A stretch of 64,000 bases of DNA from Albidovulum marisflavi (lineage in GTDB: Bacteria; Pseudomonadota; Alphaproteobacteria; Rhodobacterales; Rhodobacteraceae): contig NZ_JAOWKY010000006.1 in NCBI RefSeq assembly GCF_025751435.1, positions 1 to 64,000 of the forward strand, in the 5' to 3' direction. The number at the start of each line of letters is the position of its first letter. Within the stretch, counting starts at the first letter, position 1. The notes beneath the pieces were generated by a model. That model saw only the letters and a program-made list of their open reading frames with translations, ran no database searches and was not told the DNA's origin. Of the stretch, positions 1 through 64,000 are shown in pieces. The position numbers and the translations under genes are program-made.

Positions 1-40
1 CGAGGGCATCGAGAAACCGGCGAAAGTCGTGGTGCAGCAT
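1..40 (-). CDS. 5' end of an unidentified gene leaving the window
   Basis: Only the first 13 codons are inside the window, reading MLHHDFRRFLDAL from an ATG at 38-40 on the minus strand. A good ribosome binding site (GGAGGA) lies just upstream, and a CueR-type promoter at 120-150 points toward it, so it is probably a copper-induced gene divergent from the copper ATPase. Too little is present to name a product. Confidence 0.5.
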   Translation of the reverse strand, partial: MLHHDFRRFLDAL

Positions 41-119
41 GGGTGTCCTCCGCGTAAAAGCCGAGTGATATAGGCCCTTCTGCGAAATAACGAAGCGCAC
101 CAACACGGTTTGCGGACAC

Positions 120-150
120 CCCCTAAACCTTCCATCTGCTGGTGGGTAAA
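120..150 (-). promoter_or_regulatory. CueR/MerR-family type promoter, leftward
   Basis: Read on the minus strand, a -35 box TTTACC (145-150) and a -10 box TAGGGG (120-125) are separated by exactly 19 bp (126-144). The spacer holds the dyad AACCTTCC-ATCT-GCTGGTGGG. The long spacer and the CCTTCC/GCTGG halves match the known layout of CueR-activated promoters such as E. coli PcopA. It would drive the truncated gene at 1-40. Confidence 0.6.
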
Positions 151-222
151 GCCACGAATTGGTGATGCCTTCGGACCCTGCTCATGCGCGGAGCGCTTGT
201 GCGAAAGAGATGAAGTCAGCGC

Positions 223-253
223 TTGACCCTCCATCTGCTGGAGGCCTTAACTG
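223..253 (+). promoter_or_regulatory. CueR/MerR-family type promoter of the copper ATPase
   Basis: A -35 box TTGACC (223-228) and a -10 box TAACTG (248-253) are 19 bp apart, and the spacer contains CCTCC-ATCT-GCTGGAGG. This is the same geometry and nearly the same sequence as the E. coli copA promoter. The TTG of the -35 box is in frame with the ATPase and would look like a start codon, but the promoter shows that translation must start further down. Confidence 0.75.
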
Positions 254-282
254 GTGATGCGAAGCCAGCAAGGGAGACTGCA

Positions 283-2733
283 ATGCCTTCGCGCGAACAG
301 CATTTAACGACATCGACCGCGACGGTCACCCGGGATCCGGTTTGCGGCATGCTGGTGGATCCAGAGGCCGGCAAGCCGACGCACGAACACGCCGGCCATC
401 GTTACCACTTTTGTTCGAAGCACTGTCATGACAAGTTCGTAGCCGCGCCCGAAATCTATCTGGAAGCAACCGACCCTGTCTGCGGCATGACCGTGGATCG
501 CGCGACGGCGGCGCATGTGTCCAAACATGATGGTCAGCGCTTCTACTTCTGCTCGCAAGGTTGCCACGACAAGTTCGCCGCGGATCCGGACCGCTGGCTT
601 GGTGACAGGGCAGAACCCGAAGCGATGCCCGAGGGCACCCTCTATACCTGCCCGATGCATCCCGAGGTGGTTCAGGACCATCCCGGCGACTGCCCGAAAT
701 GCGGCATGGCGCTGGAACCCATGCACCCCACGTCCGATGCGGGGCCGAACCCGGAACTGGTCGACTTCCGCCGCCGCCTCTGGATCGGTGGCCCGCTGGC
801 CTTGGCGGTCTTCGTGCTTGAGATGGGCGCGCATCTGGGGCTGCCCCTGCGCGAATGGATCGGCGCGCGCCTTTTTCTTTGGCTTCAGTTCGCGCTGGCG
901 ACCCCGGTGATGTGGATCGCGCGGCCCTTCTTCGTGCGGGGATGGAAATCCGTCGTGAACCGCTCGCCCAACATGTGGACGCTGATCGCGCTTGGGACAG
1001 GGGCGGCGTACCTGTTTTCGGTCGCGGGGCTGGTGGCGCCGGGAATCTTTCCACCCGCGCTTCTGGATCACCACGGCCTGCCGCCGGTTTACTTCGAGGC
1101 GTCCGCCGTCATACTCATACTTGTTCTGGTGGGACAGATCATGGAGCTGACGGCGCGCGAGCGCACGGGCGACGCGATACGCGCGCTGATGGACCTTGCC
1201 CCCAAGACCGCACGGCTCGTGACCGAGGGCGGCGACAAGGATGTGCCGCTGGCCGAGGTTCAGGTGGACGACCAGCTGCGGGTGCGCCCAGGCGAGTCCG
1301 TGCCCGTCGACGGCGAGATCGTGGAGGGCCATTCGTCAATCGACGAAAGCATGATCACGGGCGAGCCCATCCCCGTCGAAAAGACGGCGGGCGATCAGGT
1401 CACCGGGGGCACGCTAAACCGTCAGGGTAGCTTCGTGATGAAGGCCAGCGCCGTGGGGTCCGAAACCACGCTTGCGCGCATCGTTGCCATGGTCGGGCAG
1501 GCGCAACGCTCGCGCGCTCCGATCCAGGCGCTGGCCGACAAGGTCTCGATGATCTTCGTTCCGGCGGTGGTTCTTTGCGCGATCCTGTCGTTCGTGGTCT
1601 GGCTTGCGTTCGGGCCAAGCCCCGCGCTTGGCTACGCCTTCGTCGCGGCGGTTTCGGTGCTGATCATCGCGTGTCCCTGCGCGCTTGGCCTGGCCACACC
1701 GATGTCGGTCATGGTCGGCACTGGACGGGGCGCTCAGGCAGGCGTGCTGATCCGCGATGCGGAAGCGCTTGAGCGTTTTGCCAAGGTCGACACATTGATC
1801 GTGGATAAGACCGGCACCCTGACCGAAGGGAAGCCCGCACTGACCGACCTGACCGCGCGGGACATAGACGAGGCGGAGCTGAAGGCATTGGCTGCTGCCC
1901 TCGAGCGCGGGTCGGAACACCCCTTGGCCGAGGCGATCGTAGAGGGCGCCGGGCAGGTTCCAAAGCTCGATGTGTCGGACTTCGAGGCCGTCACGGGGCA
2001 GGGGGTCCGCGGCACGATCAAGGGCGCGCGCGTCGCGCTTGGCAACGCGGCACTCATGCGTTCGGAAGGGGTCGATCCCGACGTCTTCGCGAACGATGCG
2101 GGCGATCTGCAAAACGACGGCAAGACTGTCATGTTCGTGGCGCGCGATGGCAAGGCCATTGGCCTGATAGCGGTCGCGGACCGGATCAAGGAAACCACCC
2201 CCGAGGCGATCCGCGCCCTGCATGCCGAGGGCTTGCGCATCGTCATGGCGACAGGCGACGAAGAACGCACCGCGCGCGCCGTGGCCCGGCGTCTTGGCAT
2301 CGACGAGGTGCGCGCCGGTGTCTCGCCCGAGGACAAGGCCGCTTTGGTGAAGGAACTGCGTGACGCGGGCGCGCGGGTCGCGATGGCGGGTGACGGGGTG
2401 AACGACGCCCCTGCACTCGCCGCCGCCGACGTCGGGATCGCGATGGGCACGGGTGCCGACGTCGCCGTGGAAAGCGCGGGCCTGACATTGGTGAAAGGCG
2501 ACCTGACCGGCATCCTTCGCGCGCGCCGACTGGCAGAGGCGGTCATGCGGAACATCAAGCAGAACCTGTTCTTCGCCTTCGCCTACAATACCGCGGGCGT
2601 TCCATTGGCGGCGGGTGTGCTTTACCCGGTCTTCGGCCTGCTGCTGTCGCCGGTGATCGCGGCGTTGGCGATGAGCTTTTCCTCTGTCTCGGTCATCGCC
2701 AACGCGCTTCGATTGCGCAAGGTCAGGTTGTAG
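283..2733 (+). CDS. copA: Copper-exporting P1B-type ATPase with two YHS domains
   Basis: An 816-residue heavy-metal P-type ATPase that should export Cu(I) (possibly Ag(I)) across the inner membrane. In place of the usual ferredoxin-like HMA domain it carries two tandem YHS domains (DPVCGM motifs, residues about 17-107) and a metal-binding domain (TCPMHPEV to CPKCGM, about 116-145). The core has the membrane CPC motif (ACPCALG, near residue 464), the phosphorylation site DKTGT (D508) and the hinge GDGVND. The ATG at 283 is chosen because AGGGAGA precedes it and the CueR-type promoter covers the upstream in-frame TTG. The multicopper oxidase gene is convergent. Confidence 0.93.
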
Positions 2734-2756
2734 GGCGGCGGGGCGACCGCGCCGCC
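2734..2756. terminator. Possible stem-loop between convergent copper genes
   Basis: Seven-base arms GGCGGCG (2734-2740) and CGCCGCC (2750-2756) enclose a 9-nt loop, right between the stop codons of the copper ATPase and the multicopper oxidase. There is no clear T tract on either strand, so it is only a weak candidate for a two-way terminator. Confidence 0.3.
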
Positions 2757-2763
2757 GGCCTGA

Positions 2764-4224
2764 TCAGGAGGACACGGCAAGCTCTGTCATCATGCCCGTG
2801 GCGAGGTGTGCCATGTGGTGGCAGTGCAGCATCCACGGCGCGGGCTCGCCCGCGTCGAAGGCGATGGTCACGCTTCCCATCGCGGGGACATGAACGGTAT
2901 CGCGGAGCGCGCCCGCAATGCGGCTGCCATTCACCTCGACCACTTGGAAGACGTGACCGTGAAGGTGCATGGGATGCGCCATCATCGACATGTTGTGAAA
3001 CATGAGTTCCACCCGTTCGCCGGCCGCGGCCGCGATCGGTGTCCGGTTTTCCCAGACGCTGCCGTCGATGGTCCAGAGATAGGGGGCCATCGCACCCATC
3101 AGCATCACCATCCGGCGGTTCCCTGCTGGGCGGTCCGGCAGAGGTGAAAGCGCGCGCAGCGCGAGTTCCTGCCGCATGTCGCCCGATACCGGAGGGTGCA
3201 CCTCGCCGGAAAGCGCTTCAAGGCGTGGCACCTCGGCCCCTTTGGGCGCAAGGATGATCCCGGTGCGTTCGCGCGCGCCTTCGCGCAGCGCGAGGACGGG
3301 CAGGGCGGCCCCGTCGGACGTCAAATCGATCTCGATGTCCAGGCGCTGTGCCGGCGCAACAGAAAAGCGCGTGCCGTCAAGTGGCGCGACCGCTTCGCCG
3401 TCGACCGCGACCAGCCGCCCATTGACCGCACCCAGATCGATCCAGAAGGCGGTCATCGCGGCACCGTTGATGACGCGAAGGCGGATCCTTCCACCTCGCT
3501 CGACGGCGATCACGTCCGGATCGTCGAGCGTGCGGTCGTTGGCAAGGTAGGCGTCGAAATCGAAGTCGTTCAGATCCATCGCCATGCCGCCCATGTCGTG
3601 CATGCCATCCATCGTCATGCCCGCCGTTCCGGTCATGCCCTTTGCCGAGGCCCGGGCAGAGTGATCCATATGGCCATGATCCACGGCCGTTCCGCCCGTG
3701 ACGTCCGCCAATACCTCCTGCGGAGTTCGGAAGCTGAAGTCATGCAGGAACATGACGACCTCCTGCCGGTCTGCGCGGATATCTTCTTCGCTGCGCACGA
3801 TCAGCGGTGCGGCCAGCAGCCCGATTTCCTGTTCGGGGATGTGGCTGTGCATCCAGAAGGTGCCCGGCCGCGGCTGGAAATCGTAGGCGCGTGTTTCGCC
3901 GGGCTTCAGCATCGGGTTGGTGTTCGGGACGCCATCCTGAGCATTGGGCGGAATCAGGCCGTGCCAATGAATGATCGTGTCGAAATCCAGGGTGTTCGTC
4001 AGATCGGTGCGAAAGCGCTGGCCAGGTTCCAAGGTCAGTCCGAGACCGTCCTGGGCATTGACCAGGCCCAGGACGGTTGCGGCGCGCCCGTTCACCTCGA
4101 TCACGCGGGTTGTGGCGCTGAGGGACAGGCTGCCTTGGGTGGCGCGCGCACGCGCGGGCAGGCAGAACGAGACGGCCGAGGCCGCAGAGGCGGCGATGAA
4201 GCCGCGGCGGGAAAGTTGGGTCAT
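2764..4224 (-). CDS. TAT-exported multicopper oxidase
   Basis: A 486-residue periplasmic multicopper oxidase, expected to oxidise Cu(I) or organic substrates and lower copper toxicity. The N-terminus carries a twin-arginine signal (SRRGFIAASA, then ARARA). All copper motifs are visible: HWHGL, HSHIPEQ, HPMHLHGH and HCHHMAHLATGM at the C-terminus, which holds the type 1 copper ligands. Between them is a Met/His-rich insert (DHGHMDH, MTMDGMHDMGGMAM) like the copper-binding insert of CueO. It may be cotranscribed with the small gene at 4271-4591, 46 bp upstream. Equivalent names in other genomes are copA (plasmid copper resistance) or cueO, so I leave the symbol empty. Confidence 0.9.
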   Translation of the reverse strand: MTQLSRRGFIAASAASAVSFCLPARARATQGSLSLSATTRVIEVNGRAATVLGLVNAQDGLGLTLEPGQRFRTDLTNTLDFDTIIHWHGLIPPNAQDGVPNTNPMLKPGETRAYDFQPRPGTFWMHSHIPEQEIGLLAAPLIVRSEEDIRADRQEVVMFLHDFSFRTPQEVLADVTGGTAVDHGHMDHSARASAKGMTGTAGMTMDGMHDMGGMAMDLNDFDFDAYLANDRTLDDPDVIAVERGGRIRLRVINGAAMTAFWIDLGAVNGRLVAVDGEAVAPLDGTRFSVAPAQRLDIEIDLTSDGAALPVLALREGARERTGIILAPKGAEVPRLEALSGEVHPPVSGDMRQELALRALSPLPDRPAGNRRMVMLMGAMAPYLWTIDGSVWENRTPIAAAAGERVELMFHNMSMMAHPMHLHGHVFQVVEVNGSRIAGALRDTVHVPAMGSVTIAFDAGEPAPWMLHCHHMAHLATGMMTELAVSS

Positions 4225-4270
4225 GAGGATCTCCGCAAGCAGGTTGGCAATTCAGCTGATCGATCGGAGA

Positions 4271-4591
4271 TCAGGAACGCGGCGGATGCCACTCTGGCTG
4301 CGGGCTGAGGGAAGGGGAGTCTTCTTCCAGCGCCGCGACGTGTATCGGCGTGACACGCCATCCAATCAGTGCCACCGAAAGTGGCGCCGAAGGCAGCGCC
4401 ATCAGTCCAAGGCAGTGATCCCGGCATGATTGATCCTGCGATGCTGAAACGCCTGACACCAGACCGGAATGATGGTCTGCGGCATGGTCAGAGGCCGCGG
4501 GCTCTGTCGTCCACGCCGGCGCCAACATGGCAAGGCCAGCCACGAAAATCATCGCGGCGATCAGGCGGTAAGCTGCGGCCAGGAGCAACAT
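4271..4591 (-). CDS. Small exported or membrane protein of the copper locus
   Basis: A 106-residue frame upstream of the multicopper oxidase on the same strand. It has an N-terminal hydrophobic segment (about residues 1-25), a His-rich stretch (DHAADHH), a CRDHC pair and a second hydrophobic segment near residues 60-75. This composition resembles the small His-rich membrane proteins often linked to copper operons. The start has no strong ribosome binding site, and the ATG at residue 14 is an alternative. The function is unknown; the copper link is inferred from position and residues. Confidence 0.5.
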   Translation of the reverse strand: MLLLAAAYRLIAAMIFVAGLAMLAPAWTTEPAASDHAADHHSGLVSGVSASQDQSCRDHCLGLMALPSAPLSVALIGWRVTPIHVAALEEDSPSLSPQPEWHPPRS

Positions 4592-4725
4592 GAGTCGAGC
4601 CTAGTCAAACTGGCGATGCTTGTCAGTTGACTTTCTCGGCATCGAGAGCAACCCGCAATCTGCCATCGAAGCCGTGATCGGGGCGTCGGCCGATGCGCTA
4701 CGGCATGAACTGACGCGGCCGGGGA

Positions 4726-4751
4726 TGGTAGGCCCGGAGGGACTCGAACCC
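4726..4751. repeat. Left attachment repeat (displaced tRNA 3' end)
   Basis: A perfect 26-bp copy of 55360-55385, the CCA-containing 3' end of the CAU-anticodon tRNA gene. Identity stops at once on the inner side. The copy stands alone with no tRNA body, which is the usual footprint of integration into a tRNA 3' end. The rest of the 4592-4935 gap holds only the hairpin at 4886-4917 and no gene I can support. Confidence 0.9.
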
Positions 4752-4885
4752 TCAATTGGTATAATAAAAACAATGGTTTACATGTTGTTTTGTAACAATG
4801 TATCCGATCACAAAATGGACCTATTACTTCACTAAAGCAGTCCTTGCTTGAGTGGTTTGTCTACCGGGAATGAGGGCCACAAACA

Positions 4886-4917
4886 AGTTGCCCGCCGGGG
4901 TGATCCGGCGGGCAACT
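4886..4917 (-). terminator. Strong hairpin downstream of the 150-residue gene
   Basis: A perfect 13-bp stem (4886-4898 with 4905-4917, arm AGTTGCCCGCCGG) closes a 6-nt loop. On the minus strand it follows the stop codon of the gene at 4936-5388 and runs into a short T-rich stretch (TTGTTTG). It is likely an intrinsic terminator and the last element signal before the attachment repeat. Confidence 0.7.
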
Positions 4918-4935
4918 GTTCAGATGTCTTGGCGG

Positions 4936-5388
4936 CTACGAAGCGTTGGCCACACCGTTCACATGAGGTGCAAGGTATCGCGGGTTCTTCTCTGCTTGGT
5001 CCCAAGCCAGGCTCCACGCTTCCCGCTCTACGGGATCATCGGGTTCGTCATCTGTGGGCTGGATGCGGAGAGCACGGGCCACGGCACTGAAACCATCTCT
5101 GATCGTTTGAAGGTTCTCGGTATACTGGCGAAGCTCCGCAATTGCTTGGTTAAGTTCCTCTTCGGGGTCGTCCGAGATTCTAATACCGTCGGCAAGCTCT
5201 TCGATGAAATCATCGAGGAACTCGTAGCAATAGTCGTCCAAAAGGTCCTCTGGAACGTAAGAGTCTATGAGTTGGTCAAAGCTTGTCGCCGTGCTCACCT
5301 GGCACCGCAAGTATCGCTGAAATAGCGCCGATTTCGTGAGCGTTGCTGTCTCGGCATCTACAGTGCTATTATGGTGAGGTGTATTCAT
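4936..5388 (-). CDS. Acidic hypothetical protein, 150 residues
   Basis: No family is recognised. The predicted protein is acidic and helical, with clusters such as DLLDDYCYEFLDDFIEEL in the middle and DDEPDDPVER toward the end, and no membrane segment. The ATG at 5388 (MNTPHHN) is chosen because AAGGAG sits seven bases upstream; an in-frame ATG 11 codons earlier lacks such a site. It is the gene nearest the left attachment repeat, with a strong hairpin after its stop. The acidic character recalls DNA-mimic or small regulatory proteins of mobile elements, but nothing decides this. Confidence 0.6.
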   Translation of the reverse strand: MNTPHHNSTVDAETATLTKSALFQRYLRCQVSTATSFDQLIDSYVPEDLLDDYCYEFLDDFIEELADGIRISDDPEEELNQAIAELRQYTENLQTIRDGFSAVARALRIQPTDDEPDDPVEREAWSLAWDQAEKNPRYLAPHVNGVANAS

Positions 5389-5484
5389 CGCATATCTCCT
5401 TTGTTGGGCGATGGATTTCACATGGGCGGGGCGGTCATTCGAAGTTTGCCGACCTAGATGACCGTCCTGCCGCTCTAATGGGCG

Positions 5485-6009
5485 TTATGCGCCTGACACC
5501 TTCCACTGCGGGAAGGTCCACCGGACCTGCCTTTTAAGCTGATCCTGTAGCTTGCTCAGCCGCACGATTTCTCGTGTCGCGGCTTTCCGTTCGTTCTCGT
5601 CCGATTTGTCGGACTTCTCGATTTCGTCTACCCGCCTGGTGATCTCCTTTTCCTTGTATCGGTTGACAATGCTTGCGAGCGTTGCGGCGGCGTCGATGAG
5701 GCACCCGACCATGACTTCCGCGCGCGCCAGCGAGTTCTCAGCGCCGGGAAACGGGTCTTCCATACCTTCGACAGCTTCGTTCAGAGCGAACGCCAGCGGT
5801 CCGCGGTCATCGTCGAACTGGGGCGGCTCGATTCCTGCAAGGGCGAGGTAGAGTTCGAAGTCCGAGAAGTTTCCGTCAGACTGTGCCCATTCGCAGAATG
5901 GCGAGGCGAAGACCTTGAGGCTGACGATCTCGGGCTTCTTGAGGGCATCCAGCCGCTTGGCTTTCTGACGCTCTCGGTAGCGTCGCTGTTTCTCGGCGGG
6001 TGTTAACAT
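5485..6009 (-). CDS. Hypothetical protein with basic N-terminus, 174 residues
   Basis: The protein starts MLTPAEKQRRYRERQKAKR, a basic helical segment common at the N-terminus of small phage and island proteins. An acidic middle follows, then a charged, probably coiled-coil region near residues 115-160 (EKEITRRVDEIEKSDKSDE). The start has AAGGAG and lies just downstream of a strong TTGACA/TATATA promoter carrying the element's 24-bp operator. The gene is therefore probably one of the element's own controlled genes rather than cargo. The function is unknown. Confidence 0.65.
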   Translation of the reverse strand: MLTPAEKQRRYRERQKAKRLDALKKPEIVSLKVFASPFCEWAQSDGNFSDFELYLALAGIEPPQFDDDRGPLAFALNEAVEGMEDPFPGAENSLARAEVMVGCLIDAAATLASIVNRYKEKEITRRVDEIEKSDKSDENERKAATREIVRLSKLQDQLKRQVRWTFPQWKVSGA

Positions 6010-6023
6010 AGCGTCTCTCCTTT

Positions 6024-6061
6024 AGTAACGGATATATACGTTACCGTAACTTATCTGTCAA
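6024..6061 (-). promoter_or_regulatory. Strong promoter with the shared 24-bp operator (left copy)
   Basis: Read on the minus strand: TTGACA (6056-6061), a 17-bp spacer and TATATA (6033-6038). The -10 box lies inside a dyad whose arms GTAACG and CGTTAC are 8 bp apart, and another half-site-like GTTACG sits just upstream. The 24 bp at 6024-6047 recur exactly, in opposite orientation, at 30409-30432. It drives the 174-residue gene. The adjacent XRE-type protein is the obvious candidate repressor. Confidence 0.75.
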
Positions 6062-6331
6062 GCAAACAAATCGCTGAGTGGAGAAATTTCGAGCTACTCG
6101 ATCATCCGCACGCCTGGCAGCGTGATCAGTTCCCAGTGCCGCATTTTGAGGCCAGGAAGACATTGATGCTTGAACGCACTCGTGGAGCAAAGCGGGGATT
6201 TCCACAGCGTGACAATAACGCTCTGAGTCGGGGGCGGTGCCTCCCACCCAGTTCCCACGATCTCCCCAACTTTACGTCGCTATAGATCAAGCAAGCAGAA
6301 CGATCTGCGAGCGATGAGAAAGGTGACGATG

Positions 6332-6733
6332 ATGGCAAGAAAACCCTATGAAGACTCCCGGCTGGCGAAGTTCCTCGAGAAGCGCGTTCTCGAACTCCGG
6401 CCCCGCAAGACCCAGGCGGAGATCGCTGAGCAGGCCGGCTTCGTGAACCCGAACATGATCGCGATGCTGAAAAGTGGCGCGACCAAGCTGCCCCTCGACC
6501 GTGTGCCAAGCCTGGCTGCGGCGCTCGAGTGCGATCCCCGGCAGCTCTTCAACCTCGCGCTTGAGCAACTCGGTGGCGATACGACCGTCCGTGCGATCGA
6601 AGAGATATTCGGCGTCGTCGTGACGAAGAACGAGGCTGCCTGGATCCAGGAGATCCGCGATGCCTCCGGACATACCGACCCTAGTCTGACCTCAAGGGGG
6701 CGAACGGCGATCAGGGGGATCTTCGGGAAATGA
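6332..6733 (+). CDS. XRE-family helix-turn-helix regulator
   Basis: A 133-residue protein (MARKPYEDSRL start) with an N-terminal Cro/CI-type helix-turn-helix. The segment KTQAEIAEQAGF is followed by NPNMIAMLKSGATKLP and LAAALE, roughly residues 25-62. The C-terminal half (LEQLGGDTTVRAIEEIFG and onward) is uncharacterised. AAAGGTG upstream suits an ATG at 6329 or 6332; a further in-frame ATG lies at 6314. It is divergent from the 174-residue gene across about 320 bp holding the shared operator, so it probably controls that promoter and the distant copy at 30409-30432. Apart from that promoter I see nothing in the 6010-6331 gap. Confidence 0.75.
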   Translation: MARKPYEDSRLAKFLEKRVLELRPRKTQAEIAEQAGFVNPNMIAMLKSGATKLPLDRVPSLAAALECDPRQLFNLALEQLGGDTTVRAIEEIFGVVVTKNEAAWIQEIRDASGHTDPSLTSRGRTAIRGIFGK

Positions 6734-7024
6734 TGCGGTCTTGTAGAGATACCGCGAAGATGCACGCGAACCGTAAGAGCGACTTAACGGCGAATGAGTG
6801 GATCTGGTTAGAGTTCCTGCGCTTGGTCTCGGCAGGACGGGACCCAGCGCCTGGCCTTCGAGAAGTGCAACTGCTACGGCGGTTGCTTCGGCGACGAGGG
6901 TCTTAAAACTAGACTTGTTCACAGGCCTTTAGGATTTACTTCCTCCATACATCGCGCGACGTCGAGCGACCATAGCCGGACTTGACTGTGACTGCGGGCC
7001 ACTTTCGTTGCTGATAGCGCGCGG

Positions 7025-8134
7025 CTACGACTCGCGCGAGGTCTGGCGCTCGATCCTTCGCAGGATGCGAACGAGCGCCGACCCGAGCGTTGACCAGAAC
7101 ATGCCGACAATCGACGCAATGAATCCAGCCAATCCCGTAGCCACCCAATAGACTTCATCGGCGAGTCTTAGGCCAAGGCGGAGAACACGGCTTTTCCCGA
7201 ACATCGAGATAAGCCCAGCGGTTCGATCACGCGCAGAACCCGCTACCTTAGCTAGCTTTCTGAGTTCGTCGACGCTCTCTGCCTTGTCCAAAAGATAAAT
7301 GCCTTTGGAAATGCCGTTTGCAGCCCTGATTTCCTCAAGCGAACCCGCAGCAACAATAATTGGCTCAATGGCATCCTTTCTGAATATAGTTCCGAGGTCA
7401 TCCACTGAGCGGGCCGTGCCTAGGCGCACCCAGTCGATGCCTTCGCGGGCTGCTTTCCGCAAGGTTCGAACAATGGGCGCCGGAACCTTCCCGGCCAAAT
7501 AGGCAAACTTGAGGACTCCAGCGCCAGCTTTAATCGGCATTGCGGCCGGGGTTGCTGTGCCTGCGGAGAGGAGCCAAGATACCGTCGTTCCGAGGCCGAC
7601 AGCCGAAAGCGCGAGATCGACTTGGTCGATGTCATTGCCAGCGGCGTAGTCCAGAGCGCCCAGCGAGAGCGAAGTAACATCGCCAAATGGACTGATCGAC
7701 CAAACTACTCCGCAGAGCGCTGCAACCGAGAGTTCGCACGATGCTGGATCCCATGCGCAGCGAACACAATCCGTCCCAGCTTGAAGAAGCGAATAGTCCG
7801 CATCATGGGCAGCTTCAATTTCTAAGACCAGAGGAGCTGGAAGCGCATAGCCGGCATCATGGGCGATCGCTTGGAGGCTCTCGATGACAATCCAGTCCCT
7901 CGGGGCTGTCGCGAGCTCTTCACGAAGGCGAGCCTCTACCAAAGACCGAGAGCTGCCCTTAGCCACTAGCCTGTCGATTGCTGCCGTGATCTCGGACTGT
8001 GAGCGCTCAACAAATAGCCGGCCAGTGTGACTGCCAGCTATTTGATAGAGATTTACTGCGGTCACACCGAGAAAGGTGGCTGTGGTAAGAAAAAAACTGA
8101 ACCGCAGCAGCTTTCTGGCGAATGACCCAATCAA
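7025..8134 (-). CDS. Membrane protein of unknown function, 369 residues
   Basis: No family is recognised. A hydrophobic N-terminal segment (about residues 10-33) and C-terminal segments (about 320-355) suggest anchoring at both ends. A Cys-containing region near residues 118-140 and small-residue-rich hydrophobic stretches lie in between. The start is a TTG, supported by AAAGGCGGG just upstream. It lies 51 bp behind the nuclease-like gene at 8186-8971 on the same strand, so the two are probably cotranscribed. That could be a nuclease plus membrane-effector pair, but this is inference from context. The 6734-7024 gap on its far side shows no gene I can support. Confidence 0.65.
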   Translation of the reverse strand: MIGSFARKLLRFSFFLTTATFLGVTAVNLYQIAGSHTGRLFVERSQSEITAAIDRLVAKGSSRSLVEARLREELATAPRDWIVIESLQAIAHDAGYALPAPLVLEIEAAHDADYSLLQAGTDCVRCAWDPASCELSVAALCGVVWSISPFGDVTSLSLGALDYAAGNDIDQVDLALSAVGLGTTVSWLLSAGTATPAAMPIKAGAGVLKFAYLAGKVPAPIVRTLRKAAREGIDWVRLGTARSVDDLGTIFRKDAIEPIIVAAGSLEEIRAANGISKGIYLLDKAESVDELRKLAKVAGSARDRTAGLISMFGKSRVLRLGLRLADEVYWVATGLAGFIASIVGMFWSTLGSALVRILRRIERQTSRES

Positions 8135-8185
8135 TTTGCCCGCCTTTGCTCGTTGTTGTCGCCAGTGATCTCTTGAAGTTGTAGG

Positions 8186-8971
8186 CTACCGCGGACCGAT
8201 GTCGAACTCGGCAGCCAGATTTGTGGCATGAGCCGCGAGGTGCGCGTCTGCAGCCTGCGCCCAGCTTGCGACCAGACTGGCGTAGTCGAGGGCGATGAAG
8301 GCAACCTCATCTCCCGCCACGCGACCGGCAAAGTTGTCGATCATTGACCTGTGTTTCGCTTTCTTGAGTGCATCGACCGGTCGCCCTCCCGGCCAAGAAA
8401 CAGGCTCGGCGTAGAGGTAGAAGAGCACCGGGCGGAGCCCATGCCATGGGCCGTTCTCTCGGTGCACGGCGCTGCGCAGCCCGTAGGCGTGCTTTACCAA
8501 CTGGGCCGCGTCGAGCGCCTCGTAGCAGAGCGCACCGGACTTCAGCTCGTCGCGGACGGCGCAATAGCGGGCCATGCTGTCGCCCCAAACTGGGCGATCG
8601 TAGGCGTCGGTAAATCCGAGGCCTTTCTTGCCGCCACGAAACGGCTCGTAGCGTTTGCTTTCAATTCCGATCAGCAGGTCATCGGTGACAAGAACGGCGT
8701 CAAGCCACGGATGTTTCCCACCGGCCCAGGGAAAGCGCATTTCCGCTTCTAGCCTGACCTCTTTCACGGGTGATGCGATGAGCGATACCGGCAGCCTTGG
8801 TAATGCCTTAGGTCGTTCGAGAAACCAGCCAAAAGTGTTGGCAGCCAGCGCGGAGGAGCTTTCAGGACTCCAGAACTTGCCGCTTTCGATCTCGTTCCCG
8901 GCTGCATGGTCGTAGGCTGATCGAACCTTCTCGATCGGAACGCCCGGAAGAAAGTGGTTGTTCGACTGCAT
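8186..8971 (-). CDS. PD-(D/E)XK nuclease-like protein (PGN_0703-like)
   Basis: A 261-residue protein with a PD-(D/E)XK-type core: LEAEMRF with E75/E77, then D91 in HPWLDAVLV and E104-S-K106 in LIGIESKRYEP. It resembles the PGN_0703-type putative restriction nucleases, which are usually single-gene islands of unknown specificity. The ATG at 8971 follows GGAGGG. The membrane protein at 7025-8134 sits directly downstream, and the large exonuclease-helicase fusion is divergent. The nuclease fold is a motif-level call; activity and target are unknown. Confidence 0.65.
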   Translation of the reverse strand: MQSNNHFLPGVPIEKVRSAYDHAAGNEIESGKFWSPESSSALAANTFGWFLERPKALPRLPVSLIASPVKEVRLEAEMRFPWAGGKHPWLDAVLVTDDLLIGIESKRYEPFRGGKKGLGFTDAYDRPVWGDSMARYCAVRDELKSGALCYEALDAAQLVKHAYGLRSAVHRENGPWHGLRPVLFYLYAEPVSWPGGRPVDALKKAKHRSMIDNFAGRVAGDEVAFIALDYASLVASWAQAADAHLAAHATNLAAEFDIGPR

Positions 8972-9237
8972 GCTTCGTTGTCCCTCCAGATACTACACTT
9001 TCGCTAATTTCAGGGTCTCTTCAACCACCACCCGGACGGCTTGCACATCAGGCTATGGCACCGTTGCCATGCGCAAGTGCAAAGGAACGATGCAGCTGCT
9101 CGATCGATTGCCTGAGTGTTGGGCCGCGAAGCCACGCTTTGCCCAGGTAATCCGTTTCCTGCGCCAAGCTTACTCTATTGTAGTGCCGATTGGGTCACCC
9201 TAAGCTCGCACCGTGATCAACTATTGTCTTGGACTTT

Positions 9238-12200
9238 ATGGCTTTTCTGAGCTTCCTAAGATCAAAGGCCGAGGACACAAGGCCTCTGCTCGAGCGGTGT
9301 CTGTCGGTTGATCTCGAGGTCAACCCCAAGACCGCCGAGATTTTTGACATGGCAGCTGTGCGGGTCGGCGACGGGCCTGCGGTCGTGGCGGCAAAAGGCA
9401 AGATCCGGCAGGGTCTGGACCAGCTCGAAAAAGCGCTGGCAAAAACGCCCTATGTGATCGGCCACAATATCCTCCTCCACGATATCGAGCATCTTGTAGC
9501 GGCGCGCCCGCGGTTGGCCGCGAAATTGGCCGAGCCCATTGATACGCTTTGGCTCAATCCGCTTGCCTTTCCGCGCAATCCCTACCACCACCTCGTGAAG
9601 CACTACCACGACGGGCGTTTGCAAGTGGGGCATGTAAACGACCCGGAGCTTGATGCGCGGCTGGTGTTCGAGGTGTTGAACAACCAGATCAAGGCGCTGA
9701 CGGAACTGGCCGTGCTGTCGCCCGAAACGCTGGTTGCCTATCACTATCTGGCGACCCGCATGGATCGTGCCGCCGGGTTTGACGCCGTTTTCAGCGAAAT
9801 CCGCAAGGCGCCGAAACCGGATCGGGCCGAAGCGCTTGCGGCGATACGAGTGTTACTTGCAGGCAAAGCCTGTGGTGCGCAGGTGGCGGCGCTGCTCGAG
9901 CAGCTGTCAGACCCGCAGATGGCCTGGCCTACGGCCTATGCGCTCGCCTGGATCTCGGTATCTGGTGGGGAATCCGTGATGCCGCCCTGGGTGCGGGCAG
10001 CCTTTCCGCAAGCCGCCCTTATCGTGCACGAGTTACGCGATACCAACTGCGGCGACAGCGCATGCGGCTGGTGCGCCGAGATGAGCAACCCGGTCGGTGC
10101 GCTCAAGAAGTGGTTTGGCTTTGACGGCTATCGCCCCCAGCCCGTGGACAGCGACGGCCGACCTTTGCAAGAGGTCATCGTCTCTGAGGCCATGAGGCAT
10201 GCCAATGTCCTCGGCATCCTGCCCACCGGCACCGGCAAGTCAGTCTGCTATCAGGTGCCCGCACTCAGCCTTTATGAAAAGACCGGCGCGCTAACTGTAG
10301 TGATCTCACCACTGGTGGCTCTGATGGCCGATCAGGTGCAAGGGATGGAGCGTGCTGGGATCTCGTCCGCCGTCACCATCAACGGTATGCTGTCGATGCC
10401 CGAACGGCAGGATGCGTTCGATCGGGTGCGGCTGGGGCAGGCGGCAATCCTGCTCATCTCGCCGGAGCAGCTTCGCAGCATCTCGATCCGGTCGGTGCTG
10501 GCGCAGCGCGAGGTGGGATTGTGGGTGCTGGACGAGGCGCATTGCGTCTCGAAATGGGGGCACGATTTCCGGCCCGACTATCGCTACATCGGGCGCTTCA
10601 TCCGCGAGTTTTCGGGCGATTTGGGCCCAGCGCCGGTGTTGTGTTTGACGGCCACGGCCAAGCCAGAAGTCGTGCGTGACATAACCGAGCATTTCCGCGA
10701 TCGCTTGAGCGTCGAACTAGAGTTGTTCGATGGCGGCGCGACGCGAACGAATCTGGCATTTTCGGTGCTGGCGACGTCCAAGGAGAGCAAGCTCGGGGAC
10801 CTTCTTACGGTTATCACAGAGCGCTTGCCCAAAGGTGATCGGTCGGGGGCCGTGGTCTATTGCGCGACCCGGAGAGAAACCGAGCGCGTTGCGGATTTCC
10901 TGAAGAAGCAGGGCCTCGCAGCGGAACACTTTCATGCAGGTTTGACCGCCGACGACAAGCATTTGGTGCAGGAGCGGTTCCGCGTGGGCGATCAGCGAGT
11001 GATCGCAGCGACCAACGCATTTGGCATGGGCATAGACAAGCCCGACATCCGGCTGGTCGTTCACGCCGACATTCCAGGATCGCTGGAAAACTACCTGCAA
11101 GAGGCAGGGCGTGCGGGCCGCGACAGGGCCCCCGCCGAATGCGTTCTGCTTTACCACACTGACGATGTCGAACGGCAGTTCACCCTGACCGCGCGCTCGC
11201 GGCTCGAGCGCCATGAGATCGGCGCCATTCTCAAGGCATTGCGCCGCATGGACGAGCACACCCGCAACAGCGGCAAGGTGGTGGCGACACCGGGCGAGAT
11301 TGTGAGGGAGGAAAAGGACCGCGAGTTCGTGCGCGACAGCGCCACCGACGACACGCGGGTCAAAACGGCTGTGTCCTGGCTCGAAGAGGCGACGCTCGTC
11401 TCGCGTGAGGAAAACCGGGTGCAGGTATTTCCTTCCTCGCTTCTGGTGCGCACGCTGACCGAAGCCGAGACCCGCCTGCAAGGCGCTGAGATCACGCAGG
11501 CACGACGCAAGCAGCTGTTGACCATCGTGCGCCATGTGATGAACACACCGCCTGATCAGGGCATTTCAACAGACGAGCTGACCGGCATCAGCGGGCTTTC
11601 ACACCGGGAGCTCAGCAAAGCGATGGCCGATCTTGAGGCCCTTGGCATCGCGCGAAATGACATTGCCATCACGGTTTCGGTGCATGTCGGCGTCGAGAAC
11701 CAATCCCGCCAGCGTATGAAGCGTGCGATGCGTCTGGAGCAGGCGCTCATTACCAGGATGCGCGAGCTAGCACCCGAGGCCGGTGTGGGCGATAGCGCGC
11801 CGCTCGACGTGGCGGCGGCGAGCCAGCTATTGCGGGGTGAGGGACATGAGGACGCCAGCCCCCATATCCTTGATCGCTTATTGCGCAGCATCGAGCGGGA
11901 CGGCCGGGATAGCGACGGTGGCATGGGCAACATCCGCCTGCGCAAACTTTCCGCGAAGACTCTCGAGGTGGTGTTGCAACGCACTTGGCGGGTGGTGGAC
12001 CAGACCGCCTCCGTGCGCTGGATGGCGGCTGAGAAACTCCTCGATTTCCTGATTGCCAAGGTGCCCACGGGCACGAAAGGCAAGGATATTCAGGTCGATA
12101 CAACTGTCGGCGACATGATGGCTGCGCTCAGCGGCGATGCACTGATAAAGGCGTCTGGCGTAAAGGACATGACCAAGCTCATGGAACGCGCGCTTCTGTG

Positions 12201-14379
12201 GTTGCACGAGCAGCAGGTTGTTACGCTGGGCAAGGGGCTGACGGTGTTCCGCTCCGCGATGACCATCTATCTGAAACCAGGACGCTCAGGCTTCACCAAG
12301 AAGGACTTCCTGCCGCTCGAGGAACATTACCGCGAGCAGACCCTCCAGACGCATGTCATGGCCGCCTATGCTGAAAAAGGGCTGGAGCAGATCGACGAAG
12401 CTGTGCGCCTGTCCGAGGACTACTTCGTGCTCGATCAAGACCGCTTCTTGCAACGATGGATGCCTGGCCGCAACGTCGAGATCCGCCGCCAAACCACCGG
12501 AAAGGCCTGGAAGCAAATCGTTGAGGGGCTGGGTAATCCGGTCCAGCAAGAGATCGTCGCGGACGACCGCGAGGAAACAAACGTGTTGGTTATGGCGGGG
12601 CCGGGTTCGGGCAAAACTCGGGTTCTCGTGCATCGCATCGCCTATTTGCTGCGCGTCAGGCGCGAGGATCCGCGCGGTATCCTCGTGCTTACCTACAACC
12701 GACACGCGGCGGCCGAGATCCGTGCGCGTCTACGTCATCTGGTCGGAGATGATGCAGCCCGCGTCACCGTCTCGACCTGCCACGCATTGGCGATGCGGCT
12801 TGTGGGGGCGAGCTTTGCGGGCGGCGCGTCTGAGCCGCGCGACTTCGACTGCATCGTGATGGAAGCGGTGCGCCAGATCAATGGCGAGGGCCTGAGCCGA
12901 TCAGAGGCTGAGGCCCAGCGTGAGGCGCTCATCCAAGGCTATCGGTGGATCCTTGTGGACGAATACCAAGACATTGGACCCGAGGAATACGCGCTGATCG
13001 CCGCGGTGGCCGGGCGATCGCTTGACGATCCCGACCAGCGACTGAGCCTTTTTGCCGTGGGCGACGATGACCAGAATATCTACGCCTTTGCCGGGGCCTC
13101 GATATCCTTCATCCGTCAGTTCGAGGAAGATTATCGCGCCAAGCCCAAGTTCCTGACCGAGAACTACCGCTCGACCCGGCACATCATCGATGCTGCCAAC
13201 CAGGTCATCGAGCCCGCTCGCGGTCGCATGAAAGCGGGGCACGCGATCACTGTGGACAAGATACGCAGCCTCGATCCGGGTGGCGGACTGATGGCCCGTG
13301 TTGATCCGGTTGGTCAGGGGCGGGTGCAGTTTCTTGATGTGGCGCCCGATGACGTTTCACAGGCAATGGCTGCGGTCGACGAACTGGTGCGGATCTCTCG
13401 GCTCGATCCCAATTTCAGCTGGGCGCGCACTGCGATCATCTCGCGCGACTGGCGGCGTCTTGGTCCCGTGCGCGCCTATGCCGAGAAGCTCGGCTTGCCT
13501 GTCGAAATGGCCAACGAAAAGCTACCGAGCGTCTGGCGCCTGCGCGAGATGCAGCGCCTTGTGACTGGTTTGCGCAGAAACCCTGCGGCGATGCTCACGA
13601 TCCAGGACATCCTCAATGTGCTCAACGAGCAGCAGCCTAACCGCTGGGTCGACCTTGTCGCCGAAGGCATCGCGGACCTCGCCCGCGAGCTGGGCAAAAA
13701 GACAATTCCTGTTCCCGATGCGATCGAGTGGCTTGCGGAATGGTCGCAAGATATTCGCGCCACGCAGCGCGGGCTCTTGCTGCTCACCGCGCACCGCTCC
13801 AAGGGGCTCGAGTTTGACCATGTTGTGATCCTCAATGGCGGCTGGAAGCTGCTCTCGAGGGGCGAGGACGGTGAAGCCCCGCGCCGCCTGTTCTACGTAG
13901 CTATGACGCGCGCGCGTCGCAGCCTGGCGGTGGTGACTAGCGGGGAGCATGCCTTTGTGCTGGCGGACAGCGACTGCGAAATGCTGCGCAAAGTCGATAT
14001 GCTGCGGCGGCTCGATCTTCCCGATCCTGATCAATATCAGGTGCCAGATCTGACATCGGTCGATCTATCCTATGCAGGCCGGCTGCCCGAGACCAACCCG
14101 ACAATTCTCGCCATCTCCGAAGCGAAGGTCGAAGATCCGGTGACGCTTGGGCGGCGTGAGGGGAAATGGATAATCCTTGACCGCAAAGGTCGTTTGCTTG
14201 GGAGGATGGCCGCAAACTGGGCGCCGCCCGAGGGCACCGCTCTTGCGTCGGGAAAAGTGGGCGCGATCGTGCGCTGGCGCAAATCGGACAACGAGGAGCG
14301 CTACCAGACCTATATCAAGCGCGACGAGTGGGAGACGGTCCTGCCAGAGCTGGTCTTCCGCAGCGGCTTACGGGGATGA
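9238..14379 (+). CDS. Exonuclease-RecQ-UvrD triple fusion helicase
   Basis: A 1713-residue fusion of three DNA-processing engines. Residues 1-145 look like a DnaQ-type 3'-5' exonuclease with D25/E27, the GHN..HD motif (N77, D82) and H132..D139. Residues about 300-800 are a RecQ helicase, with GTGKS near 330-335, DEAHCVSKWGHDFRP at 432, and the late motif QEAGRAGRD. Residues about 1100-1650 are an SF1 UvrD/Rep helicase, with GPGSGKT near 1122, DEYQD at 1241, GDDDQNIYAFAGA and TAHRSKGLEF. The start is uncertain: ATG at 9238, or an in-frame TTG at 9229, neither with a strong ribosome site. It is monocistronic. A role against invading DNA is inferred from island context. Confidence 0.88.
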   Translation: MAFLSFLRSKAEDTRPLLERCLSVDLEVNPKTAEIFDMAAVRVGDGPAVVAAKGKIRQGLDQLEKALAKTPYVIGHNILLHDIEHLVAARPRLAAKLAEPIDTLWLNPLAFPRNPYHHLVKHYHDGRLQVGHVNDPELDARLVFEVLNNQIKALTELAVLSPETLVAYHYLATRMDRAAGFDAVFSEIRKAPKPDRAEALAAIRVLLAGKACGAQVAALLEQLSDPQMAWPTAYALAWISVSGGESVMPPWVRAAFPQAALIVHELRDTNCGDSACGWCAEMSNPVGALKKWFGFDGYRPQPVDSDGRPLQEVIVSEAMRHANVLGILPTGTGKSVCYQVPALSLYEKTGALTVVISPLVALMADQVQGMERAGISSAVTINGMLSMPERQDAFDRVRLGQAAILLISPEQLRSISIRSVLAQREVGLWVLDEAHCVSKWGHDFRPDYRYIGRFIREFSGDLGPAPVLCLTATAKPEVVRDITEHFRDRLSVELELFDGGATRTNLAFSVLATSKESKLGDLLTVITERLPKGDRSGAVVYCATRRETERVADFLKKQGLAAEHFHAGLTADDKHLVQERFRVGDQRVIAATNAFGMGIDKPDIRLVVHADIPGSLENYLQEAGRAGRDRAPAECVLLYHTDDVERQFTLTARSRLERHEIGAILKALRRMDEHTRNSGKVVATPGEIVREEKDREFVRDSATDDTRVKTAVSWLEEATLVSREENRVQVFPSSLLVRTLTEAETRLQGAEITQARRKQLLTIVRHVMNTPPDQGISTDELTGISGLSHRELSKAMADLEALGIARNDIAITVSVHVGVENQSRQRMKRAMRLEQALITRMRELAPEAGVGDSAPLDVAAASQLLRGEGHEDASPHILDRLLRSIERDGRDSDGGMGNIRLRKLSAKTLEVVLQRTWRVVDQTASVRWMAAEKLLDFLIAKVPTGTKGKDIQVDTTVGDMMAALSGDALIKASGVKDMTKLMERALLWLHEQQVVTLGKGLTVFRSAMTIYLKPGRSGFTKKDFLPLEEHYREQTLQTHVMAAYAEKGLEQIDEAVRLSEDYFVLDQDRFLQRWMPGRNVEIRRQTTGKAWKQIVEGLGNPVQQEIVADDREETNVLVMAGPGSGKTRVLVHRIAYLLRVRREDPRGILVLTYNRHAAAEIRARLRHLVGDDAARVTVSTCHALAMRLVGASFAGGASEPRDFDCIVMEAVRQINGEGLSRSEAEAQREALIQGYRWILVDEYQDIGPEEYALIAAVAGRSLDDPDQRLSLFAVGDDDQNIYAFAGASISFIRQFEEDYRAKPKFLTENYRSTRHIIDAANQVIEPARGRMKAGHAITVDKIRSLDPGGGLMARVDPVGQGRVQFLDVAPDDVSQAMAAVDELVRISRLDPNFSWARTAIISRDWRRLGPVRAYAEKLGLPVEMANEKLPSVWRLREMQRLVTGLRRNPAAMLTIQDILNVLNEQQPNRWVDLVAEGIADLARELGKKTIPVPDAIEWLAEWSQDIRATQRGLLLLTAHRSKGLEFDHVVILNGGWKLLSRGEDGEAPRRLFYVAMTRARRSLAVVTSGEHAFVLADSDCEMLRKVDMLRRLDLPDPDQYQVPDLTSVDLSYAGRLPETNPTILAISEAKVEDPVTLGRREGKWIILDRKGRLLGRMAANWAPPEGTALASGKVGAIVRWRKSDNEERYQTYIKRDEWETVLPELVFRSGLRG

Positions 14380-14675
14380 AGCGTCGCCCATTTAATAGGC
14401 TCGCGGATGCAAGAGCTGCTTAGAGGCAGAAAACGGCCCTCTGCGGACGTTCGAACCTGACGACAGGCGTGACCAGTCCCCAGCCCAAAGCTGACGTTGG
14501 CGCCAAGCGCGCCTTGCGCTTGGAGACGGCCCTTTTAACCCTTCATGTTTAACTCCACCGTGATCGGTGCAAACCCATATCTTACAGCCGATCACGACAA
14601 GGGGGGCTTACGCATTTACTGTGATGTTTGGGCTCTGATTGTCATTCCGATGTCAACCCAAAAAAATATGACATA

Positions 14676-15434
14676 CTAATCAAAGTCATAAGCCGTCAGA
14701 GTTTTGGCGAATTCAGGAACGAAACAGTTCGCGGAACCCAGCATCTTCACATAATGGTTTGTCACTTGGATCTTGGTCAGTCTGAACTGCCGAAGCTCAT
14801 CATTAAGCTTGATGATGAGCTTCAGTGGATATGCGATCATCGAATGGTCAGGGTCAAATACATATAGAGACAAGTCACATGTGAGGTATGCAGAAAGATG
14901 ATTCCTAAGCTTGGCCGCGGGTTTATTGAATAGCGCACTCGGCGCAGGGTCCAGAAAAGGAGCGGCCTTATAGGAAGCTAAATTTCTATTCTCTTCCAAC
15001 CAATCGAGCGGAGGCAGGCCGCCTATCTCCTGCGAGAGTATAGGGTCCGCCGAGAACTGTTGTGAAAACTTTTCAAATGTCAACGTGTGTGAGTTTCCAC
15101 CTTCTCTGTTAACTATACTCCCGGCATGTGAGGATAATGAAAATGGGCTTCGGCCCAGATAAAATATGGAGACGCCTCGAAGCAACATCAATGCTCTGCA
15201 AGCATAGTATGCAGAGTAATAGTATTTCACAATCGCCCAGGTGTGTCGATCACGGGACACACCCAGAGTTGCCTCAAAAAAAGAGGCGAGAGAAGAATGC
15301 GCCAAAGAGAATGCGTCGGAATTCTGCGCTCTCTGGAGTGCGCTTGCATCACCTGAAGTGATTGGCGAGAACTGCCTGTTCCCTGTGCGAGTTCGTCCTG
15401 CGATAGTCGCTGACAACTGGTCAGAATGGAGCAT
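14676..15434 (-). CDS. Helical HEPN-like protein paired with a DGQHR protein
   Basis: A 252-residue, probably all-helical protein. The segment WAIVKYYYSAYYACRALMLL and the later WLEENRNLAS and KLRNHLSAYL recall HEPN/YaaC-like folds, but a clean Rx4-6H ribonuclease motif is not evident. Its ATG follows the TAA of the DGQHR gene with no gap (TAAATG), so the two are translationally coupled. The DNA is clearly AT-richer than the flanks, a sign of separate acquisition. A near-perfect 32-bp palindrome lies inside its 3' coding part. The 14380-14675 stretch beyond its stop shows no gene I can support. Confidence 0.65.
   Translation of the reverse strand: MLHSDQLSATIAGRTRTGNRQFSPITSGDASALQRAQNSDAFSLAHSSLASFFEATLGVSRDRHTWAIVKYYYSAYYACRALMLLRGVSIFYLGRSPFSLSSHAGSIVNREGGNSHTLTFEKFSQQFSADPILSQEIGGLPPLDWLEENRNLASYKAAPFLDPAPSALFNKPAAKLRNHLSAYLTCDLSLYVFDPDHSMIAYPLKLIIKLNDELRQFRLTKIQVTNHYVKMLGSANCFVPEFAKTLTAYDFD
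14792..14823. repeat. Near-perfect 32-bp palindrome inside a gene
   Basis: Arms GAAGCTCATCAT (14792-14803) and ATGATGAGCTTC (14812-14823) are exact reverse complements around TAAGCTTG, which is itself almost self-complementary. The result is that both strands encode a KLIIKL-like peptide here. It lies in the 3' part of the HEPN-like gene. Confidence 0.85.
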
Positions 15435-16469
15435 TTAGAAATCATACTCGTCCGCGACATCTCCTTTATCGAAGAAATCATCAAGGCGACTGAAAATATA
15501 ACTTTGCGCTTCCGAACCAGACCTTCCCGACACCTCTTTCTGGAGGATTAGATCTTCCGAAGTCATGGAGAGCGCTTCAACTATAACCTCTGTTCTGAAG
15601 GATTTTTTTGTCACGCAATACGGCAGCAGCCGGGATGCAAGGAAATCAAGCGCCCCACTAAACCCAGCTGCAAACATGAACGCGTTTTGGCGTTCAAACC
15701 AGAGCTCACCATAAAGCTGCTGAAGTGCGCTGAAGAAGTTAATAATAACTCGACTTTGATTTTCCAATGTCGACAGGGCAACTTGATCGAACGCCCCATT
15801 TTGCTCGATAAGTGGCTTGATACTGGTAACGACCGTTGACAGGGCGACACCTCCCTTTCTCGGAGCCTCACCCGGGAATTTAATCATGCCATGATATGGG
15901 GCGCCGACGTCGCTCAACTCCAATGCGATATCTCTGGCTCGAGCTGCGGCAGGATCAATCATTTGCTCATCGGCAATAGCATAGAGGTCGAAAACCAAGC
16001 TTCTATGAACTGGCTTCTGCTCAGTGTTAATGGCCAAGAAGATGTCAGCGCATTCTTGTGTGGTCAAATTGGAGTATACGGCCACGGGAAGATCTAAGCG
16101 CTTCAATTCTTCATTAGCTTCCATCGCCTCAGCAAGACCGGCCACGCGGTGCTGGCCGTCAATCAATTGCGCCAGCCTTGGTTTCGGATCAAATGAAACC
16201 GAGCCGCTTTGAGGGTCATACGTCAATCCACCTTCCTCAACCCAATTCATTACAATGGAATTTGGAAAGCTCCCACCTGAAAGGGCGAAGTCTTTAATTC
16301 TTGAAATTCGCCTGGAGTTAAGAACGCGCTGGACGGCCCCTTGCTCTTTATCCTTGCCACGTATAGCGGCGTAGGAAATTTTCACGACCAATTCGGCTGG
16401 CATATTTAGGAGGAAGAATGGCCGACCGTGTTGCTCGAGACGAATGCAGGGGAGATTCAACGCTGTCAT
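15435..16469 (-). CDS. DGQHR-domain protein (DndB-like)
   Basis: A 344-residue protein with the signature IDGQHRVAGL near residue 108 and the following AVYSNLTTQECADIFLAINTEQKPV typical of the DGQHR family. DndB, a regulator of phosphorothioate modification, is the best-known relative. The ATG at 16469 (MTALNLP) has GTGAGG upstream; a GTG five codons earlier would sit almost on the transcription start. TAGTAT (near 16487) and the palindrome GCTATGGCATAGC (16493-16505) look like a promoter/operator. It is coupled to the HEPN-like gene, and no dnd genes are present, so a DndB role cannot be assumed. Confidence 0.8.
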   Translation of the reverse strand: MTALNLPCIRLEQHGRPFFLLNMPAELVVKISYAAIRGKDKEQGAVQRVLNSRRISRIKDFALSGGSFPNSIVMNWVEEGGLTYDPQSGSVSFDPKPRLAQLIDGQHRVAGLAEAMEANEELKRLDLPVAVYSNLTTQECADIFLAINTEQKPVHRSLVFDLYAIADEQMIDPAAARARDIALELSDVGAPYHGMIKFPGEAPRKGGVALSTVVTSIKPLIEQNGAFDQVALSTLENQSRVIINFFSALQQLYGELWFERQNAFMFAAGFSGALDFLASRLLPYCVTKKSFRTEVIVEALSMTSEDLILQKEVSGRSGSEAQSYIFSRLDDFFDKGDVADEYDF

Positions 16470-16492
16470 GCTGGAAAGCCTCACTATACTAC

Positions 16493-16505
16493 GCTATGGC
16501 ATAGC
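16493..16505 (-). promoter_or_regulatory. Palindromic operator candidate upstream of the DGQHR gene
   Basis: GCTATGGCATAGC is a perfect 6-bp-arm palindrome, with a TAGTAT -10-like box immediately on the gene side. Its place just before the DGQHR start suggests control, perhaps by the DGQHR protein itself, as DndB controls the dnd operon. Confidence 0.4.
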
Positions 16506-16743
16506 AATAGCTTCGTTTTTTGTCGAGGCCGTAAGTCAGACAATGCGTCATGAAGGCCCCACGGGCTTTCGAAGTGACTGGGCTGAGGTGGCTGCTTTCG
16601 GATCGCTGGCACTCATGTGAAGACTTACACTCGATCGCATCCTCGCTGTCCCGTCGATCAGCGTTGCGGCTTTCAAATGGCATCTATTGCGCGTTGCTGA
16701 CCTCCGAGCATGGCGCGGCGAAGGTTCGCAACCCGCCCGTTTG

Positions 16744-17085
16744 TCAGTCCGTGACCTTCTTGACGAATTGCGACTTGAGGCTGATCTGCCCGAATCCGGG
16801 GAGTTTGCAGTCGATGTCGTGGTCGCCGGCGACAAGGCGGATCCCGCGCACCTTTTTCCCCACCTTGATCACGCTGGACGAGCCCTTGACCTTCAGATCC
16901 TTGATCACGGTGACGGTGTCACCGTCTGCGAGTAGACTACCCAGACTGTCGCGCACCTCGGCACCAGCCTCCAGCACGGCATCGGGTGACCATTCGTGCC
17001 CGCATTCCGGACAGGCGAGCAGGGAATCCGCCTCGTAGGAGTAGGCAGAGCGACATTCGGGGCACGGCGGCAGGGACTCGGTCAT
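16744..17085 (-). CDS. yjdM: Zinc-ribbon PhnA/YjdM family protein
   Basis: A 113-residue protein closely resembling E. coli YjdM (formerly PhnA): two CPEC/CPxC pairs at the N-terminus forming a zinc ribbon (CPECRSAYSYE and CPECGHEW), then LLADGDTVTVIKDLKVKGSS and GDHDIDCKLPGFG. The ATG at 17085 gives the usual family start (MTESLPPCPEC); an in-frame ATG lies four codons upstream. The family is widely conserved and its biochemical role is not settled, despite the old alkylphosphonate name. Inside the island it is flanked by defence-type nucleases and may simply be cargo. Confidence 0.9.
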   Translation of the reverse strand: MTESLPPCPECRSAYSYEADSLLACPECGHEWSPDAVLEAGAEVRDSLGSLLADGDTVTVIKDLKVKGSSSVIKVGKKVRGIRLVAGDHDIDCKLPGFGQISLKSQFVKKVTD

Positions 17086-17244
17086 GTGCGCACCCATAGA
17101 GGAAAACTCGCGGGACGGACAGGACGAGTGGCAGCGGGACGCAGCTTCTGCCCCACGATCGGCGCCGCCCTTTGCATGCGCACCATTCGGCCACGCAGAA
17201 GGGGGCGGTCGCGTCTAGAATCGACTTGGCTTTCCAAGCGCCCT

Positions 17245-18174
17245 TCAACCGAGGGGCCAAGGGGAGTGGTCATCCTCCACGGTCTGTCCGAAGACATTCT
17301 CTCGGTGCCAGCGCAAGTTGTGCGGATGCGGCGCGAGGCGGGGATTCATCGGTTTCAGCAGCTTGCCGCCGGGCCTGATGAGGCGATCGACGACATCGCC
17401 GGGAACCTTGTTGCGGGACACGAGAATCGTCTCGTTGTCTTCGGCAATCGAAATGAGGCCACGGTCGAACATCCAGTGCAACGTGCCGGAGAGTGCAAGA
17501 CCGTTGCGGACGGAGTCGCTTCCGTCTTGTTCGACCGGCCGGATGTGAGCCGCCTGGACCTCGGGGCGGCCTCCACCATTGCGCAGCTGCAACCCCGACA
17601 TCGCACAGCGATATCCGTAGGCCTCTCTGACCTTTCTGCTGAAGGCGACCTCGCGGTATTTCCTTCGTGTCAGCCGCTCGATCACCGGCCGTTGAAAGAT
17701 CAACGGTTCATCTGCCAGCTCACGGGAGTGCTGGTCGTAGCGGGTCGCTTCGATCCGTTCGAGATCCTCTGGCAGGCCCAGATTGACGATCCGTGCGAAG
17801 TCGCTCTCTGGCAGGCGCCGCACCGCTGACTGCACGGCACCACCCGTCAGCGGTGTGCCGTCGGGGGCTGCCAACGCCGACTCCAGGGTGCTTCCGTTCA
17901 CCAGTCGTGGCACTTCCCTGTCGAAGGGCAGGTAACTTCCCGGCGCAATCAGGGCCAGATACCTTCCGTCGACCCCGGGCTTCGGAATGACCTGCGAGAT
18001 TCTGGCCACGGCAAAATAGCCGCGCGGACCGGCCTTTACAGGTTCATAGTAGACGATCCAGTCGCCGACTGCCGCCTCGACGGCCTTGAGGTAGGCGCGC
18101 GGAAAATCGTATTCGACATCGAGTTCATCCTCGTAGATCGAATCCGCCTTGTGCAAGAGAACGAGCTTGACCAT
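17245..18174 (-). CDS. HNH endonuclease with a possible modified-base reader domain
   Basis: A 309-residue two-part protein. The C-terminal half (about residues 190-270) is an HNH nuclease of the HNH_2 type: CAMSGLQLRNGG, then EVQAAHIRPVEQDGSD, then NGLALSGTLHWMFDRGLISI. The N-terminal half holds GDWIVYYEPVKAGPRGYFAVARI and YLPFDREVP, which look PUA/EVE- or SRA-like, folds that bind modified bases. That would make it a modification-dependent restriction enzyme. The HNH call is firm; the reader-domain call is inference from pattern only. It sits about 160 bp upstream of the yjdM-like gene on the same strand. Confidence 0.82.
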   Translation of the reverse strand: MVKLVLLHKADSIYEDELDVEYDFPRAYLKAVEAAVGDWIVYYEPVKAGPRGYFAVARISQVIPKPGVDGRYLALIAPGSYLPFDREVPRLVNGSTLESALAAPDGTPLTGGAVQSAVRRLPESDFARIVNLGLPEDLERIEATRYDQHSRELADEPLIFQRPVIERLTRRKYREVAFSRKVREAYGYRCAMSGLQLRNGGGRPEVQAAHIRPVEQDGSDSVRNGLALSGTLHWMFDRGLISIAEDNETILVSRNKVPGDVVDRLIRPGGKLLKPMNPRLAPHPHNLRWHRENVFGQTVEDDHSPWPLG

Positions 18175-18246
18175 GCGTCCAGGAAACCAGGATCGCCGGT
18201 GATGGCAAGCCGAAATCGGCGGCGGTCGAGTGCAGCCAGGCTCCGT

Positions 18247-19134
18247 TCAGGAGGTGGCGGGCAGGTTACCCGCTTTCCCCGAAACCTGCTTTACCCGATA
18301 CCAGGCGGCGCGCTGTCCACCCCTGTCCATGTAGCAAAGATCAAACAGACCGGACTCATGGTCAACCTGTCGCCAACTGCGGCACCGATACTTCGCTGGA
18401 AGCAGAGCAGGATAGCGCTCGGCAATCCATCGGCCGGCCGACTCGACAGAGGTCCAGCCTTCGACCGTCAACTCACTGGCCGCTTCCCTTAGAGCCTTCA
18501 CGATCCCTGAGACTTGCCAGTGCACGGTGCCATCCGGGGCAATTCCATAAACGATGAAGTCTCTGGACACCTGCGAACCAAGAAACTCCCTATGTTGACG
18601 CAGACCCTCGTCCAACGATTTGGCCCATGTCTGGAGTTCTTGGTAGTGCAGGACAATGCGATCATAAGCCGCCACCAAGACATCCTGCGCAGCACGGCAG
18701 CCATCCGAACTCCAGACATCGTGCTGGTCGATGAAGTGATGAACCAGGCCGTTCCTCAACAACACAAGTTCCCGCAGTCCGTGTTCAATCCGCGCGAGAT
18801 CTTCTGCTGTCAAAGAGAAGCAAAACCTCGCCTCGATCCACATCTCCCCCTCTGGTGCGTCGTCCTCAGCCCAGGCTTGGGCGGCAATCTCGTCGGCGAC
18901 AAGATACGATCCGAGCAGTTCGCCGACCAGGGTGCCGAGGGTCTTGCGCGCGGTCGCGGCTACGCGCTCCTTCTGGGCCGTGTCGAGCGTCCGTGATTCG
19001 AATGAGAACCGGCTATGAGCCACGATCGCCTTCAACTGGCGTTCGTATGCTTGGAGCTGCAGCATGCATCGACCCAGCAATCGCTGAACGTCTCGCTGAA
19101 GCGCTTGAACCGTGTCGTCGGGTGGTGCCGTCAT
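18247..19134 (-). CDS. HEPN plus OST-HTH/LOTUS domain protein
   Basis: A 295-residue protein. The N-terminal helical part ends in RELVLLRNGLVHHF, containing R127-N-G-L-V-H132, the catalytic pattern of HEPN ribonucleases. Residues about 205-285 fit an OST-HTH/LOTUS domain (WQVSGIVKALREAA, GRWIAERYPALLPAKY), a fold that binds RNA or RNA G-quadruplexes. The product could be an RNA-targeting effector or toxin. The ATG at 19134 (MTAPPDD) is the best-looking start, although its ribosome site is weak and the frame stays open upstream. It is monocistronic, next to the HNH gene. Confidence 0.75.
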   Translation of the reverse strand: MTAPPDDTVQALQRDVQRLLGRCMLQLQAYERQLKAIVAHSRFSFESRTLDTAQKERVAATARKTLGTLVGELLGSYLVADEIAAQAWAEDDAPEGEMWIEARFCFSLTAEDLARIEHGLRELVLLRNGLVHHFIDQHDVWSSDGCRAAQDVLVAAYDRIVLHYQELQTWAKSLDEGLRQHREFLGSQVSRDFIVYGIAPDGTVHWQVSGIVKALREAASELTVEGWTSVESAGRWIAERYPALLPAKYRCRSWRQVDHESGLFDLCYMDRGGQRAAWYRVKQVSGKAGNLPATS

Positions 19135-19470
19135 CGTGCTGACTGATCCAGGTCTGTCACCTATCAAACACATGTTTGCGAAGGGCACCATACCGCCAGA
19201 GATATGGGCCTGCGCTCGAGCCTGGGCTTGAGGCCCAAGGCTCAGTTTTCCGTGCCACCACCGTCCGTTCCGGCTCTGCGCAGGTCGACTCGCCGGCCTT
19301 CGAGGTGGGCTCCGCGCATTTCTCATCTTCCATCGAGATTGACCCATGGACAAGCACAGAAACCAGGTTGACCAAGTGCAGGGGGTGGCTTGCCCGATGT
19401 CCGGGCTGCGTATCACGGACAGCCCCGATCCATGCGTCCAGATCAAGGCTCGGGCCTTGCTTTGTGGTCG

Positions 19471-19689
19471 GCTAGCTTTACATCGGCGCCGTTCCGTCAG
19501 CTCTATCGGTCACGCTACCTTTACATTTTGGACGAATACCTTGCACCCGGGGTGAAAACGTCAAGGTTTGTTGGGTTTTCGATGTAAAGCTGTGTCAAGG
19601 TGTGGGAGTGAAATCGTCCGGCTCCATGCCCTAAACCGGCCCTTTTCGCGAGCTACCTTTACGCTAAGTTGACAGACCTTTACGTTTTC
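19471..19689. repeat. Iteron-like cluster of five CTTTAC motifs
   Basis: The copies are GCTAGCTTTACATCG (19471), GCTACCTTTACATTTT (19514), an inverted TTTTCGATGTAAAGCTGT (19576), AGCTACCTTTACGCT (19651) and ACCTTTACGTTTT (19676). They share a core near GCTACCTTTAC(A/G)TTTT. They lie in the 955-bp gap 19135-20090, the largest gene-free stretch in the island, where I see no convincing gene. Repeated sites of this kind suggest binding of an initiator or regulator; no rep gene is nearby. Confidence 0.45.
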
Positions 19690-20090
19690 ATGGTAAAAAT
19701 CGCGCTTTTTCGCCTTTTTTCCTGAAGCTGTTCAGCGCGCCTGTTCTTCATCTGACGCGCCTAGACATGCAGTTGGAGCAAGCCTGGTTGGTCTCTTCCG
19801 TAGAGCGCTCTTCGGCCAGGACTATTTCCGAGGACAGCAATTCAGCGAGAGGACGCGAGCTACCGCGTCGCCTCGTTGCGCTCGGCACCTAGACCGCCAT
19901 CTTGCTTCCTATTGAATCCGCTCCGCTCCGCTCCGCACCGTCTCCGGCTCTTCCTTCGCGCCTACGACCGCGACACGGACCAAACGCCCGAGCATCCTCC
20001 CTTGGGCGTTCTTGAGATGATCTTCGCGAGCTGCGGCGAACGAGCGGAGAGCCCCGTTGTCCGTGCTTGCCGCTCTAGGTATGCAGTGCG

Positions 20091-20380
20091 ATGACCTTCG
20101 TGTTCTATGACCTGGAGACCACCGGCACCTCGCCTGCCTTCGATCAGCCGCTTCAGTTCGCGGCGATCAGGTCGGACGAAGACTTCAACGAGATCCAGCG
20201 GATCAACCCCCGCTGCCGGCTCGCACCCCATATCCTGGCGTCACCGCAAGCGCTGATCGTGACCGCGTCACGCCGGACCAGTTGACCGACCCTTCGCTGC
20301 CGGATGCCTTCATCTTCGCCCAGGCGACCGCGGAGCTGATCCACCGCTGGGTAGCGACGCGGCCACTTCGCTGCGCTTAG
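20091..20380 (+). pseudogene. sbcB: Truncated, frameshifted exodeoxyribonuclease I
   Basis: The frame opens with MTFVFYDLETTGTSPAFDQP and RINPRCRLAPHIL, a clear match to the N-terminus of exonuclease I (DEDD family, DLETTG motif). At about 20269 the coding sequence loses one base (ACC-GCG where ACC-GGC is expected). The reading continues in another frame as VTPDQLTDPSLPDAFIF and then stops near 20380. Only about 95 of the usual 450-plus residues remain, and most catalytic residues are gone. It is a decayed fragment, either of former cargo or of a gene cut by insertion. Confidence 0.85.
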
Positions 20381-20814
20381 ATGCCCGGCATGAGATACCC
20401 TTCGCTGTCCGAAAGGCGAAGGGCAAGATACAGGAAGCCTGCATAGCCGCCCCAAAACAAACACAAGGTTAGAAAACGAAGCACCCGATTGCGGATCGCT
20501 ACGACCGCAAGGCTAGCGGGAAGATACCAGACGATGAAAAATACGACGATCCACACACCAACAGCTCGCATGGAATAGTCAGGCTCAAACTGGATAAGCA
20601 AGACAATTGCCGGAAGCGGCAGCGAGTGATCTGCTCCAATCGGTGTGGCAAGCGCAAGAATTGCTGTCGTGACAATATGTGACCAAGTTGGTTTGAGCAC
20701 GAAGCGGAGCCTATTTCTATTGCTCCGCCAAAGTAGTGAAAACACAATTACGGCCATGATCGGCGTCAGAAGTGGAACAAGCAACTTAAGAAGGGGTAGT
20801 GTCTTGACCTTCAT
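20377..20814 (-). CDS. Small membrane protein, 145 residues
   Basis: No family is recognised. At least four hydrophobic segments cover most of the length (about residues 8-28, 45-72, 82-102 and 112-135), so it is a polytopic membrane protein. GGAG ten bases before the ATG supports the start. The DNA is AT-richer than its neighbours. It overlaps the end of the exonuclease I remnant tail to tail. Whether it belongs with the membrane/TerB pair that starts 110 bp to its right is open. Confidence 0.6.
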   Translation of the reverse strand: MKVKTLPLLKLLVPLLTPIMAVIVFSLLWRSNRNRLRFVLKPTWSHIVTTAILALATPIGADHSLPLPAIVLLIQFEPDYSMRAVGVWIVVFFIVWYLPASLAVVAIRNRVLRFLTLCLFWGGYAGFLYLALRLSDSEGYLMPGI

Positions 20815-20925
20815 GGGGCCCAGTCTCCATTAGCGCTGTTTTTTGCGCGCCCAGCTTCATCTTTCTTCTACCAACTTCTGTAAACTTGCGTTTCAATCCA
20901 TTCGTATATCCTTGCTCTGTAGGCG

Positions 20926-21378
20926 ATGAAACACGCAATGCAGCAGAATTCTTCAATCGACGACCCTCTCCTTTTTGACCTCAACGCAGCCCCGAACATA
21001 CGTAGCTTGAAAGCTTCTATCGCGCGTCTTCACTTGTCTGCGGACGCAAAATCCCTGCTCGAGACGCTCGCGCGCTTCACGGTGACGGTTGCCGGAACCG
21101 TAGTAGCCGTCGGACGAAAGATACTGCAAGTCTGTCTCGCGTTGCTCCGAACCTTCCCGAACTTGCTCTTCGGAGTGATCGTCGCGCTCGCGCTTTCAAT
21201 GATCGTGGCGTCCATCCCGCTGCTCGGGCCCCCGTTGAGTGCAATATTGACACCGCTGCTCGCGATTGTCGGCATCGGAGTCGGTGCCTTGGCAGACATG
21301 AAGAGTGGAAAGATTGGTGAGCAGATGGGTCGTTTGGTGGACGTGCTGGAGGCCGCGTTGGGTGGGCAGACTGCATGA
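20926..21378 (+). CDS. Small membrane protein coupled to a TerB-like gene
   Basis: A 150-residue protein with a soluble N-terminus, a hydrophobic region near residues 50-75 and a strongly hydrophobic double segment near 82-125 (GVIVALALSMIVASIPLLGPP and ILTPLLAIVGIGVGALA). Its stop overlaps the ATG of the next gene (ATGA at 21375-21378), so the two are coupled. No family is recognised. With the TerB-like protein and the convergent membrane nuclease it forms a membrane-centred locus. Confidence 0.7.
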   Translation: MKHAMQQNSSIDDPLLFDLNAAPNIRSLKASIARLHLSADAKSLLETLARFTVTVAGTVVAVGRKILQVCLALLRTFPNLLFGVIVALALSMIVASIPLLGPPLSAILTPLLAIVGIGVGALADMKSGKIGEQMGRLVDVLEAALGGQTA

Positions 21379-22289
21379 CGACGACCATTGCCGAATTTGA
21401 GGGCATCGAAGGTGTCGTCGCCGACGACCTTCGTTTTCGCCTCAAGCTCGGCATCGGTGAGGACGCCTACACCTCGATCCGCTACGCAAAACGCTTGCAG
21501 CAGTTATGGGATGTCGGGGGTGTCGCCGCGGCAGGAGCCAAGTTTGCCAGCACCTCCACAATGGTCGCATCCTTCTTTGGGGGATCGGGGCTGCTTGCAA
21601 GTCTCGGACTGACCACGGCGGTGACGCCGATCGGATGGGTGATCGCTGCGGGAGTTGCCTGTGGAGGTGCCTACTACGGCGTGATGCGGCTTGCCGGTGC
21701 CTATGGCGGTGCTCGCGTCAGCAAGATTCCAGAGTTCATCAACACGCCGATCGATTATCTCGGCGCGGTGCTCATCGACATGATCGGGACGCTGGCAATC
21801 AAGCTCGCCACGCTTGACGGAAACATACACGATGACGAACGGGCTGCGATCCTCGATCATTTCGTGAGCGAGTGGGGTTTCGACCGCAACTATTGTGATC
21901 GAGCGCTTTCCGTGATCATCGAGAACAACGCGAGCATAAGCTTGAAGGATGCGGCCAAGGTTCTTGGTGGATTCGTGCGCGATCATCAGGACTGCAACGC
22001 GGACGCGATGCGTGTTGATCTCATCAACCTGCTGCGCGAGATCGTGGAAGCTGACGGCAAGATTGATGAAGTCGAAGAGCTGGCGCTCGAGAAGATCGAG
22101 GCAATCCTGCACGCAGAGATGAGCCCGTCGATTTCGCGGTCGGCGGGAAAACTGACAGGTTCATTGCTCGATGCTGCGCGATCGGTGGGCAGCTCGATTT
22201 CGCAGATGGCCGACCAGTCCGCCGCGGAGATCGATAAGGTTGCGAAGTCCGGGATCGGGGCGCTCAAGAACCTGACGCGCAAGGAGTAG
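21375..22289 (+). CDS. TerB-like protein with a membrane segment
   Basis: A 304-residue protein. Residues about 60-110 form a hydrophobic, glycine-rich double segment (LLASLGLTTAVTPIGWVIAA). The middle resembles a TerB/DjlA-type helical domain: LATLDGNIHDDERAAILDHF near residues 140-160 and REIVEADGKIDEVEELAL near 220-240, with repeated acidic DG.I...E loops. TerB-like domains occur in tellurite resistance and in several phage-defence systems (Shango SngA is one). The gene overlaps the small membrane gene upstream by four bases and is convergent with the membrane nuclease. Confidence 0.72.
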   Translation: MTTTIAEFEGIEGVVADDLRFRLKLGIGEDAYTSIRYAKRLQQLWDVGGVAAAGAKFASTSTMVASFFGGSGLLASLGLTTAVTPIGWVIAAGVACGGAYYGVMRLAGAYGGARVSKIPEFINTPIDYLGAVLIDMIGTLAIKLATLDGNIHDDERAAILDHFVSEWGFDRNYCDRALSVIIENNASISLKDAAKVLGGFVRDHQDCNADAMRVDLINLLREIVEADGKIDEVEELALEKIEAILHAEMSPSISRSAGKLTGSLLDAARSVGSSISQMADQSAAEIDKVAKSGIGALKNLTRKE

Positions 22290-22342
22290 CGCTCCCTCCG
22301 CCCAAGCTTCAGTCCACTCGGCCAAGGGGAGACAGGCGATCG

Positions 22343-24700
22343 TCAGTCCCTCGCCGGTTTGAGTGCCCCCGCGCGATGAACCCAGACCTTCGCCTGTTCC
22401 CCCACCGCGTCAAGAAGGCCGGGGCGCTGCATGAGGTGCCGCTCCAGCCGTCTGCGTGCTTTGATGACGACTTTCGATCCCGGAGCGAGCAGTGCTGAGG
22501 TGGCGATCAGGGCAGGAACGTTCTCCTCGTTCCTTGGTGGTTCGGCCAGGCTGGCCAGATCCTCGATCGCTGCTACGAGGTCGTCATTCGATCGGCTGTT
22601 GAGCCATGGGCCGAAATCGCTGCTATTACCCGACGTTCTGGCACGAATTTGCTCGGATCGTGCACTGAGTTCCCGGATGCGGGTTTCGATGGCCAAGCGC
22701 AGTTCGGCATGCAGGTCCGCGGCAAGAAAGATCAGATCCGCATGCCATTCCCGGATCAGGATCTTGTTCGCCACGCCCTGAAGCGGCGCAGCACCGATCA
22801 GGGCCGCGCAAGCGACAGCGGGGCCGAAGATCACCGCGCCTGCCGGGCCGGCTGCCACAAGACCCGCAAGCCATCCAACCTTACCTCCGGCGAACGCAAG
22901 TGCACCTTTGGCGCCTGCATTCATGGCCATCCAGACCGGGAGATCCGACAGGGGAATTCTGCCGCGCCAGACTTCTATCCCACCCCTGAGCACGCCCAGC
23001 TCGAGAGCCAGCTCAACCACGCCCGGCTCTAGTATGGAGGCCGCATGGCCAAGTGCCTCGGAGATGTCATGCTCAAGCCCGGCGATATCGAAGCCGGGAA
23101 CGGTCGTGACGAGGTCGGCCCAATCCTCGCCACGCTTCCACGCCTGCTGCGCAAGCTCTGCGTTGGCGATGACGGGGATGTCCGGATACTTCTCGAAGTG
23201 TTCGGTCAGGTTCGAGATATCTTGGGCGCATTTTACCTGGACAGGAGAGCCGTCGACGATCACGTCCAACCCCGCGGTATTACTGTCTGGTGCCAGCGAT
23301 ACCGCATGTCCGTCGGCGACGAGTCGATCCAAGACGAGGCGCTCCGCGGTATATCCGCGCAATGAGTAGCCGGCGGCTTCGGACGCGAACATCTGGGCGT
23401 TCGCCGCGAAGGTGATCGGGTCCCCCAGATCGTCGATGCGACAGAAATCGGCGGCGGCTATGACATTCGGGTTGATCGCTGCGGCGTGCCAATACATCTC
23501 CCCGGCCGTGAGTGCGCCAGCAAGAAGGGCGTCATTGAGATCGGTCATCGATGCCTTCGGAAGCCGGCACTGGTGCCAGGGTGCTGGCGGTGTGCCGGCG
23601 ATCTTTCCAAACGGCTTTCCCAGGTGGCGAGTGATGAAGGCAGCCTGCTTACGAAAACCGCGAAGCTCCGACTTGGAGAGATGCGCCATCCGTGGTTCGG
23701 GCGACCGGGTCAGAGATCTCATTGAGTCCAAGAAGACCGTTGTGCCGGCTTCGGCTTCTCCATGTCCGGCCATTGCCAGGAGAACGCAGATCCGGGCCGC
23801 GATTGCAGACCTGACGGTTGCGCCAGTCTTGGTCGCACCGAGCCAGGCAAGGGCCGCAATGCCAGCGACAAGCACCACCGGGTTGACAAGCACAGCCAGG
23901 AGCGAGACGAGCGTCTGACCTCCGATCAGCGGGATCCAGGCGCTCGCTTGGGCTGCCAGGATGTAGGGGGTGAAACCGGCATTGGCGACGGCCACCGCGA
24001 ACATTGCCCAACCACCGCCGGCGGCGATGGCCGCTTGCGCGGCGAGATGGGCTTTTCTCATGGCTTCGGCCATCTTGGGATCATGCACCGCAGCTTCTTG
24101 CGTGGCCCTCTCCATGAGCTCAGGATCCCCAAACAATGCGAGGATCTCCTCCTGAACGATCACGGGGAATGGCAAGGGTTCGGTCCCTTGCCACTGCTTC
24201 GTCAGCTGGATCACTATGCTCGCGGCCTGTGCTCCGAGGTTCTCTGCCCAAGGTGTATCCTCGACTTCTCGAGACAGCTTCCTCTTTTTCTCTTCCAACT
24301 TCCGCGCCGCGCGGATTGCTGGTGAAAGCCGTTCTGAGGCGCGCACGGCGAGAGCCGAGGCGCTCATCCGGCCGGAACGGCGCGAGAATGGCGTGGGCCC
24401 CTGGGCTGCGAGACTTTCCGTTAAAGTAAACCAAAGTTGGTGACGCAGTTCATCATCGCTCGCGGTCGATCTGGAAATGGCCGCAGCGTGCGCCTTCATC
24501 TGCGCGGCGGCATCGTTTTCTATAAGCTTCAACTTGTTGCCGAGGCCCTTCGCCGCCCCCTTCACTACAGCGAGTCCTTCCCCCGCCGCGAGAAGCGCGA
24601 GGTAGGTGGCGATCAGGTCGCGATCGGCATGCCCGATCCCGGACAGAATGGCTTCGGGCTGGATTGGGGGAATTTGACGCAAGTCCATGGAAACACACAT
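22343..24700 (-). CDS. Large membrane protein with embedded Mrr-like nuclease domain
   Basis: About 785 residues. Two hydrophobic blocks (about residues 190-260 and 600-665) flank a soluble part with a restriction-type core: GYTAERLVLDRLVADGH, then D479 in GLDVIVDG and Q488-V-K490 in VQVKC. This is the D-QxK variant used by Mrr-type nucleases. Following text (FEKYPDIPVIAN) fits the same fold. A long charged N-terminal region (KLEEKKRKLSREVED) precedes the first block. The start is uncertain: ATG at 24700, ATG at 24688, or GTG at 24739. It is convergent with the TerB-like pair, 53 bp away. No known family is recognised for the whole protein. Confidence 0.72.
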   Translation of the reverse strand: MCVSMDLRQIPPIQPEAILSGIGHADRDLIATYLALLAAGEGLAVVKGAAKGLGNKLKLIENDAAAQMKAHAAAISRSTASDDELRHQLWFTLTESLAAQGPTPFSRRSGRMSASALAVRASERLSPAIRAARKLEEKKRKLSREVEDTPWAENLGAQAASIVIQLTKQWQGTEPLPFPVIVQEEILALFGDPELMERATQEAAVHDPKMAEAMRKAHLAAQAAIAAGGGWAMFAVAVANAGFTPYILAAQASAWIPLIGGQTLVSLLAVLVNPVVLVAGIAALAWLGATKTGATVRSAIAARICVLLAMAGHGEAEAGTTVFLDSMRSLTRSPEPRMAHLSKSELRGFRKQAAFITRHLGKPFGKIAGTPPAPWHQCRLPKASMTDLNDALLAGALTAGEMYWHAAAINPNVIAAADFCRIDDLGDPITFAANAQMFASEAAGYSLRGYTAERLVLDRLVADGHAVSLAPDSNTAGLDVIVDGSPVQVKCAQDISNLTEHFEKYPDIPVIANAELAQQAWKRGEDWADLVTTVPGFDIAGLEHDISEALGHAASILEPGVVELALELGVLRGGIEVWRGRIPLSDLPVWMAMNAGAKGALAFAGGKVGWLAGLVAAGPAGAVIFGPAVACAALIGAAPLQGVANKILIREWHADLIFLAADLHAELRLAIETRIRELSARSEQIRARTSGNSSDFGPWLNSRSNDDLVAAIEDLASLAEPPRNEENVPALIATSALLAPGSKVVIKARRRLERHLMQRPGLLDAVGEQAKVWVHRAGALKPARD

Positions 24701-24869
24701 GTTCGCAATTGATCTTCGCGCACTATCGACGCGGAACACGCCATTTCCAAGGCCATTCTTCGGGCTGAGGTCTGCCGTCTTCTTCCTCGGAAGCGCGTGC
24801 CCTTAGATCATTCGAGCGCTCTGCGGTGGGCGCCCAAACGCACAGAGTGATAGCTAGCCACCGAAAACT

Positions 24870-25340
24870 TCACACGGGCGGTCTTCGCACCTCTGGAATC
24901 CGATCGCTCTCCCGGACGCTCTCGGCCAAACGGGATAGCTGCGCCAGGGAGATCGGTCGTTGTCCATTCTTCTGCATCTTGCCCGCAGCCGCCCAGGCAA
25001 GGGAACCCGGCCCGTTGAAGACGACGCTGATCGGTCCCCCTTTGGGCCGGTGCAGAACGATCAGGTGTTCCGGCTCATGGCGTATCGCAACGCCGGTTCC
25101 TTGCGTGAACTTGATCTCGACCGCTCGGCCATCCGCCGCCTTGGCGTCGTGCCCCAGCGTCGAAGCTGGATTGAGATCGAGGTCGAAGACGTAGGCGGCG
25201 ACGACTTCGCCGATACTACCTACCAGGTGGCCATCCAGGGTGAACTTGCGGCCTGGGAACAGCGCTTCAAGACTTTCGGACGCAGTGTAGAGGTCTTCGA
25301 GACACCGCTCGACCTTCGCCCAGTCGACATCATGGTCCAC
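24870..25340 (-). CDS. DUF6998-like PD-(D/E)XK domain protein
   Basis: A 156-residue protein with a nuclease-like core: SIGEVVAAYVFDLDL, then HDAKAADGRAVEIKFTQG, giving D...E-I-K, and a later VVFNGPG. It resembles DUF6998 proteins, small stand-alone PD-(D/E)XK proteins of unknown action. The likely start is a GTG at 25340. It lies 24 bp behind the 74-residue gene on the same strand, so the two form an operon divergent from the GIY-YIG fusion gene. Confidence 0.7.
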   Translation of the reverse strand: MDHDVDWAKVERCLEDLYTASESLEALFPGRKFTLDGHLVGSIGEVVAAYVFDLDLNPASTLGHDAKAADGRAVEIKFTQGTGVAIRHEPEHLIVLHRPKGGPISVVFNGPGSLAWAAAGKMQKNGQRPISLAQLSRLAESVRESDRIPEVRRPPV

Positions 25341-25364
25341 GTTTCTGCTCTGGGCCTCCCGTTT

Positions 25365-25589
25365 CTACTGGGCGCGCATCTTCATTGCTGAGGCCACGAA
25401 CGCCTCGAAAATACGCTGCCCCCCGTCGTAGGCGTCTGCCTCTTGGGGCTCTAGCCAAATCAGGCCGGCCGCCTCGCGCCGCTTGCCGCAGACGAGCGCG
25501 CTCTTCGGGTGCCCCACAGGCTCGACGCACCGCACATGACTTCTCGGCCGGCCCGTCGGTGGATGGTCTTTGCAGCGGATAATTGCCAT
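25365..25589 (-). CDS. Conserved small protein, 74 residues
   Basis: The frame MAIIRCKDHPP to MKMRAQ looks like a known family of short hypothetical proteins: one Cys near the start, then VEPVGHPKSALVCGK, AGLIWLEPQEADAYDGGQRIF and a C-terminal basic MKMRAQ. AAAGAG precedes the ATG at 25589. It is the first gene of a two-gene operon with the DUF6998-like gene, and only 40 bp separate it from the divergent GIY-YIG fusion start. The function is unknown. Confidence 0.65.
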   Translation of the reverse strand: MAIIRCKDHPPTGRPRSHVRCVEPVGHPKSALVCGKRREAAGLIWLEPQEADAYDGGQRIFEAFVASAMKMRAQ

Positions 25590-25629
25590 GCTCTTTGTGG
25601 AGTTGCGACAGTGTGGGAGCAGTCTATCC

Positions 25630-27366
25630 ATGGCCGCAGTAGACAGGAAGGCCGATCTCGACCGGTTCTACGATCTGCTTCAACGACTGGCTTCAAAGAC
25701 CGGGGGCCTCGTGCGCCTCGAAGACGCAACGGCGCGTCAGTCCTGGCCGTCCCGCGGCGTCTACTTCTTCTTCGAAGACGGTGAAGCTCGTGAGGACGGA
25801 TCACAGCGCGTCGTTCGTGTCGGAACGCACGCGCTCACTTCCGGCTCGAAGTCGACGCTCTGGGGGCGCTTGTCGCAACACCGGGGGAGCGTCGGCGATA
25901 GGACAGGAAACCACCGCGGATCGGTGTTCCGGGATCTGGTCGGCCAGGCAATCATGGCGCGCGACGGGCTGATCGTGCCGTCCTGGGGGAATGGGAAGTC
26001 GGCAGAATATGAGTTTCGGAGCGCTGAGGCAGACTTGGAGCGGCTCGTAAGCGCGCATATCGGCGCGATGAAGATCCTATGCCTTGATGTCGGCGATGAT
26101 CCATCGCCTGCGTCTCTCCGCGGGACAATCGAGCGCAATGCCATTGCTCTTCTCAGCAACTACTCTGGTTCATCGATCGACCCTGCGTCGCCCGGTTGGC
26201 TCGGGCGTCTCAGTGGCCGGGAAAAGGTGCGCCGCTCAGGGTTGTGGAACAGTCGCCATGTCGACGAAGGCTATGACCCGTCCTTTCTGGACGCTCTGGA
26301 GCGGTTGATCGAAGACGGTGATACCATGCCCTCCGCCCCAGGCACGCGCGACATCTATGTCATCCAGTGCGCAAAATCCAAGGTGCCGGGCGGCTACCTG
26401 CGGGACCCTTCGGGGAAGCCGGTGCTGTTCGTCGCGGATCCCGGATCGGCTCCCAAGCGAAGCGATGTCGTCTACGCTCATCCAGATGACCACCGCCCCG
26501 ACGGGTTGTCCTGGCGGCAGTATCTGCTTCGCTACAATGACGAGCGGCCCGATAATCCTGATGGGCTTCACCGGGCAATCGACCTTTACCGCAACCCGGC
26601 ATACGCGGCGATGCGCGACGCGTTCGGCGCCGAAAACCTGCTCGTGCTCTCTGCCGGCTGGGGCCTCGTTCGGGGGAACTTCCTACTCCCCCAATACGAG
26701 ATCACGCTCAGCCAGGCGGGGCGTGCGACCGGATACAATTCGCGCGCGCTGCATCCTGATTTCGACGACTTGGTCCAGCTGCCTGAGACGGCTTCCGGTC
26801 GACTCTGCATGATCGGCGGAAAGGACTATCTGCCCCTCTTCCTGCAGCTTACGCGGGGCTATGCCGGGCCGAGGGCGATCTACTACAACAGCAACACGCC
26901 GCCGGCAGTGACGGGCTTTGAACTCATCCGCTACCCGTCCGACACGAGAACGAATTGGCACTACGCGCTTGCCAAGGAGCTCGCCGATGGTCGGGACGTT
27001 GCGGGTCTGTCTGCACGGGCCGTTCCGAGGAGAGGGCTGGCCGATCGACAGGTCAGAAAACGAACCACTCCTGGCGCTTCGGCAGGAACCCGGGCCGGCG
27101 CGGTCAGTCGGAAGTATGCACCGCTCTACAGGCATCTGATGGAGCAGGAAGAGAGCACCAAGTCCGTGACGCTTACCTTCGCGCAGATCGCTGAGATCCT
27201 CGGTCAGGCGCTACCAGCTTCGGCCAGGATCCACGCACCTGTCTGGTGGGCGAATGGCGGGCACCTTCAAGCAGAGGCCTGGCTACGTGCGGGATACCGG
27301 AAGGCGGCGCATCACCTGGGGAAAGATGCGAAGACGAGCTGGGTGCGCTTTGAGCGAACCTCTTAA
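25630..27366 (+). CDS. GIY-YIG, DUF6884 and DUF7662 fusion protein
   Basis: A 578-residue three-part protein. Residues about 40-95 match a GIY-YIG nuclease: RGVYFFFEDGE, then RVVRVGTHALT and LWGRLSQHRGS. Residues about 240-460 contain DIYVIQCAKSKVPGGYL and LVLSAGWGLVRGNFLLPQYE, as in DUF6884/YaaA-like domains, whose YaaA member binds DNA. The C-terminal 80 residues (TLTFAQIAEILGQALP, WWANGGH, AWLRAGY) resemble DUF7662. The ATG at 25630 has GGGAGCAG upstream. The combination suggests a DNA sensor or cutter. It is divergent from the DUF6998 operon, and these three genes may form one unit. Confidence 0.75.
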   Translation: MAAVDRKADLDRFYDLLQRLASKTGGLVRLEDATARQSWPSRGVYFFFEDGEAREDGSQRVVRVGTHALTSGSKSTLWGRLSQHRGSVGDRTGNHRGSVFRDLVGQAIMARDGLIVPSWGNGKSAEYEFRSAEADLERLVSAHIGAMKILCLDVGDDPSPASLRGTIERNAIALLSNYSGSSIDPASPGWLGRLSGREKVRRSGLWNSRHVDEGYDPSFLDALERLIEDGDTMPSAPGTRDIYVIQCAKSKVPGGYLRDPSGKPVLFVADPGSAPKRSDVVYAHPDDHRPDGLSWRQYLLRYNDERPDNPDGLHRAIDLYRNPAYAAMRDAFGAENLLVLSAGWGLVRGNFLLPQYEITLSQAGRATGYNSRALHPDFDDLVQLPETASGRLCMIGGKDYLPLFLQLTRGYAGPRAIYYNSNTPPAVTGFELIRYPSDTRTNWHYALAKELADGRDVAGLSARAVPRRGLADRQVRKRTTPGASAGTRAGAVSRKYAPLYRHLMEQEESTKSVTLTFAQIAEILGQALPASARIHAPVWWANGGHLQAEAWLRAGYRKAAHHLGKDAKTSWVRFERTS

Positions 27367-27482
27367 AAACTGTCCCACATCGGCGTAACCTTAAATATGC
27401 TAAAATGCCGACGTCGAGTTGCGGATGCATTTCGCGCAGGCGGGGCGGGCCGAAACCTTCAGCGGGGTTGCGAGCTCCTGAA

Positions 27483-28670
27483 CTACTCCGGCTCCGCCGC
27501 CGCCGCGCGGATGGCAGGCCGGAACACATTGATGAAGTCGTTGGTTCGTGTCGTCAGCCAGTCGAGAGCGGCACTGCGCGCCGTAGCCTGTGACAGATCC
27601 CCGAACTGCTTCTTCTCCAGGATCGTCAGCTTCTCGTCCTTGCCCATGTGGACGAAAGCGGTTCCCCCGAGCCGCTGCGACAGGCCATCGCTCCAGTTTT
27701 CAACGACCGCGCGCACTGCGGTCTCGGCAGGCGAGTTCTTGTAATAGGACAAGAACATCCCGACCTCACCCTTCGCGACGATCCGGTAGACCGTGAGCCA
27801 GGCGCTGGAGCCTGCCGCAGGCATGGTGAACGTGATGTGCCCCTGGCGCGGCGCGCGTGGGATGGGTTGCTCGGGGTCGTCGAGCTTCAGCCTGGCAAGG
27901 AAGTCTTCCCAGAAGCGCTGTCGCTCGTCTCCGAAGGCAACCGTCTCGGGGTCAGGTCCGGAGGCTTCCGTGTTTTCCCCATCATCCATCTTGAGGCCGG
28001 CCGGAAGTTCGATGACTCGGCGCACGTCGATGGCGGTCCTTGCCAACACCCTTGGCACCACCAAGCGGCCACCATCCGGCAGCTCGAACATGGGGATTTC
28101 CACCAGGCCGAAGGAGAAGTGGAGCAGAGCCTGGCTGCGGAGGTGTTCGAAGATCGCCTCCACGCCGTCGCGGATACCGTCCCCGACGATCAGGAGGAGA
28201 CAGCGACCGCGTGCGAGGTTGCCGGATAGCGCATCGTGGAAGGCCGCCTCGTCCGCGTCAGGAGCTATAGAGCGGATGCGATCAAAGAGAGACGGCACGC
28301 CGCGCTTCGCAGCCTCGCGTGCGATGTCAGCCGAAGTCCAGCGGGACAGTTCCTTCGCGTAGTCGAGCACCTGACCGACGACCTCGCGCCGCGCTTGCGG
28401 ATTGCGCCAGAGCTTGCACTCGACCAGGACCGGCATCCCGGTAGCCGTCACCATGAAGTTGTCGATCGGTCCCGCGGGTGTGCCGAGTTCCCTGCAGATC
28501 GCGATCGGGTTCACGAAGGCTGGATCGATCTCGGCGATGGGCAGCGCCTCGGGATGCGCGTGCACGAACTCCTGAATGTCCGCCTCAAGCGTGACTTCGA
28601 TGGACCGAAGGGGGACCCCAGCGCTCGCCCTGAGAGTGAACAAGACTGGGTTCGCGTGCTGTCGGGACAT
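27483..28670 (-). CDS. PD-(D/E)XK nuclease with DUF4268-like C-terminus
   Basis: A 395-residue protein. The N-terminal third has a restriction-like core: DNFMVTATGMPVLVECKLWRNPQARREVVGQVLDYA, giving D...E-C-K. The C-terminal part (RQRFWEDFLARL, GEVGMFLSYYKNS, ALDWLTTRTNDF) resembles DUF4268. The start has an excellent GAGGAGG site. It shares its domain order with the accessory gene at 41302-42438 of the type I restriction operon, so the island carries two such proteins. It is monocistronic and its activity is unknown. The 28671-29161 stretch upstream shows nothing I can support as a gene. Confidence 0.75.
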   Translation of the reverse strand: MSRQHANPVLFTLRASAGVPLRSIEVTLEADIQEFVHAHPEALPIAEIDPAFVNPIAICRELGTPAGPIDNFMVTATGMPVLVECKLWRNPQARREVVGQVLDYAKELSRWTSADIAREAAKRGVPSLFDRIRSIAPDADEAAFHDALSGNLARGRCLLLIVGDGIRDGVEAIFEHLRSQALLHFSFGLVEIPMFELPDGGRLVVPRVLARTAIDVRRVIELPAGLKMDDGENTEASGPDPETVAFGDERQRFWEDFLARLKLDDPEQPIPRAPRQGHITFTMPAAGSSAWLTVYRIVAKGEVGMFLSYYKNSPAETAVRAVVENWSDGLSQRLGGTAFVHMGKDEKLTILEKKQFGDLSQATARSAALDWLTTRTNDFINVFRPAIRAAAAEPE

Positions 28671-29161
28671 CTTGCCTCCTCGGGTATCGTCTGCTCAGCA
28701 GTGCCGGAGATGGGAAGGGCGATCAAGAGCTTGCGTGGATGGGCGTGCGCCGACGGTGTGCGCGCGCACCAGGATGAAAACTAAAGCCGCAGTGCCAGAC
28801 CCAGCGTCGAAAATCGGTGCAGAGAGGAATGGCTCGACGTCCGCAGACAGACCGGCGGGGCGTCCCATGGTCGAGAAGCGGAATAGATCGATGCACAGCA
28901 ATAGGAGGTAGGAGAACTCCCGCTGGATGTCGAAGTCCTAGAAGAATCCCGAGTCTGTAATGGGGATGCGTTCTGGCGCCGCCGACATCCTGGCGTTCTG
29001 GCTTCCTCTCCAGGCGACAGCGCTTGGGATTCGCTTCGGCGACGGAGTCGTCAGGGGGCAGGGCTTGCTGTGGATCTCCCTCGGAGCTCTAACGGCGCAG
29101 CCTAACCGAAGAAGGTCTCGCGCTGATTGGGCTGAAGATCGCGTGCTTCGGCTCCCAACGC

Positions 29162-29191
29162 TTGCGGTTTTTGGGCGTTCTTGTATTGTTC
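29162..29191 (+). promoter_or_regulatory. SOS (LexA) box over a promoter
   Basis: GTTC-TTGTATT-GTTC at 29177-29191 is an exact GTTC-N7-GTTC, the LexA site of many alphaproteobacteria. It overlaps the -10 box of a plausible promoter: TTGCGG (29162-29167), 16 bp, TATTGT (29184-29189). It lies upstream of the zinc-ribbon gene and the HMCES-type gene, which fits DNA-damage control of that pair. Confidence 0.7.
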
Positions 29192-29242
29192 TCATTCATG
29201 CCAGCTGCCCACCCATCCGCATCCCCGTTCAGGAACCGCCGC

Positions 29243-29515
29243 ATGGAGGACGCCGCGCGCGACGGCCTGTTGGTCGAGGTCCGTTGCAACGCATGTCAAA
29301 GGAAGGTGGCCTACTGGGCGGTTGATCTGCGCATGGTTCTTGGCCCCGATCACCCGGTCCATGTCGCGCCCTTCGCCTGCAGTGCGTGCAGGACGCGTGA
29401 CTTTCTGGATGTCCGTTGCCGGGTGCCGTCGGTGCGTGAACTCGCCGACGGCTTGACCGTGCGCCGACCCGTCAAGCAGGTTGTGAAGTGGATCTGGCGC
29501 AACGAAAGGGCGTGA
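29243..29515 (+). CDS. Small zinc-ribbon protein, 90 residues
   Basis: The protein has two Cys pairs of a zinc ribbon (VRCNACQRKV and PFACSACRTRDFLDVRC), a middle with VLGPDHPVHV and a basic end (KQVVKWIWRNERA). The ATG at 29243 is chosen because AGGAA lies seven bases upstream; an in-frame ATG at 29201 would sit almost on the predicted transcription start of the SOS promoter. One base separates its stop from the HMCES-type gene, so they are coupled. This may be a DNA-damage accessory protein, inferred from the SOS box and its partner. Confidence 0.7.
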   Translation: MEDAARDGLLVEVRCNACQRKVAYWAVDLRMVLGPDHPVHVAPFACSACRTRDFLDVRCRVPSVRELADGLTVRRPVKQVVKWIWRNERA

Positions 29516-29516
29516 G

Positions 29517-30185
29517 ATGTGCAACCTCTATTCGTCGACGACGGCGACGGAAGCGATGCGGCAACTCTTCGCCATCCGACCGGACCATGACCATCTGGGC
29601 AACCACGAGCCGCTGACGGCGATCTACCCGCGCTACGACGCGCCGGTCGTGCGCCTGGATGCTGAGGGCGAGCGGGAAGCTGTGATGATGCACTGGGGGT
29701 TCCTCCTGCCACAGACCGGCAAGCGCGGCCAGCCGATCATGCCGAAGGCGGTCAACAACGCGCGCGACGACAAGATCCGCACATCGCCCTTCTGGCGGGC
29801 GAGCTTCGAGCAGCGGCGCTGCCTGGTCCCCGCATCCTCGTTCTGCGAGGCCAAGGGCCGCAATCCCGCAACCTATGTCTGGTTCGGGATGACCTCCGAC
29901 GACCCGGCTGCGCGGCCACCCTTTGCTTTCGCGGGCCTCTGGGGGCACTGGCGCGGGCGCTACCGCGACGGGCTGGCCGAGATCGACACCCATACGATCA
30001 TCACCACATCGCCGAACGCACTGGTGCGGCCCGTCCACCCCGACAGGATGCCGGTGATCCTTGATCCCGCGAACTACGAGCAATGGCTGACCGGCACGCC
30101 CGACGAAGCCGTGGAACTCCTGGAGCCGTGTCCGGCAGAGAAGATGCAGATCGTGAAGGAGGGCAGCGAACGCGAGGACGGGTAG
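29517..30185 (+). CDS. SOS response-associated peptidase, HMCES/YedK family
   Basis: A 222-residue SRAP protein that forms a covalent bond with abasic sites in single-stranded DNA and so protects them from cleavage. The catalytic Cys2 follows the initiator Met (MCNLYS). NNARDDKI, the RRCLVPASSFCEA segment with its glutamate, and the DTHTIITTSPN and HPDRMPVIL motifs of the family are all present. It is coupled to the zinc-ribbon gene and lies under a GTTC-N7-GTTC SOS box. It is a common passenger of alphaproteobacterial islands. Confidence 0.9.
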   Translation: MCNLYSSTTATEAMRQLFAIRPDHDHLGNHEPLTAIYPRYDAPVVRLDAEGEREAVMMHWGFLLPQTGKRGQPIMPKAVNNARDDKIRTSPFWRASFEQRRCLVPASSFCEAKGRNPATYVWFGMTSDDPAARPPFAFAGLWGHWRGRYRDGLAEIDTHTIITTSPNALVRPVHPDRMPVILDPANYEQWLTGTPDEAVELLEPCPAEKMQIVKEGSEREDG

Positions 30186-30393
30186 GCGTATTTGGCAAGG
30201 CGCTCTCGCGGCGGGAACCAAGACCCGCCTCGCGACCGCCATCCCCGGCAAGCCAATCGTTCGCCGCGCGCGCGCGGAGCGCTAGGGAGGCGCATGACGA
30301 AGGCGCCGACTGGGATAAGGCAAGGCCCCCAGTGTCCACGACAAATGCGTCAGCTCGCGCCCCCGAAACCTCAGTTGCGCGCGGCGGAGCCTA

Positions 30394-30432
30394 TTGACAA
30401 AGATTGTAACGGTAACGTATATATCCGTTACT
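30394..30432 (+). promoter_or_regulatory. Strong promoter with the shared 24-bp operator (right copy)
   Basis: TTGACA (30394-30399), an 18-bp spacer and TATATA (30418-30423). The 24 bp at 30409-30432 are identical to 6024-6047 on the other strand, including the dyad GTAACG/CGTTAC around the -10 box, here with a tandem extra GTAACG half-site. It points toward the 36-codon frame at 30501 and the 340-residue gene at 30752. In the 30186-30751 gap these are the only features I can point to. Confidence 0.75.
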
Positions 30433-30500
30433 TCCGGGGTATTGCAGTGTGTCCCCACGAAAAGCAGAGGAGAAATCCTATCCCCCCCCCCAAGGCGGCA

Positions 30501-30611
30501 ATGCACAACAGCGACCTGAATAGCACCAAAACGAGAAGCAGCGATCGTTCGCATCCTCCATCCAGAGCCCAACTGCTGCACGCGATGAGGCATCCGACCT
30601 CTTTCCTGTGA
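30501..30611 (+). CDS. Possible 36-residue leader peptide
   Basis: A short frame (MHNSDLNSTKTRSSD to MRHPTSFL) opens behind AAGGCGGC, shortly after a run of ten C (30482-30491). It lies between the shared-operator promoter and the 340-residue gene. Codon use and length do not prove translation; it may be only part of the 5' leader. Confidence 0.25.
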   Translation: MHNSDLNSTKTRSSDRSHPPSRAQLLHAMRHPTSFL

Positions 30612-30751
30612 GGCGATACATGCTCGGTAGCATATCTACAGTCCGCGGCAAACCGCGGCGTTGAACACGTCGGCTCGCGCATCCGAGCGGCCAATCTCGA
30701 CCACGCAAACCAGCGAAGAGGCCGACTATTGTCGGCCCGAAAGGAGAAACC

Positions 30752-31774
30752 ATGCCCAATTTGACCCCACTGCAGCAGCGACTTGATGATGTGCAAAAGA
30801 TCCTGACCCGGATCCCAAGGGCATACACAGGAACCGAAGGTCGGCTGATGCTCACGAAGTGGCCGGCGTATCGGTTCACTTCGCCTTGGGCCGCTACCGC
30901 GAAATTCGTCATCGCCTACAAGACTGCCTACGCGAAAAGCGTTGCGGTCAATTGCGACCGCGATTACGCCTCAATTTTGGAGGTGGCAAGCCGTCTCAAG
31001 CTTGAACAGAACAACGCGCATCTCACCCAGTTGTGGATCGCCCGGCAGCATGCGGACGAGCTTGGCGTGCCATACGAATTCTACTTGGGGTTCGTCTTCG
31101 ACTTCGCAATGCGCAGACAGCGGAGAGCGCAACCTCAACCAAATCAGCTTCGTCCCACCAAGGCACAGGAGACGGCGTGGTTCGTAAAGTTCAAAGAAGA
31201 GTGGAACCTTGATCGACGCAGCAATGAGTATAACCGCATGGCGCCGGCCCCTGAGTATTGCATCGAGAACGATCGCAACCATCCCGCGCAGGCTTTGTTT
31301 CGTGAACAGTTGATGGATCATGCGTCCAATCTGGATGATCCAAGTTTCTTCTTGGGAAAGGCACTGAAAGGAACGCGTCAACTTTCGTTAGAGGAGTGCA
31401 CGGAACGCTTCGGGACAGAGATGGTCGAGCGGGGTGTCAGGTCCTTCGGAGATGCCGTCCGGGACGGTGTCGCGGAGGTCCAGGGCTATCCGAAAATCAG
31501 CATCAACCAATTGCTACCCAGCTGCTTCGGAATACCGGGGGCTGCGGCGGAGCCGGGAAGCGCCTGCAGTTGCTGCCCGATACAGAAAGGGTGTGCTCGG
31601 GCATTGCAGGTCGTGGAGGATGTAGTTCGAAGCACAACCGGAACGGCCGATCCCTTGGCTGAGCACAAGAAGCGACTGCAGCGGGAGCGCACTCGAAGAA
31701 GTAGAGCCAAGAAGTCGCGGCTTGCAGCCACATCAGCCGCAGCTTTTCCAGATCCAAAGGTATGGAGTTGCTGA
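30752..31774 (+). CDS. Element-specific hypothetical protein, 340 residues
   Basis: No family is recognised. The protein is mostly helical and basic. A Cys cluster near residues 255-280 (LLPSCFGIPGAAAEPGSACSCCPIQKGCARA) could bind a metal, and the C-terminus is very basic (KKRLQRERTRRSRAKKSR). The start has AAAGGAG. The gene lies downstream of one of the two copies of the shared promoter and just before the nested inverted repeats at 31809-31949. A DNA-binding role on that repeat, for example in replication or excision of the element, is plausible but unproven. Confidence 0.7.
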   Translation: MPNLTPLQQRLDDVQKILTRIPRAYTGTEGRLMLTKWPAYRFTSPWAATAKFVIAYKTAYAKSVAVNCDRDYASILEVASRLKLEQNNAHLTQLWIARQHADELGVPYEFYLGFVFDFAMRRQRRAQPQPNQLRPTKAQETAWFVKFKEEWNLDRRSNEYNRMAPAPEYCIENDRNHPAQALFREQLMDHASNLDDPSFFLGKALKGTRQLSLEECTERFGTEMVERGVRSFGDAVRDGVAEVQGYPKISINQLLPSCFGIPGAAAEPGSACSCCPIQKGCARALQVVEDVVRSTTGTADPLAEHKKRLQRERTRRSRAKKSRLAATSAAAFPDPKVWSC

Positions 31775-31808
31775 GCATGCGCTAGAGAACCGGAGAGCGT
31801 TTGTCTGC

Positions 31809-31949
31809 TGTCACGCTCCCCAACGACTCTTATACTTTCTAAATAGGCTTCTAACTACTAGGGGAGCGTTACACACCCCCGGCCGGGAAGTCTGTAACGC
31901 TCCCCTAGTATTATTATCTTCACATTTGGAGGAATTGGGGAGCGTGACA
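31809..31949. repeat. Four-site nested inverted repeat
   Basis: The inner pair TACTAGGGGAGCGTTACA (31856-31873) and its exact complement (31893-31910) form 18-bp arms 19 nt apart. The outer pair TGTCACGCTCCCCAA (31809-31823) and its exact complement (31935-31949) form 15-bp arms around them. All four arms share GGGGAGCGT(G/T)ACA in alternating orientation. Partial copies occur at about 31792 and 31978. It fills most of the gene-free stretch 31775-32072 between the 340-residue gene and the WYL regulator. It could be an origin, a recombination or regulator site array, or a structured RNA. Confidence 0.9.
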
Positions 31950-32072
31950 CTCCGGTTCGTCTTTGCTTCCCGGCAGGTAAGCGCTCCCTCTTGATCCTAA
32001 GGTGATACCCTGCCGGTGCCGTTGATGCTGCAGTTCCGGTTCAGCAGGCAGCCAATGGGCTTTTCATTTTCC

Positions 32073-33068
32073 TCATGGCAAGGCCGGGAAGTCCGGTCGC
32101 CGGTATGGAGTCACCAAGTCGCGCAGAGCTGTTGGCGCGAGCACCTCTACCGCATTGCCCCACATGTATAGGTGCCAGGCCATTTCCAGATGTCCGGAAG
32201 CCGTGAAACGGACGGTGAGGCTGCCGTCTGCGTCTTCACTCAGTTCCTGTGACGGGTGGAAGAGGAAGTCCCGGGCGATGGGCGCCGCCTCCGGGCTGAA
32301 ACGCCAGATCACCTCACCGTATTCGTTGTCGGCGTGGAAGCTGCCGAAGGCTCGTGCGGCATGTCTTGCCAGATCGAATGTCGGATCGCGCGCGAAACTT
32401 GTGGCCTCCAGACGGGCACGGGTGATGCGGTCCAGTCGGTAGTGTTGCATTCTCCCATCCCCGCCCGCTTCCCGCGCGACAAGGTAGCGGCGCGTGCCAA
32501 GCAGAAGACCGTGCGGTTCCAGCCGCCGCTCGCGCTCGGGATCGCGGCCACCAGCGTAAGTGACTTCAAGAACGTGTGGCCCCTTGAGGGCTTCCGCGAT
32601 CACGCCAAGAAGGTCCGGTATTGTTCGAACCTGCGGCCCGGGCCGAGAGGCGAAGCCATGTGCTTCCAGGACTGCCTCTGCATCGGCCTCTGCACGGCGT
32701 GCGTGGGGTCCTGGCATGGCGGCTAGAAGCCGGTCACGAAGGCCGGAAAGGGCGCGCACCTCGGTCACCGCACCCTCGCGTTCCGCCCGGCGGATGGCGA
32801 GCTCCAGCGCTGCAAGCTCGCTGTCGCGGATGCCTTGGGCCAGCATCAGCCGAGCGTGGTCGGTCCTGAGCTTCCAGAATTTGCGCCTGTCATCGTCGAT
32901 TCTCGTGGTGCAGTTCGGGAACATCTCCTCGAGTGCCTTAGTCATCCGCTGCGCCGTTCGCCGGTCGACTGAGAAGTCTTCCTCGATATCTGTCAGGGAT
33001 ACGCCGGCATAGCGCGCCGTGGCCATCTCAGCGAGGCGGAGGAGATCTGCAGCTTTCTGGAACGACAC
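32073..33068 (-). CDS. WYL-domain transcriptional regulator
   Basis: A 331-residue regulator with an N-terminal winged helix (KAADLLRLAEMATARYAGVSL, RRTAQRMTKALEEMF), a WYL ligand-sensing domain (VLEVTYAGGRD, RRYLVAREAGG, MQHYRLDRI) and a C-terminal WCX-like part. The layout matches BrxR/CapW-type repressors that guard defence operons. The GTG at 33068 is chosen because GGAGG sits five bases before it; an ATG at 33080 is also in frame. It is divergent from the 238-residue gene, with an inverted repeat between them, so it probably represses both directions and thereby the SbcCD-like operon. Confidence 0.87.
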   Translation of the reverse strand: MSFQKAADLLRLAEMATARYAGVSLTDIEEDFSVDRRTAQRMTKALEEMFPNCTTRIDDDRRKFWKLRTDHARLMLAQGIRDSELAALELAIRRAEREGAVTEVRALSGLRDRLLAAMPGPHARRAEADAEAVLEAHGFASRPGPQVRTIPDLLGVIAEALKGPHVLEVTYAGGRDPERERRLEPHGLLLGTRRYLVAREAGGDGRMQHYRLDRITRARLEATSFARDPTFDLARHAARAFGSFHADNEYGEVIWRFSPEAAPIARDFLFHPSQELSEDADGSLTVRFTASGHLEMAWHLYMWGNAVEVLAPTALRDLVTPYRRPDFPALP

Positions 33069-33083
33069 AGACACCTCCATGAC

Positions 33084-33130
33084 AGGAATTGCCACCCTTA
33101 TCGCACATGTTGGAGGTGTTGGCGATTCCT
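33084..33130. promoter_or_regulatory. Inverted-repeat operator candidate of the WYL regulator
   Basis: AGGAATTGCCACC (33084-33096) and GGTGTTGGCGATTCCT (33115-33130) form imperfect inverted arms (AGGAAT(T/C)GCCA matches) in the space between the WYL gene and the divergent 238-residue gene. The position suits binding of a dimeric WYL repressor. Confidence 0.5.
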
Positions 33131-33162
33131 TGATCAGACGTCCAGCCCAAAGGAGGGCACAG

Positions 33163-33879
33163 ATGCAAATGAACCATGCTGCCTTTGAAAGCTCACCTGC
33201 TCTCCGCGTTTCGCTCAAGCGCGGGCTTTCAAGGCAAGCGGTCGAAGCAGCTGCGCGCACTGCGCCGGACCTGCCGCAGCTATTCCGGCAGGCGTCAGAA
33301 CTACGGCCGAACCGCAAGGCGCTGGAACGCGTGGCCCGCCGGATCAAGGCTCGCTCTGGCGTAGTGCGCGTGGCGCTGTCCGCGGATGGGAAGGCGCTGG
33401 TTTTCGTCACCCGTGCTGCACGCGAGATCAGGGCTTGTGTTGAAGGCGAAGAAGTCTTCCGGGAGACAGGCCTGATCTATCTGCGCGCGCGCGTGGGGAT
33501 CGACGGCGACGATCTCACTTTTCGGCTTAGCGCGGTCGGTTTCTGTGGGCACGCCTTGGAGAGACTGGTCGAACGGTCGACGCTGCGACTTGATCAGCCG
33601 CTCATTCCGGCTCTCGACACCGAGGCAATACAGATCTTCCGCAGCTGGGACACGGCAAGGCTGATCGTTGACGCTGGCGACGAGTATTATCGCGCGGCAA
33701 CCTCGGGGCTCTGGGCTGGAGGTTATGACAGGATGGCGATCGACGACGACTGGAACCTGCGCAGCCGCGACGACATGACCTTGCCGATATTCTCTGCCCG
33801 GACCTTTCTTTCAGAAGCCGAGATGCGTCCGACGCTATGGCTGCGCTGGAAGGATGATCCTGGGTGTCGGATGGCGTGA
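33163..33879 (+). CDS. Hypothetical protein ahead of the SbcCD-like genes, 238 residues
   Basis: No family is recognised. The predicted protein is soluble, with a beta-rich middle (VVRVALSADGKALVFVTR, GLIYLRARVGI) and a GFCGHALERLVERS segment whose His/Glu/Arg pattern is striking. AAAGGAGGG directly precedes the ATG at 33163. It is divergent from the WYL regulator and 79 bp upstream of the SbcD-like gene on the same strand, so it is likely the first gene of that operon. A sensor or specificity factor for the nuclease pair is possible but unsupported by motif. Confidence 0.65.
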   Translation: MQMNHAAFESSPALRVSLKRGLSRQAVEAAARTAPDLPQLFRQASELRPNRKALERVARRIKARSGVVRVALSADGKALVFVTRAAREIRACVEGEEVFRETGLIYLRARVGIDGDDLTFRLSAVGFCGHALERLVERSTLRLDQPLIPALDTEAIQIFRSWDTARLIVDAGDEYYRAATSGLWAGGYDRMAIDDDWNLRSRDDMTLPIFSARTFLSEAEMRPTLWLRWKDDPGCRMA

Positions 33880-33958
33880 TGCAAGGGATTGATCCTGAAT
33901 GAGTTCGCGGCAAGGTTGAACCTGGGGCAGGGCTGCTCCTGACAAATGGATAGGCACG

Positions 33959-35074
33959 ATGACGTTCCGCATTCTTCACACATCAGATTTGCATCTAGGT
34001 CGACCTTTTGGTGGGTATCCTGAAGGAATTCGTAACCGTCTGCGCGAGGCACGGCACGGCGCCATCGCAAGGCTGGCCGGGGCTGCGCGATCCGGTGGGG
34101 CGGAGGTTGTGCTCATGGCAGGCGACACGTTCGATGCCGAAACCCCTGCACCCGAGACGCTCCGGCAAGCGCTGCGCGCGATGGGAGATGAAGGAGATCT
34201 GACCTGGGTGCTCCTTCCCGGTAACCATGACAGCCTTGCTGCGTCGGAACTCTGGCAACGCATCGCATCTGACGGGCCGACAAATCTGCGCGTGATGACG
34301 ACGGATTCTCCACAGGAACTCTTCCCTGGTGCGTGGCTTCTGCCTGCGCCCTGCACTCACCGCCGTCCGGGTCGCGATCTTACCGAAGCGATGTCGGCGC
34401 CCACTCCTGAAGGTGGGCTAAGGATCGGCTTGGGTCATGGAGCGATCATGGATTTCACCGGTGAGGAAGGGGCGACGGGAATCATTCCACCTGACCGGGC
34501 AGTCCGCTCAGGCCTCGACTATCTCGCGCTCGGCGACTGGCACGGCCAGATGCAGGTGACACCTGTCACATGGTATTCCGGCACTCCCGAGCCGGAAGGT
34601 TTCAAGCATGACATTCCTGGTTCGGCGCTGCTCGTCACGTTTGAGGGCCGCTTTCCCAAGGTGGCGCCGATCGAGACGGCGCATTTCCGCTGGCTTAGGC
34701 CGCGCCTTGATCTCCTGCCGGGCGATGACGCTGCATCCCGTCTTTCAGAAGTATTGCCACAAGCCCGAGCACGCGATCACCTCATCCGCCTCTCTGTCAC
34801 CGGCCGTTTGCCGTTGGCAGATCGTGCATCGCTGGAGGTCGAGCTTTCCCGATGCGCGCCTGACTTCGGCTGGTTCGCGGCAGACCTGTCAGATCTGGCG
34901 GTCGAGGCGATGCCCGAGGATCTCGACCAGATCGATCGCGCTGGTGCACTCAGGCAGGCAGCAGAAGCGCTGATGTCGGAGGCGGCTGACATGGCACTTT
35001 CACAGGTCGACCGGGATACCGCAACAGCAGCTTTGTCGCGGCTCTATGTTCTGGCGCAAGAGGTGCAAGCATGA
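33959..35074 (+). CDS. SbcD/YhaO-type DNA repair exonuclease
   Basis: A 371-residue metallophosphoesterase with the Mre11/SbcD motifs in order: HTSDLHLG (residues about 7-14), AGDTFDAE, LLPGNHDS, GLGHG and a final GDWHGQ. It should supply the manganese-dependent nuclease of an SbcCD-like complex acting on DNA ends or hairpins. The stop overlaps the start of the SMC-like ATPase gene (ATGA at 35071-35074), which fits complex formation. Island location and the upstream WYL regulator suggest a defence variant rather than the housekeeping copy. Confidence 0.9.
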   Translation: MTFRILHTSDLHLGRPFGGYPEGIRNRLREARHGAIARLAGAARSGGAEVVLMAGDTFDAETPAPETLRQALRAMGDEGDLTWVLLPGNHDSLAASELWQRIASDGPTNLRVMTTDSPQELFPGAWLLPAPCTHRRPGRDLTEAMSAPTPEGGLRIGLGHGAIMDFTGEEGATGIIPPDRAVRSGLDYLALGDWHGQMQVTPVTWYSGTPEPEGFKHDIPGSALLVTFEGRFPKVAPIETAHFRWLRPRLDLLPGDDAASRLSEVLPQARARDHLIRLSVTGRLPLADRASLEVELSRCAPDFGWFAADLSDLAVEAMPEDLDQIDRAGALRQAAEALMSEAADMALSQVDRDTATAALSRLYVLAQEVQA

Positions 35075-37704
35075 GATTGCGCACGATCGACATCACCAAT
35101 GTGCGACGCTTCGCGGGAAAACGGGCCAGTCTGAGCGGAATCGGAGACGGCATAACCGTGCTCTCGGAGCCAAATGAATTCGGCAAGTCTACGTTTTTCG
35201 ATGCGCTCCATGCTCTTTTTTTTGAGAAGCACCGCAGCCACAAAGCTCCCGTCAAGGCGCTGCAGCCTCATGCCGGGGGCGCACCCGAGGTGGCGGTAGA
35301 GGTGGAACTCCCAGATGGCCGTTTCCGGATTTCCAAGCGTTGGCTGCAGCGTCCTCAAGCACGGGTGACGGATGCAAATGGTCGCTTGATCGCTCAGGAA
35401 GACGAGGCCGAGGCTTGGATTGACAGGTTGATGGGCGGGGACCTGGCAGGTCCGTCTGGTCTTCTCTGGGTCCGGCAGGGGCTTCATGGCATGGAACCTG
35501 AAGGTGCCGGCACGGACGACAGGCGCGAACGCGAACGCGGCCTCGCCGCGCGGCGCGACCTGCTTTCTTCCGTTGCGGGCGAGATCGACATGATGACCGG
35601 TGGGCGGCGTATGGATGCCGTGCTCGATCGCGTGGCGCAAGACTATGAACGGCTCGCCACGGCTACGGGTCGGCCGAAGGCTGGGGGAGAATGGGCTCGT
35701 GCTCTGGAAGAGGCCGAAACTCTTGCGAGCGAAGAGGCCAACTTGCGCCCGCGCGCTGTTCGGCTATCGGCGGACCTTGAGCGCCGGGCCGAGGTGAAAC
35801 GGAGTCTTGCGCGGCTAACTGATCCGCATGACGCAGCCGCACGCGCGGATGGGCTTCGGGCGGCTGAGGCGGCTCACCTGGCAGCGCAAGCGCATAACGC
35901 GCGCGTCGAACAGGCCGAAGCGGCGGCGCGAGTGGCGACCCTCGATGCGAAGGCGGCACAGCGTGAAATTGATCGGCTTCAAGCTCTGGTCGATCGGTTG
36001 GAGCAAGCACGCGGCATCTTGGCTGAAGCAGAGGAACAAGCAAAGACGGCCCGCGCCCGTGCGGAAGATATGGCCTCTCGTGACCGCTCGGCAGCGGAGG
36101 TTGTGGAGACCGCTGCGGCCGCGACCCGTGAACTACGCCTCCGCCTGGCGCGTGCAATGAAGGCTGATGCCGCTCGTTCAGCGCAAGCACGAGCCGAGGA
36201 CCTGCGGCGTCGGCTTGATCGCGCGACCAGCTTGCAGGGCGCGATCGACAGTGATCGCGCTCGCCGCCAGCGCATTATCGTGACGGCGAAAGCGCTGGAT
36301 ATCGCGGAGAAGGCGCAGAACGCGCTCGATTTCGCCCGCGCTCGGGCCGAGTCTCAGGCGGTTACCGTGGAGGCGATGCCAGATTCCGGCGCAGAAGCTA
36401 CGATCGATGGCCGGCTATTGCCAACCGGTCCTCAGCCGATCCTTGTCGCTACCGAGATTGCTCTCTCTGGCTTTGGTCACCTTCGCGTTGATCCAGGGGA
36501 ATCTCGTGACATTGACCTTGGCGCCGAGGTCGATAAGGCGCTCAAGGCCATCGAGGCGGTCCTTGCTGGATGCGGCGTAGAGACCGTGGCACAAGCTCGC
36601 CAGTCGTGGTCTGAGGCACTCAGGCTGGACGCGGCATTGGCCCAAGGCGCCGCACTGCTAGCAGAAGTCGCCCCTGACGGCGTGGACGCCCTCCGAGGAG
36701 CCATCGCCAGCGCGCTAGCCGAAGTTACGGAAGCGCCTGCGGAAGTCGAGGATCCCGTCTCCCTGACCGCCGAACTGGCCAAGGCTGAACAGGCAGAGGA
36801 CGAGGCTCGCGCCAGTGCCAAGGCCGCACATGCCGTTGCGATAGCCGCAGGTGAAGCGCGCGCTGGCGGCGAAGCTGATCGCCGCACGGCGGAGCGCCGT
36901 TTGACCGAGGCACAGGAGGAGGCGGGCGAGCCAGAAAAGCTGGCAGAGGAAATTGCCTTCATTCGCAAACGCTTGCCAGAGTTGCATAACACCGGTTCGC
37001 TTGCGGCCCAGGCGCTAGAGGCCCTTAAGTCCTCGGCCCCTGACCTCGCCACGTGCGAAGCGGGCTTGGCGCGCGCGAGGAGTGCGGTCGAGCAGGCACG
37101 GCAGGCTGAGTCGGCCGGACGCGAGGAACTAGCTCGGCTGAACGCCACCATCTCGGCGCTGGCAGACGAAGGGATTGAGGAGCGCCTCGCGGGCATTGCC
37201 GGCGCTCGCGCAGAAGCCGAGGCGCGAGCTGCCCGCTATGAAGCTGAAGTGCGCGCGCTAAACCGGCTGCGCCTGGCCTTGGAAGACGCTCGCGCCAAGG
37301 CTCGGGATGCCTATTTTGGCCCTGTGCTGCGGGAGCTTCAGCCCCTGCTTTCGATCCTATACCCAGGGGCTCAGCTTTCGATCGACGACCAGAGTCTATT
37401 GCCAGTGACTCTGACCCGCGACGGACAGACGGAGGCGATGGAAATCCTTTCAGGCGGCACGCAAGAACAGGTGGCTATCCTGACGCGCCTTGCGTTCGCG
37501 CGCCTGTTCGCGGCCGATGGCCGCGCCGTGCCCGTAATCCTGGATGATGCGCTCGTTCACAGCGACGATGACCGGATTGAGGCGATGTTCACGGCGCTGC
37601 ACCGCACGGCTCGTGATCAACAGATCCTGGTCCTTACCTGCCGCCAACGTGCTTTCGCTGCATTGGGTGGCACCCGCGCTGAAGTCCTTGTGGAGGCGGC
37701 GTGA
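35071..37704 (+). CDS. SbcC/YhaN-like SMC ATPase
   Basis: An 877-residue ATPase of the SbcC/Rad50 type. The Walker A is EPNEFGKST near residues 34-42, long Ala/Arg/Glu-rich coiled coils fill the middle (about 180-720), and the C-terminus has the signature LSGGTQEQVAILTRLAFARL and Walker B VPVILDDALVHSDDDR. It lacks an obvious CxxC zinc hook and, as in YhaN-type proteins, is shorter than E. coli SbcC. It overlaps the nuclease gene by four bases. The 249 bp before hsdM show no convincing gene. Confidence 0.88.
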   Translation: MRLRTIDITNVRRFAGKRASLSGIGDGITVLSEPNEFGKSTFFDALHALFFEKHRSHKAPVKALQPHAGGAPEVAVEVELPDGRFRISKRWLQRPQARVTDANGRLIAQEDEAEAWIDRLMGGDLAGPSGLLWVRQGLHGMEPEGAGTDDRRERERGLAARRDLLSSVAGEIDMMTGGRRMDAVLDRVAQDYERLATATGRPKAGGEWARALEEAETLASEEANLRPRAVRLSADLERRAEVKRSLARLTDPHDAAARADGLRAAEAAHLAAQAHNARVEQAEAAARVATLDAKAAQREIDRLQALVDRLEQARGILAEAEEQAKTARARAEDMASRDRSAAEVVETAAAATRELRLRLARAMKADAARSAQARAEDLRRRLDRATSLQGAIDSDRARRQRIIVTAKALDIAEKAQNALDFARARAESQAVTVEAMPDSGAEATIDGRLLPTGPQPILVATEIALSGFGHLRVDPGESRDIDLGAEVDKALKAIEAVLAGCGVETVAQARQSWSEALRLDAALAQGAALLAEVAPDGVDALRGAIASALAEVTEAPAEVEDPVSLTAELAKAEQAEDEARASAKAAHAVAIAAGEARAGGEADRRTAERRLTEAQEEAGEPEKLAEEIAFIRKRLPELHNTGSLAAQALEALKSSAPDLATCEAGLARARSAVEQARQAESAGREELARLNATISALADEGIEERLAGIAGARAEAEARAARYEAEVRALNRLRLALEDARAKARDAYFGPVLRELQPLLSILYPGAQLSIDDQSLLPVTLTRDGQTEAMEILSGGTQEQVAILTRLAFARLFAADGRAVPVILDDALVHSDDDRIEAMFTALHRTARDQQILVLTCRQRAFAALGGTRAEVLVEAA

Positions 37705-37953
37705 AAAGGCTGAACCACGCTTTGGCGGCCCGTGCATGCAGACGCGATTTGCTCCGCGGCCGAAAGGCAAAGAGAGATCGGCAAGTTGCTGGAAGCGCTG
37801 CAACTTCGTTGAACATGCGCCGCCGCTGCGCCGTGAGATTGTGGCCTCCACATTTGGCATCGCAAAGCTTGCCGCTTGCCGGGATATGAGCCAAGACTTC
37901 TCCCATGTTGTTTTCCGGTCCGCCGGAGACCCAGAAATTTGCGAGGACCGACC

Positions 37954-39474
37954 GTGAGCATTGAAAAGACCCTCTTTGCTGCCGCCGACAAGATGCGCGG
38001 CTCCATGGACGCTGGTGAATACAAACATATCGCCTTGGGCCTTCTGTTCCTCCGCTACGTGTCGATCTCCTTCGAACGCCTTCATGACCAGCTGACCAAC
38101 GACGACTATGCCGACCCCGAGGATCCGGACGAATACCTGGCCGAAAGCGTCTTCTGGGTGCCGGAAAAGGCGCGCTGGTCGAGCCTCGCCAAGCAGTCCA
38201 AGGATCCGAAGATCGGCATCATGATCGACGACGCCATGCGCGCGATCGAGGCCGACAACGAAACCCTCAAGGGCGCGCTGCCCAAGGTCTTCGGCAAGGA
38301 GAGCATCGACCGGGGCATGCTCACCGGCCTGATCGACCTCTTCACCAACATCAAGCTGCATGGCGACCGCCGGGACTTCGACCTGATCGGCCGCATCTAC
38401 GAATACTGCATCGGCGAGTTCGCCAGCTCCGAGGGCAAGCGCGGCGGTGAGTTCTACACGCCGAAATCCGTCGTCGACACGCTGATCGAAATGATCGAAC
38501 CGACCCGGGGCCGGGTCTATGACCCCTGCTGCGGCACCGGCGGCTTCTTCGTCCAGTCCGAGAAGTTCATCGAGGCGCACTCCGGCCAGCGCAATGACAT
38601 CGCCATCTACGGGCAGGAGCGGAACCACACCACCTTCGGCCTTGCCCGGATGAACCTCGCCATCCGCGGCATCTTCGCCGACATCCGCTGGAACTCCGAA
38701 GGCACGCTGGTCAAGGACGCCTTTCCGGACGAACGCTTTGACTACATCCTCGCCAATCCACCCTTCAACATCTCCGACTGGTCGGGCGAACTCTTGCGAG
38801 AGGATGTGCGCTGGAAGTTTGGCGCCCCGCCCGTGGGCAACGCCAACTTCGGCTGGATCCAACACATCTACGCCCACCTCTCGGCCACGGGCATCGGCGG
38901 CGTGGTGATGGCCAACGGGTCGATGTCGTCGATGTCCGGGGGCGAGGGCGACATCCGCCGCGCGCTGGTCGAAGGGGGCGCGGTGGACGCCATGGTGGCG
39001 CTGCCGGGGCAGCTTTTCTACGGCACCCAGATCCCGGCCTGCCTGTGGATCCTGGCCAAGGATAAATCCAACGGCATCGCCAAGGACGCCAAGCTGCGCG
39101 ACCGGCGGGGCGAGGTGCTGTTCATCGACGCCCGCAAGATGGGCGCGCTGGTGCCGGGCAGCCGCAAACAGAAAGAACTGTCGGAGGACGAGGTCGCCCG
39201 GATCGCGCGCGCCTACCACGCCTGGCGGGGGGAGCCGGACGCCGGCGCCTATGAGGACGAGCCGGGCTTCTGCAAGGCGGCGTCGCTGGAGGAGATCGCC
39301 AAGCACAACTTCGTCCTGACCCCGGGACGCTATGTGGGCGCAGGGGCCGCAGAGGAGGACGGCGAGCCCTTCGAGGAGAAGTTCGAGCGCCTGATGGGCG
39401 AGCTGCGCGCCCAGTTCGCCGAGGGGCGGCGACTGGAGGCCGAAATCGAGGCGCGGTTGGGGGCGCTGGGATGA
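37954..39474 (+). CDS. hsdM: Type I restriction-modification DNA methyltransferase
   Basis: A 506-residue N6-adenine methyltransferase of a type I system. It has an HsdM N-terminal domain (about residues 5-130), the SAM-binding motif DPCCGTGGF near 190 and the catalytic NPPF at 268. The start is a GTG at 37954 with GAGGA upstream, giving the family start MSIEKTLFAAADKMR. The stop overlaps hsdS (ATGA at 39471-39474). It would protect host DNA in a trimer with HsdS and restrict foreign DNA with HsdR. Confidence 0.94.
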   Translation: MSIEKTLFAAADKMRGSMDAGEYKHIALGLLFLRYVSISFERLHDQLTNDDYADPEDPDEYLAESVFWVPEKARWSSLAKQSKDPKIGIMIDDAMRAIEADNETLKGALPKVFGKESIDRGMLTGLIDLFTNIKLHGDRRDFDLIGRIYEYCIGEFASSEGKRGGEFYTPKSVVDTLIEMIEPTRGRVYDPCCGTGGFFVQSEKFIEAHSGQRNDIAIYGQERNHTTFGLARMNLAIRGIFADIRWNSEGTLVKDAFPDERFDYILANPPFNISDWSGELLREDVRWKFGAPPVGNANFGWIQHIYAHLSATGIGGVVMANGSMSSMSGGEGDIRRALVEGGAVDAMVALPGQLFYGTQIPACLWILAKDKSNGIAKDAKLRDRRGEVLFIDARKMGALVPGSRKQKELSEDEVARIARAYHAWRGEPDAGAYEDEPGFCKAASLEEIAKHNFVLTPGRYVGAGAAEEDGEPFEEKFERLMGELRAQFAEGRRLEAEIEARLGALG

Positions 39475-40862
39475 ACGCGAAGCCGCTTCATCTGCCCTTG
39501 GCTGCGCAGGGCTGGTCGCACGCCTTGAGATGGGCGCGTCTCGATGAAGTCTGCGAAGGTGTCTTTGACTGCCCGCACACCACGCCGAATCTGGTTGAGG
39601 AAGGACCATTTGTTGTCCGATCTCAGGATATTCGGGGGCGAGTATTCGATTTCAGAAGTGCTGGCCGAGTGTCCGAAGAGACTTACGAGGACCGGATTGC
39701 GCGGGCTGAGCCTCGGTATGGCGATCTGCTTTACAGTCGCGAGGGAACCTACTTCGGGATTGCTGCCGAGGTGCCGAGCGGCTCTCGTGTTTGCCTTGGG
39801 CAACGGATGGTGCTGATCCGGCCAGATCGTAAGGATCTTTATCATCGCTTCCTGCTCTACTGGCTTAACTCGCCTGTCATGGAGGGTCACCTTGGCGGCT
39901 TTCGGGATGGTTCGGTCGCCGAGCGCCTCAACATGGCGACGATCAGGGCGTTGCCTGTCCCGATACTCCCCCTCCCCGAACAACGCGAGATCGCGGCGAT
40001 CCTCGGGGCGCTGGATGACAAGATCGAGTTGAACCGCAAGACGGCGGCGACGATGGAGGCGATGGCGCGGGCGCTCTATCGGTCGTGGTTCGTCGATTTC
40101 GACCCCGTCTGGGCCAAGACCGAAGGCCGCCCCCCCGCCCACATGGACCCCGCCACCGCCGCCCTCTTCCCCGACAGCTTCGGAGATGATGGCCTGCCGG
40201 TGGGGTGGGAGCATCAATGCATCGGAACGCTTATTGAGGACACTATTGGGGGCGATTGGGGAGCAGATGCTCCAGACGCGAGCAACGACACTCCGGTCTG
40301 CATCATTCGGGGGACCGACTTTCCGGGTCTCTTAAGTGGCGGCCGAGGTGGAGTTCCGACGAGATACAGCACAGAAAAGAAGATCACCAAGCGAGCGCTT
40401 CGCCCCTTCGACGTTGTGTTGGAAGTTTCTGGCGGTAGCCCGAAACAGCCTACGGGCCGAACTCTGTTGATCACGCAAGCCGAGCTTTCTCGATTTGAGC
40501 AAACTCTCGTGCCAGCGAGCTTCTGCCGACGTTTGCGCCCCGTGAACGCAGCGGCAGGGGTGTTGTCATTTCTTCATGCTCAGCAGCTCTATCTTGATGG
40601 TGGAACATGGGGTTATCAAAACCAAAGCACCGGAATCTCGAATTTCCAAACGCCAAGATTTCTTGAGGCGGAAATGCTTTGCTTGCCAAGGAATGGTGCA
40701 ATTGTGGATGCATTCTTCGATCTGACCAAACCCTTGCTTATGCGGGCAAGAACAAACGAAAACCAAACCCTCGCCACCCTCCGCGACACGCTTTTGCCCC
40801 GGCTCATGTCGGGCGAACTGCGCGTGGACGAGGCGCGGGAGCAGGTGGAGGCGGTGGCATAA
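39471..40862 (+). CDS. hsdS: Type I restriction specificity subunit
   Basis: A 463-residue specificity subunit. Two target-recognition domains (about residues 15-170 and 230-400) alternate with conserved helical spacers (LPLPEQREIAAILGALDDKIELNRK near 165-190, and TLATLRDTLLPRLMSGELRVDEA at the C-terminus). The second recognition domain is AT-richer than the spacers, as expected for exchange of recognition domains. The stop overlaps the next ATG (TAATG). The DNA sequence recognised cannot be read from the protein. Confidence 0.93.
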   Translation: MNAKPLHLPLAAQGWSHALRWARLDEVCEGVFDCPHTTPNLVEEGPFVVRSQDIRGRVFDFRSAGRVSEETYEDRIARAEPRYGDLLYSREGTYFGIAAEVPSGSRVCLGQRMVLIRPDRKDLYHRFLLYWLNSPVMEGHLGGFRDGSVAERLNMATIRALPVPILPLPEQREIAAILGALDDKIELNRKTAATMEAMARALYRSWFVDFDPVWAKTEGRPPAHMDPATAALFPDSFGDDGLPVGWEHQCIGTLIEDTIGGDWGADAPDASNDTPVCIIRGTDFPGLLSGGRGGVPTRYSTEKKITKRALRPFDVVLEVSGGSPKQPTGRTLLITQAELSRFEQTLVPASFCRRLRPVNAAAGVLSFLHAQQLYLDGGTWGYQNQSTGISNFQTPRFLEAEMLCLPRNGAIVDAFFDLTKPLLMRARTNENQTLATLRDTLLPRLMSGELRVDEAREQVEAVA

Positions 40863-41287
40863 TGGGCGATGGCTATATCCCTTCTTGTCCAAGCGAGTTG
40901 GAGGATGTGGCTCAGATGGTCCACGGCATACTCAGCCATTGTCAGACTGGCGAAGAGATCATGGCCGTCGGTTCCATCTTGCGGCACCTTGAGGCGTGGA
41001 ACGATCGGCATCCGCCTCAGTCGGACGCTTACATCGTGGTCTATGGCCGTCACCCGGAGCGAGATGATTTGACCAACACAGTCACCGCAGAGGTCTTCGA
41101 GGGTGTGCTGGTCTTGGGCTATGGAGAGCATTTCAGTCCCGGACCAGCGAAGGACAACCTGCATATCAACCAGCAGAAAGTGTCCCTGTGGCCCGGCGAA
41201 GAGATCGACCTGCACTTCTTGGATGACTGGGTGACGAAGACCCAAGAGGTCCTTGAGCAGGTCGAAAGAGTAGACGGCTCGTTCTGA
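40862..41287 (+). CDS. Small accessory gene in the type I restriction operon
   Basis: A 141-residue soluble protein of no recognised family (MGDGYIPSCPSELEDVAQMVHG start). It has an acidic, mixed fold (YIVVYGRHPERDDLTNTVTA, WPGEEIDLHFLDDWVTKTQE). It overlaps the end of hsdS by one base and is followed by the DUF4268 gene after 14 bp, so it is translated as part of the operon. An accessory or anti-restriction-control role is possible; nothing in the sequence decides it. Confidence 0.65.
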   Translation: MGDGYIPSCPSELEDVAQMVHGILSHCQTGEEIMAVGSILRHLEAWNDRHPPQSDAYIVVYGRHPERDDLTNTVTAEVFEGVLVLGYGEHFSPGPAKDNLHINQQKVSLWPGEEIDLHFLDDWVTKTQEVLEQVERVDGSF

Positions 41288-41301
41288 AAGGCGCAGGCAA
41301 G

Positions 41302-42437
41302 ATGTTCCAAGTCAATCGCTCCCAGAACCGGCTGAAGAAACTCGAGGAGAAGCGCTTCTCTGACCTCGCGCTCCGCGAGCGGGACCACCTGCAGGAATGG
41401 CTCGCCAACCAGCCCGACGCGCTTGGCGAGGATCTCCTGATCATCCAGAAGGAGTTTGACGGTTTCGCCGACACGCGCGAGCGGCTGGACCTGCTGGCGC
41501 TCGATGCCAACGGGCAGCTGGTGGTGATCGAGAACAAACTCGACGACTCCGGCCGGGATGTCGCCTGGCAGGCGCTGAAATACGCGGCCTACGTGTCCAG
41601 CCTGACCAAGGCGCAGATCATCGACATCTACCAGCAATATCTCGATCGGCACGAGGGCGGCGGCAGTGCCGTTCAGCGGATCTGCGAGTTTCTGGAGGTC
41701 GATGCCCTCGATGAGGTGGTCCTGAATCCTGGGCACGATCAACGCCTGATGTTCATCGCCGCGAACTTCCGCAAGGAGGTCACGTCAACGGTCCTCTGGC
41801 TGCGCGAGCACCGCATCGACGCGCGGTGCTTCAAGGTGACGCCATATGCATTCGGAGACGAACTCCTGATCGACATTCAGCCGGTGATCCCGACCCCTGA
41901 GGCGGCGGATTTCATGATCGGCATGGCGGAGAAGGAGAGCGAAGAGAAATCCGCCAAGGGCGTGCAGCAGAGGCGTCACAAGCTGCGCCTGAAGTTCTGG
42001 GAGATCGCACTGCGAAAACTCCGGGAAGCCGGCATGAGCAGATATGAGAACGTGTCCCCTTCGCGTGAGAACTGGATCTACTGCGGCTCTGGCGTGAGGT
42101 CGATCATCTTCAGCCTGGCGTTCACCCAGTCTGAGGCGCGCGTCGAAGTCGTTTTCGGAGGGCCGGACAAGGCGCGCAACAAGCTCCTGTTCGACGAGCT
42201 TTTCGCGCGGCGGGCGGAGTTCGACAGCGCTTTCGGCACGCCCCTCAAGTGGCTGAGAATGGATGACAGCAAGATGTCCAAGATCGTCCAGGTGGCTCCC
42301 TTCGATGGCTTCAACGAAGATGTGTGGCCGGAGATGGCCAACTGGATGGCCACCGAAATGGCGAAGCTTCAGGAGACGTTCCTAAAGCCGATCTCGCAGC
42401 TCAGGGGGCGGCACGCCGACATTGAGGAGGCCAGCTG

Positions 42438-42438
<1 letters not shown>
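41302..42438 (+). CDS. DUF4268 protein with PD-(D/E)XK core, in the restriction operon
   Basis: A 378-residue protein. The N-terminal part has a nuclease-like core: RERLDLLALDANGQLVVIENKLDDSGRDVAWQALKYA, giving D...E-N-K. The C-terminal part (KLRLKFWEIALRKLREAG, ENWIYCGSGVRSIIFSLAF) is the DUF4268 domain. Such genes are frequent neighbours of type I restriction operons. Its stop overlaps the hsdR start (TGATG at 42436-42440). Together with the gene at 27483-28670 it gives the island two proteins of this design. Whether it cuts DNA is unknown. Confidence 0.8.
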
Positions 42439-45671
<3,233 letters not shown>

Positions 45672-46017
45672 CACGCTCATTTCGGCCTCATCAAAACGGG
45701 GCCTTTCTAAGCGTTCTGGTCAGTGCGCCCCTGCACTTTTAGCTGAAGTCAAATCGAATGAGGTTGAACGGGCTCGACGCTGGTGATTACCTGCCGGAAA
45801 CAGAGGTAACCAAATGAGTTTCATGAATTTTCTGACTGGGCGTTTCAAGACTGCTTTCCGATCAGGGCGATGACGTCGGATGTCTACTGGAAGGGGATCC
45901 GCCAAAGAGGGCGCGGCTGTATCGGCTGGTTCCGCTCTGAAGAAGATGAAGATGTCAAGTCTCGCGGCTGACGGCATAAGTGTCCTGCTAGACGTAAGAA
46001 GAGATTGGAGAGGTTAA

Positions 46018-48108
46018 GTGGAAAACCAGCTTGAGAATGTCGGTCTCAACCAAACCATTGATGATGCTGGCCGCACCGTCGTCGATCTGATTATTACCCT
46101 TGCGGAACTTTTGACAAAGAACGATGGGGCGCCAGGGCTTGTTGCGATCCTTTTGGTGCTCGCACTCTTGGTATTCGGACTTACGTTTTGGTTGCGCACC
46201 CGAAATCAGGTGAAGGCTGTCGGTGAAATGCGTGCCATGGTCGAGGCATATCCGGGTATTCGCGAATTCTCATCCGGTTTTGATGAGTTCAGGGCGAAGG
46301 TGAAGGAGCGAAGCGCCGCCTCGAAGCAGTGGTTTGATCTGTCCGAGGCATGGGATGAGTTCAGTGAGACAGTGGTTGTTGACGACGTGGACGGAACGAT
46401 TACGCAGCGGAACTCCATCAGGCCATCCTCATTCTTGAATGTTCATGATCTGGGCTTTGGTCCCGGTGTCTTTCGGATTCTTCCAAACCTTTTCGTCTCT
46501 GTCGGGCTCTTCCTGACGTTTCTTGGATTGGTTGCTGCCCTTAACGAATTTTCCCTGACCATGCAGGGAGCTTCAAACGCCGATGCGGGTCTGCAGGGCG
46601 CAATGACCGGTTTCATGCAGATCGCGTCGGCGAAGTTCGTCATGTCCTTGGTCGGCTTGGCGTGCTCGATCGTCTTTACCTACTTGCTGCGCAAGCGAGG
46701 AGACTTCGTCGATCACGAACTGCACAAGCTTTGCCTGAGGATCGAGCGCAGGCTGGTGTTTGTCAGCCTTGAGGATATTGGGTTTCGTCAGCTCAAGGCG
46801 GCAACGGAACAAAGAGAGCATCTTCGGGAGATCGGGTTTTCTATGGTGGCTGAGTTGCGGAAGCCACTAGACGAGCTTCCGGAGCACATAACCCGGTCCA
46901 TTTCGGCACAGATGGATCCCATCATCGACAAGGTGAGTCGAATGGGAACTGCAAGCATGGAAGGCTTGGTTGGAGATCTTTCCACACAGTTGACGCACTC
47001 GGTCGGAAACGCACTGAACCGCGCCAGCGAGTCTCTTGGAGAGGCATCTGACCGGATCAGCCTGATGGTTGACCGAATGAACGCCTCCAATGCCCAGGCA
47101 GGAGACGGCTTGCAGAGCGCCCTCGCGGAGATGGCTGTTGCCATCAACAATCTGCGACAACAGGTTGCAGCGACTGGAGAAACGGCGTCCTCCACGATGA
47201 CGAGAGGCGCGGAACAGCTCCTGAGCGTCATGAATGAGACGCTCGCGGGTATCCGGGACAACACATCAGAAGGCGCCGCCGCGATGAGATCTGCCGCAGA
47301 CGAAATGCGTCAGGCCGCGGAACGATTCCGCGACGAGCTTGCCGCGGCTGCATCTGACGGCGCCGCCGCCGCGCAGTCGCAGATGGCGGCTACTACCACG
47401 ATTGCGAGCCGGGCCATCGACGGAGCCGGCAAGGTGGTTCTGGAGTCTTTCGAATCCGCAAGTCAGGAAATCGCCCGGCTCGGTGCCACAATGGGCGAAA
47501 CAATCGGCGGCACTCTGCTGCACCAACTGGACGCCGTGAGTTCTCGGCTTGGGGATCTCGGGGCCGCCATCGACACCAGCGTCGCCGGTGCGAATTCGGC
47601 GGCTTCCGGACTTCGCAGTGGCGCGGAAGCGGTCTCCGGTGCTTCTGCGTCCTTCGGGGATGCCAGCCGCCAGCTTGTTGGCGCGGTCGAGCCGCTGCGG
47701 AACGCGCACGACAAAATCGAGAGCCAGATCCGCAAGCTAGCGGAAACCACCGCGTCGGTGTCGGATATCGTCCAAGCGGACGCTAAGAGTGTCGTCGCCT
47801 ATTCGAAACATGTGCTCGACACAGCCCAGGCTGCGCTCGGAACGGAACGGGAAGGCATCAGGGCGTCTCTCGAAGCCACCCGCGTTGCCTTGCAGGAAAT
47901 CTCAGATCAGGCAGAGAAGCTGGATCAGATCGACATCATGCTGGGCAAGGCGCTTTCTAACTACAACAGCCAGCTTGAAGCGGCGCTCGGTGCCGCCCAA
48001 GATCACGTCACCCAAATGCGTGACCGACTGGCTCCGGGTATAGATACGCTTAGAAGCGTCGTAGAACAGGCCGAAGCATTTCTGCCGGCTCAAGGCAGGA
48101 GGGCCTGA
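46018..48108 (+). CDS. zorA: Zorya system MotA-like subunit ZorA
   Basis: A 696-residue inner-membrane protein with three visible transmembrane segments (about residues 41-59, 155-178 and 206-224) in a MotA/TolQ/ExbB-like head. A very long Ala/Ser-rich helical tail (about 260-690) should extend into the cytoplasm. In Zorya the ZorA pentamer with a ZorB dimer forms a proton-driven motor that senses phage invasion. The start is a GTG behind GGAGAGG. Stop and zorB start overlap (TGATG at 48106-48110). It is the first gene of a four-gene operon. Confidence 0.93.
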   Translation: MENQLENVGLNQTIDDAGRTVVDLIITLAELLTKNDGAPGLVAILLVLALLVFGLTFWLRTRNQVKAVGEMRAMVEAYPGIREFSSGFDEFRAKVKERSAASKQWFDLSEAWDEFSETVVVDDVDGTITQRNSIRPSSFLNVHDLGFGPGVFRILPNLFVSVGLFLTFLGLVAALNEFSLTMQGASNADAGLQGAMTGFMQIASAKFVMSLVGLACSIVFTYLLRKRGDFVDHELHKLCLRIERRLVFVSLEDIGFRQLKAATEQREHLREIGFSMVAELRKPLDELPEHITRSISAQMDPIIDKVSRMGTASMEGLVGDLSTQLTHSVGNALNRASESLGEASDRISLMVDRMNASNAQAGDGLQSALAEMAVAINNLRQQVAATGETASSTMTRGAEQLLSVMNETLAGIRDNTSEGAAAMRSAADEMRQAAERFRDELAAAASDGAAAAQSQMAATTTIASRAIDGAGKVVLESFESASQEIARLGATMGETIGGTLLHQLDAVSSRLGDLGAAIDTSVAGANSAASGLRSGAEAVSGASASFGDASRQLVGAVEPLRNAHDKIESQIRKLAETTASVSDIVQADAKSVVAYSKHVLDTAQAALGTEREGIRASLEATRVALQEISDQAEKLDQIDIMLGKALSNYNSQLEAALGAAQDHVTQMRDRLAPGIDTLRSVVEQAEAFLPAQGRRA

Positions 48109-49184
48109 TGCGCGCTCAAGCCCGAAACGGCGCTCAAGAGGAAGAGGAGGAGAGCGCGTTTGTCTCGATGACCGACATGACTGTCGGCTTTCTCTTCATC
48201 ATTATGATCCTTCTGGCGTTCTTCGCCAGCCAGGTCCGGACCACAGATACCGTGCCGCGTAGCCAATTCGACCAGATGGTAGACGATCGCAATCACTGGC
48301 GTGCGTTGGCGGAAGAAAGGGAGCTTCTCATTGATCAGTTGGAGCGTGAAAAATCGAATCTCTCTAAGCAGCTCGATGAAACGGAACGGAAGCTACGAAA
48401 GGCGGAGCAAGAAATAGACGCGAATAAGAAGCTCATCGCCAATCTGGAGCGACAATTGGCAGAACTGAATCAGGAGATTAAAAATAAGGATGATTTGATA
48501 GCAAAGCTTCGGATCGAAATCGCTGAGCTGAAGGCCAAGATTACCCAGTTGGACCAGATCGATCCACTCGAGGCGTATCTCGCGCAGGTGGCTAGAACTC
48601 GGCAAGGCATACTGATTAGGCTCCGCGACGCGATCAAGACGGACTTCCCCGATCTTCAGGTGGAGCTAAGCGAGGAAAGCGACGCACTGCGGTTCCAGGG
48701 TGAAGGCCTGTTTGCGACGGGTCAGTCAGTCCTAACGCGGCAAAAACAAGCAATCGTTTCTCGGCTCGCGACGCGGCTCGACGAAATCCTGCCCTGTTAT
48801 ACGGTTGGGCAACGCTCGGCATTCTCAACGCAATGCAATCCCGAGTTCGTGTTGATCGAATCCGTCCAGATTGAAGGACACACCGACAATGTCGGTTCCG
48901 ACGCAACCAACCGCAACCTGTCGACTGCGCGCGCCAACCAGACGTTCTTCACCATGACGCGATCAGCGCCCGAGATCATGGAGCACCGTAACTTCAAGAC
49001 CCAACCGGTCCTGTCGGTCGCAGCCTACGGACCCGATCGCCCCGTTGCCACCAATGACACGGCCGAAGGACGCGCAACGAACCGCCGGATAGATCTGCGC
49101 TTCATCATGGTCACACCGCAGGACACGGACGGGATCCGCCGAATTCGGCAAGCGCTGTCGGAACTCGCGGTTGATGCCGAATGA
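48108..49184 (+). CDS. zorB: Zorya system MotB-like subunit ZorB
   Basis: A 358-residue protein with one N-terminal membrane helix (about residues 25-42) preceded by D23 in SMTDMTVGF, the ion-pathway aspartate of MotB-type stators. A long coiled coil (about 65-150) follows, then an OmpA-like peptidoglycan-binding domain (IEGHTDNVGSDATNRNLSTAR, about 250-275). It anchors the ZorAB motor to the cell wall. Its end overlaps zorC by four bases (ATGA). Confidence 0.93.
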   Translation: MRAQARNGAQEEEEESAFVSMTDMTVGFLFIIMILLAFFASQVRTTDTVPRSQFDQMVDDRNHWRALAEERELLIDQLEREKSNLSKQLDETERKLRKAEQEIDANKKLIANLERQLAELNQEIKNKDDLIAKLRIEIAELKAKITQLDQIDPLEAYLAQVARTRQGILIRLRDAIKTDFPDLQVELSEESDALRFQGEGLFATGQSVLTRQKQAIVSRLATRLDEILPCYTVGQRSAFSTQCNPEFVLIESVQIEGHTDNVGSDATNRNLSTARANQTFFTMTRSAPEIMEHRNFKTQPVLSVAAYGPDRPVATNDTAEGRATNRRIDLRFIMVTPQDTDGIRRIRQALSELAVDAE

Positions 49185-50494
49185 AAGTCTCCGACGTTCT
49201 CGCTAAGTCGATTTCCCTCAATTCGAGGGTGCTTCCCTCGTTCGTAGAGTTGGACAAGGCGGTGGGACGCATCCTTCATCGTTGGCCAGACGCGGTGAAG
49301 GAACCTGAAGACCGCGACCGCGAGCGGCTCGCGCAGGAAATGCGTCGCCGCATCGAAACTTGGGACTGGGGCGGATTGAAAACATCACGCGTCGCTTCAG
49401 CGGCGGTGGCAGTTTTCGATGAGGAACGGAGGGAACGCGAAGATCTCGCAGACGTTCGCGAATTCTACTACGAGGAACTGCGCCAAAGTTCGCAGACCTC
49501 GTTCCTGACTTCGATGCTCTGGGTCTATGTCGGAAGTTTCGACCCAAAATCCGAGGCGACCGCCTCACTTGGCGCGGTTCTGCGCCACCGACGAGACGAT
49601 TTTGACGAGCGCGCTCGCAGGCTGATCTCGGCGCTTCCGGACTTGCTTGACCCGGCCAGCGCCGTGACAAATCTGGCCTCGGTGATGTATGAGTCTGACG
49701 ATCCATTCGGCAAGTTGAAGTCTCTCGGCATTCGTGCGCCCCATGGACCCGGGCTTACGCGGCATGCTCATGTGGAGTTCGTGCGAAAGATTGGACCGCA
49801 TTTGAAGCGGGCCGATGAACGGGAGCAACTGCTAAGATGGCTGGTGCCTCAGGGTGGAAATGCCCTTGAGGCTGGGGCCGGCCTCGCGGTCGAGGCACTG
49901 CTGCGAGTCTGGGTTAACGAGACACCATCGGACGCCGTGCGCAGTGATCTGAGCGAGGCTATCATCTCTGCCTACAATGACCCTAGAACTCATTCAGGAG
50001 GTATCTGGTCCGGCTTTGACCCCGACCTAAGAGCGGTGCTGTTGCGATGGCTGACCAAGGAGGACATGCTGTTCTTCTGCGATATGGTCACCGCAACTCA
50101 AGGCAGCCACATGTGGCCCTTGAGAAGGGATTTCTGGCTGCGTCTCTATGAGGATGGGCGGATCGACGAGGCTTGGGTGGCGTTCGGCCGTGACGCGCTA
50201 CACTACGCGAAGCGGAGATTAAGCCGAAGCGATACCACGAACCTAAACCGTCGGTTTGGCAGGCAGCTTGATCGTGGCGGCAGCACCTCCCTCCTGATTA
50301 TGCGGATCGGGAACAAGATCGTGGTTGATGGATGCCACAACTATCGAACCCACATCTTCAACCGGGATGATCCAAAGGCGCCGAAACTATATGGCTCACA
50401 ATACTACTGTGACGACATCATGCGATATTCCCGCAACGCCAAGTCCCACAGTTCGATTCCGGTCTGGCGGGACTGGGTGATGCGCCATGTCTGA
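49181..50494 (+). CDS. zorC: Zorya type I subunit ZorC
   Basis: A 437-residue protein of the ZorC/EH-signature family, which defines type I (with ZorD) rather than type II Zorya. Typical elements are the helical N-terminal half, FLTSMLWVYVGSFDP, and the C-terminal LWVAFG/HYRTHIFN-like region seen here as NYRTHIFNRDDPKAPKLYGS. ZorC binds DNA and cooperates with ZorD after the motor is triggered. The gene overlaps zorD by eight bases. Confidence 0.9.
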   Translation: MKVSDVLAKSISLNSRVLPSFVELDKAVGRILHRWPDAVKEPEDRDRERLAQEMRRRIETWDWGGLKTSRVASAAVAVFDEERREREDLADVREFYYEELRQSSQTSFLTSMLWVYVGSFDPKSEATASLGAVLRHRRDDFDERARRLISALPDLLDPASAVTNLASVMYESDDPFGKLKSLGIRAPHGPGLTRHAHVEFVRKIGPHLKRADEREQLLRWLVPQGGNALEAGAGLAVEALLRVWVNETPSDAVRSDLSEAIISAYNDPRTHSGGIWSGFDPDLRAVLLRWLTKEDMLFFCDMVTATQGSHMWPLRRDFWLRLYEDGRIDEAWVAFGRDALHYAKRRLSRSDTTNLNRRFGRQLDRGGSTSLLIMRIGNKIVVDGCHNYRTHIFNRDDPKAPKLYGSQYYCDDIMRYSRNAKSHSSIPVWRDWVMRHV

Positions 50495-53400
50495 GAACCA
50501 TCCCGTTTACAGACTGGTCGACGACCGTATCGAAATCCGTTTCCCTGTGGAAAAGCGCGGCCTGCTCGCGCGCCTGACCCAGGCAAATGCTCGTGCCAGG
50601 ACCTTCGGCCACGTCCCGGATGATCAGAAGGAGCTTCTGTTCGCCATCGCCGATCTGCGGGCTTGGGGCGACCAACATGAAGGCGAGGTCGACATTTCCG
50701 ATGAACACATTCTGATTTCTCATGATGCCGCAGCGAACTTGGGTGCCGGCGCCGCCCAGGCGCTGGGGCTTCCGCAGGACGTGCACCTGACGCTCCGGAC
50801 CGATGTGGCGGGCACCTTGGGTAGCCCGGAGTTCCGGCTCCTTTACGAGTGGAGCAATGCAGGTCGAAGAGAAAGTCCCCGTCGTCAGGGCGCATTCCTC
50901 GAAACCGCGGATGGCCCTCGAAGGCTGCCGCTCTGGATGAAGCGGGCAATGGACCTCGCGGATGGGTTCGACGCACACGCGCCAGTGGAAGAGCACTGGA
51001 AGGTTCTGGCCGAGTTTCGTCGGGCCCTCGAACCCGATGAGACGATGCTGGAATTACTGCCGCAGAATCGTGGCATGGCGGGTCTGGCCATGACGAGCTT
51101 TCTCCGCGGTCTCGAGGTCCGCATCGCGAACAGCTTCTCGATCTCCCCGGATGCGACCCTCGGACAGTTCGAGATCGTCCCATATTCTTCGCGTCATCTG
51201 TCGGATCGTGCCTTGGCCGATGGCGGCGTGTCTGAAGTGGATGCGGAATTGTCCGGCGAAGCGCTGGCGGCGTTTCAGTATCGTGTGAATGCTCTCGGGG
51301 CTCGTCCGGCCTATCAGCTCGGCAACAACAGCTACGTGGTTATCGAACAGTCAAGCGCGCCTGTGCTCGAGGCGCTCGTGCAAGCGCAGAAGGCAGACCG
51401 GGAGACACGAAAAGCGGTGATCCGGAACCCGCGCGCCTTCATCACCGAAGCGGTGGCGCGCCACCTTCAGCAAAGCGGGGCGCTCGAGCAACTCGACGCC
51501 GCCGGGCAAGAGGAGATGATCGAGTCCGTTGCCGGTCCCGCTTTCGTCGAAAGCCGGGAGTATTCCGCGCGGGTGACAGGGGTCGTCGTCTACGAGAAAC
51601 CGTCCCGTCCCATCGAGGGCAGCGGAACGACCTGGTTGCCCGAGGTGTTTTCCCCGCCAGTTGCCGAAGCGGTTTCGAAGATGGCGACGCCAGATCTCGA
51701 AGCCCTGCACGACCGGATGAAGGCAGCGTCGGAGTCCGGGAAAGCGACATTGGTTGAAATTGCTGGCGAAAATGTCGAGGTGAGCCCGGAGCGATTGGCC
51801 GCGGTAGGAGCTGTCCTCGCAAATAGGCTTGAAGAGGAGGTAAGAGCATCTGATGGAGATGCACTCGATACACTGGATAATGACGAGAAACCCGCAGGGC
51901 CAATCATTCTCGACACACTAGACAATTCCGAAGATATCGCGTGGCATGCAGATCTGCGCCCCCGCGCTCCAACTATAGCCCGCGAAGTGCCTGACAGCAT
52001 TGTCACCAAGCTTCGTCAGCACCAGATGGACAGCTTCGACTGGGCGACCAGGGCCTGGCGGTCGGGTCTGCCCGGCATCCTCAATGCCGATGAACAGGGC
52101 CTAGGAAAGACGCTTCAGACGATCTCGTTTCTCAATTGGCTGCAAAAGCACATGCAGCAGCCGCAGGCCAAAATGCGCGGACCAATCATGGTCGTGGCGC
52201 CGACTTCCCTGCTCGTAAACTGGGAAGAGGAGGTCGAGCGGCATGTCGAGGCTCGCAAGTTCGGGCATCTCGTGCGACTCTACGGCTCATCGCTTTCTGG
52301 TCACAAGGTATCGGGTGCCAAGGCCACCGAAACGGCTTCCGGCCTGCCGCTGCTGGACCTCGAATGGCTCGACGAGGCTTTCGAGGAGGGGCGAGCCCAT
52401 CGCTACTGGTTCCTGACCACCTACACAACGCTTGCGAACTACCAGCACTCGCTAGGGCGCGTTGCTTTCTCAGCCATGGTTTTCGACGAGATCCAGAACA
52501 TCAAGAACAAAGACACGATCGCGTCCAAGGCGGTGGAGGCGATGAATGTGGATTTCCGGATCGGATTGACCGGAACGCCGATCGAGAACACCACCATGGA
52601 CCTCTGGACCATCATGGACCGGTTGGTTCCAGGCGCATTGGGGGCTGGCAAGGCGTTCCGCGCCTCCTACGGAGTGCCCAATGAGGAGAACATGACGGAG
52701 CTCCATGCGCGTGTTTTCAAGCCGCAACTCGATCGGCCTCCGCTCGCTTTGCGCCGACTGAAAGACGAGGTGGCTACCGACCTTCCGCGGAAAGACCGGT
52801 TGCTACATCCGCGAGTGATGCCCCAGGTCCAGTCCGCAGCTTACGACGCGGCTAGGATCAAGAAGATCCAGGGTGGTCCTGGTGCCGCGCTGAAATCGCT
52901 GCACCACATCCGCTCGGTATCAGTCCATCCCGGGTTCCCGGGCAGCTTGGGGCCGGAAGAGTTCGTAGCAATGAGCGCGCGCCTCTCCGCCGTGATGCGC
53001 GTTCTCGAGGGTATCAAGGCGAAGAGCGAACGTGCACTAGTCTTCATTGAGCACAGGGAGATGCAGTTCCGTTTCGCCGAGCTCGCCCGGCATTTCTTCG
53101 GGTTGAACCGTGTCGACATCATAAACGGCGACACGCCAATTCCAAAGCGCCAGACCATCGTGAACCACTTCCAGCGGCATCTCGAGCATGATGGCGGGTT
53201 CGATCTCCTCGTTCTAGGCCCCAAGGCCGCCGGAACCGGGTTGACACTCACAGCGGCAACCCATGTGATCCATCTGTCGCGTTGGTGGAATCCGGCCGTC
53301 GAAGAACAGTGCAACGACCGGGTTCACAGGATTGGCCAGACTCGGCCAGTGCAGGTCCACGTGCCGTTGGCGATTCATCCCGGCTACAGGGAAGGGTCAT

Positions 53401-53630
53401 TCGACTGCTTGCTCAACAGCCTTATGCAGCGCAAGCGGAAGATGGCCTCCCAGGCGCTTTGGCCTATGGGAGATACCCAAGCCGATCTGGAAGGCCTTCA
53501 GCACGGTCTCGACGCTGGACCCAAAGACCCAGCCGGAAACGTCATTTCTGATAGCATGTCCGCAATGTTCGCGAGGGAAGGGGTTCCCGACATTATCCCA
53601 GATGCTTCTGGCACTTACATACTACCGTGA
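50487..53630 (+). CDS. zorD: Zorya type I SNF2-type helicase/nuclease ZorD
   Basis: A 1047-residue SF2 (SNF2-type) protein. The N-terminal half is specific to ZorD. The motor starts near residue 505 with DSFDWATRAW, NADEQGLGKTLQTISFL as Walker A, VFDEIQNIKN as the DEXQ box, LTGTPIEN, and C-terminal LVLGPKAAGTGLTLTAA and RVHRIGQTRPVQVHV. In type I Zorya, ZorD is the DNA-degrading effector autoinhibited until activation. It ends the operon, and only 75 bp separate it from the convergent integrase gene. Confidence 0.93.
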   Translation: MSENHPVYRLVDDRIEIRFPVEKRGLLARLTQANARARTFGHVPDDQKELLFAIADLRAWGDQHEGEVDISDEHILISHDAAANLGAGAAQALGLPQDVHLTLRTDVAGTLGSPEFRLLYEWSNAGRRESPRRQGAFLETADGPRRLPLWMKRAMDLADGFDAHAPVEEHWKVLAEFRRALEPDETMLELLPQNRGMAGLAMTSFLRGLEVRIANSFSISPDATLGQFEIVPYSSRHLSDRALADGGVSEVDAELSGEALAAFQYRVNALGARPAYQLGNNSYVVIEQSSAPVLEALVQAQKADRETRKAVIRNPRAFITEAVARHLQQSGALEQLDAAGQEEMIESVAGPAFVESREYSARVTGVVVYEKPSRPIEGSGTTWLPEVFSPPVAEAVSKMATPDLEALHDRMKAASESGKATLVEIAGENVEVSPERLAAVGAVLANRLEEEVRASDGDALDTLDNDEKPAGPIILDTLDNSEDIAWHADLRPRAPTIAREVPDSIVTKLRQHQMDSFDWATRAWRSGLPGILNADEQGLGKTLQTISFLNWLQKHMQQPQAKMRGPIMVVAPTSLLVNWEEEVERHVEARKFGHLVRLYGSSLSGHKVSGAKATETASGLPLLDLEWLDEAFEEGRAHRYWFLTTYTTLANYQHSLGRVAFSAMVFDEIQNIKNKDTIASKAVEAMNVDFRIGLTGTPIENTTMDLWTIMDRLVPGALGAGKAFRASYGVPNEENMTELHARVFKPQLDRPPLALRRLKDEVATDLPRKDRLLHPRVMPQVQSAAYDAARIKKIQGGPGAALKSLHHIRSVSVHPGFPGSLGPEEFVAMSARLSAVMRVLEGIKAKSERALVFIEHREMQFRFAELARHFFGLNRVDIINGDTPIPKRQTIVNHFQRHLEHDGGFDLLVLGPKAAGTGLTLTAATHVIHLSRWWNPAVEEQCNDRVHRIGQTRPVQVHVPLAIHPGYREGSFDCLLNSLMQRKRKMASQALWPMGDTQADLEGLQHGLDAGPKDPAGNVISDSMSAMFAREGVPDIIPDASGTYILP

Positions 53631-53705
53631 GCGATCAACCATAGTTTACAAATAACCTGCTTGCATAATTAAACCGTGGTCTAACCAGGGAATTAACTGG
53701 CCCAG

Positions 53706-55268
53706 CTAGTCGGCGATCCATGGAAGTCGGTCAATCGCTCGCGTCTTCGCAGCCACCGTTACGTCGCCGTAGTTGTCGCCTGCTGTTCGTCCTGCGTGGC
53801 CTTGGATCGCGTCTATCACGCGCGCGTCTATTCCTAGCTCGCTCGCCTTCGTCTTGAGGCGGTGCCGCCATCCGTGGTTCGGCTGAACGCCTTCTGGTGT
53901 GACCTTCGAGCGCCGGAGCCACTTGGAAATTTCATCCGAGACGCTGCTGGCGGCGGTGGCGAACTTCTCCGGCTCTGTCGCGTTGTGGAAGAGGGGCCCA
54001 GCGCCGGCGGCGTTCACATAGTCGATAAACCCGAGGTCCACGATCTGACGGTGGAGCGGCACGTCGCGGTAATCGCCCGCCTTCACAGTGCCGGCGTCGG
54101 GCGTGATGCGAATGATCCAACGGTCACCCTCCTGGCGCACATCCTCTTTCCTGAGCTGCGTTATCTCGCTGATCCGTGCGCCGGTGAAGGCGCATATGAT
54201 CGGCGCCCACCGCTTCGCGGCAGTGTGCCTAGGTGTTTCGCGGACATAGCCAAACTGGTTCGGTTTCGGCTGGTAGTTGATAGAGGCGGTCAAGACAGTC
54301 AACGCCTCCTGGTCAGTGTAGCCCTTCTCCCGGCTCTTCACCTTGCGGGGTTTGGGCTGCTTGACGGTCGTCGACACGTTCTCAGGCAGACGCTCGTTTT
54401 CATGCGCCCAGCCGAGTAGCGAGCGGACCGTCGAAAGGTAGATGTCGTTCACGGTCTTGGCGGACAGCGAAGTCATCAAGTGATCTCTCCAGGCTAGGAG
54501 GTCTTTCTTTGTCACGCGCCGGGCGTCGTTGTGCCGGAGGAACTTGCGCAGGTTTTCAATTACCGGGTCTTGGCGCTTGCCGCCGTCGCGCATGAAGCCC
54601 GCCTGTGTGCGGCTCGTCTTGTAATCGTCCCAGAGCTTCTTGAGGTTCACGGTCTCCTGGGGCGGGGCAGGGGGCTGGGCGTCGATCAGCATGGGGGTAG
54701 TAGGCCGGCCGCTGTAGTCGCCCTCGTCCCGCTCAGCGGCGCGCGCCAGGGCCTCAAGCTCGGCGCTGCAAAGTGCACGAGCGATGATGCGCCATTCGTC
54801 TGAGCCACGTTCAGCCGTCAGGTTGCCGAGGGAGCGGAACCGATCAATCTGCTCACCCACGAGCTCTTGAAGTTCACTGTCGTTGAGCTTGCCGGCGATA
54901 GCCTGGCGAAGCCGCTCCACAAGTAGGTCATCGATACTGACGGCGGCGTAGCGGGGATCGTTGCGCAGCACATCGTCAAACGCGAGGCGCTGCATGTAGT
55001 GGCTAAGCGCAAGCTGGTCCGGCGCGAGGGGGTAGCGAGCGACGCCGACGCCAACCTTGCTCCCGGTCTGCTGGCGTTCAGCGAGTGCGATCTTGTGCTG
55101 CAGTTGCGCAACCGCACCGGGCAACAGCCTGACCGCCTGGCGGTAGTCGCCACCGAGCGGCGTTCGCAACTCAGTCTTTCCGACGATCTTCCTGAGGTCT
55201 TTCGGGACCACCAGGCGCGCGTGGTAGCGCCCTGAACGATTCACCAGATGCTTGATCTTGCCAGCCAT
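53706..55268 (-). CDS. Tyrosine integrase of the island
   Basis: A 520-residue site-specific recombinase. The N-terminus matches DUF6538-type integrases (VNRSGRYHARLVVPKDLRKI), followed by a SAM-like core-binding domain (about residues 215-310). The catalytic domain has R365 in GARISEITQL, HGWRHRL near 467 and GHAGRTAGDNYG near 495, with the tyrosine nucleophile. It is encoded 91 bp from the 3' end of the intact tRNA and in the same direction. Two direct copies of TGTAACCA (55283 and 55295) upstream could be arm or control sites. No excisionase gene is evident. Confidence 0.92.
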   Translation of the reverse strand: MAGKIKHLVNRSGRYHARLVVPKDLRKIVGKTELRTPLGGDYRQAVRLLPGAVAQLQHKIALAERQQTGSKVGVGVARYPLAPDQLALSHYMQRLAFDDVLRNDPRYAAVSIDDLLVERLRQAIAGKLNDSELQELVGEQIDRFRSLGNLTAERGSDEWRIIARALCSAELEALARAAERDEGDYSGRPTTPMLIDAQPPAPPQETVNLKKLWDDYKTSRTQAGFMRDGGKRQDPVIENLRKFLRHNDARRVTKKDLLAWRDHLMTSLSAKTVNDIYLSTVRSLLGWAHENERLPENVSTTVKQPKPRKVKSREKGYTDQEALTVLTASINYQPKPNQFGYVRETPRHTAAKRWAPIICAFTGARISEITQLRKEDVRQEGDRWIIRITPDAGTVKAGDYRDVPLHRQIVDLGFIDYVNAAGAGPLFHNATEPEKFATAASSVSDEISKWLRRSKVTPEGVQPNHGWRHRLKTKASELGIDARVIDAIQGHAGRTAGDNYGDVTVAAKTRAIDRLPWIAD

Positions 55269-55359
55269 GACTGCCTGCGGTTTGTAACCAAAACTGTAAC
55301 CACAGAACGGAAGAAAACCCTAAATTGCAAGGGTTTTCTTTTATATCAAGGGGATAGTG

Positions 55360-55385
55360 TGGTAGGCCCGGAGGGACTCGAACCC
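55360..55385. repeat. Right attachment repeat inside the tRNA 3' end
   Basis: These 26 bp of the tRNA 3' end, including CCA, are repeated exactly at 4726-4751. They mark the crossover segment of integration; the element brought a replacement 3' end so that the tRNA stays intact. Confidence 0.9.
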
Positions 55386-55435
55386 CCAACCAAGGCGTTA
55401 TGAGCGCCCTGCTCTAACCATTGAGCTACAGGCCC
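55360..55435 (-). tRNA. tRNA with CAU anticodon (tRNA-Ile2 or tRNA-Met)
   Basis: A 76-nt gene including CCA. The acceptor stem GGGCCTG pairs with the end before A-CCA, the D-arm has TAGCTCAATGGTTAGAGC, the anticodon loop is CTCATAA with CAT, and the T-arm contains GGTTCGAGTCC. The anticodon CAU is shared by elongator tRNA-Met and by tRNA-Ile2, in which the C becomes lysidine. The stem sequence looks to me more like alphaproteobacterial Ile2, but this is not certain. It is the integration target of the island. Confidence 0.93.
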
Positions 55436-55691
55436 AGCCAATGACTGCTTAGGGGGGAGCAGGTCGGCGGTCAAGGGCGCGCTGCGCCTGCGGCGGGACG
55501 CGGGGGGACGGATAGCCTGGCAATCCGGCGGGTCCGTCGCCCGGAATGCCGCATGCCCCCAGCTGGTTCACCCCCATTCGGCCCGGCTGGCCTGCGAGCA
55601 GGTCAAACAAGCATCGTGGTCGGCCGGATCGCGCGTTGCCCTCGGGGTCGGTTTGGGCTATCGCAGCGGCGACGGAATCCGGGGGATCACC

Positions 55692-56735
55692 ATGACCAGC
55701 AAGAACGGGCTCACCTACGCCGATGCCGGCGTTGATATCGACGCGGGCAATGAGCTTGTCGAGCGGATCAAACCGGCGGCAAAGCGGACGGGTCGGCCTG
55801 GAACCATGGCGGGCCTGGGCGGCTTCGGCGCACTGTTCGACCTGAAGGCCGCCGGCTATGCCGACCCGATCTTGGTGGCGGCGACCGACGGCGTCGGAAC
55901 CAAGCTGCGCATCGCGATCGACACGGGCAACGTGGACACGATCGGCATCGACCTTGTTGCGATGTGCGTCAACGATTTGGTCTGCCAGGGCGCAGAGCCG
56001 CTGTTCTTCCTTGATTACTTCGCGACCGGCAAGCTGGACGTGGCCCAGGCGACGCGGATCATCGAAGGGATCGCCGAGGGCTGCGCTTCCTCTGGATGTG
56101 CGCTTGTGGGTGGCGAGACCGCAGAAATGCCGGGCATGTATCACGGCGGCGACTTTGACCTGGCGGGCTTTGCGGTCGGCGCGATGGAGCGTGGCGGCGA
56201 TCTGCCTGCGGGGGTCAAGGACGGCGACGTGCTTCTGGGGCTTGCCTCGAATGGGGTGCATTCGAACGGCTACAGCTTTGTTCGCAAGGTGGTGGAACTT
56301 TCCGGCCTGTCTTGGGATGCTGGGTCCCCCTTCTGCGAAGGCTCGGTTGGCGCGGCCCTTCTGGCGCCCACGCGGCTTTACGTGAAGCAGGCGCTTGCCG
56401 CGATCCGGGCGGGCGGCGTTCACGCGCTGGCGCACATCACCGGCGGCGGGCTGACCGAAAACTTGCCTCGGGTTCTGCCCGATGATCTGGGCGCAGAGAT
56501 CGACCTGAACGCATGGGCGCTGCCGCCAGTCTTCCGCTGGCTGGCCGAGACCGCGGGAATGGCCGAATCCGAGCTGCTGAAAACCTTCAACTGCGGCATC
56601 GGCCTGATTGTGGTGGTCGCAGCCGACCGGGCCGACGCGCTGCAGGCCGTGCTGGAGGCCGAGGGTGAAACCGTGACCGTGATCGGCCGCGTGCAGAAGG
56701 GCAAAGGCGTCAGCTACAGCGGGAAGCTTCTGTGA
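55692..56735 (+). CDS. purM: Phosphoribosylformylglycinamidine cyclo-ligase
   Basis: A 347-residue AIR synthetase, fifth step of purine synthesis. It has [15 protein letters not shown] at the start, the ATP/metal motif [12 protein letters not shown] near residue 60, [21 protein letters not shown], and the GGETAEMPG and HITGGGL motifs. The ATG at 55692 gives the family start (MTSKNGLTY) behind a GGGGGA stretch. Its last bases overlap purN (GTGA), the standard purMN pair. It marks the conserved chromosome right of the island. Confidence 0.97.
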
Positions 56736-57322
56736 AGCGTGTCGCCATCCTGATTTCCGGGGGTGGCTCCAACATGGTGGCGCTTGTCCGCAGCATGACG
56801 GGCGATCACCCGGCGCGACCCGTGCTGGTGGCGTCGAACGACCCGGATGCTGGCGGCTTGGTCAGGGCGCGCGAAATGGGGATCGAAACCGCGGCCGTGG
56901 ATCACCGCCCCTTCGGCACGGACCGGGCGGGGTTTGAGGCCGCGCTTCTTGAACCTTTGTTCGCGGCCAGACCCGACATCGTCTGCCTTGCGGGGTTCAT
57001 GCGCGTACTGACACCCGACTTCGTGCGCCGGTTCCAGGGGCGGATGCTGAACATCCACCCCTCGCTCCTGCCCAAGTACCCGGGCCTGCACACGCATCAG
57101 CGCGCGATCGATGCGGGCGACGCCGAGGCAGGCTGCACGGTTCACGAGGTGACGGCAGAACTTGACGCAGGTCCGATCCTGGGCCAGGCCCGGGTCCCGG
57201 TCAGGCCCGGCGACACTGCGGATGATCTTGCGGCGCGCGTGCTGAAGGTCGAGCATCAGCTTTATCCGGCTGTGCTGCGCCGTTTCGCGGACGGCGAGCG
57301 GCATCCCATCTACCTGGACTGA
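56732..57322 (+). CDS. purN: Phosphoribosylglycinamide formyltransferase
   Basis: A 196-residue GAR transformylase, third step of purine synthesis, using 10-formyl-THF. It has [15 protein letters not shown] at the start, [13 protein letters not shown], the catalytic asparagine and histidine in [16 protein letters not shown], and [19 protein letters not shown]. The start is a GTG overlapping the purM stop. Confidence 0.97.
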
Positions 57323-57481
57323 CGGATTGCCCCCGAGGCTTGCGCAATAGTCCAGCCTCAGTGCGATTGCGCTTCATCGGTCACAGTTGCCCGGCCAATT
57401 GCCGGTGCGCCTTTTCAATCGGGTCTCAAGTTTCTATCAAGGGCGAACCAGCGGGATGACCCCGCGACAGACGGGACGCGA

Positions 57482-58636
57482 ATGAAGACCATAACAACGA
57501 CCGAGGACCTCGCCCGCTTCTGCGAGGTCGCCAAGGCCCAGCCCTACGTCACCGTCGACACCGAGTTCCTGAGGGAACGCACCTATTACTCCAAGCTCTG
57601 CCTTGTTCAGCTTGCGCTGCCCGGCAAGACCGGAGAGGCGGTGCTTGTCGATCCGCTGGTCAAGGACCTGTCGCTTGAACCGCTTTACGACCTTTTCCGG
57701 CATCGCGACACGGTCAAGGTCTTCCACGCAGCGCGTCAGGATCTTGAGATATTCTTCGTCGAGGGCAACGTCTTTCCGCAGCCGCTATTCGACACCCAGG
57801 TCGCGGCAATGGTCTGCGGCTTCGGCGAGCAGGTGGGATATGAGACGCTGGTGCGCAAGATCGCGCGCGAAGGCCTAGACAAGACATCGCGGTTCACCGA
57901 CTGGTCCCACCGACCGCTGAGCGAGGCGCAAAAGACCTACGCGCTTGCCGACGTGACCCATCTGCGCGTGATTTACGAGTTCCTGAACAAGGAGTTGACC
58001 CGCACCGGGCGCCACAAGTGGGTCGAGGAAGAGCTGGCGATTCTGACGGATCCCGAAACCTACACCACGCGCCCCGAGGATGCCTGGACGCGGGTCAAGA
58101 CCCGCACGCAGTCCGGTCGCTTTCTGGCAGTCGTGAAGGAACTTGCCCGCTTCCGCGAAGATTACGCGCAGACACGCAACGTGCCGCGCGCAAGGGTTTT
58201 CAAGGATGACGCGCTTCTTGAGCTTGCATCCACGCGTCCCACGAATGTCGAAGAGCTGGGGCGTTCCCGGCTACTCTTACGCGAAGGTCGCAAGGCCGAC
58301 ATCGCGGAAGGGATCCTTGGCGCGATCAAGGCCGGAATGGCCGTCAAGCCCGAGGATTATCCCAAGGTCGAAAACGGGCGCGAGAACCTGCAGGTGGACT
58401 CGGCGCTTGCCGACCTTTTGCGGGTTCTTCTCAAGGCGAAATCCGAAGAAGCCGGCGTCGCCCAGAAACTGATCGCCAGCTCCTCCGATCTTGACGTGAT
58501 CGCGGCGGGCGGGCGCGAGGTCGCGGCCATGCGCGGCTGGCGGCACGAGGTCTTCGGTGAGGACGCCCTGCGCTTGTGCCGGGGAGAGATCGCCTTGTCG
58601 GCGCGCGGCGGCGCGGTCCGTGTGTTGCAGGTGTGA
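57482..58636 (+). CDS. rnd: Ribonuclease D
   Basis: A 384-residue 3'-5' exoribonuclease of the DEDDy family used in tRNA and small RNA maturation. It has VTVDTEFLRERTYY (D-x-E, residues about 24-37), FHAARQDLEIFF (D near 88) and KTYALADVTHLRVIYEFL with the last Asp, then an HRDC domain (about 210-290). It follows purMN after 159 bp and may have its own promoter. Confidence 0.95.
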   Translation: MKTITTTEDLARFCEVAKAQPYVTVDTEFLRERTYYSKLCLVQLALPGKTGEAVLVDPLVKDLSLEPLYDLFRHRDTVKVFHAARQDLEIFFVEGNVFPQPLFDTQVAAMVCGFGEQVGYETLVRKIAREGLDKTSRFTDWSHRPLSEAQKTYALADVTHLRVIYEFLNKELTRTGRHKWVEEELAILTDPETYTTRPEDAWTRVKTRTQSGRFLAVVKELARFREDYAQTRNVPRARVFKDDALLELASTRPTNVEELGRSRLLLREGRKADIAEGILGAIKAGMAVKPEDYPKVENGRENLQVDSALADLLRVLLKAKSEEAGVAQKLIASSSDLDVIAAGGREVAAMRGWRHEVFGEDALRLCRGEIALSARGGAVRVLQV

Positions 58637-58846
58637 GATCCAGCACGGGCCGCCCCCCAAACGCGGTTCCGCTTTTTTCAGATTTGACGCGTGGGGAAGG
58701 CGAGCATGACGGCGTGCGGCGCGATGGGTCCGATTGGACGGATTGTCCGCACATTGGCCGGTCGCAGTTTGTTGGCAGCGCTGCAGGCTTTCACGCGATC
58801 CGCTGCGGCCACTGTGCCAAGCGCCAGAGCCCTTTGGGCGCTGACT

Positions 58847-59323
58847 TTAGCGCCTTGAACTGCGGCTGTTGGTTTCGCCTATGACGACCACAGTGCGGAT
58901 CTGTTCCAGCTTTACGTTGGAAAGATAGGCGGCTGCCGTCACCTCGCGCGATTGCGTGGTCGATGCGGGTTGAGCTTCGACCGGCGGGGCCAGCACGAAG
59001 CGGTAGGTCATGACGCCATCAACGGGGTCGCCGCCGTTTTCGGCGACCAGTTCCGCCTTCCACCACCCCTGAGTCGGCGGTAGGCCGGTCGCGCGGACGA
59101 TCGCGCCGCCGGGCATGCGCGCGACCTCAAGCGCCGTGACCTGCGCGACCAGCAGGCGCGGGTCGTTGGGGATGCCGCTTGCCGTTTCCGGGACCTGGAC
59201 AGACGTTTCCTCGGAACGGCCGAACCAATTGAACGGGTTGAGCCTGCTGTCGCGGATCGTCGCACAGCCCGCCAGCGACAGGGCAACGGCAACAGCCATG
59301 ATAATGGTGGCGGGCTTACGCAT
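58847..59323 (-). CDS. Lipoprotein of unknown function
   Basis: A 158-residue lipoprotein. The signal (MRKPATIIMAVAVALSLAGC) ends in the lipobox LAGC with the lipid-bearing Cys at residue 20. The mature part (TALEVARMPGGAIVRATGLPPTQGWW, MTYRFVLAPP, LEQIRTVVVIGETN) is a single beta-rich domain seen in conserved rhodobacterial lipoproteins. The ATG at 59323 is chosen for the signal peptide. It is divergent from the SufE gene. Confidence 0.85.
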   Translation of the reverse strand: MRKPATIIMAVAVALSLAGCATIRDSRLNPFNWFGRSEETSVQVPETASGIPNDPRLLVAQVTALEVARMPGGAIVRATGLPPTQGWWKAELVAENGGDPVDGVMTYRFVLAPPVEAQPASTTQSREVTAAAYLSNVKLEQIRTVVVIGETNSRSSRR

Positions 59324-59445
59324 CTGGGGCTCCCTCGTTCGTTGTCCTTGGGTAGCCGATCTTCCGTGGCGTGAAAAGAGGCCCGGCGGCTGGACCTTGG
59401 CGGCAGGAGCGACTACGTGAAGAAACGACACGTTTGGAGTTGACC

Positions 59446-59871
59446 ATGGCCAGCGCCGCCTTCGAGGAGATCGCCGAAACCTTCGAGTTCCTGGACGACT
59501 GGGAGGATCGCTATCGCCATGTCATCGAATTGGGCAAGGCGATGCCGCCGTTGGACGATGCCTTCCGGGTTCCCGCCACCAAGGTCGAGGGCTGTGCGAG
59601 CCAGGTCTGGTTCTTGCCGCGCATCGAAGGGCAGGGCGCGGATGCCAGGTTCGACTTCCGGGGCGATAGCGATGCGATGATCGTCCGCGGTCTGATCGCC
59701 ATCCTGCATGCGCTTTATTCTGGTCTGAGCGTGACGCAGGTGCTTTCTGTCGACGCCGCCGACGAGCTTGGGCGCCTTGGGCTGCACGAACATCTGTCCT
59801 CTCAGCGCTCCAACGGGCTGCGCGCGATGGTCGAACGCATTCAGAAGCTGGCGGCGGAAGCCGCCGCCTGA
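59446..59871 (+). CDS. sufE: SufE family sulfur-transfer protein
   Basis: A 141-residue SufE-type protein that accepts sulfur from the cysteine desulfurase SufS for Fe-S cluster assembly. The persulfide-forming Cys is in KVEGCASQVWF near residue 50. ALYSGLSVTQVL and LHEHLSSQRSNGLRAMVERI complete the fold. The ATG at 59446 has GGAG upstream. It is apart from other suf genes here. Confidence 0.93.
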   Translation: MASAAFEEIAETFEFLDDWEDRYRHVIELGKAMPPLDDAFRVPATKVEGCASQVWFLPRIEGQGADARFDFRGDSDAMIVRGLIAILHALYSGLSVTQVLSVDAADELGRLGLHEHLSSQRSNGLRAMVERIQKLAAEAAA

Positions 59872-59883
59872 ACGCCTGGCCCG

Positions 59884-60510
59884 TCAAAGTGCGCTTAGCG
59901 CGGTGGCCAGGTCGCCGTATCCGGTGAAACGCCGCTCATACGCCAGTCCAAGGCGTTCCGCGCAGTCTTTCGCCTTGGCGTCCAGCGCTGGATCGTCGGT
60001 CTGCGCCTGGTAGACCAGCTTGTCGTAGTTGCCGAAGTACATGTCCCGAAGCTCCGGATGCCGGTCCAGACCCATCGGCTTCCACACAAAGGCATCGAAC
60101 TGCCGGACCAGGAAGTCCGTTAGGTAGAATGCGGTGAACTCTTCGCGCGCGGCGAAGGTTTCGTTGCCTTCGAAGAAGGAGTAGCAGTGCGGTCCGGCCA
60201 CCATCTCGACATCCAGGTCCCGGCAGCGCTGTTCCAGAAGCCCGCCGGTGCCGCAATCGGCATAGACGACGAAGATGCCGTCGTAGTCGGCGCGATGCTT
60301 GGCAACGGCCTCGGTGACGGCCTCGGTAATCTTTTCTGGGTAAAGATGGAGCTTTGCCGGCAGGCAGGTCAGGTCCAGGTGGGCCCAGCCGTTCGCGGCC
60401 TTCAGGTCCAGAATCTCGCGCGCGAGCGCGCCACAGGCGATCAGCAGGATGCGTCCACGTCCCTGTGGCGCCAGACCTGCTTCGGTCAGTTCTCGATCGG
60501 CCGGGATCAT
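59884..60510 (-). CDS. DUF1638 protein of a corrinoid methyltransferase cluster
   Basis: A 208-residue DUF1638 protein (ILLIACGALAREIL, LPAKLHLYPEKI, VYADCGTGG, GPHCYSFFEG). Members are usually encoded with corrinoid proteins and methyltransferases, as here. Cys residues in ACGALA and ADCGTGG may bind a cofactor. It overlaps the upstream 54-residue membrane gene by four bases (ATGA), and the corrinoid gene is upstream of that, all on the minus strand. The exact role is not established. Confidence 0.88.
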   Translation of the reverse strand: MIPADRELTEAGLAPQGRGRILLIACGALAREILDLKAANGWAHLDLTCLPAKLHLYPEKITEAVTEAVAKHRADYDGIFVVYADCGTGGLLEQRCRDLDVEMVAGPHCYSFFEGNETFAAREEFTAFYLTDFLVRQFDAFVWKPMGLDRHPELRDMYFGNYDKLVYQAQTDDPALDAKAKDCAERLGLAYERRFTGYGDLATALSAL

Positions 60511-60671
60511 CGCGCGAACCTGCGGAGCAAGAGCACAAGCGCCAGCGGCACCACAATCGCCCAGGCGGGCAGGGCGGCGTCGAACCGTTCGACGATCGTT
60601 GCGGCGACCGCGACTGTCAACGCCGCCGCCAGGAAAACCGAAAGTATGATGGTCAGGTAACGCCAGTGCAT
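60507..60671 (-). CDS. Tiny membrane protein, 54 residues
   Basis: The protein (MHWRYLTIIL to LLLRRFAR) has two hydrophobic segments (about residues 5-27 and 33-50). GGAGG lies eight bases before the ATG at 60671, and its stop overlaps the DUF1638 start (ATGA). The coupling makes it a real gene; its role is unknown. Confidence 0.75.
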   Translation of the reverse strand: MHWRYLTIILSVFLAAALTVAVAATIVERFDAALPAWAIVVPLALVLLLRRFAR

Positions 60672-60727
60672 CAAAGCCTCCGATTCCTATTTAGGGTGCC
60701 GGAACGCGGGGTGAAAGGCCCCAACAA

Positions 60728-60759
60728 AAAGGCCCCGCAGCCTGCGCCGCGGGGCCCTT
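60728..60759 (-). terminator. Intrinsic terminator after the corrinoid protein gene
   Basis: On the minus strand GGCCCCGC and GCGGGGCC form a GC-rich stem followed by TTTTTG, just downstream of the corrinoid gene stop at 60782. The small membrane and DUF1638 genes beyond it thus probably have their own start or depend on read-through. Confidence 0.8.
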
Positions 60760-60781
60760 GAAGCCAGGTCTCAGACCCGCA

Positions 60782-61474
60782 TCAGGCCATCGAGTTGTGC
60801 TTGCGCGACACGAAGTCCTTGGCGGTCTGCACTGCGACGGCCGCGTCGCGACAGTAGGCGTCGGCGCCGATGGCCTTGCCGAATTCTTCGTTCAGCGGCG
60901 CGCCGCCGACCAGCACGATGTAGTCATCGCGCATACCCTTTTCCTTCAGGGTGTCGATCACGACCTTCATGTAGGGCATGGTGGTCGTCAGCAGGGCGGA
61001 CATGCCAAGGATGTCGGCCTGCTCGCGCTCAAGCGCTTCCAGGTACTTTTCGACCGGGTTGTTGATGCCGATGTCGACGACCTCGAAGCCCGCGCCTTCC
61101 ATCATCATGCCGACAAGGTTCTTGCCGATGTCGTGGATGTCGCCCTTGACGGTGCCGATGACCATCTTGCCAACCTTGGGCGCGCCGGTTTCGGCCAGCA
61201 GCGGCTTCAGGATGGCCATGCCGGCCTTCATCGCGTTCGCTGCAAGCAGAACTTCGGGAACGAACAGGATGCCGTCGCGGAAGTCGGCGCCGACGATGGT
61301 CATGCCCGCCACCAGCGCCTTGGTCAGCACGTCGTAGGGGGTCCAGCCACGGTCGAGAAGGATGCGCACGCCTTCTTCGATCTCTTCCTTGAGACCGTCG
61401 TAAAGGTCGTCATGCATCTGAAGCACGAGCTCTTCGTCATCGAGCTCCGAAAGAATGATTTCGTCGTCGGCCAT
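60782..61474 (-). CDS. Corrinoid (B12)-binding protein
   Basis: A 230-residue methyl-carrier protein. A helical cap domain (about residues 10-95, FVPEVLLAANAMKAGM) precedes a Rossmann B12 domain with GDIHDIGKNLVG (about 110-121, His lower axial ligand), MSALLTTTMPYM and GGAPLNEEFG. In Phaeobacter and relatives a split methionine synthase is reported to use such a stand-alone corrinoid protein; the homocysteine methyltransferase at 62771-63784 could be its partner. That pairing is inference from established family context and proximity. Confidence 0.93.
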   Translation of the reverse strand: MADDEIILSELDDEELVLQMHDDLYDGLKEEIEEGVRILLDRGWTPYDVLTKALVAGMTIVGADFRDGILFVPEVLLAANAMKAGMAILKPLLAETGAPKVGKMVIGTVKGDIHDIGKNLVGMMMEGAGFEVVDIGINNPVEKYLEALEREQADILGMSALLTTTMPYMKVVIDTLKEKGMRDDYIVLVGGAPLNEEFGKAIGADAYCRDAAVAVQTAKDFVSRKHNSMA

Positions 61475-61636
61475 GTTTGTCTCCTCGGCGCCTTTGGCCC
61501 GTTAATGCGACCAAACCCTTTCCGCAACTTGGCGGTTTGCGACATAGGCAGGGCGTGGACCGACCTGAGCAAACTTCCTTTATGCTGGCCTGTCAAAGTG
61601 CTTGTCTTCGTGTTCACTATATGTTCACGTTTGTTC

Positions 61637-62719
61637 ATGCCCCTGCCGCCCCCCGATCCCTTCCTGCGCCTTAAGGCGCGCGGTTCCGCAACCAATGGCT
61701 CGGGCCGGTTTGAGACCTATGACCGCGTCGCCGAAAATGACGGCTGGGACATGCCCGAGGAAGAGCGGCTCTTGCGGACCGAGGTCAGCGAGGAACGGCC
61801 AAGGTCGATGATCAATCCTGTCGACTCGCCGGACTTGCCTTTCGACCGTTCGCTTAATCCCTACAGGGGGTGCGAACACGGCTGCAGCTATTGCTTTGCC
61901 CGGCCGACTCACGCCTGGCTGGGGCTGTCTCCGGGGCTGGATTTCGAAACGCGGCTAATCGCCCGTCCCGATGCCGCGCGTGTGCTTGAGCGGGAATTGG
62001 GGCGCAAATCCTACCGTCCCGCGCCGCTCGCCATCGGAACCAACACCGATCCCTACCAACCGATTGAGGCGCGCTATCGGATCATGCGCAGCGTGCTTCA
62101 GGTCCTTTCCGACCGGAACCATCCGGTCGCGATCGTGACGAAAGGGGCATTGATCGAACGCGACATCGACATCCTGGCGCCGATGGCAGAGCGCGGTCTG
62201 GTGCATGTCGGCGTTTCGGTCACGAGCCTGGATGCAGGACTGTCCCGCAGGCTTGAGCCGCGCGCACCCGTCCCGGACCGGCGTCTGGCCGCGATGGCGC
62301 GACTTGCAGACGCGGGAATTCCGGTGCGGGTCATGATCGCACCGGTGATCCCCGTGCTGACGGAACCGGAAATCGAGCGAATTCTGACCGCCGCACGCGA
62401 TTGCGGGGCCAAGGCGGCTTCGTGGATACTTCTGCGCCTGCCGCTGGAGGTCGCGCCCCTGTTCCGCGATTGGCTTGAAAGGCATGAGCCGGGGAGGGCG
62501 GCGCATGTCATGAACCGTCTGCGCGACATGCGCGGCGGTGCGGATTACGATGCGGAATGGGGCAAGCGGATGCGCGGGCAGGGTGTTACGGCCCAGCTGA
62601 TTGCGCGGCGATTCGAGCTCGCCGCCAAAAGGCTTGGGCTCGACGCGCCCTTGCCCGCGCCAAGGACCGACCTGTTCCGCCGGCCGCCCAAGGCGGGCGA
62701 CCAGCTGTCCTTGTTCTGA
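61637..62719 (+). CDS. PA0069-family radical SAM protein
   Basis: A 360-residue radical SAM enzyme with the cluster-binding CEHGCSYC motif near residue 80 (CxxxxxC spaced as in the SplB/PA0069 group, preceded by NPYRGCEHGC). The TIM-barrel strands TNTDPYQPIE, AIVTKGALIERD and HVGVSVTSLD are visible. PA0069-like proteins have no firmly assigned substrate. The ATG at 61637 (MPLPPPDPFLRLK) gives the usual family start. It is divergent from the corrinoid gene. Confidence 0.9.
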   Translation: MPLPPPDPFLRLKARGSATNGSGRFETYDRVAENDGWDMPEEERLLRTEVSEERPRSMINPVDSPDLPFDRSLNPYRGCEHGCSYCFARPTHAWLGLSPGLDFETRLIARPDAARVLERELGRKSYRPAPLAIGTNTDPYQPIEARYRIMRSVLQVLSDRNHPVAIVTKGALIERDIDILAPMAERGLVHVGVSVTSLDAGLSRRLEPRAPVPDRRLAAMARLADAGIPVRVMIAPVIPVLTEPEIERILTAARDCGAKAASWILLRLPLEVAPLFRDWLERHEPGRAAHVMNRLRDMRGGADYDAEWGKRMRGQGVTAQLIARRFELAAKRLGLDAPLPAPRTDLFRRPPKAGDQLSLF

Positions 62720-62770
62720 ACGCCACGTGACCGATCGGCCGGTCAGGAAGACGTCCCGGCGCGCACTCTG

Positions 62771-63784
62771 CTAGCCGCGCCGGCGCCCGCGCCGCTCGCG
62801 GCCGGGGGCGGCATCGTCCCCGGTGCCGTCCGAGGCCGACGAGAAGCCGCCAAGCTTGTCCGCGATCTCATCCAAGGTCGGGCGGGGTCCGCGAGGCCGG
62901 GTTTCCAGCGCCTGACGCATCGCCGCCAGATGGGCGGGCATGGTGCCGCAGCACCCGCCGATGATGGTTGCGCCCGCATCGCGGGCCAGAACGGCGTATT
63001 CGGCCATCAGTTCGGGCGTGCCGTCGTAGTGGATATGCCCGTCGTGATACTTCGGGATGCCTGCGTTGCCCTTGGCGATGACCGGCCGCTCGGGGCCCGC
63101 CGCGACGAACCCGAGGATCGTGCGCATCAGGTCTGCAGCACCCACGCCGCAGTTGGCGCCGAAGGCCAGCGGGGGATGGGCCAGCTTGTCGACCATCGCC
63201 ACCATCTGCGCCGAGGTCACGCCCATCATGGTGCGGCCAGCCGTGTCAAAGCTCATGGTGCCGCACCAAGGCATGCCAACCTTTTCAAAGGCTTCGGCGG
63301 CTGCCTTGAACTCCTCTGGCGCCGAGATCGTCTCTACCCAAAGCACGTCCGCGCCGGCATCCTTCAGCGCCTCGGCCTGCTCGTGGAAGATCTCCACCGC
63401 AAGCTCATGGGTCAGGGTTCCCATCGGCGCCATGATCTCTCCGGTCGGACCCATCGAGGCGGCGACGACAACGGGCCGTCCCGCGTTGGCCGCCACTTCG
63501 CCCGCAAGCTCGACGCCGGCGCGGTTGATTTCGCGCACACGTCCGGCGGCGCCGTGCAGTTTCAGCCGGCTTGCGTTCCCGCCGAAGGTGTTGGTCAGGA
63601 AAATGTCGGACCCGGCGTCCACTGCGCTTTTGTAGAGTTTGCGGATGTTGTCGGGCTGCTCGACGTTCCACATCTCGGGCGCTTCGCCCGAGGCGAGCCC
63701 CATGTTGAAGAGGTTTGTGCCGGTCGCGCCGTCCGCCATCAGCCAATCGCGCGTTTCAAGCAGGCGGGAGAGGAGATCGCTCAT
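62771..63784 (-). CDS. bmt: Homocysteine S-methyltransferase (betaine-homocysteine type)
   Basis: A 337-residue zinc-dependent homocysteine methyltransferase. It has DGATGTNLFNMGL, FLTNTFGGNASRL, the first Cys of the site in FGANCGVGAADL and the pair in IIGGCCGTMPAHLAAM. The ATG at 63784 gives MSDLLSRLL, with AAAGG upstream. The basic tail (PGRERRGRRRG) is unusual. It may use betaine, or methyl-corrinoid from the protein at 60782-61474, as the methyl source for methionine. Confidence 0.9.
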   Translation of the reverse strand: MSDLLSRLLETRDWLMADGATGTNLFNMGLASGEAPEMWNVEQPDNIRKLYKSAVDAGSDIFLTNTFGGNASRLKLHGAAGRVREINRAGVELAGEVAANAGRPVVVAASMGPTGEIMAPMGTLTHELAVEIFHEQAEALKDAGADVLWVETISAPEEFKAAAEAFEKVGMPWCGTMSFDTAGRTMMGVTSAQMVAMVDKLAHPPLAFGANCGVGAADLMRTILGFVAAGPERPVIAKGNAGIPKYHDGHIHYDGTPELMAEYAVLARDAGATIIGGCCGTMPAHLAAMRQALETRPRGPRPTLDEIADKLGGFSSASDGTGDDAAPGRERRGRRRG

Positions 63785-63967
63785 CAGGATGCCTTTCTGC
63801 ATTCGCCGCCCCATGCGAAGCGGTTTGGAAAAGGATGTGCCACGAAGGCGCGCGAGTTGCAAATTCATCGTTTTCAGAAAGGTCTTGAAAACGGTGCAAT
63901 CGGCGATCCAAGGGGGACAGGTGGCAGGGCAGCACAGCCGAACATTTCGCTTTTCGCGAAACGCAAA

Positions 63968-63991
63968 GAGCCGCGGCAACGGCCGCGGCTC
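63968..63991 (-). terminator. Terminator of a gene beyond the right edge
   Basis: GAGCCGCGG (63968-63976) and CCGCGGCTC (63983-63991) form a perfect 9-bp stem with a 6-nt loop. Read on the minus strand it is followed by TTTGCGTTT, so it should end a minus-strand gene lying to the right of the window. Confidence 0.65.
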
Positions 63992-64000
63992 CGATTGCAG

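Follow-up and report, generated by a model that had tools for sequence, protein, structure and literature searches.

A candidate membrane-tethered PD-(D/E)xK nuclease beside an apparently unrelated TerB gene pair in a tRNA-Met defence island of Albidovulum marisflavi

SNIPE is described as a membrane-bound anti-phage nuclease with DUF4041 and GIY-YIG domains and an N-terminal anchor (PMC13190303). It is the one well-worked example that we found of a single-protein nuclease for position-based discrimination at the membrane. Zorya and Kiwa couple membrane sensing to action on injected DNA (PMC12904381). Among the systems with a TerB protein, Shango combines that protein with a helicase and an ATPase (PMC10250203), and for Bunzi two proteins are listed, BnzA and BnzB (PMC10952713, PMC11206119, PMC12926258). 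The window analyzed here is a stretch of 64,000 nucleotides of Albidovulum marisflavi (contig NZ_JAOWKY010000006.1, positions 1 to 64,000), in which the following features are relevant.

20926..21378, plus strand: A, a small membrane protein of 150 aa (open reading frame call, hydrophobic windows, recurrence with B and not with C)
21375..22289, plus strand: B, a TerB-domain protein of 304 aa (open reading frame call, Pfam TerB match, hydrophobic stretch at residues 73-91)
22346..24700, minus strand, stop codon at 22343-22345: C, a protein of 785 aa with a helical N-terminal part, a block at residues 254-285, the core, a block at 608-640 and a helical C-terminal part
23144..23359, minus strand: the putative nuclease core of C, matched by profile A4 (E 4.2e-7; C is not among the members of A4)
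46018..53630, plus strand: ZorA, ZorB and ZorC of a type I Zorya system, then an SNF2-type helicase in the ZorD position, as defence island context
53706..55268, minus strand: a tyrosine recombinase beside tRNA-Met (55360-55435), the probable end of the island

All three genes of the initial annotation, and the residues that it singled out, are present as it described them, as judged by a check of open reading frames and residue positions. The reading frame of C can be taken as 785 aa from an ATG at 24700 or as 798 aa from a GTG start (22343-24739, minus strand). A and B converge on C across a gap of 53 bp and therefore form no common operon with it. A scan for promoters and terminators gave no signal above that of shuffles.

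The TerB domain proposed for B is borne out by a match to the Pfam model PF05099 at residues 139-247 (E 2.1e-10). A, searched against Pfam, PADLOC, NCBIfam and PHROGs, has zero matches at E <= 1. On the Kyte-Doolittle scale, with windows of 19 residues and a mean of at least 1.6, hydrophobic windows lie at residues 55-73, 80-98 and 104-122 of A and at 73-91 and 129-147 of B, the last overlapping the TerB part. The earlier view of A and B as a coupled pair also holds: the stop of A and the start of B overlap by 4 bp, and of the 14 other loci with B, 9 have A next to it; this set of 14 leaves out two weak matches (L040 and L041), takes three loci (L035, L038 and L039) from one genome, G034, and includes one locus of only 3.7 kb (L038) and one that stops at a contig end (L030). 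Zero relatives were returned by a scan of viral contigs with B alone. TerB is common to B, Shango, Bunzi and Dionysus. The helicase and the ATPase of Shango, however, have no counterpart with A-B in this window; the flanking genes of the pair in the window have zero matches to helicase or ATPase families in Pfam, and no recurrent pair of the two was seen by eye among the matches listed for the other B loci. B gave no match to a Bunzi model in the PADLOC release used, an uninformative negative. A and B appear to form a separate TerB membrane pair, which could be a sensor of the envelope or of stress, or a defence system of two genes.

The best match of C across Pfam, PADLOC, NCBIfam and PHROGs has an E of 0.019, no Mrr or other PD-(D/E)xK model of Pfam matches it at E <= 1, and PDDEXK_5 matches weakly (E 0.0099) in one of six core members. 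In sequence searches of the PDB, A1 found no match (E <= 1) and A2 no useful match. The core, at about residues 445-515, contains E453, D479, Q488 and K490, and an alignment of 28 cores shows the catalytic signature of the PD-(D/E)xK superfamily, E ... D ... (D/E/Q)xK. The only columns of C that are invariant in all 28 are E453, D479 and K490, the last partly by construction, since the K column anchored the alignment cut; Q488 is kept in 26 cores and replaced by N in two. Close moron relatives make up 11 of the 28, and the table is without L009 and L091 (core missing), the fragment L062 and L056, a protein of 143 aa from IMG/VR that is too distant for the alignments. A motif scan of the seven distant ones among 16 places with matches found E, D and QLK in place by eye in five; the match in L086 is unclear, and L088 has none. 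The Mrr-like core had been proposed with D479, Q488 and K490, which stand at the positions given, and E453 is added here.

The predicted fold of the core agrees with this assignment. In the AlphaFold2 model, a helix with E453 is followed by a strand, a strand just after D479, a strand ending in Q488-V-K490, a helix and a strand, which is the helix-strand-strand-strand-helix-strand order expected for the superfamily, and ten-residue means of pLDDT are 88-92 over model residues 71-150, with one exception at 73. The full-length model repeats these elements in the same order at lower confidence and is poor outside the core (mean pLDDT 42). As far as fold order goes, the predicted structure does not contradict the nuclease site expected earlier. 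Restriction- and Holliday-junction-type nucleases are numerous among the Foldseek matches listed for the PDB and BFVD, but none of the matches listed reaches E <= 0.001. Nucleases account for 12 of the 18 functionally named rows among 50 matches listed for BFVD, for example a Holliday-junction resolvase (prob 1.00, TMt 0.51). For the PDB, 15 of 50 listed rows have what we take to be a nuclease domain like the C core (R2, Hjc, I-Ssp6803I, DdmD and 3ndh), the R2 alignments having an rmsd near 12, and the remaining 35 rows show different folds, lyases and methyltransferases among them. By sequence and predicted fold, C looks like a protein with an Mrr-type PD-(D/E)xK core, a candidate DNA-cutting enzyme.

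Hydrophobic windows of C lie at residues 28-46, 254-285 and 608-640 on the same scale, and the last two flank the core, in agreement with the two blocks of the initial annotation. These blocks and the core make the nuclease at the membrane side that it suggested plausible; the predicted membrane topology is unproven, since the full-length model is poor outside the core. In comparison with its 70% homologue, C has a dN of about 0.20 and a dS of about 1.44, and the core has a dN of 0.09 and a dS of 1.54, all rough values with dS near saturation. C is under purifying selection, and its open reading frame is more than chance. Homologues were found at eight further loci. Matches to C occur in 6 of 195 relatives, a figure that includes its own genome and two chance matches, in 4 of 385 genomes of the class, again with its own genome counted, and, on plasmids, twice. 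The matches in G084 and G094 were set aside as chance, one lying in an ABC-permease-like gene and the other antisense to an aminotransferase-like gene, as named by eye. Neither C nor two distant relatives were found in the sequenced-phage collection, and the viral-contig scan with C alone gave zero relatives.

That the genes lie in a defence island, as noted earlier, is confirmed by ZorABC with the SNF2-type helicase, type I R-M and the integrase at tRNA-Met; DpdF/UvrD-like, DndB-like, HNH and DpdC-like genes are also present. Strong PADLOC matches lie near C homologues in 6 of the 8 further loci, a raw count without matched control, and neighbours of B loci match PADLOC as well (54 families at E <= 1e-10, in a scan of 13 of the 14 loci, L036 being left out). 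For L007-L011 the scan covered called neighbours of at least 90 aa within 6.5 kb (57 proteins, one of them hand-chosen to replace a called one), and for L089, L090 and L091 it covered hand-picked neighbours only (three, one and three). The defence neighbours identified with PADLOC are as follows.

L007: TmtA
L009: HerA fragment
L010: ShosA/ShosT, the placement of ShosT being presumptive
L011: AbiJ
L089: CRISPR I-C
L091: CRISPR I-E

Among the neighbours scanned, L008 and L090 have no strong defence neighbour.

Distant relatives of the core are found in phage genomes. In all 11 IMG/VR loci (L063-L073), the nuclease gene comes after a mildly hydrophobic, glycine-rich partner with one to three hydrophobic windows, which are borderline (window means 1.6-1.9). 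The two genes form an antisense cassette between two tail genes, with both flanks present in 11 of 11, and in phage RcKemmy the homologues of the flanking tail genes abut with a 4 bp overlap. The cassette is a phage moron, a status that covers these distant relatives and not C itself. Partner and nuclease are fused in L059 and L093, and C looks like a large protein that unites both.

The reading that we favor, to which we give about an even chance, is that the tRNA-Met island holds two unrelated cassettes and that C, encoded by one gene, acts as a nuclease tethered to the membrane. Two hydrophobic helical blocks would hold C at the inner membrane, and the PD-(D/E)xK (Mrr-type) domain between them would face the cytoplasm. 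C would then cut foreign DNA, most likely that of a phage or plasmid during entry, and the chromosome would be spared through position rather than sequence, as in SNIPE. The two-gene moron of hydrophobic partner and nuclease would probably exclude competing phages. For C, we infer membrane insertion and its side, DNA cleavage, the target and timing of cleavage, and anti-phage activity.

The initial annotation had united A, B and C in one membrane-nuclease system, a proposal consistent with their adjacency in this window and with hydrophobic segments in all three. Their homologues, however, do not keep company: among the loci read, C is absent from all 14 further B loci, and both A and B are absent from all 8 further C loci, sets that include some loci that are short or at a contig end (L038, of 3.7 kb; L011, which starts inside C). 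B was searched in five genomes with C homologues and found in G034 only, in three copies on other contigs. This separation, which the initial annotation had itself named as refuting, together with the convergent layout, contradicts a three-gene system as a general rule, and we consider such a system extremely improbable; A-B and C appear to be unrelated cassettes side by side, merely neighbours.

Other functions for C alone were also weighed. As an abortive-infection nuclease, C would be inactive at the membrane until membrane disturbance during infection released or activated it to degrade host DNA and kill the cell. This fits the same anatomy of a nuclease between hydrophobic blocks, as well as AbiJ and ShosA/ShosT among the neighbours of C homologues, and SNIPE without its membrane anchor is toxic, with the nuclease required for toxicity (PMC13190303). 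However, no recurrent inhibitor or sensor partner beside C was seen when the genes listed for L007, L008, L009, L011 and L089-L091 were gone through by eye, and core relatives sit in phage genomes, where a suicide nuclease would require tight control, so that we regard abortive infection as rather doubtful. It seems quite improbable that C is a membrane protein of housekeeping or DNA processing, such as DNA uptake or repair, whose place in islands is accidental. Nucleases with a core of this type serve repair and recombination too, and Holliday-junction resolvases are among the Foldseek fold matches, but the patchy spread (6/195 relatives, 4/385 in the class), the defence-gene neighbours and the moron relatives argue against it. 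Secreted interbacterial toxins can have glycine-zipper segments and nuclease domains, which would suit an exported antibacterial effector whose hydrophobic blocks bring the nuclease toxin across the membrane of a competitor. We hold this to be very improbable: no recurrent candidate for an immunity gene was seen by eye in the gene lists of the C loci, profile searches found no secretion marker domain in C, and the phage-tail moron context of the distant relatives fits exclusion better.

The favored reading of C as a membrane-tethered nuclease can be extended, at somewhat less than an even chance, to a whole family, as yet without a name, of PD-(D/E)xK exclusion nucleases coupled to the membrane, which would comprise two-gene morons in tailed phages, mid-size fusions and stand-alone genes of ~770-840 residues in defence islands. 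Each of these would cleave DNA during its passage through the inner membrane, which would make them a SNIPE-like solution that evolved independently, for a second time. A description of the C nuclease family was not found in Pfam, NCBIfam, PHROGs, PADLOC or the literature collection searched. If C and the moron pairs act in this way, a position-based strategy for telling self from non-self arose more than once, and phages use it against rivals; a testable function would also be assigned to a nuclease family that no model of the four profile libraries clearly covers. Being small and easily expressed, the moron pairs make the idea directly testable.

Compared with known systems, C has in common with Mrr and other PD-(D/E)xK nucleases the E..GxD..QxK signature and the order of strands and helices, but differs in that its core sits inside a large, membrane-linked protein. 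As a defence at the membrane, C would share with Zorya and Kiwa the link from sensing there to action against injected DNA, whereas those are multi-gene systems, with ZorAB motors and KwaA/KwaB, respectively, and C appears to be single-gene. From SNIPE it differs in its PD-(D/E)xK core and in having hydrophobic blocks on both sides of it, and neither GIY-YIG nor DUF4041 matches C in Pfam at E <= 1. The likeness to SNIPE lies in the plan: each is a single protein that joins a hydrophobic anchor, putative in C, to a nuclease domain, and in each the position at the membrane could decide the target.

The genes under study lie in the window as follows.

20926-21378, + strand: A, small membrane protein
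21375-22289, + strand: B, protein with a TerB domain (PF05099, E 2.1e-10 in Pfam), its start overlapping the A stop by 4 bp
22346-24700, - strand: C, 785 aa counted from the ATG, with a PD-(D/E)xK core of the Mrr type

By its residues and modelled fold, C is a nuclease in anatomy, and DNA cleavage would be its expected activity. Searches of Pfam, PADLOC, NCBIfam and PHROGs return no match to A at E <= 1 and, for C, a best match of only E 0.019. E453, D479 and K490 are the sole columns of C identical across all 28 related cores, which were cut by anchoring on the (Q/N)xK motif, making the invariance of K partly a product of construction, while E and D played no part. Q488 is retained in 26 of the 28, and the same residues are seen by eye in five additional family members. 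A profile built from distant cores, excluding C (A4), picks out the C core at E 4.2e-7 when run against the genome that carries C, its members having been reached through search chains starting from C. The core is better kept than the whole protein, as dN between C and its homologue in Sedimentimonas flavescens is 0.20 (dS 1.44) overall and 0.09 for the core alone (rough estimate).

From 14 sequences, AlphaFold2 models the core as helix, strand, strand, strand, helix, strand; pLDDT averaged over ten residues is 88-92 across model residues 71-150, with a single exception of 73. A full-length model of C gives the same order at lower confidence. Foldseek finds no match at E <= 0.001 in BFVD or PDB. 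Of the 50 BFVD matches listed, 18 are functionally named and 12 of these are nucleases, including a Holliday-junction resolvase (prob 1.00, TMt 0.51, rmsd 2.2), restriction endonuclease and VRR-NUC; the other six comprise minor capsid proteins, a Dam methylase, and proteins of the zinc-finger or KilA-N type. Among the 50 PDB matches listed, 15 are R2, Hjc, I-Ssp6803I, DdmD or 3ndh, which carry nucleases of the PD-(D/E)xK type, and 35 are others.

Hydrophobic windows of C (residues 254-285 and 608-640) flank the core on both sides; A and B have such windows too. Hydrophobic and nuclease parts are fused in two further proteins (L059, 594 aa; L093, 554 aa) and form two adjoining genes at locus L012; a possible reading makes C the largest of the fused proteins. 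On one IMG/VR contig (L055), a glycine-zipper match lies behind the core (E 2.8e-5, just under Pfam's cut-off). The A4 search also reaches 11 IMG/VR contigs, in all of which a glycine-rich gene (300-373 aa, one to three mildly hydrophobic windows each) precedes the nuclease gene (274-301 aa, with uncertain true starts), both antisense to the phage genes. The same pair of tail genes flanks the cassette in 11 of 11 contigs, and in Rhodobacter phage RcKemmy the two homologues, each annotated as a minor tail protein, share a 4-bp overlap and no gene separates them. The cassette is a moron, a usual site for phage genes serving the lysogen. Further neighbours at locus L067 match phage major capsid protein and head maturation protease. 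Neither C nor L059 nor the L067 gene, used as query, brings up a family member in the sequenced-phage collection.

In the window, these genes are surrounded by a defence island with an integrase beside tRNA-Met, ZorABC and an SNF2-type helicase behind it, HNH, type I restriction-modification with PDC-S11, and the following genes.

8186-8971: REase-ARP
9229-14379, + strand: giant protein of 1716 aa that joins two helicase regions, one DpdF-like (E 3e-113) and one UvrD/GajB-like, an unusual double-helicase fusion beside REase-ARP and the DndB-like gene
15435-16484: DndB-like gene
24870-25340, - strand: DUF6998 protein (E 2.9e-49) immediately upstream of C and in its orientation; PADLOC gives a weak mREase_II match (E 0.0016), and a PHROG without assigned function matches strongly; possibly another small nuclease
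25570-27366, + strand: protein of 598 aa that combines PDC-M57B (E 7.6e-83), DUF7662 and a stretch resembling DpdC

Of the eight further C loci, six have a neighbour with a strong PADLOC match, a plain count rather than a statistical test, to be read knowing that neighbours of B loci match PADLOC models as well.

Further C homologues, with identity to C and strong PADLOC neighbours
L007: Sedimentimonas flavescens, 70%; TmtA
L008: Paracoccus zhejiangensis plasmid, 36%; none comparably strong
L009: N-terminal part only; HerA fragment
L010: 30%; ShosA and probably ShosT
L011: start lost at contig end; AbiJ
L089: 7799-10159, 48%; CRISPR I-C
L090: 36%; none comparably strong
L091: degraded; CRISPR I-E

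At L089, type I-C cas genes lie on one side of the homologue and tyrosine-recombinase-like genes (by eye) on the other. Elsewhere, a core gene adjoins TmtA-type and NERD/helicase-type genes (L094). Small genomes from the same class have distant core proteins beside a cytosine methylase (L060, 5300-6907) and a ResIII-type helicase (L061, 5369-6982).

A-B and C are separate units. A search for B matches 12 of 195 relatives, own genome counted, and three plasmid records. A adjoins B at nine of 14 further B loci (L029-L033, L036, L038, L039, L044); C occurs at none of the 14 read, and neither A nor B lies in the 12-18 kb fetched around each of the eight further C loci. Of five C-homologue genomes searched for B, one (G034) is positive, with copies on other contigs. 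What the initial annotation observed is confirmed, and its interpretation, which joined all three genes in one system, was half right: it holds for an Mrr-like nuclease linked to the membrane and located in a defence island, and fails for the TerB partners. A-B, a small membrane protein with a membrane TerB protein, is a recurrent two-gene unit in often ordinary-looking surroundings; several B loci resemble normal chromosome, with for instance uvrB-like (L033), lysyl-tRNA-synthetase-like (L031) or AddAB-like (L032) neighbours (by eye, among genes listed). Some of the PADLOC names matched near B loci (among 25 of 54 families listed) can also be triggered by common helicases, transporters or cysteine desulfurases.

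Core, fold prediction, hydrophobic-nuclease linkage, and defence and moron context are the steps observed for C and its relatives. The favoured reading, by analogy with SNIPE, is that C would sit in the membrane, its insertion and side being predicted, and would cleave foreign DNA as it enters or shortly afterwards, with target, timing and protection equally putative. The main rival is that C acts as an abortive-infection nuclease. In SNIPE, being placed at the membrane limits chromosome damage (PMC13190303).

SNIPE has DUF4041 and GIY-YIG, whereas C has neither in Pfam, and C is not SNIPE; Shango has a helicase and an ATPase partner, whereas A-B in the window lacks such a partner and is not Shango. 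The C family and its moron branch have no clear model in Pfam, PADLOC, NCBIfam or PHROGs, and the family would add a new variant to the defence systems localised at the membrane.
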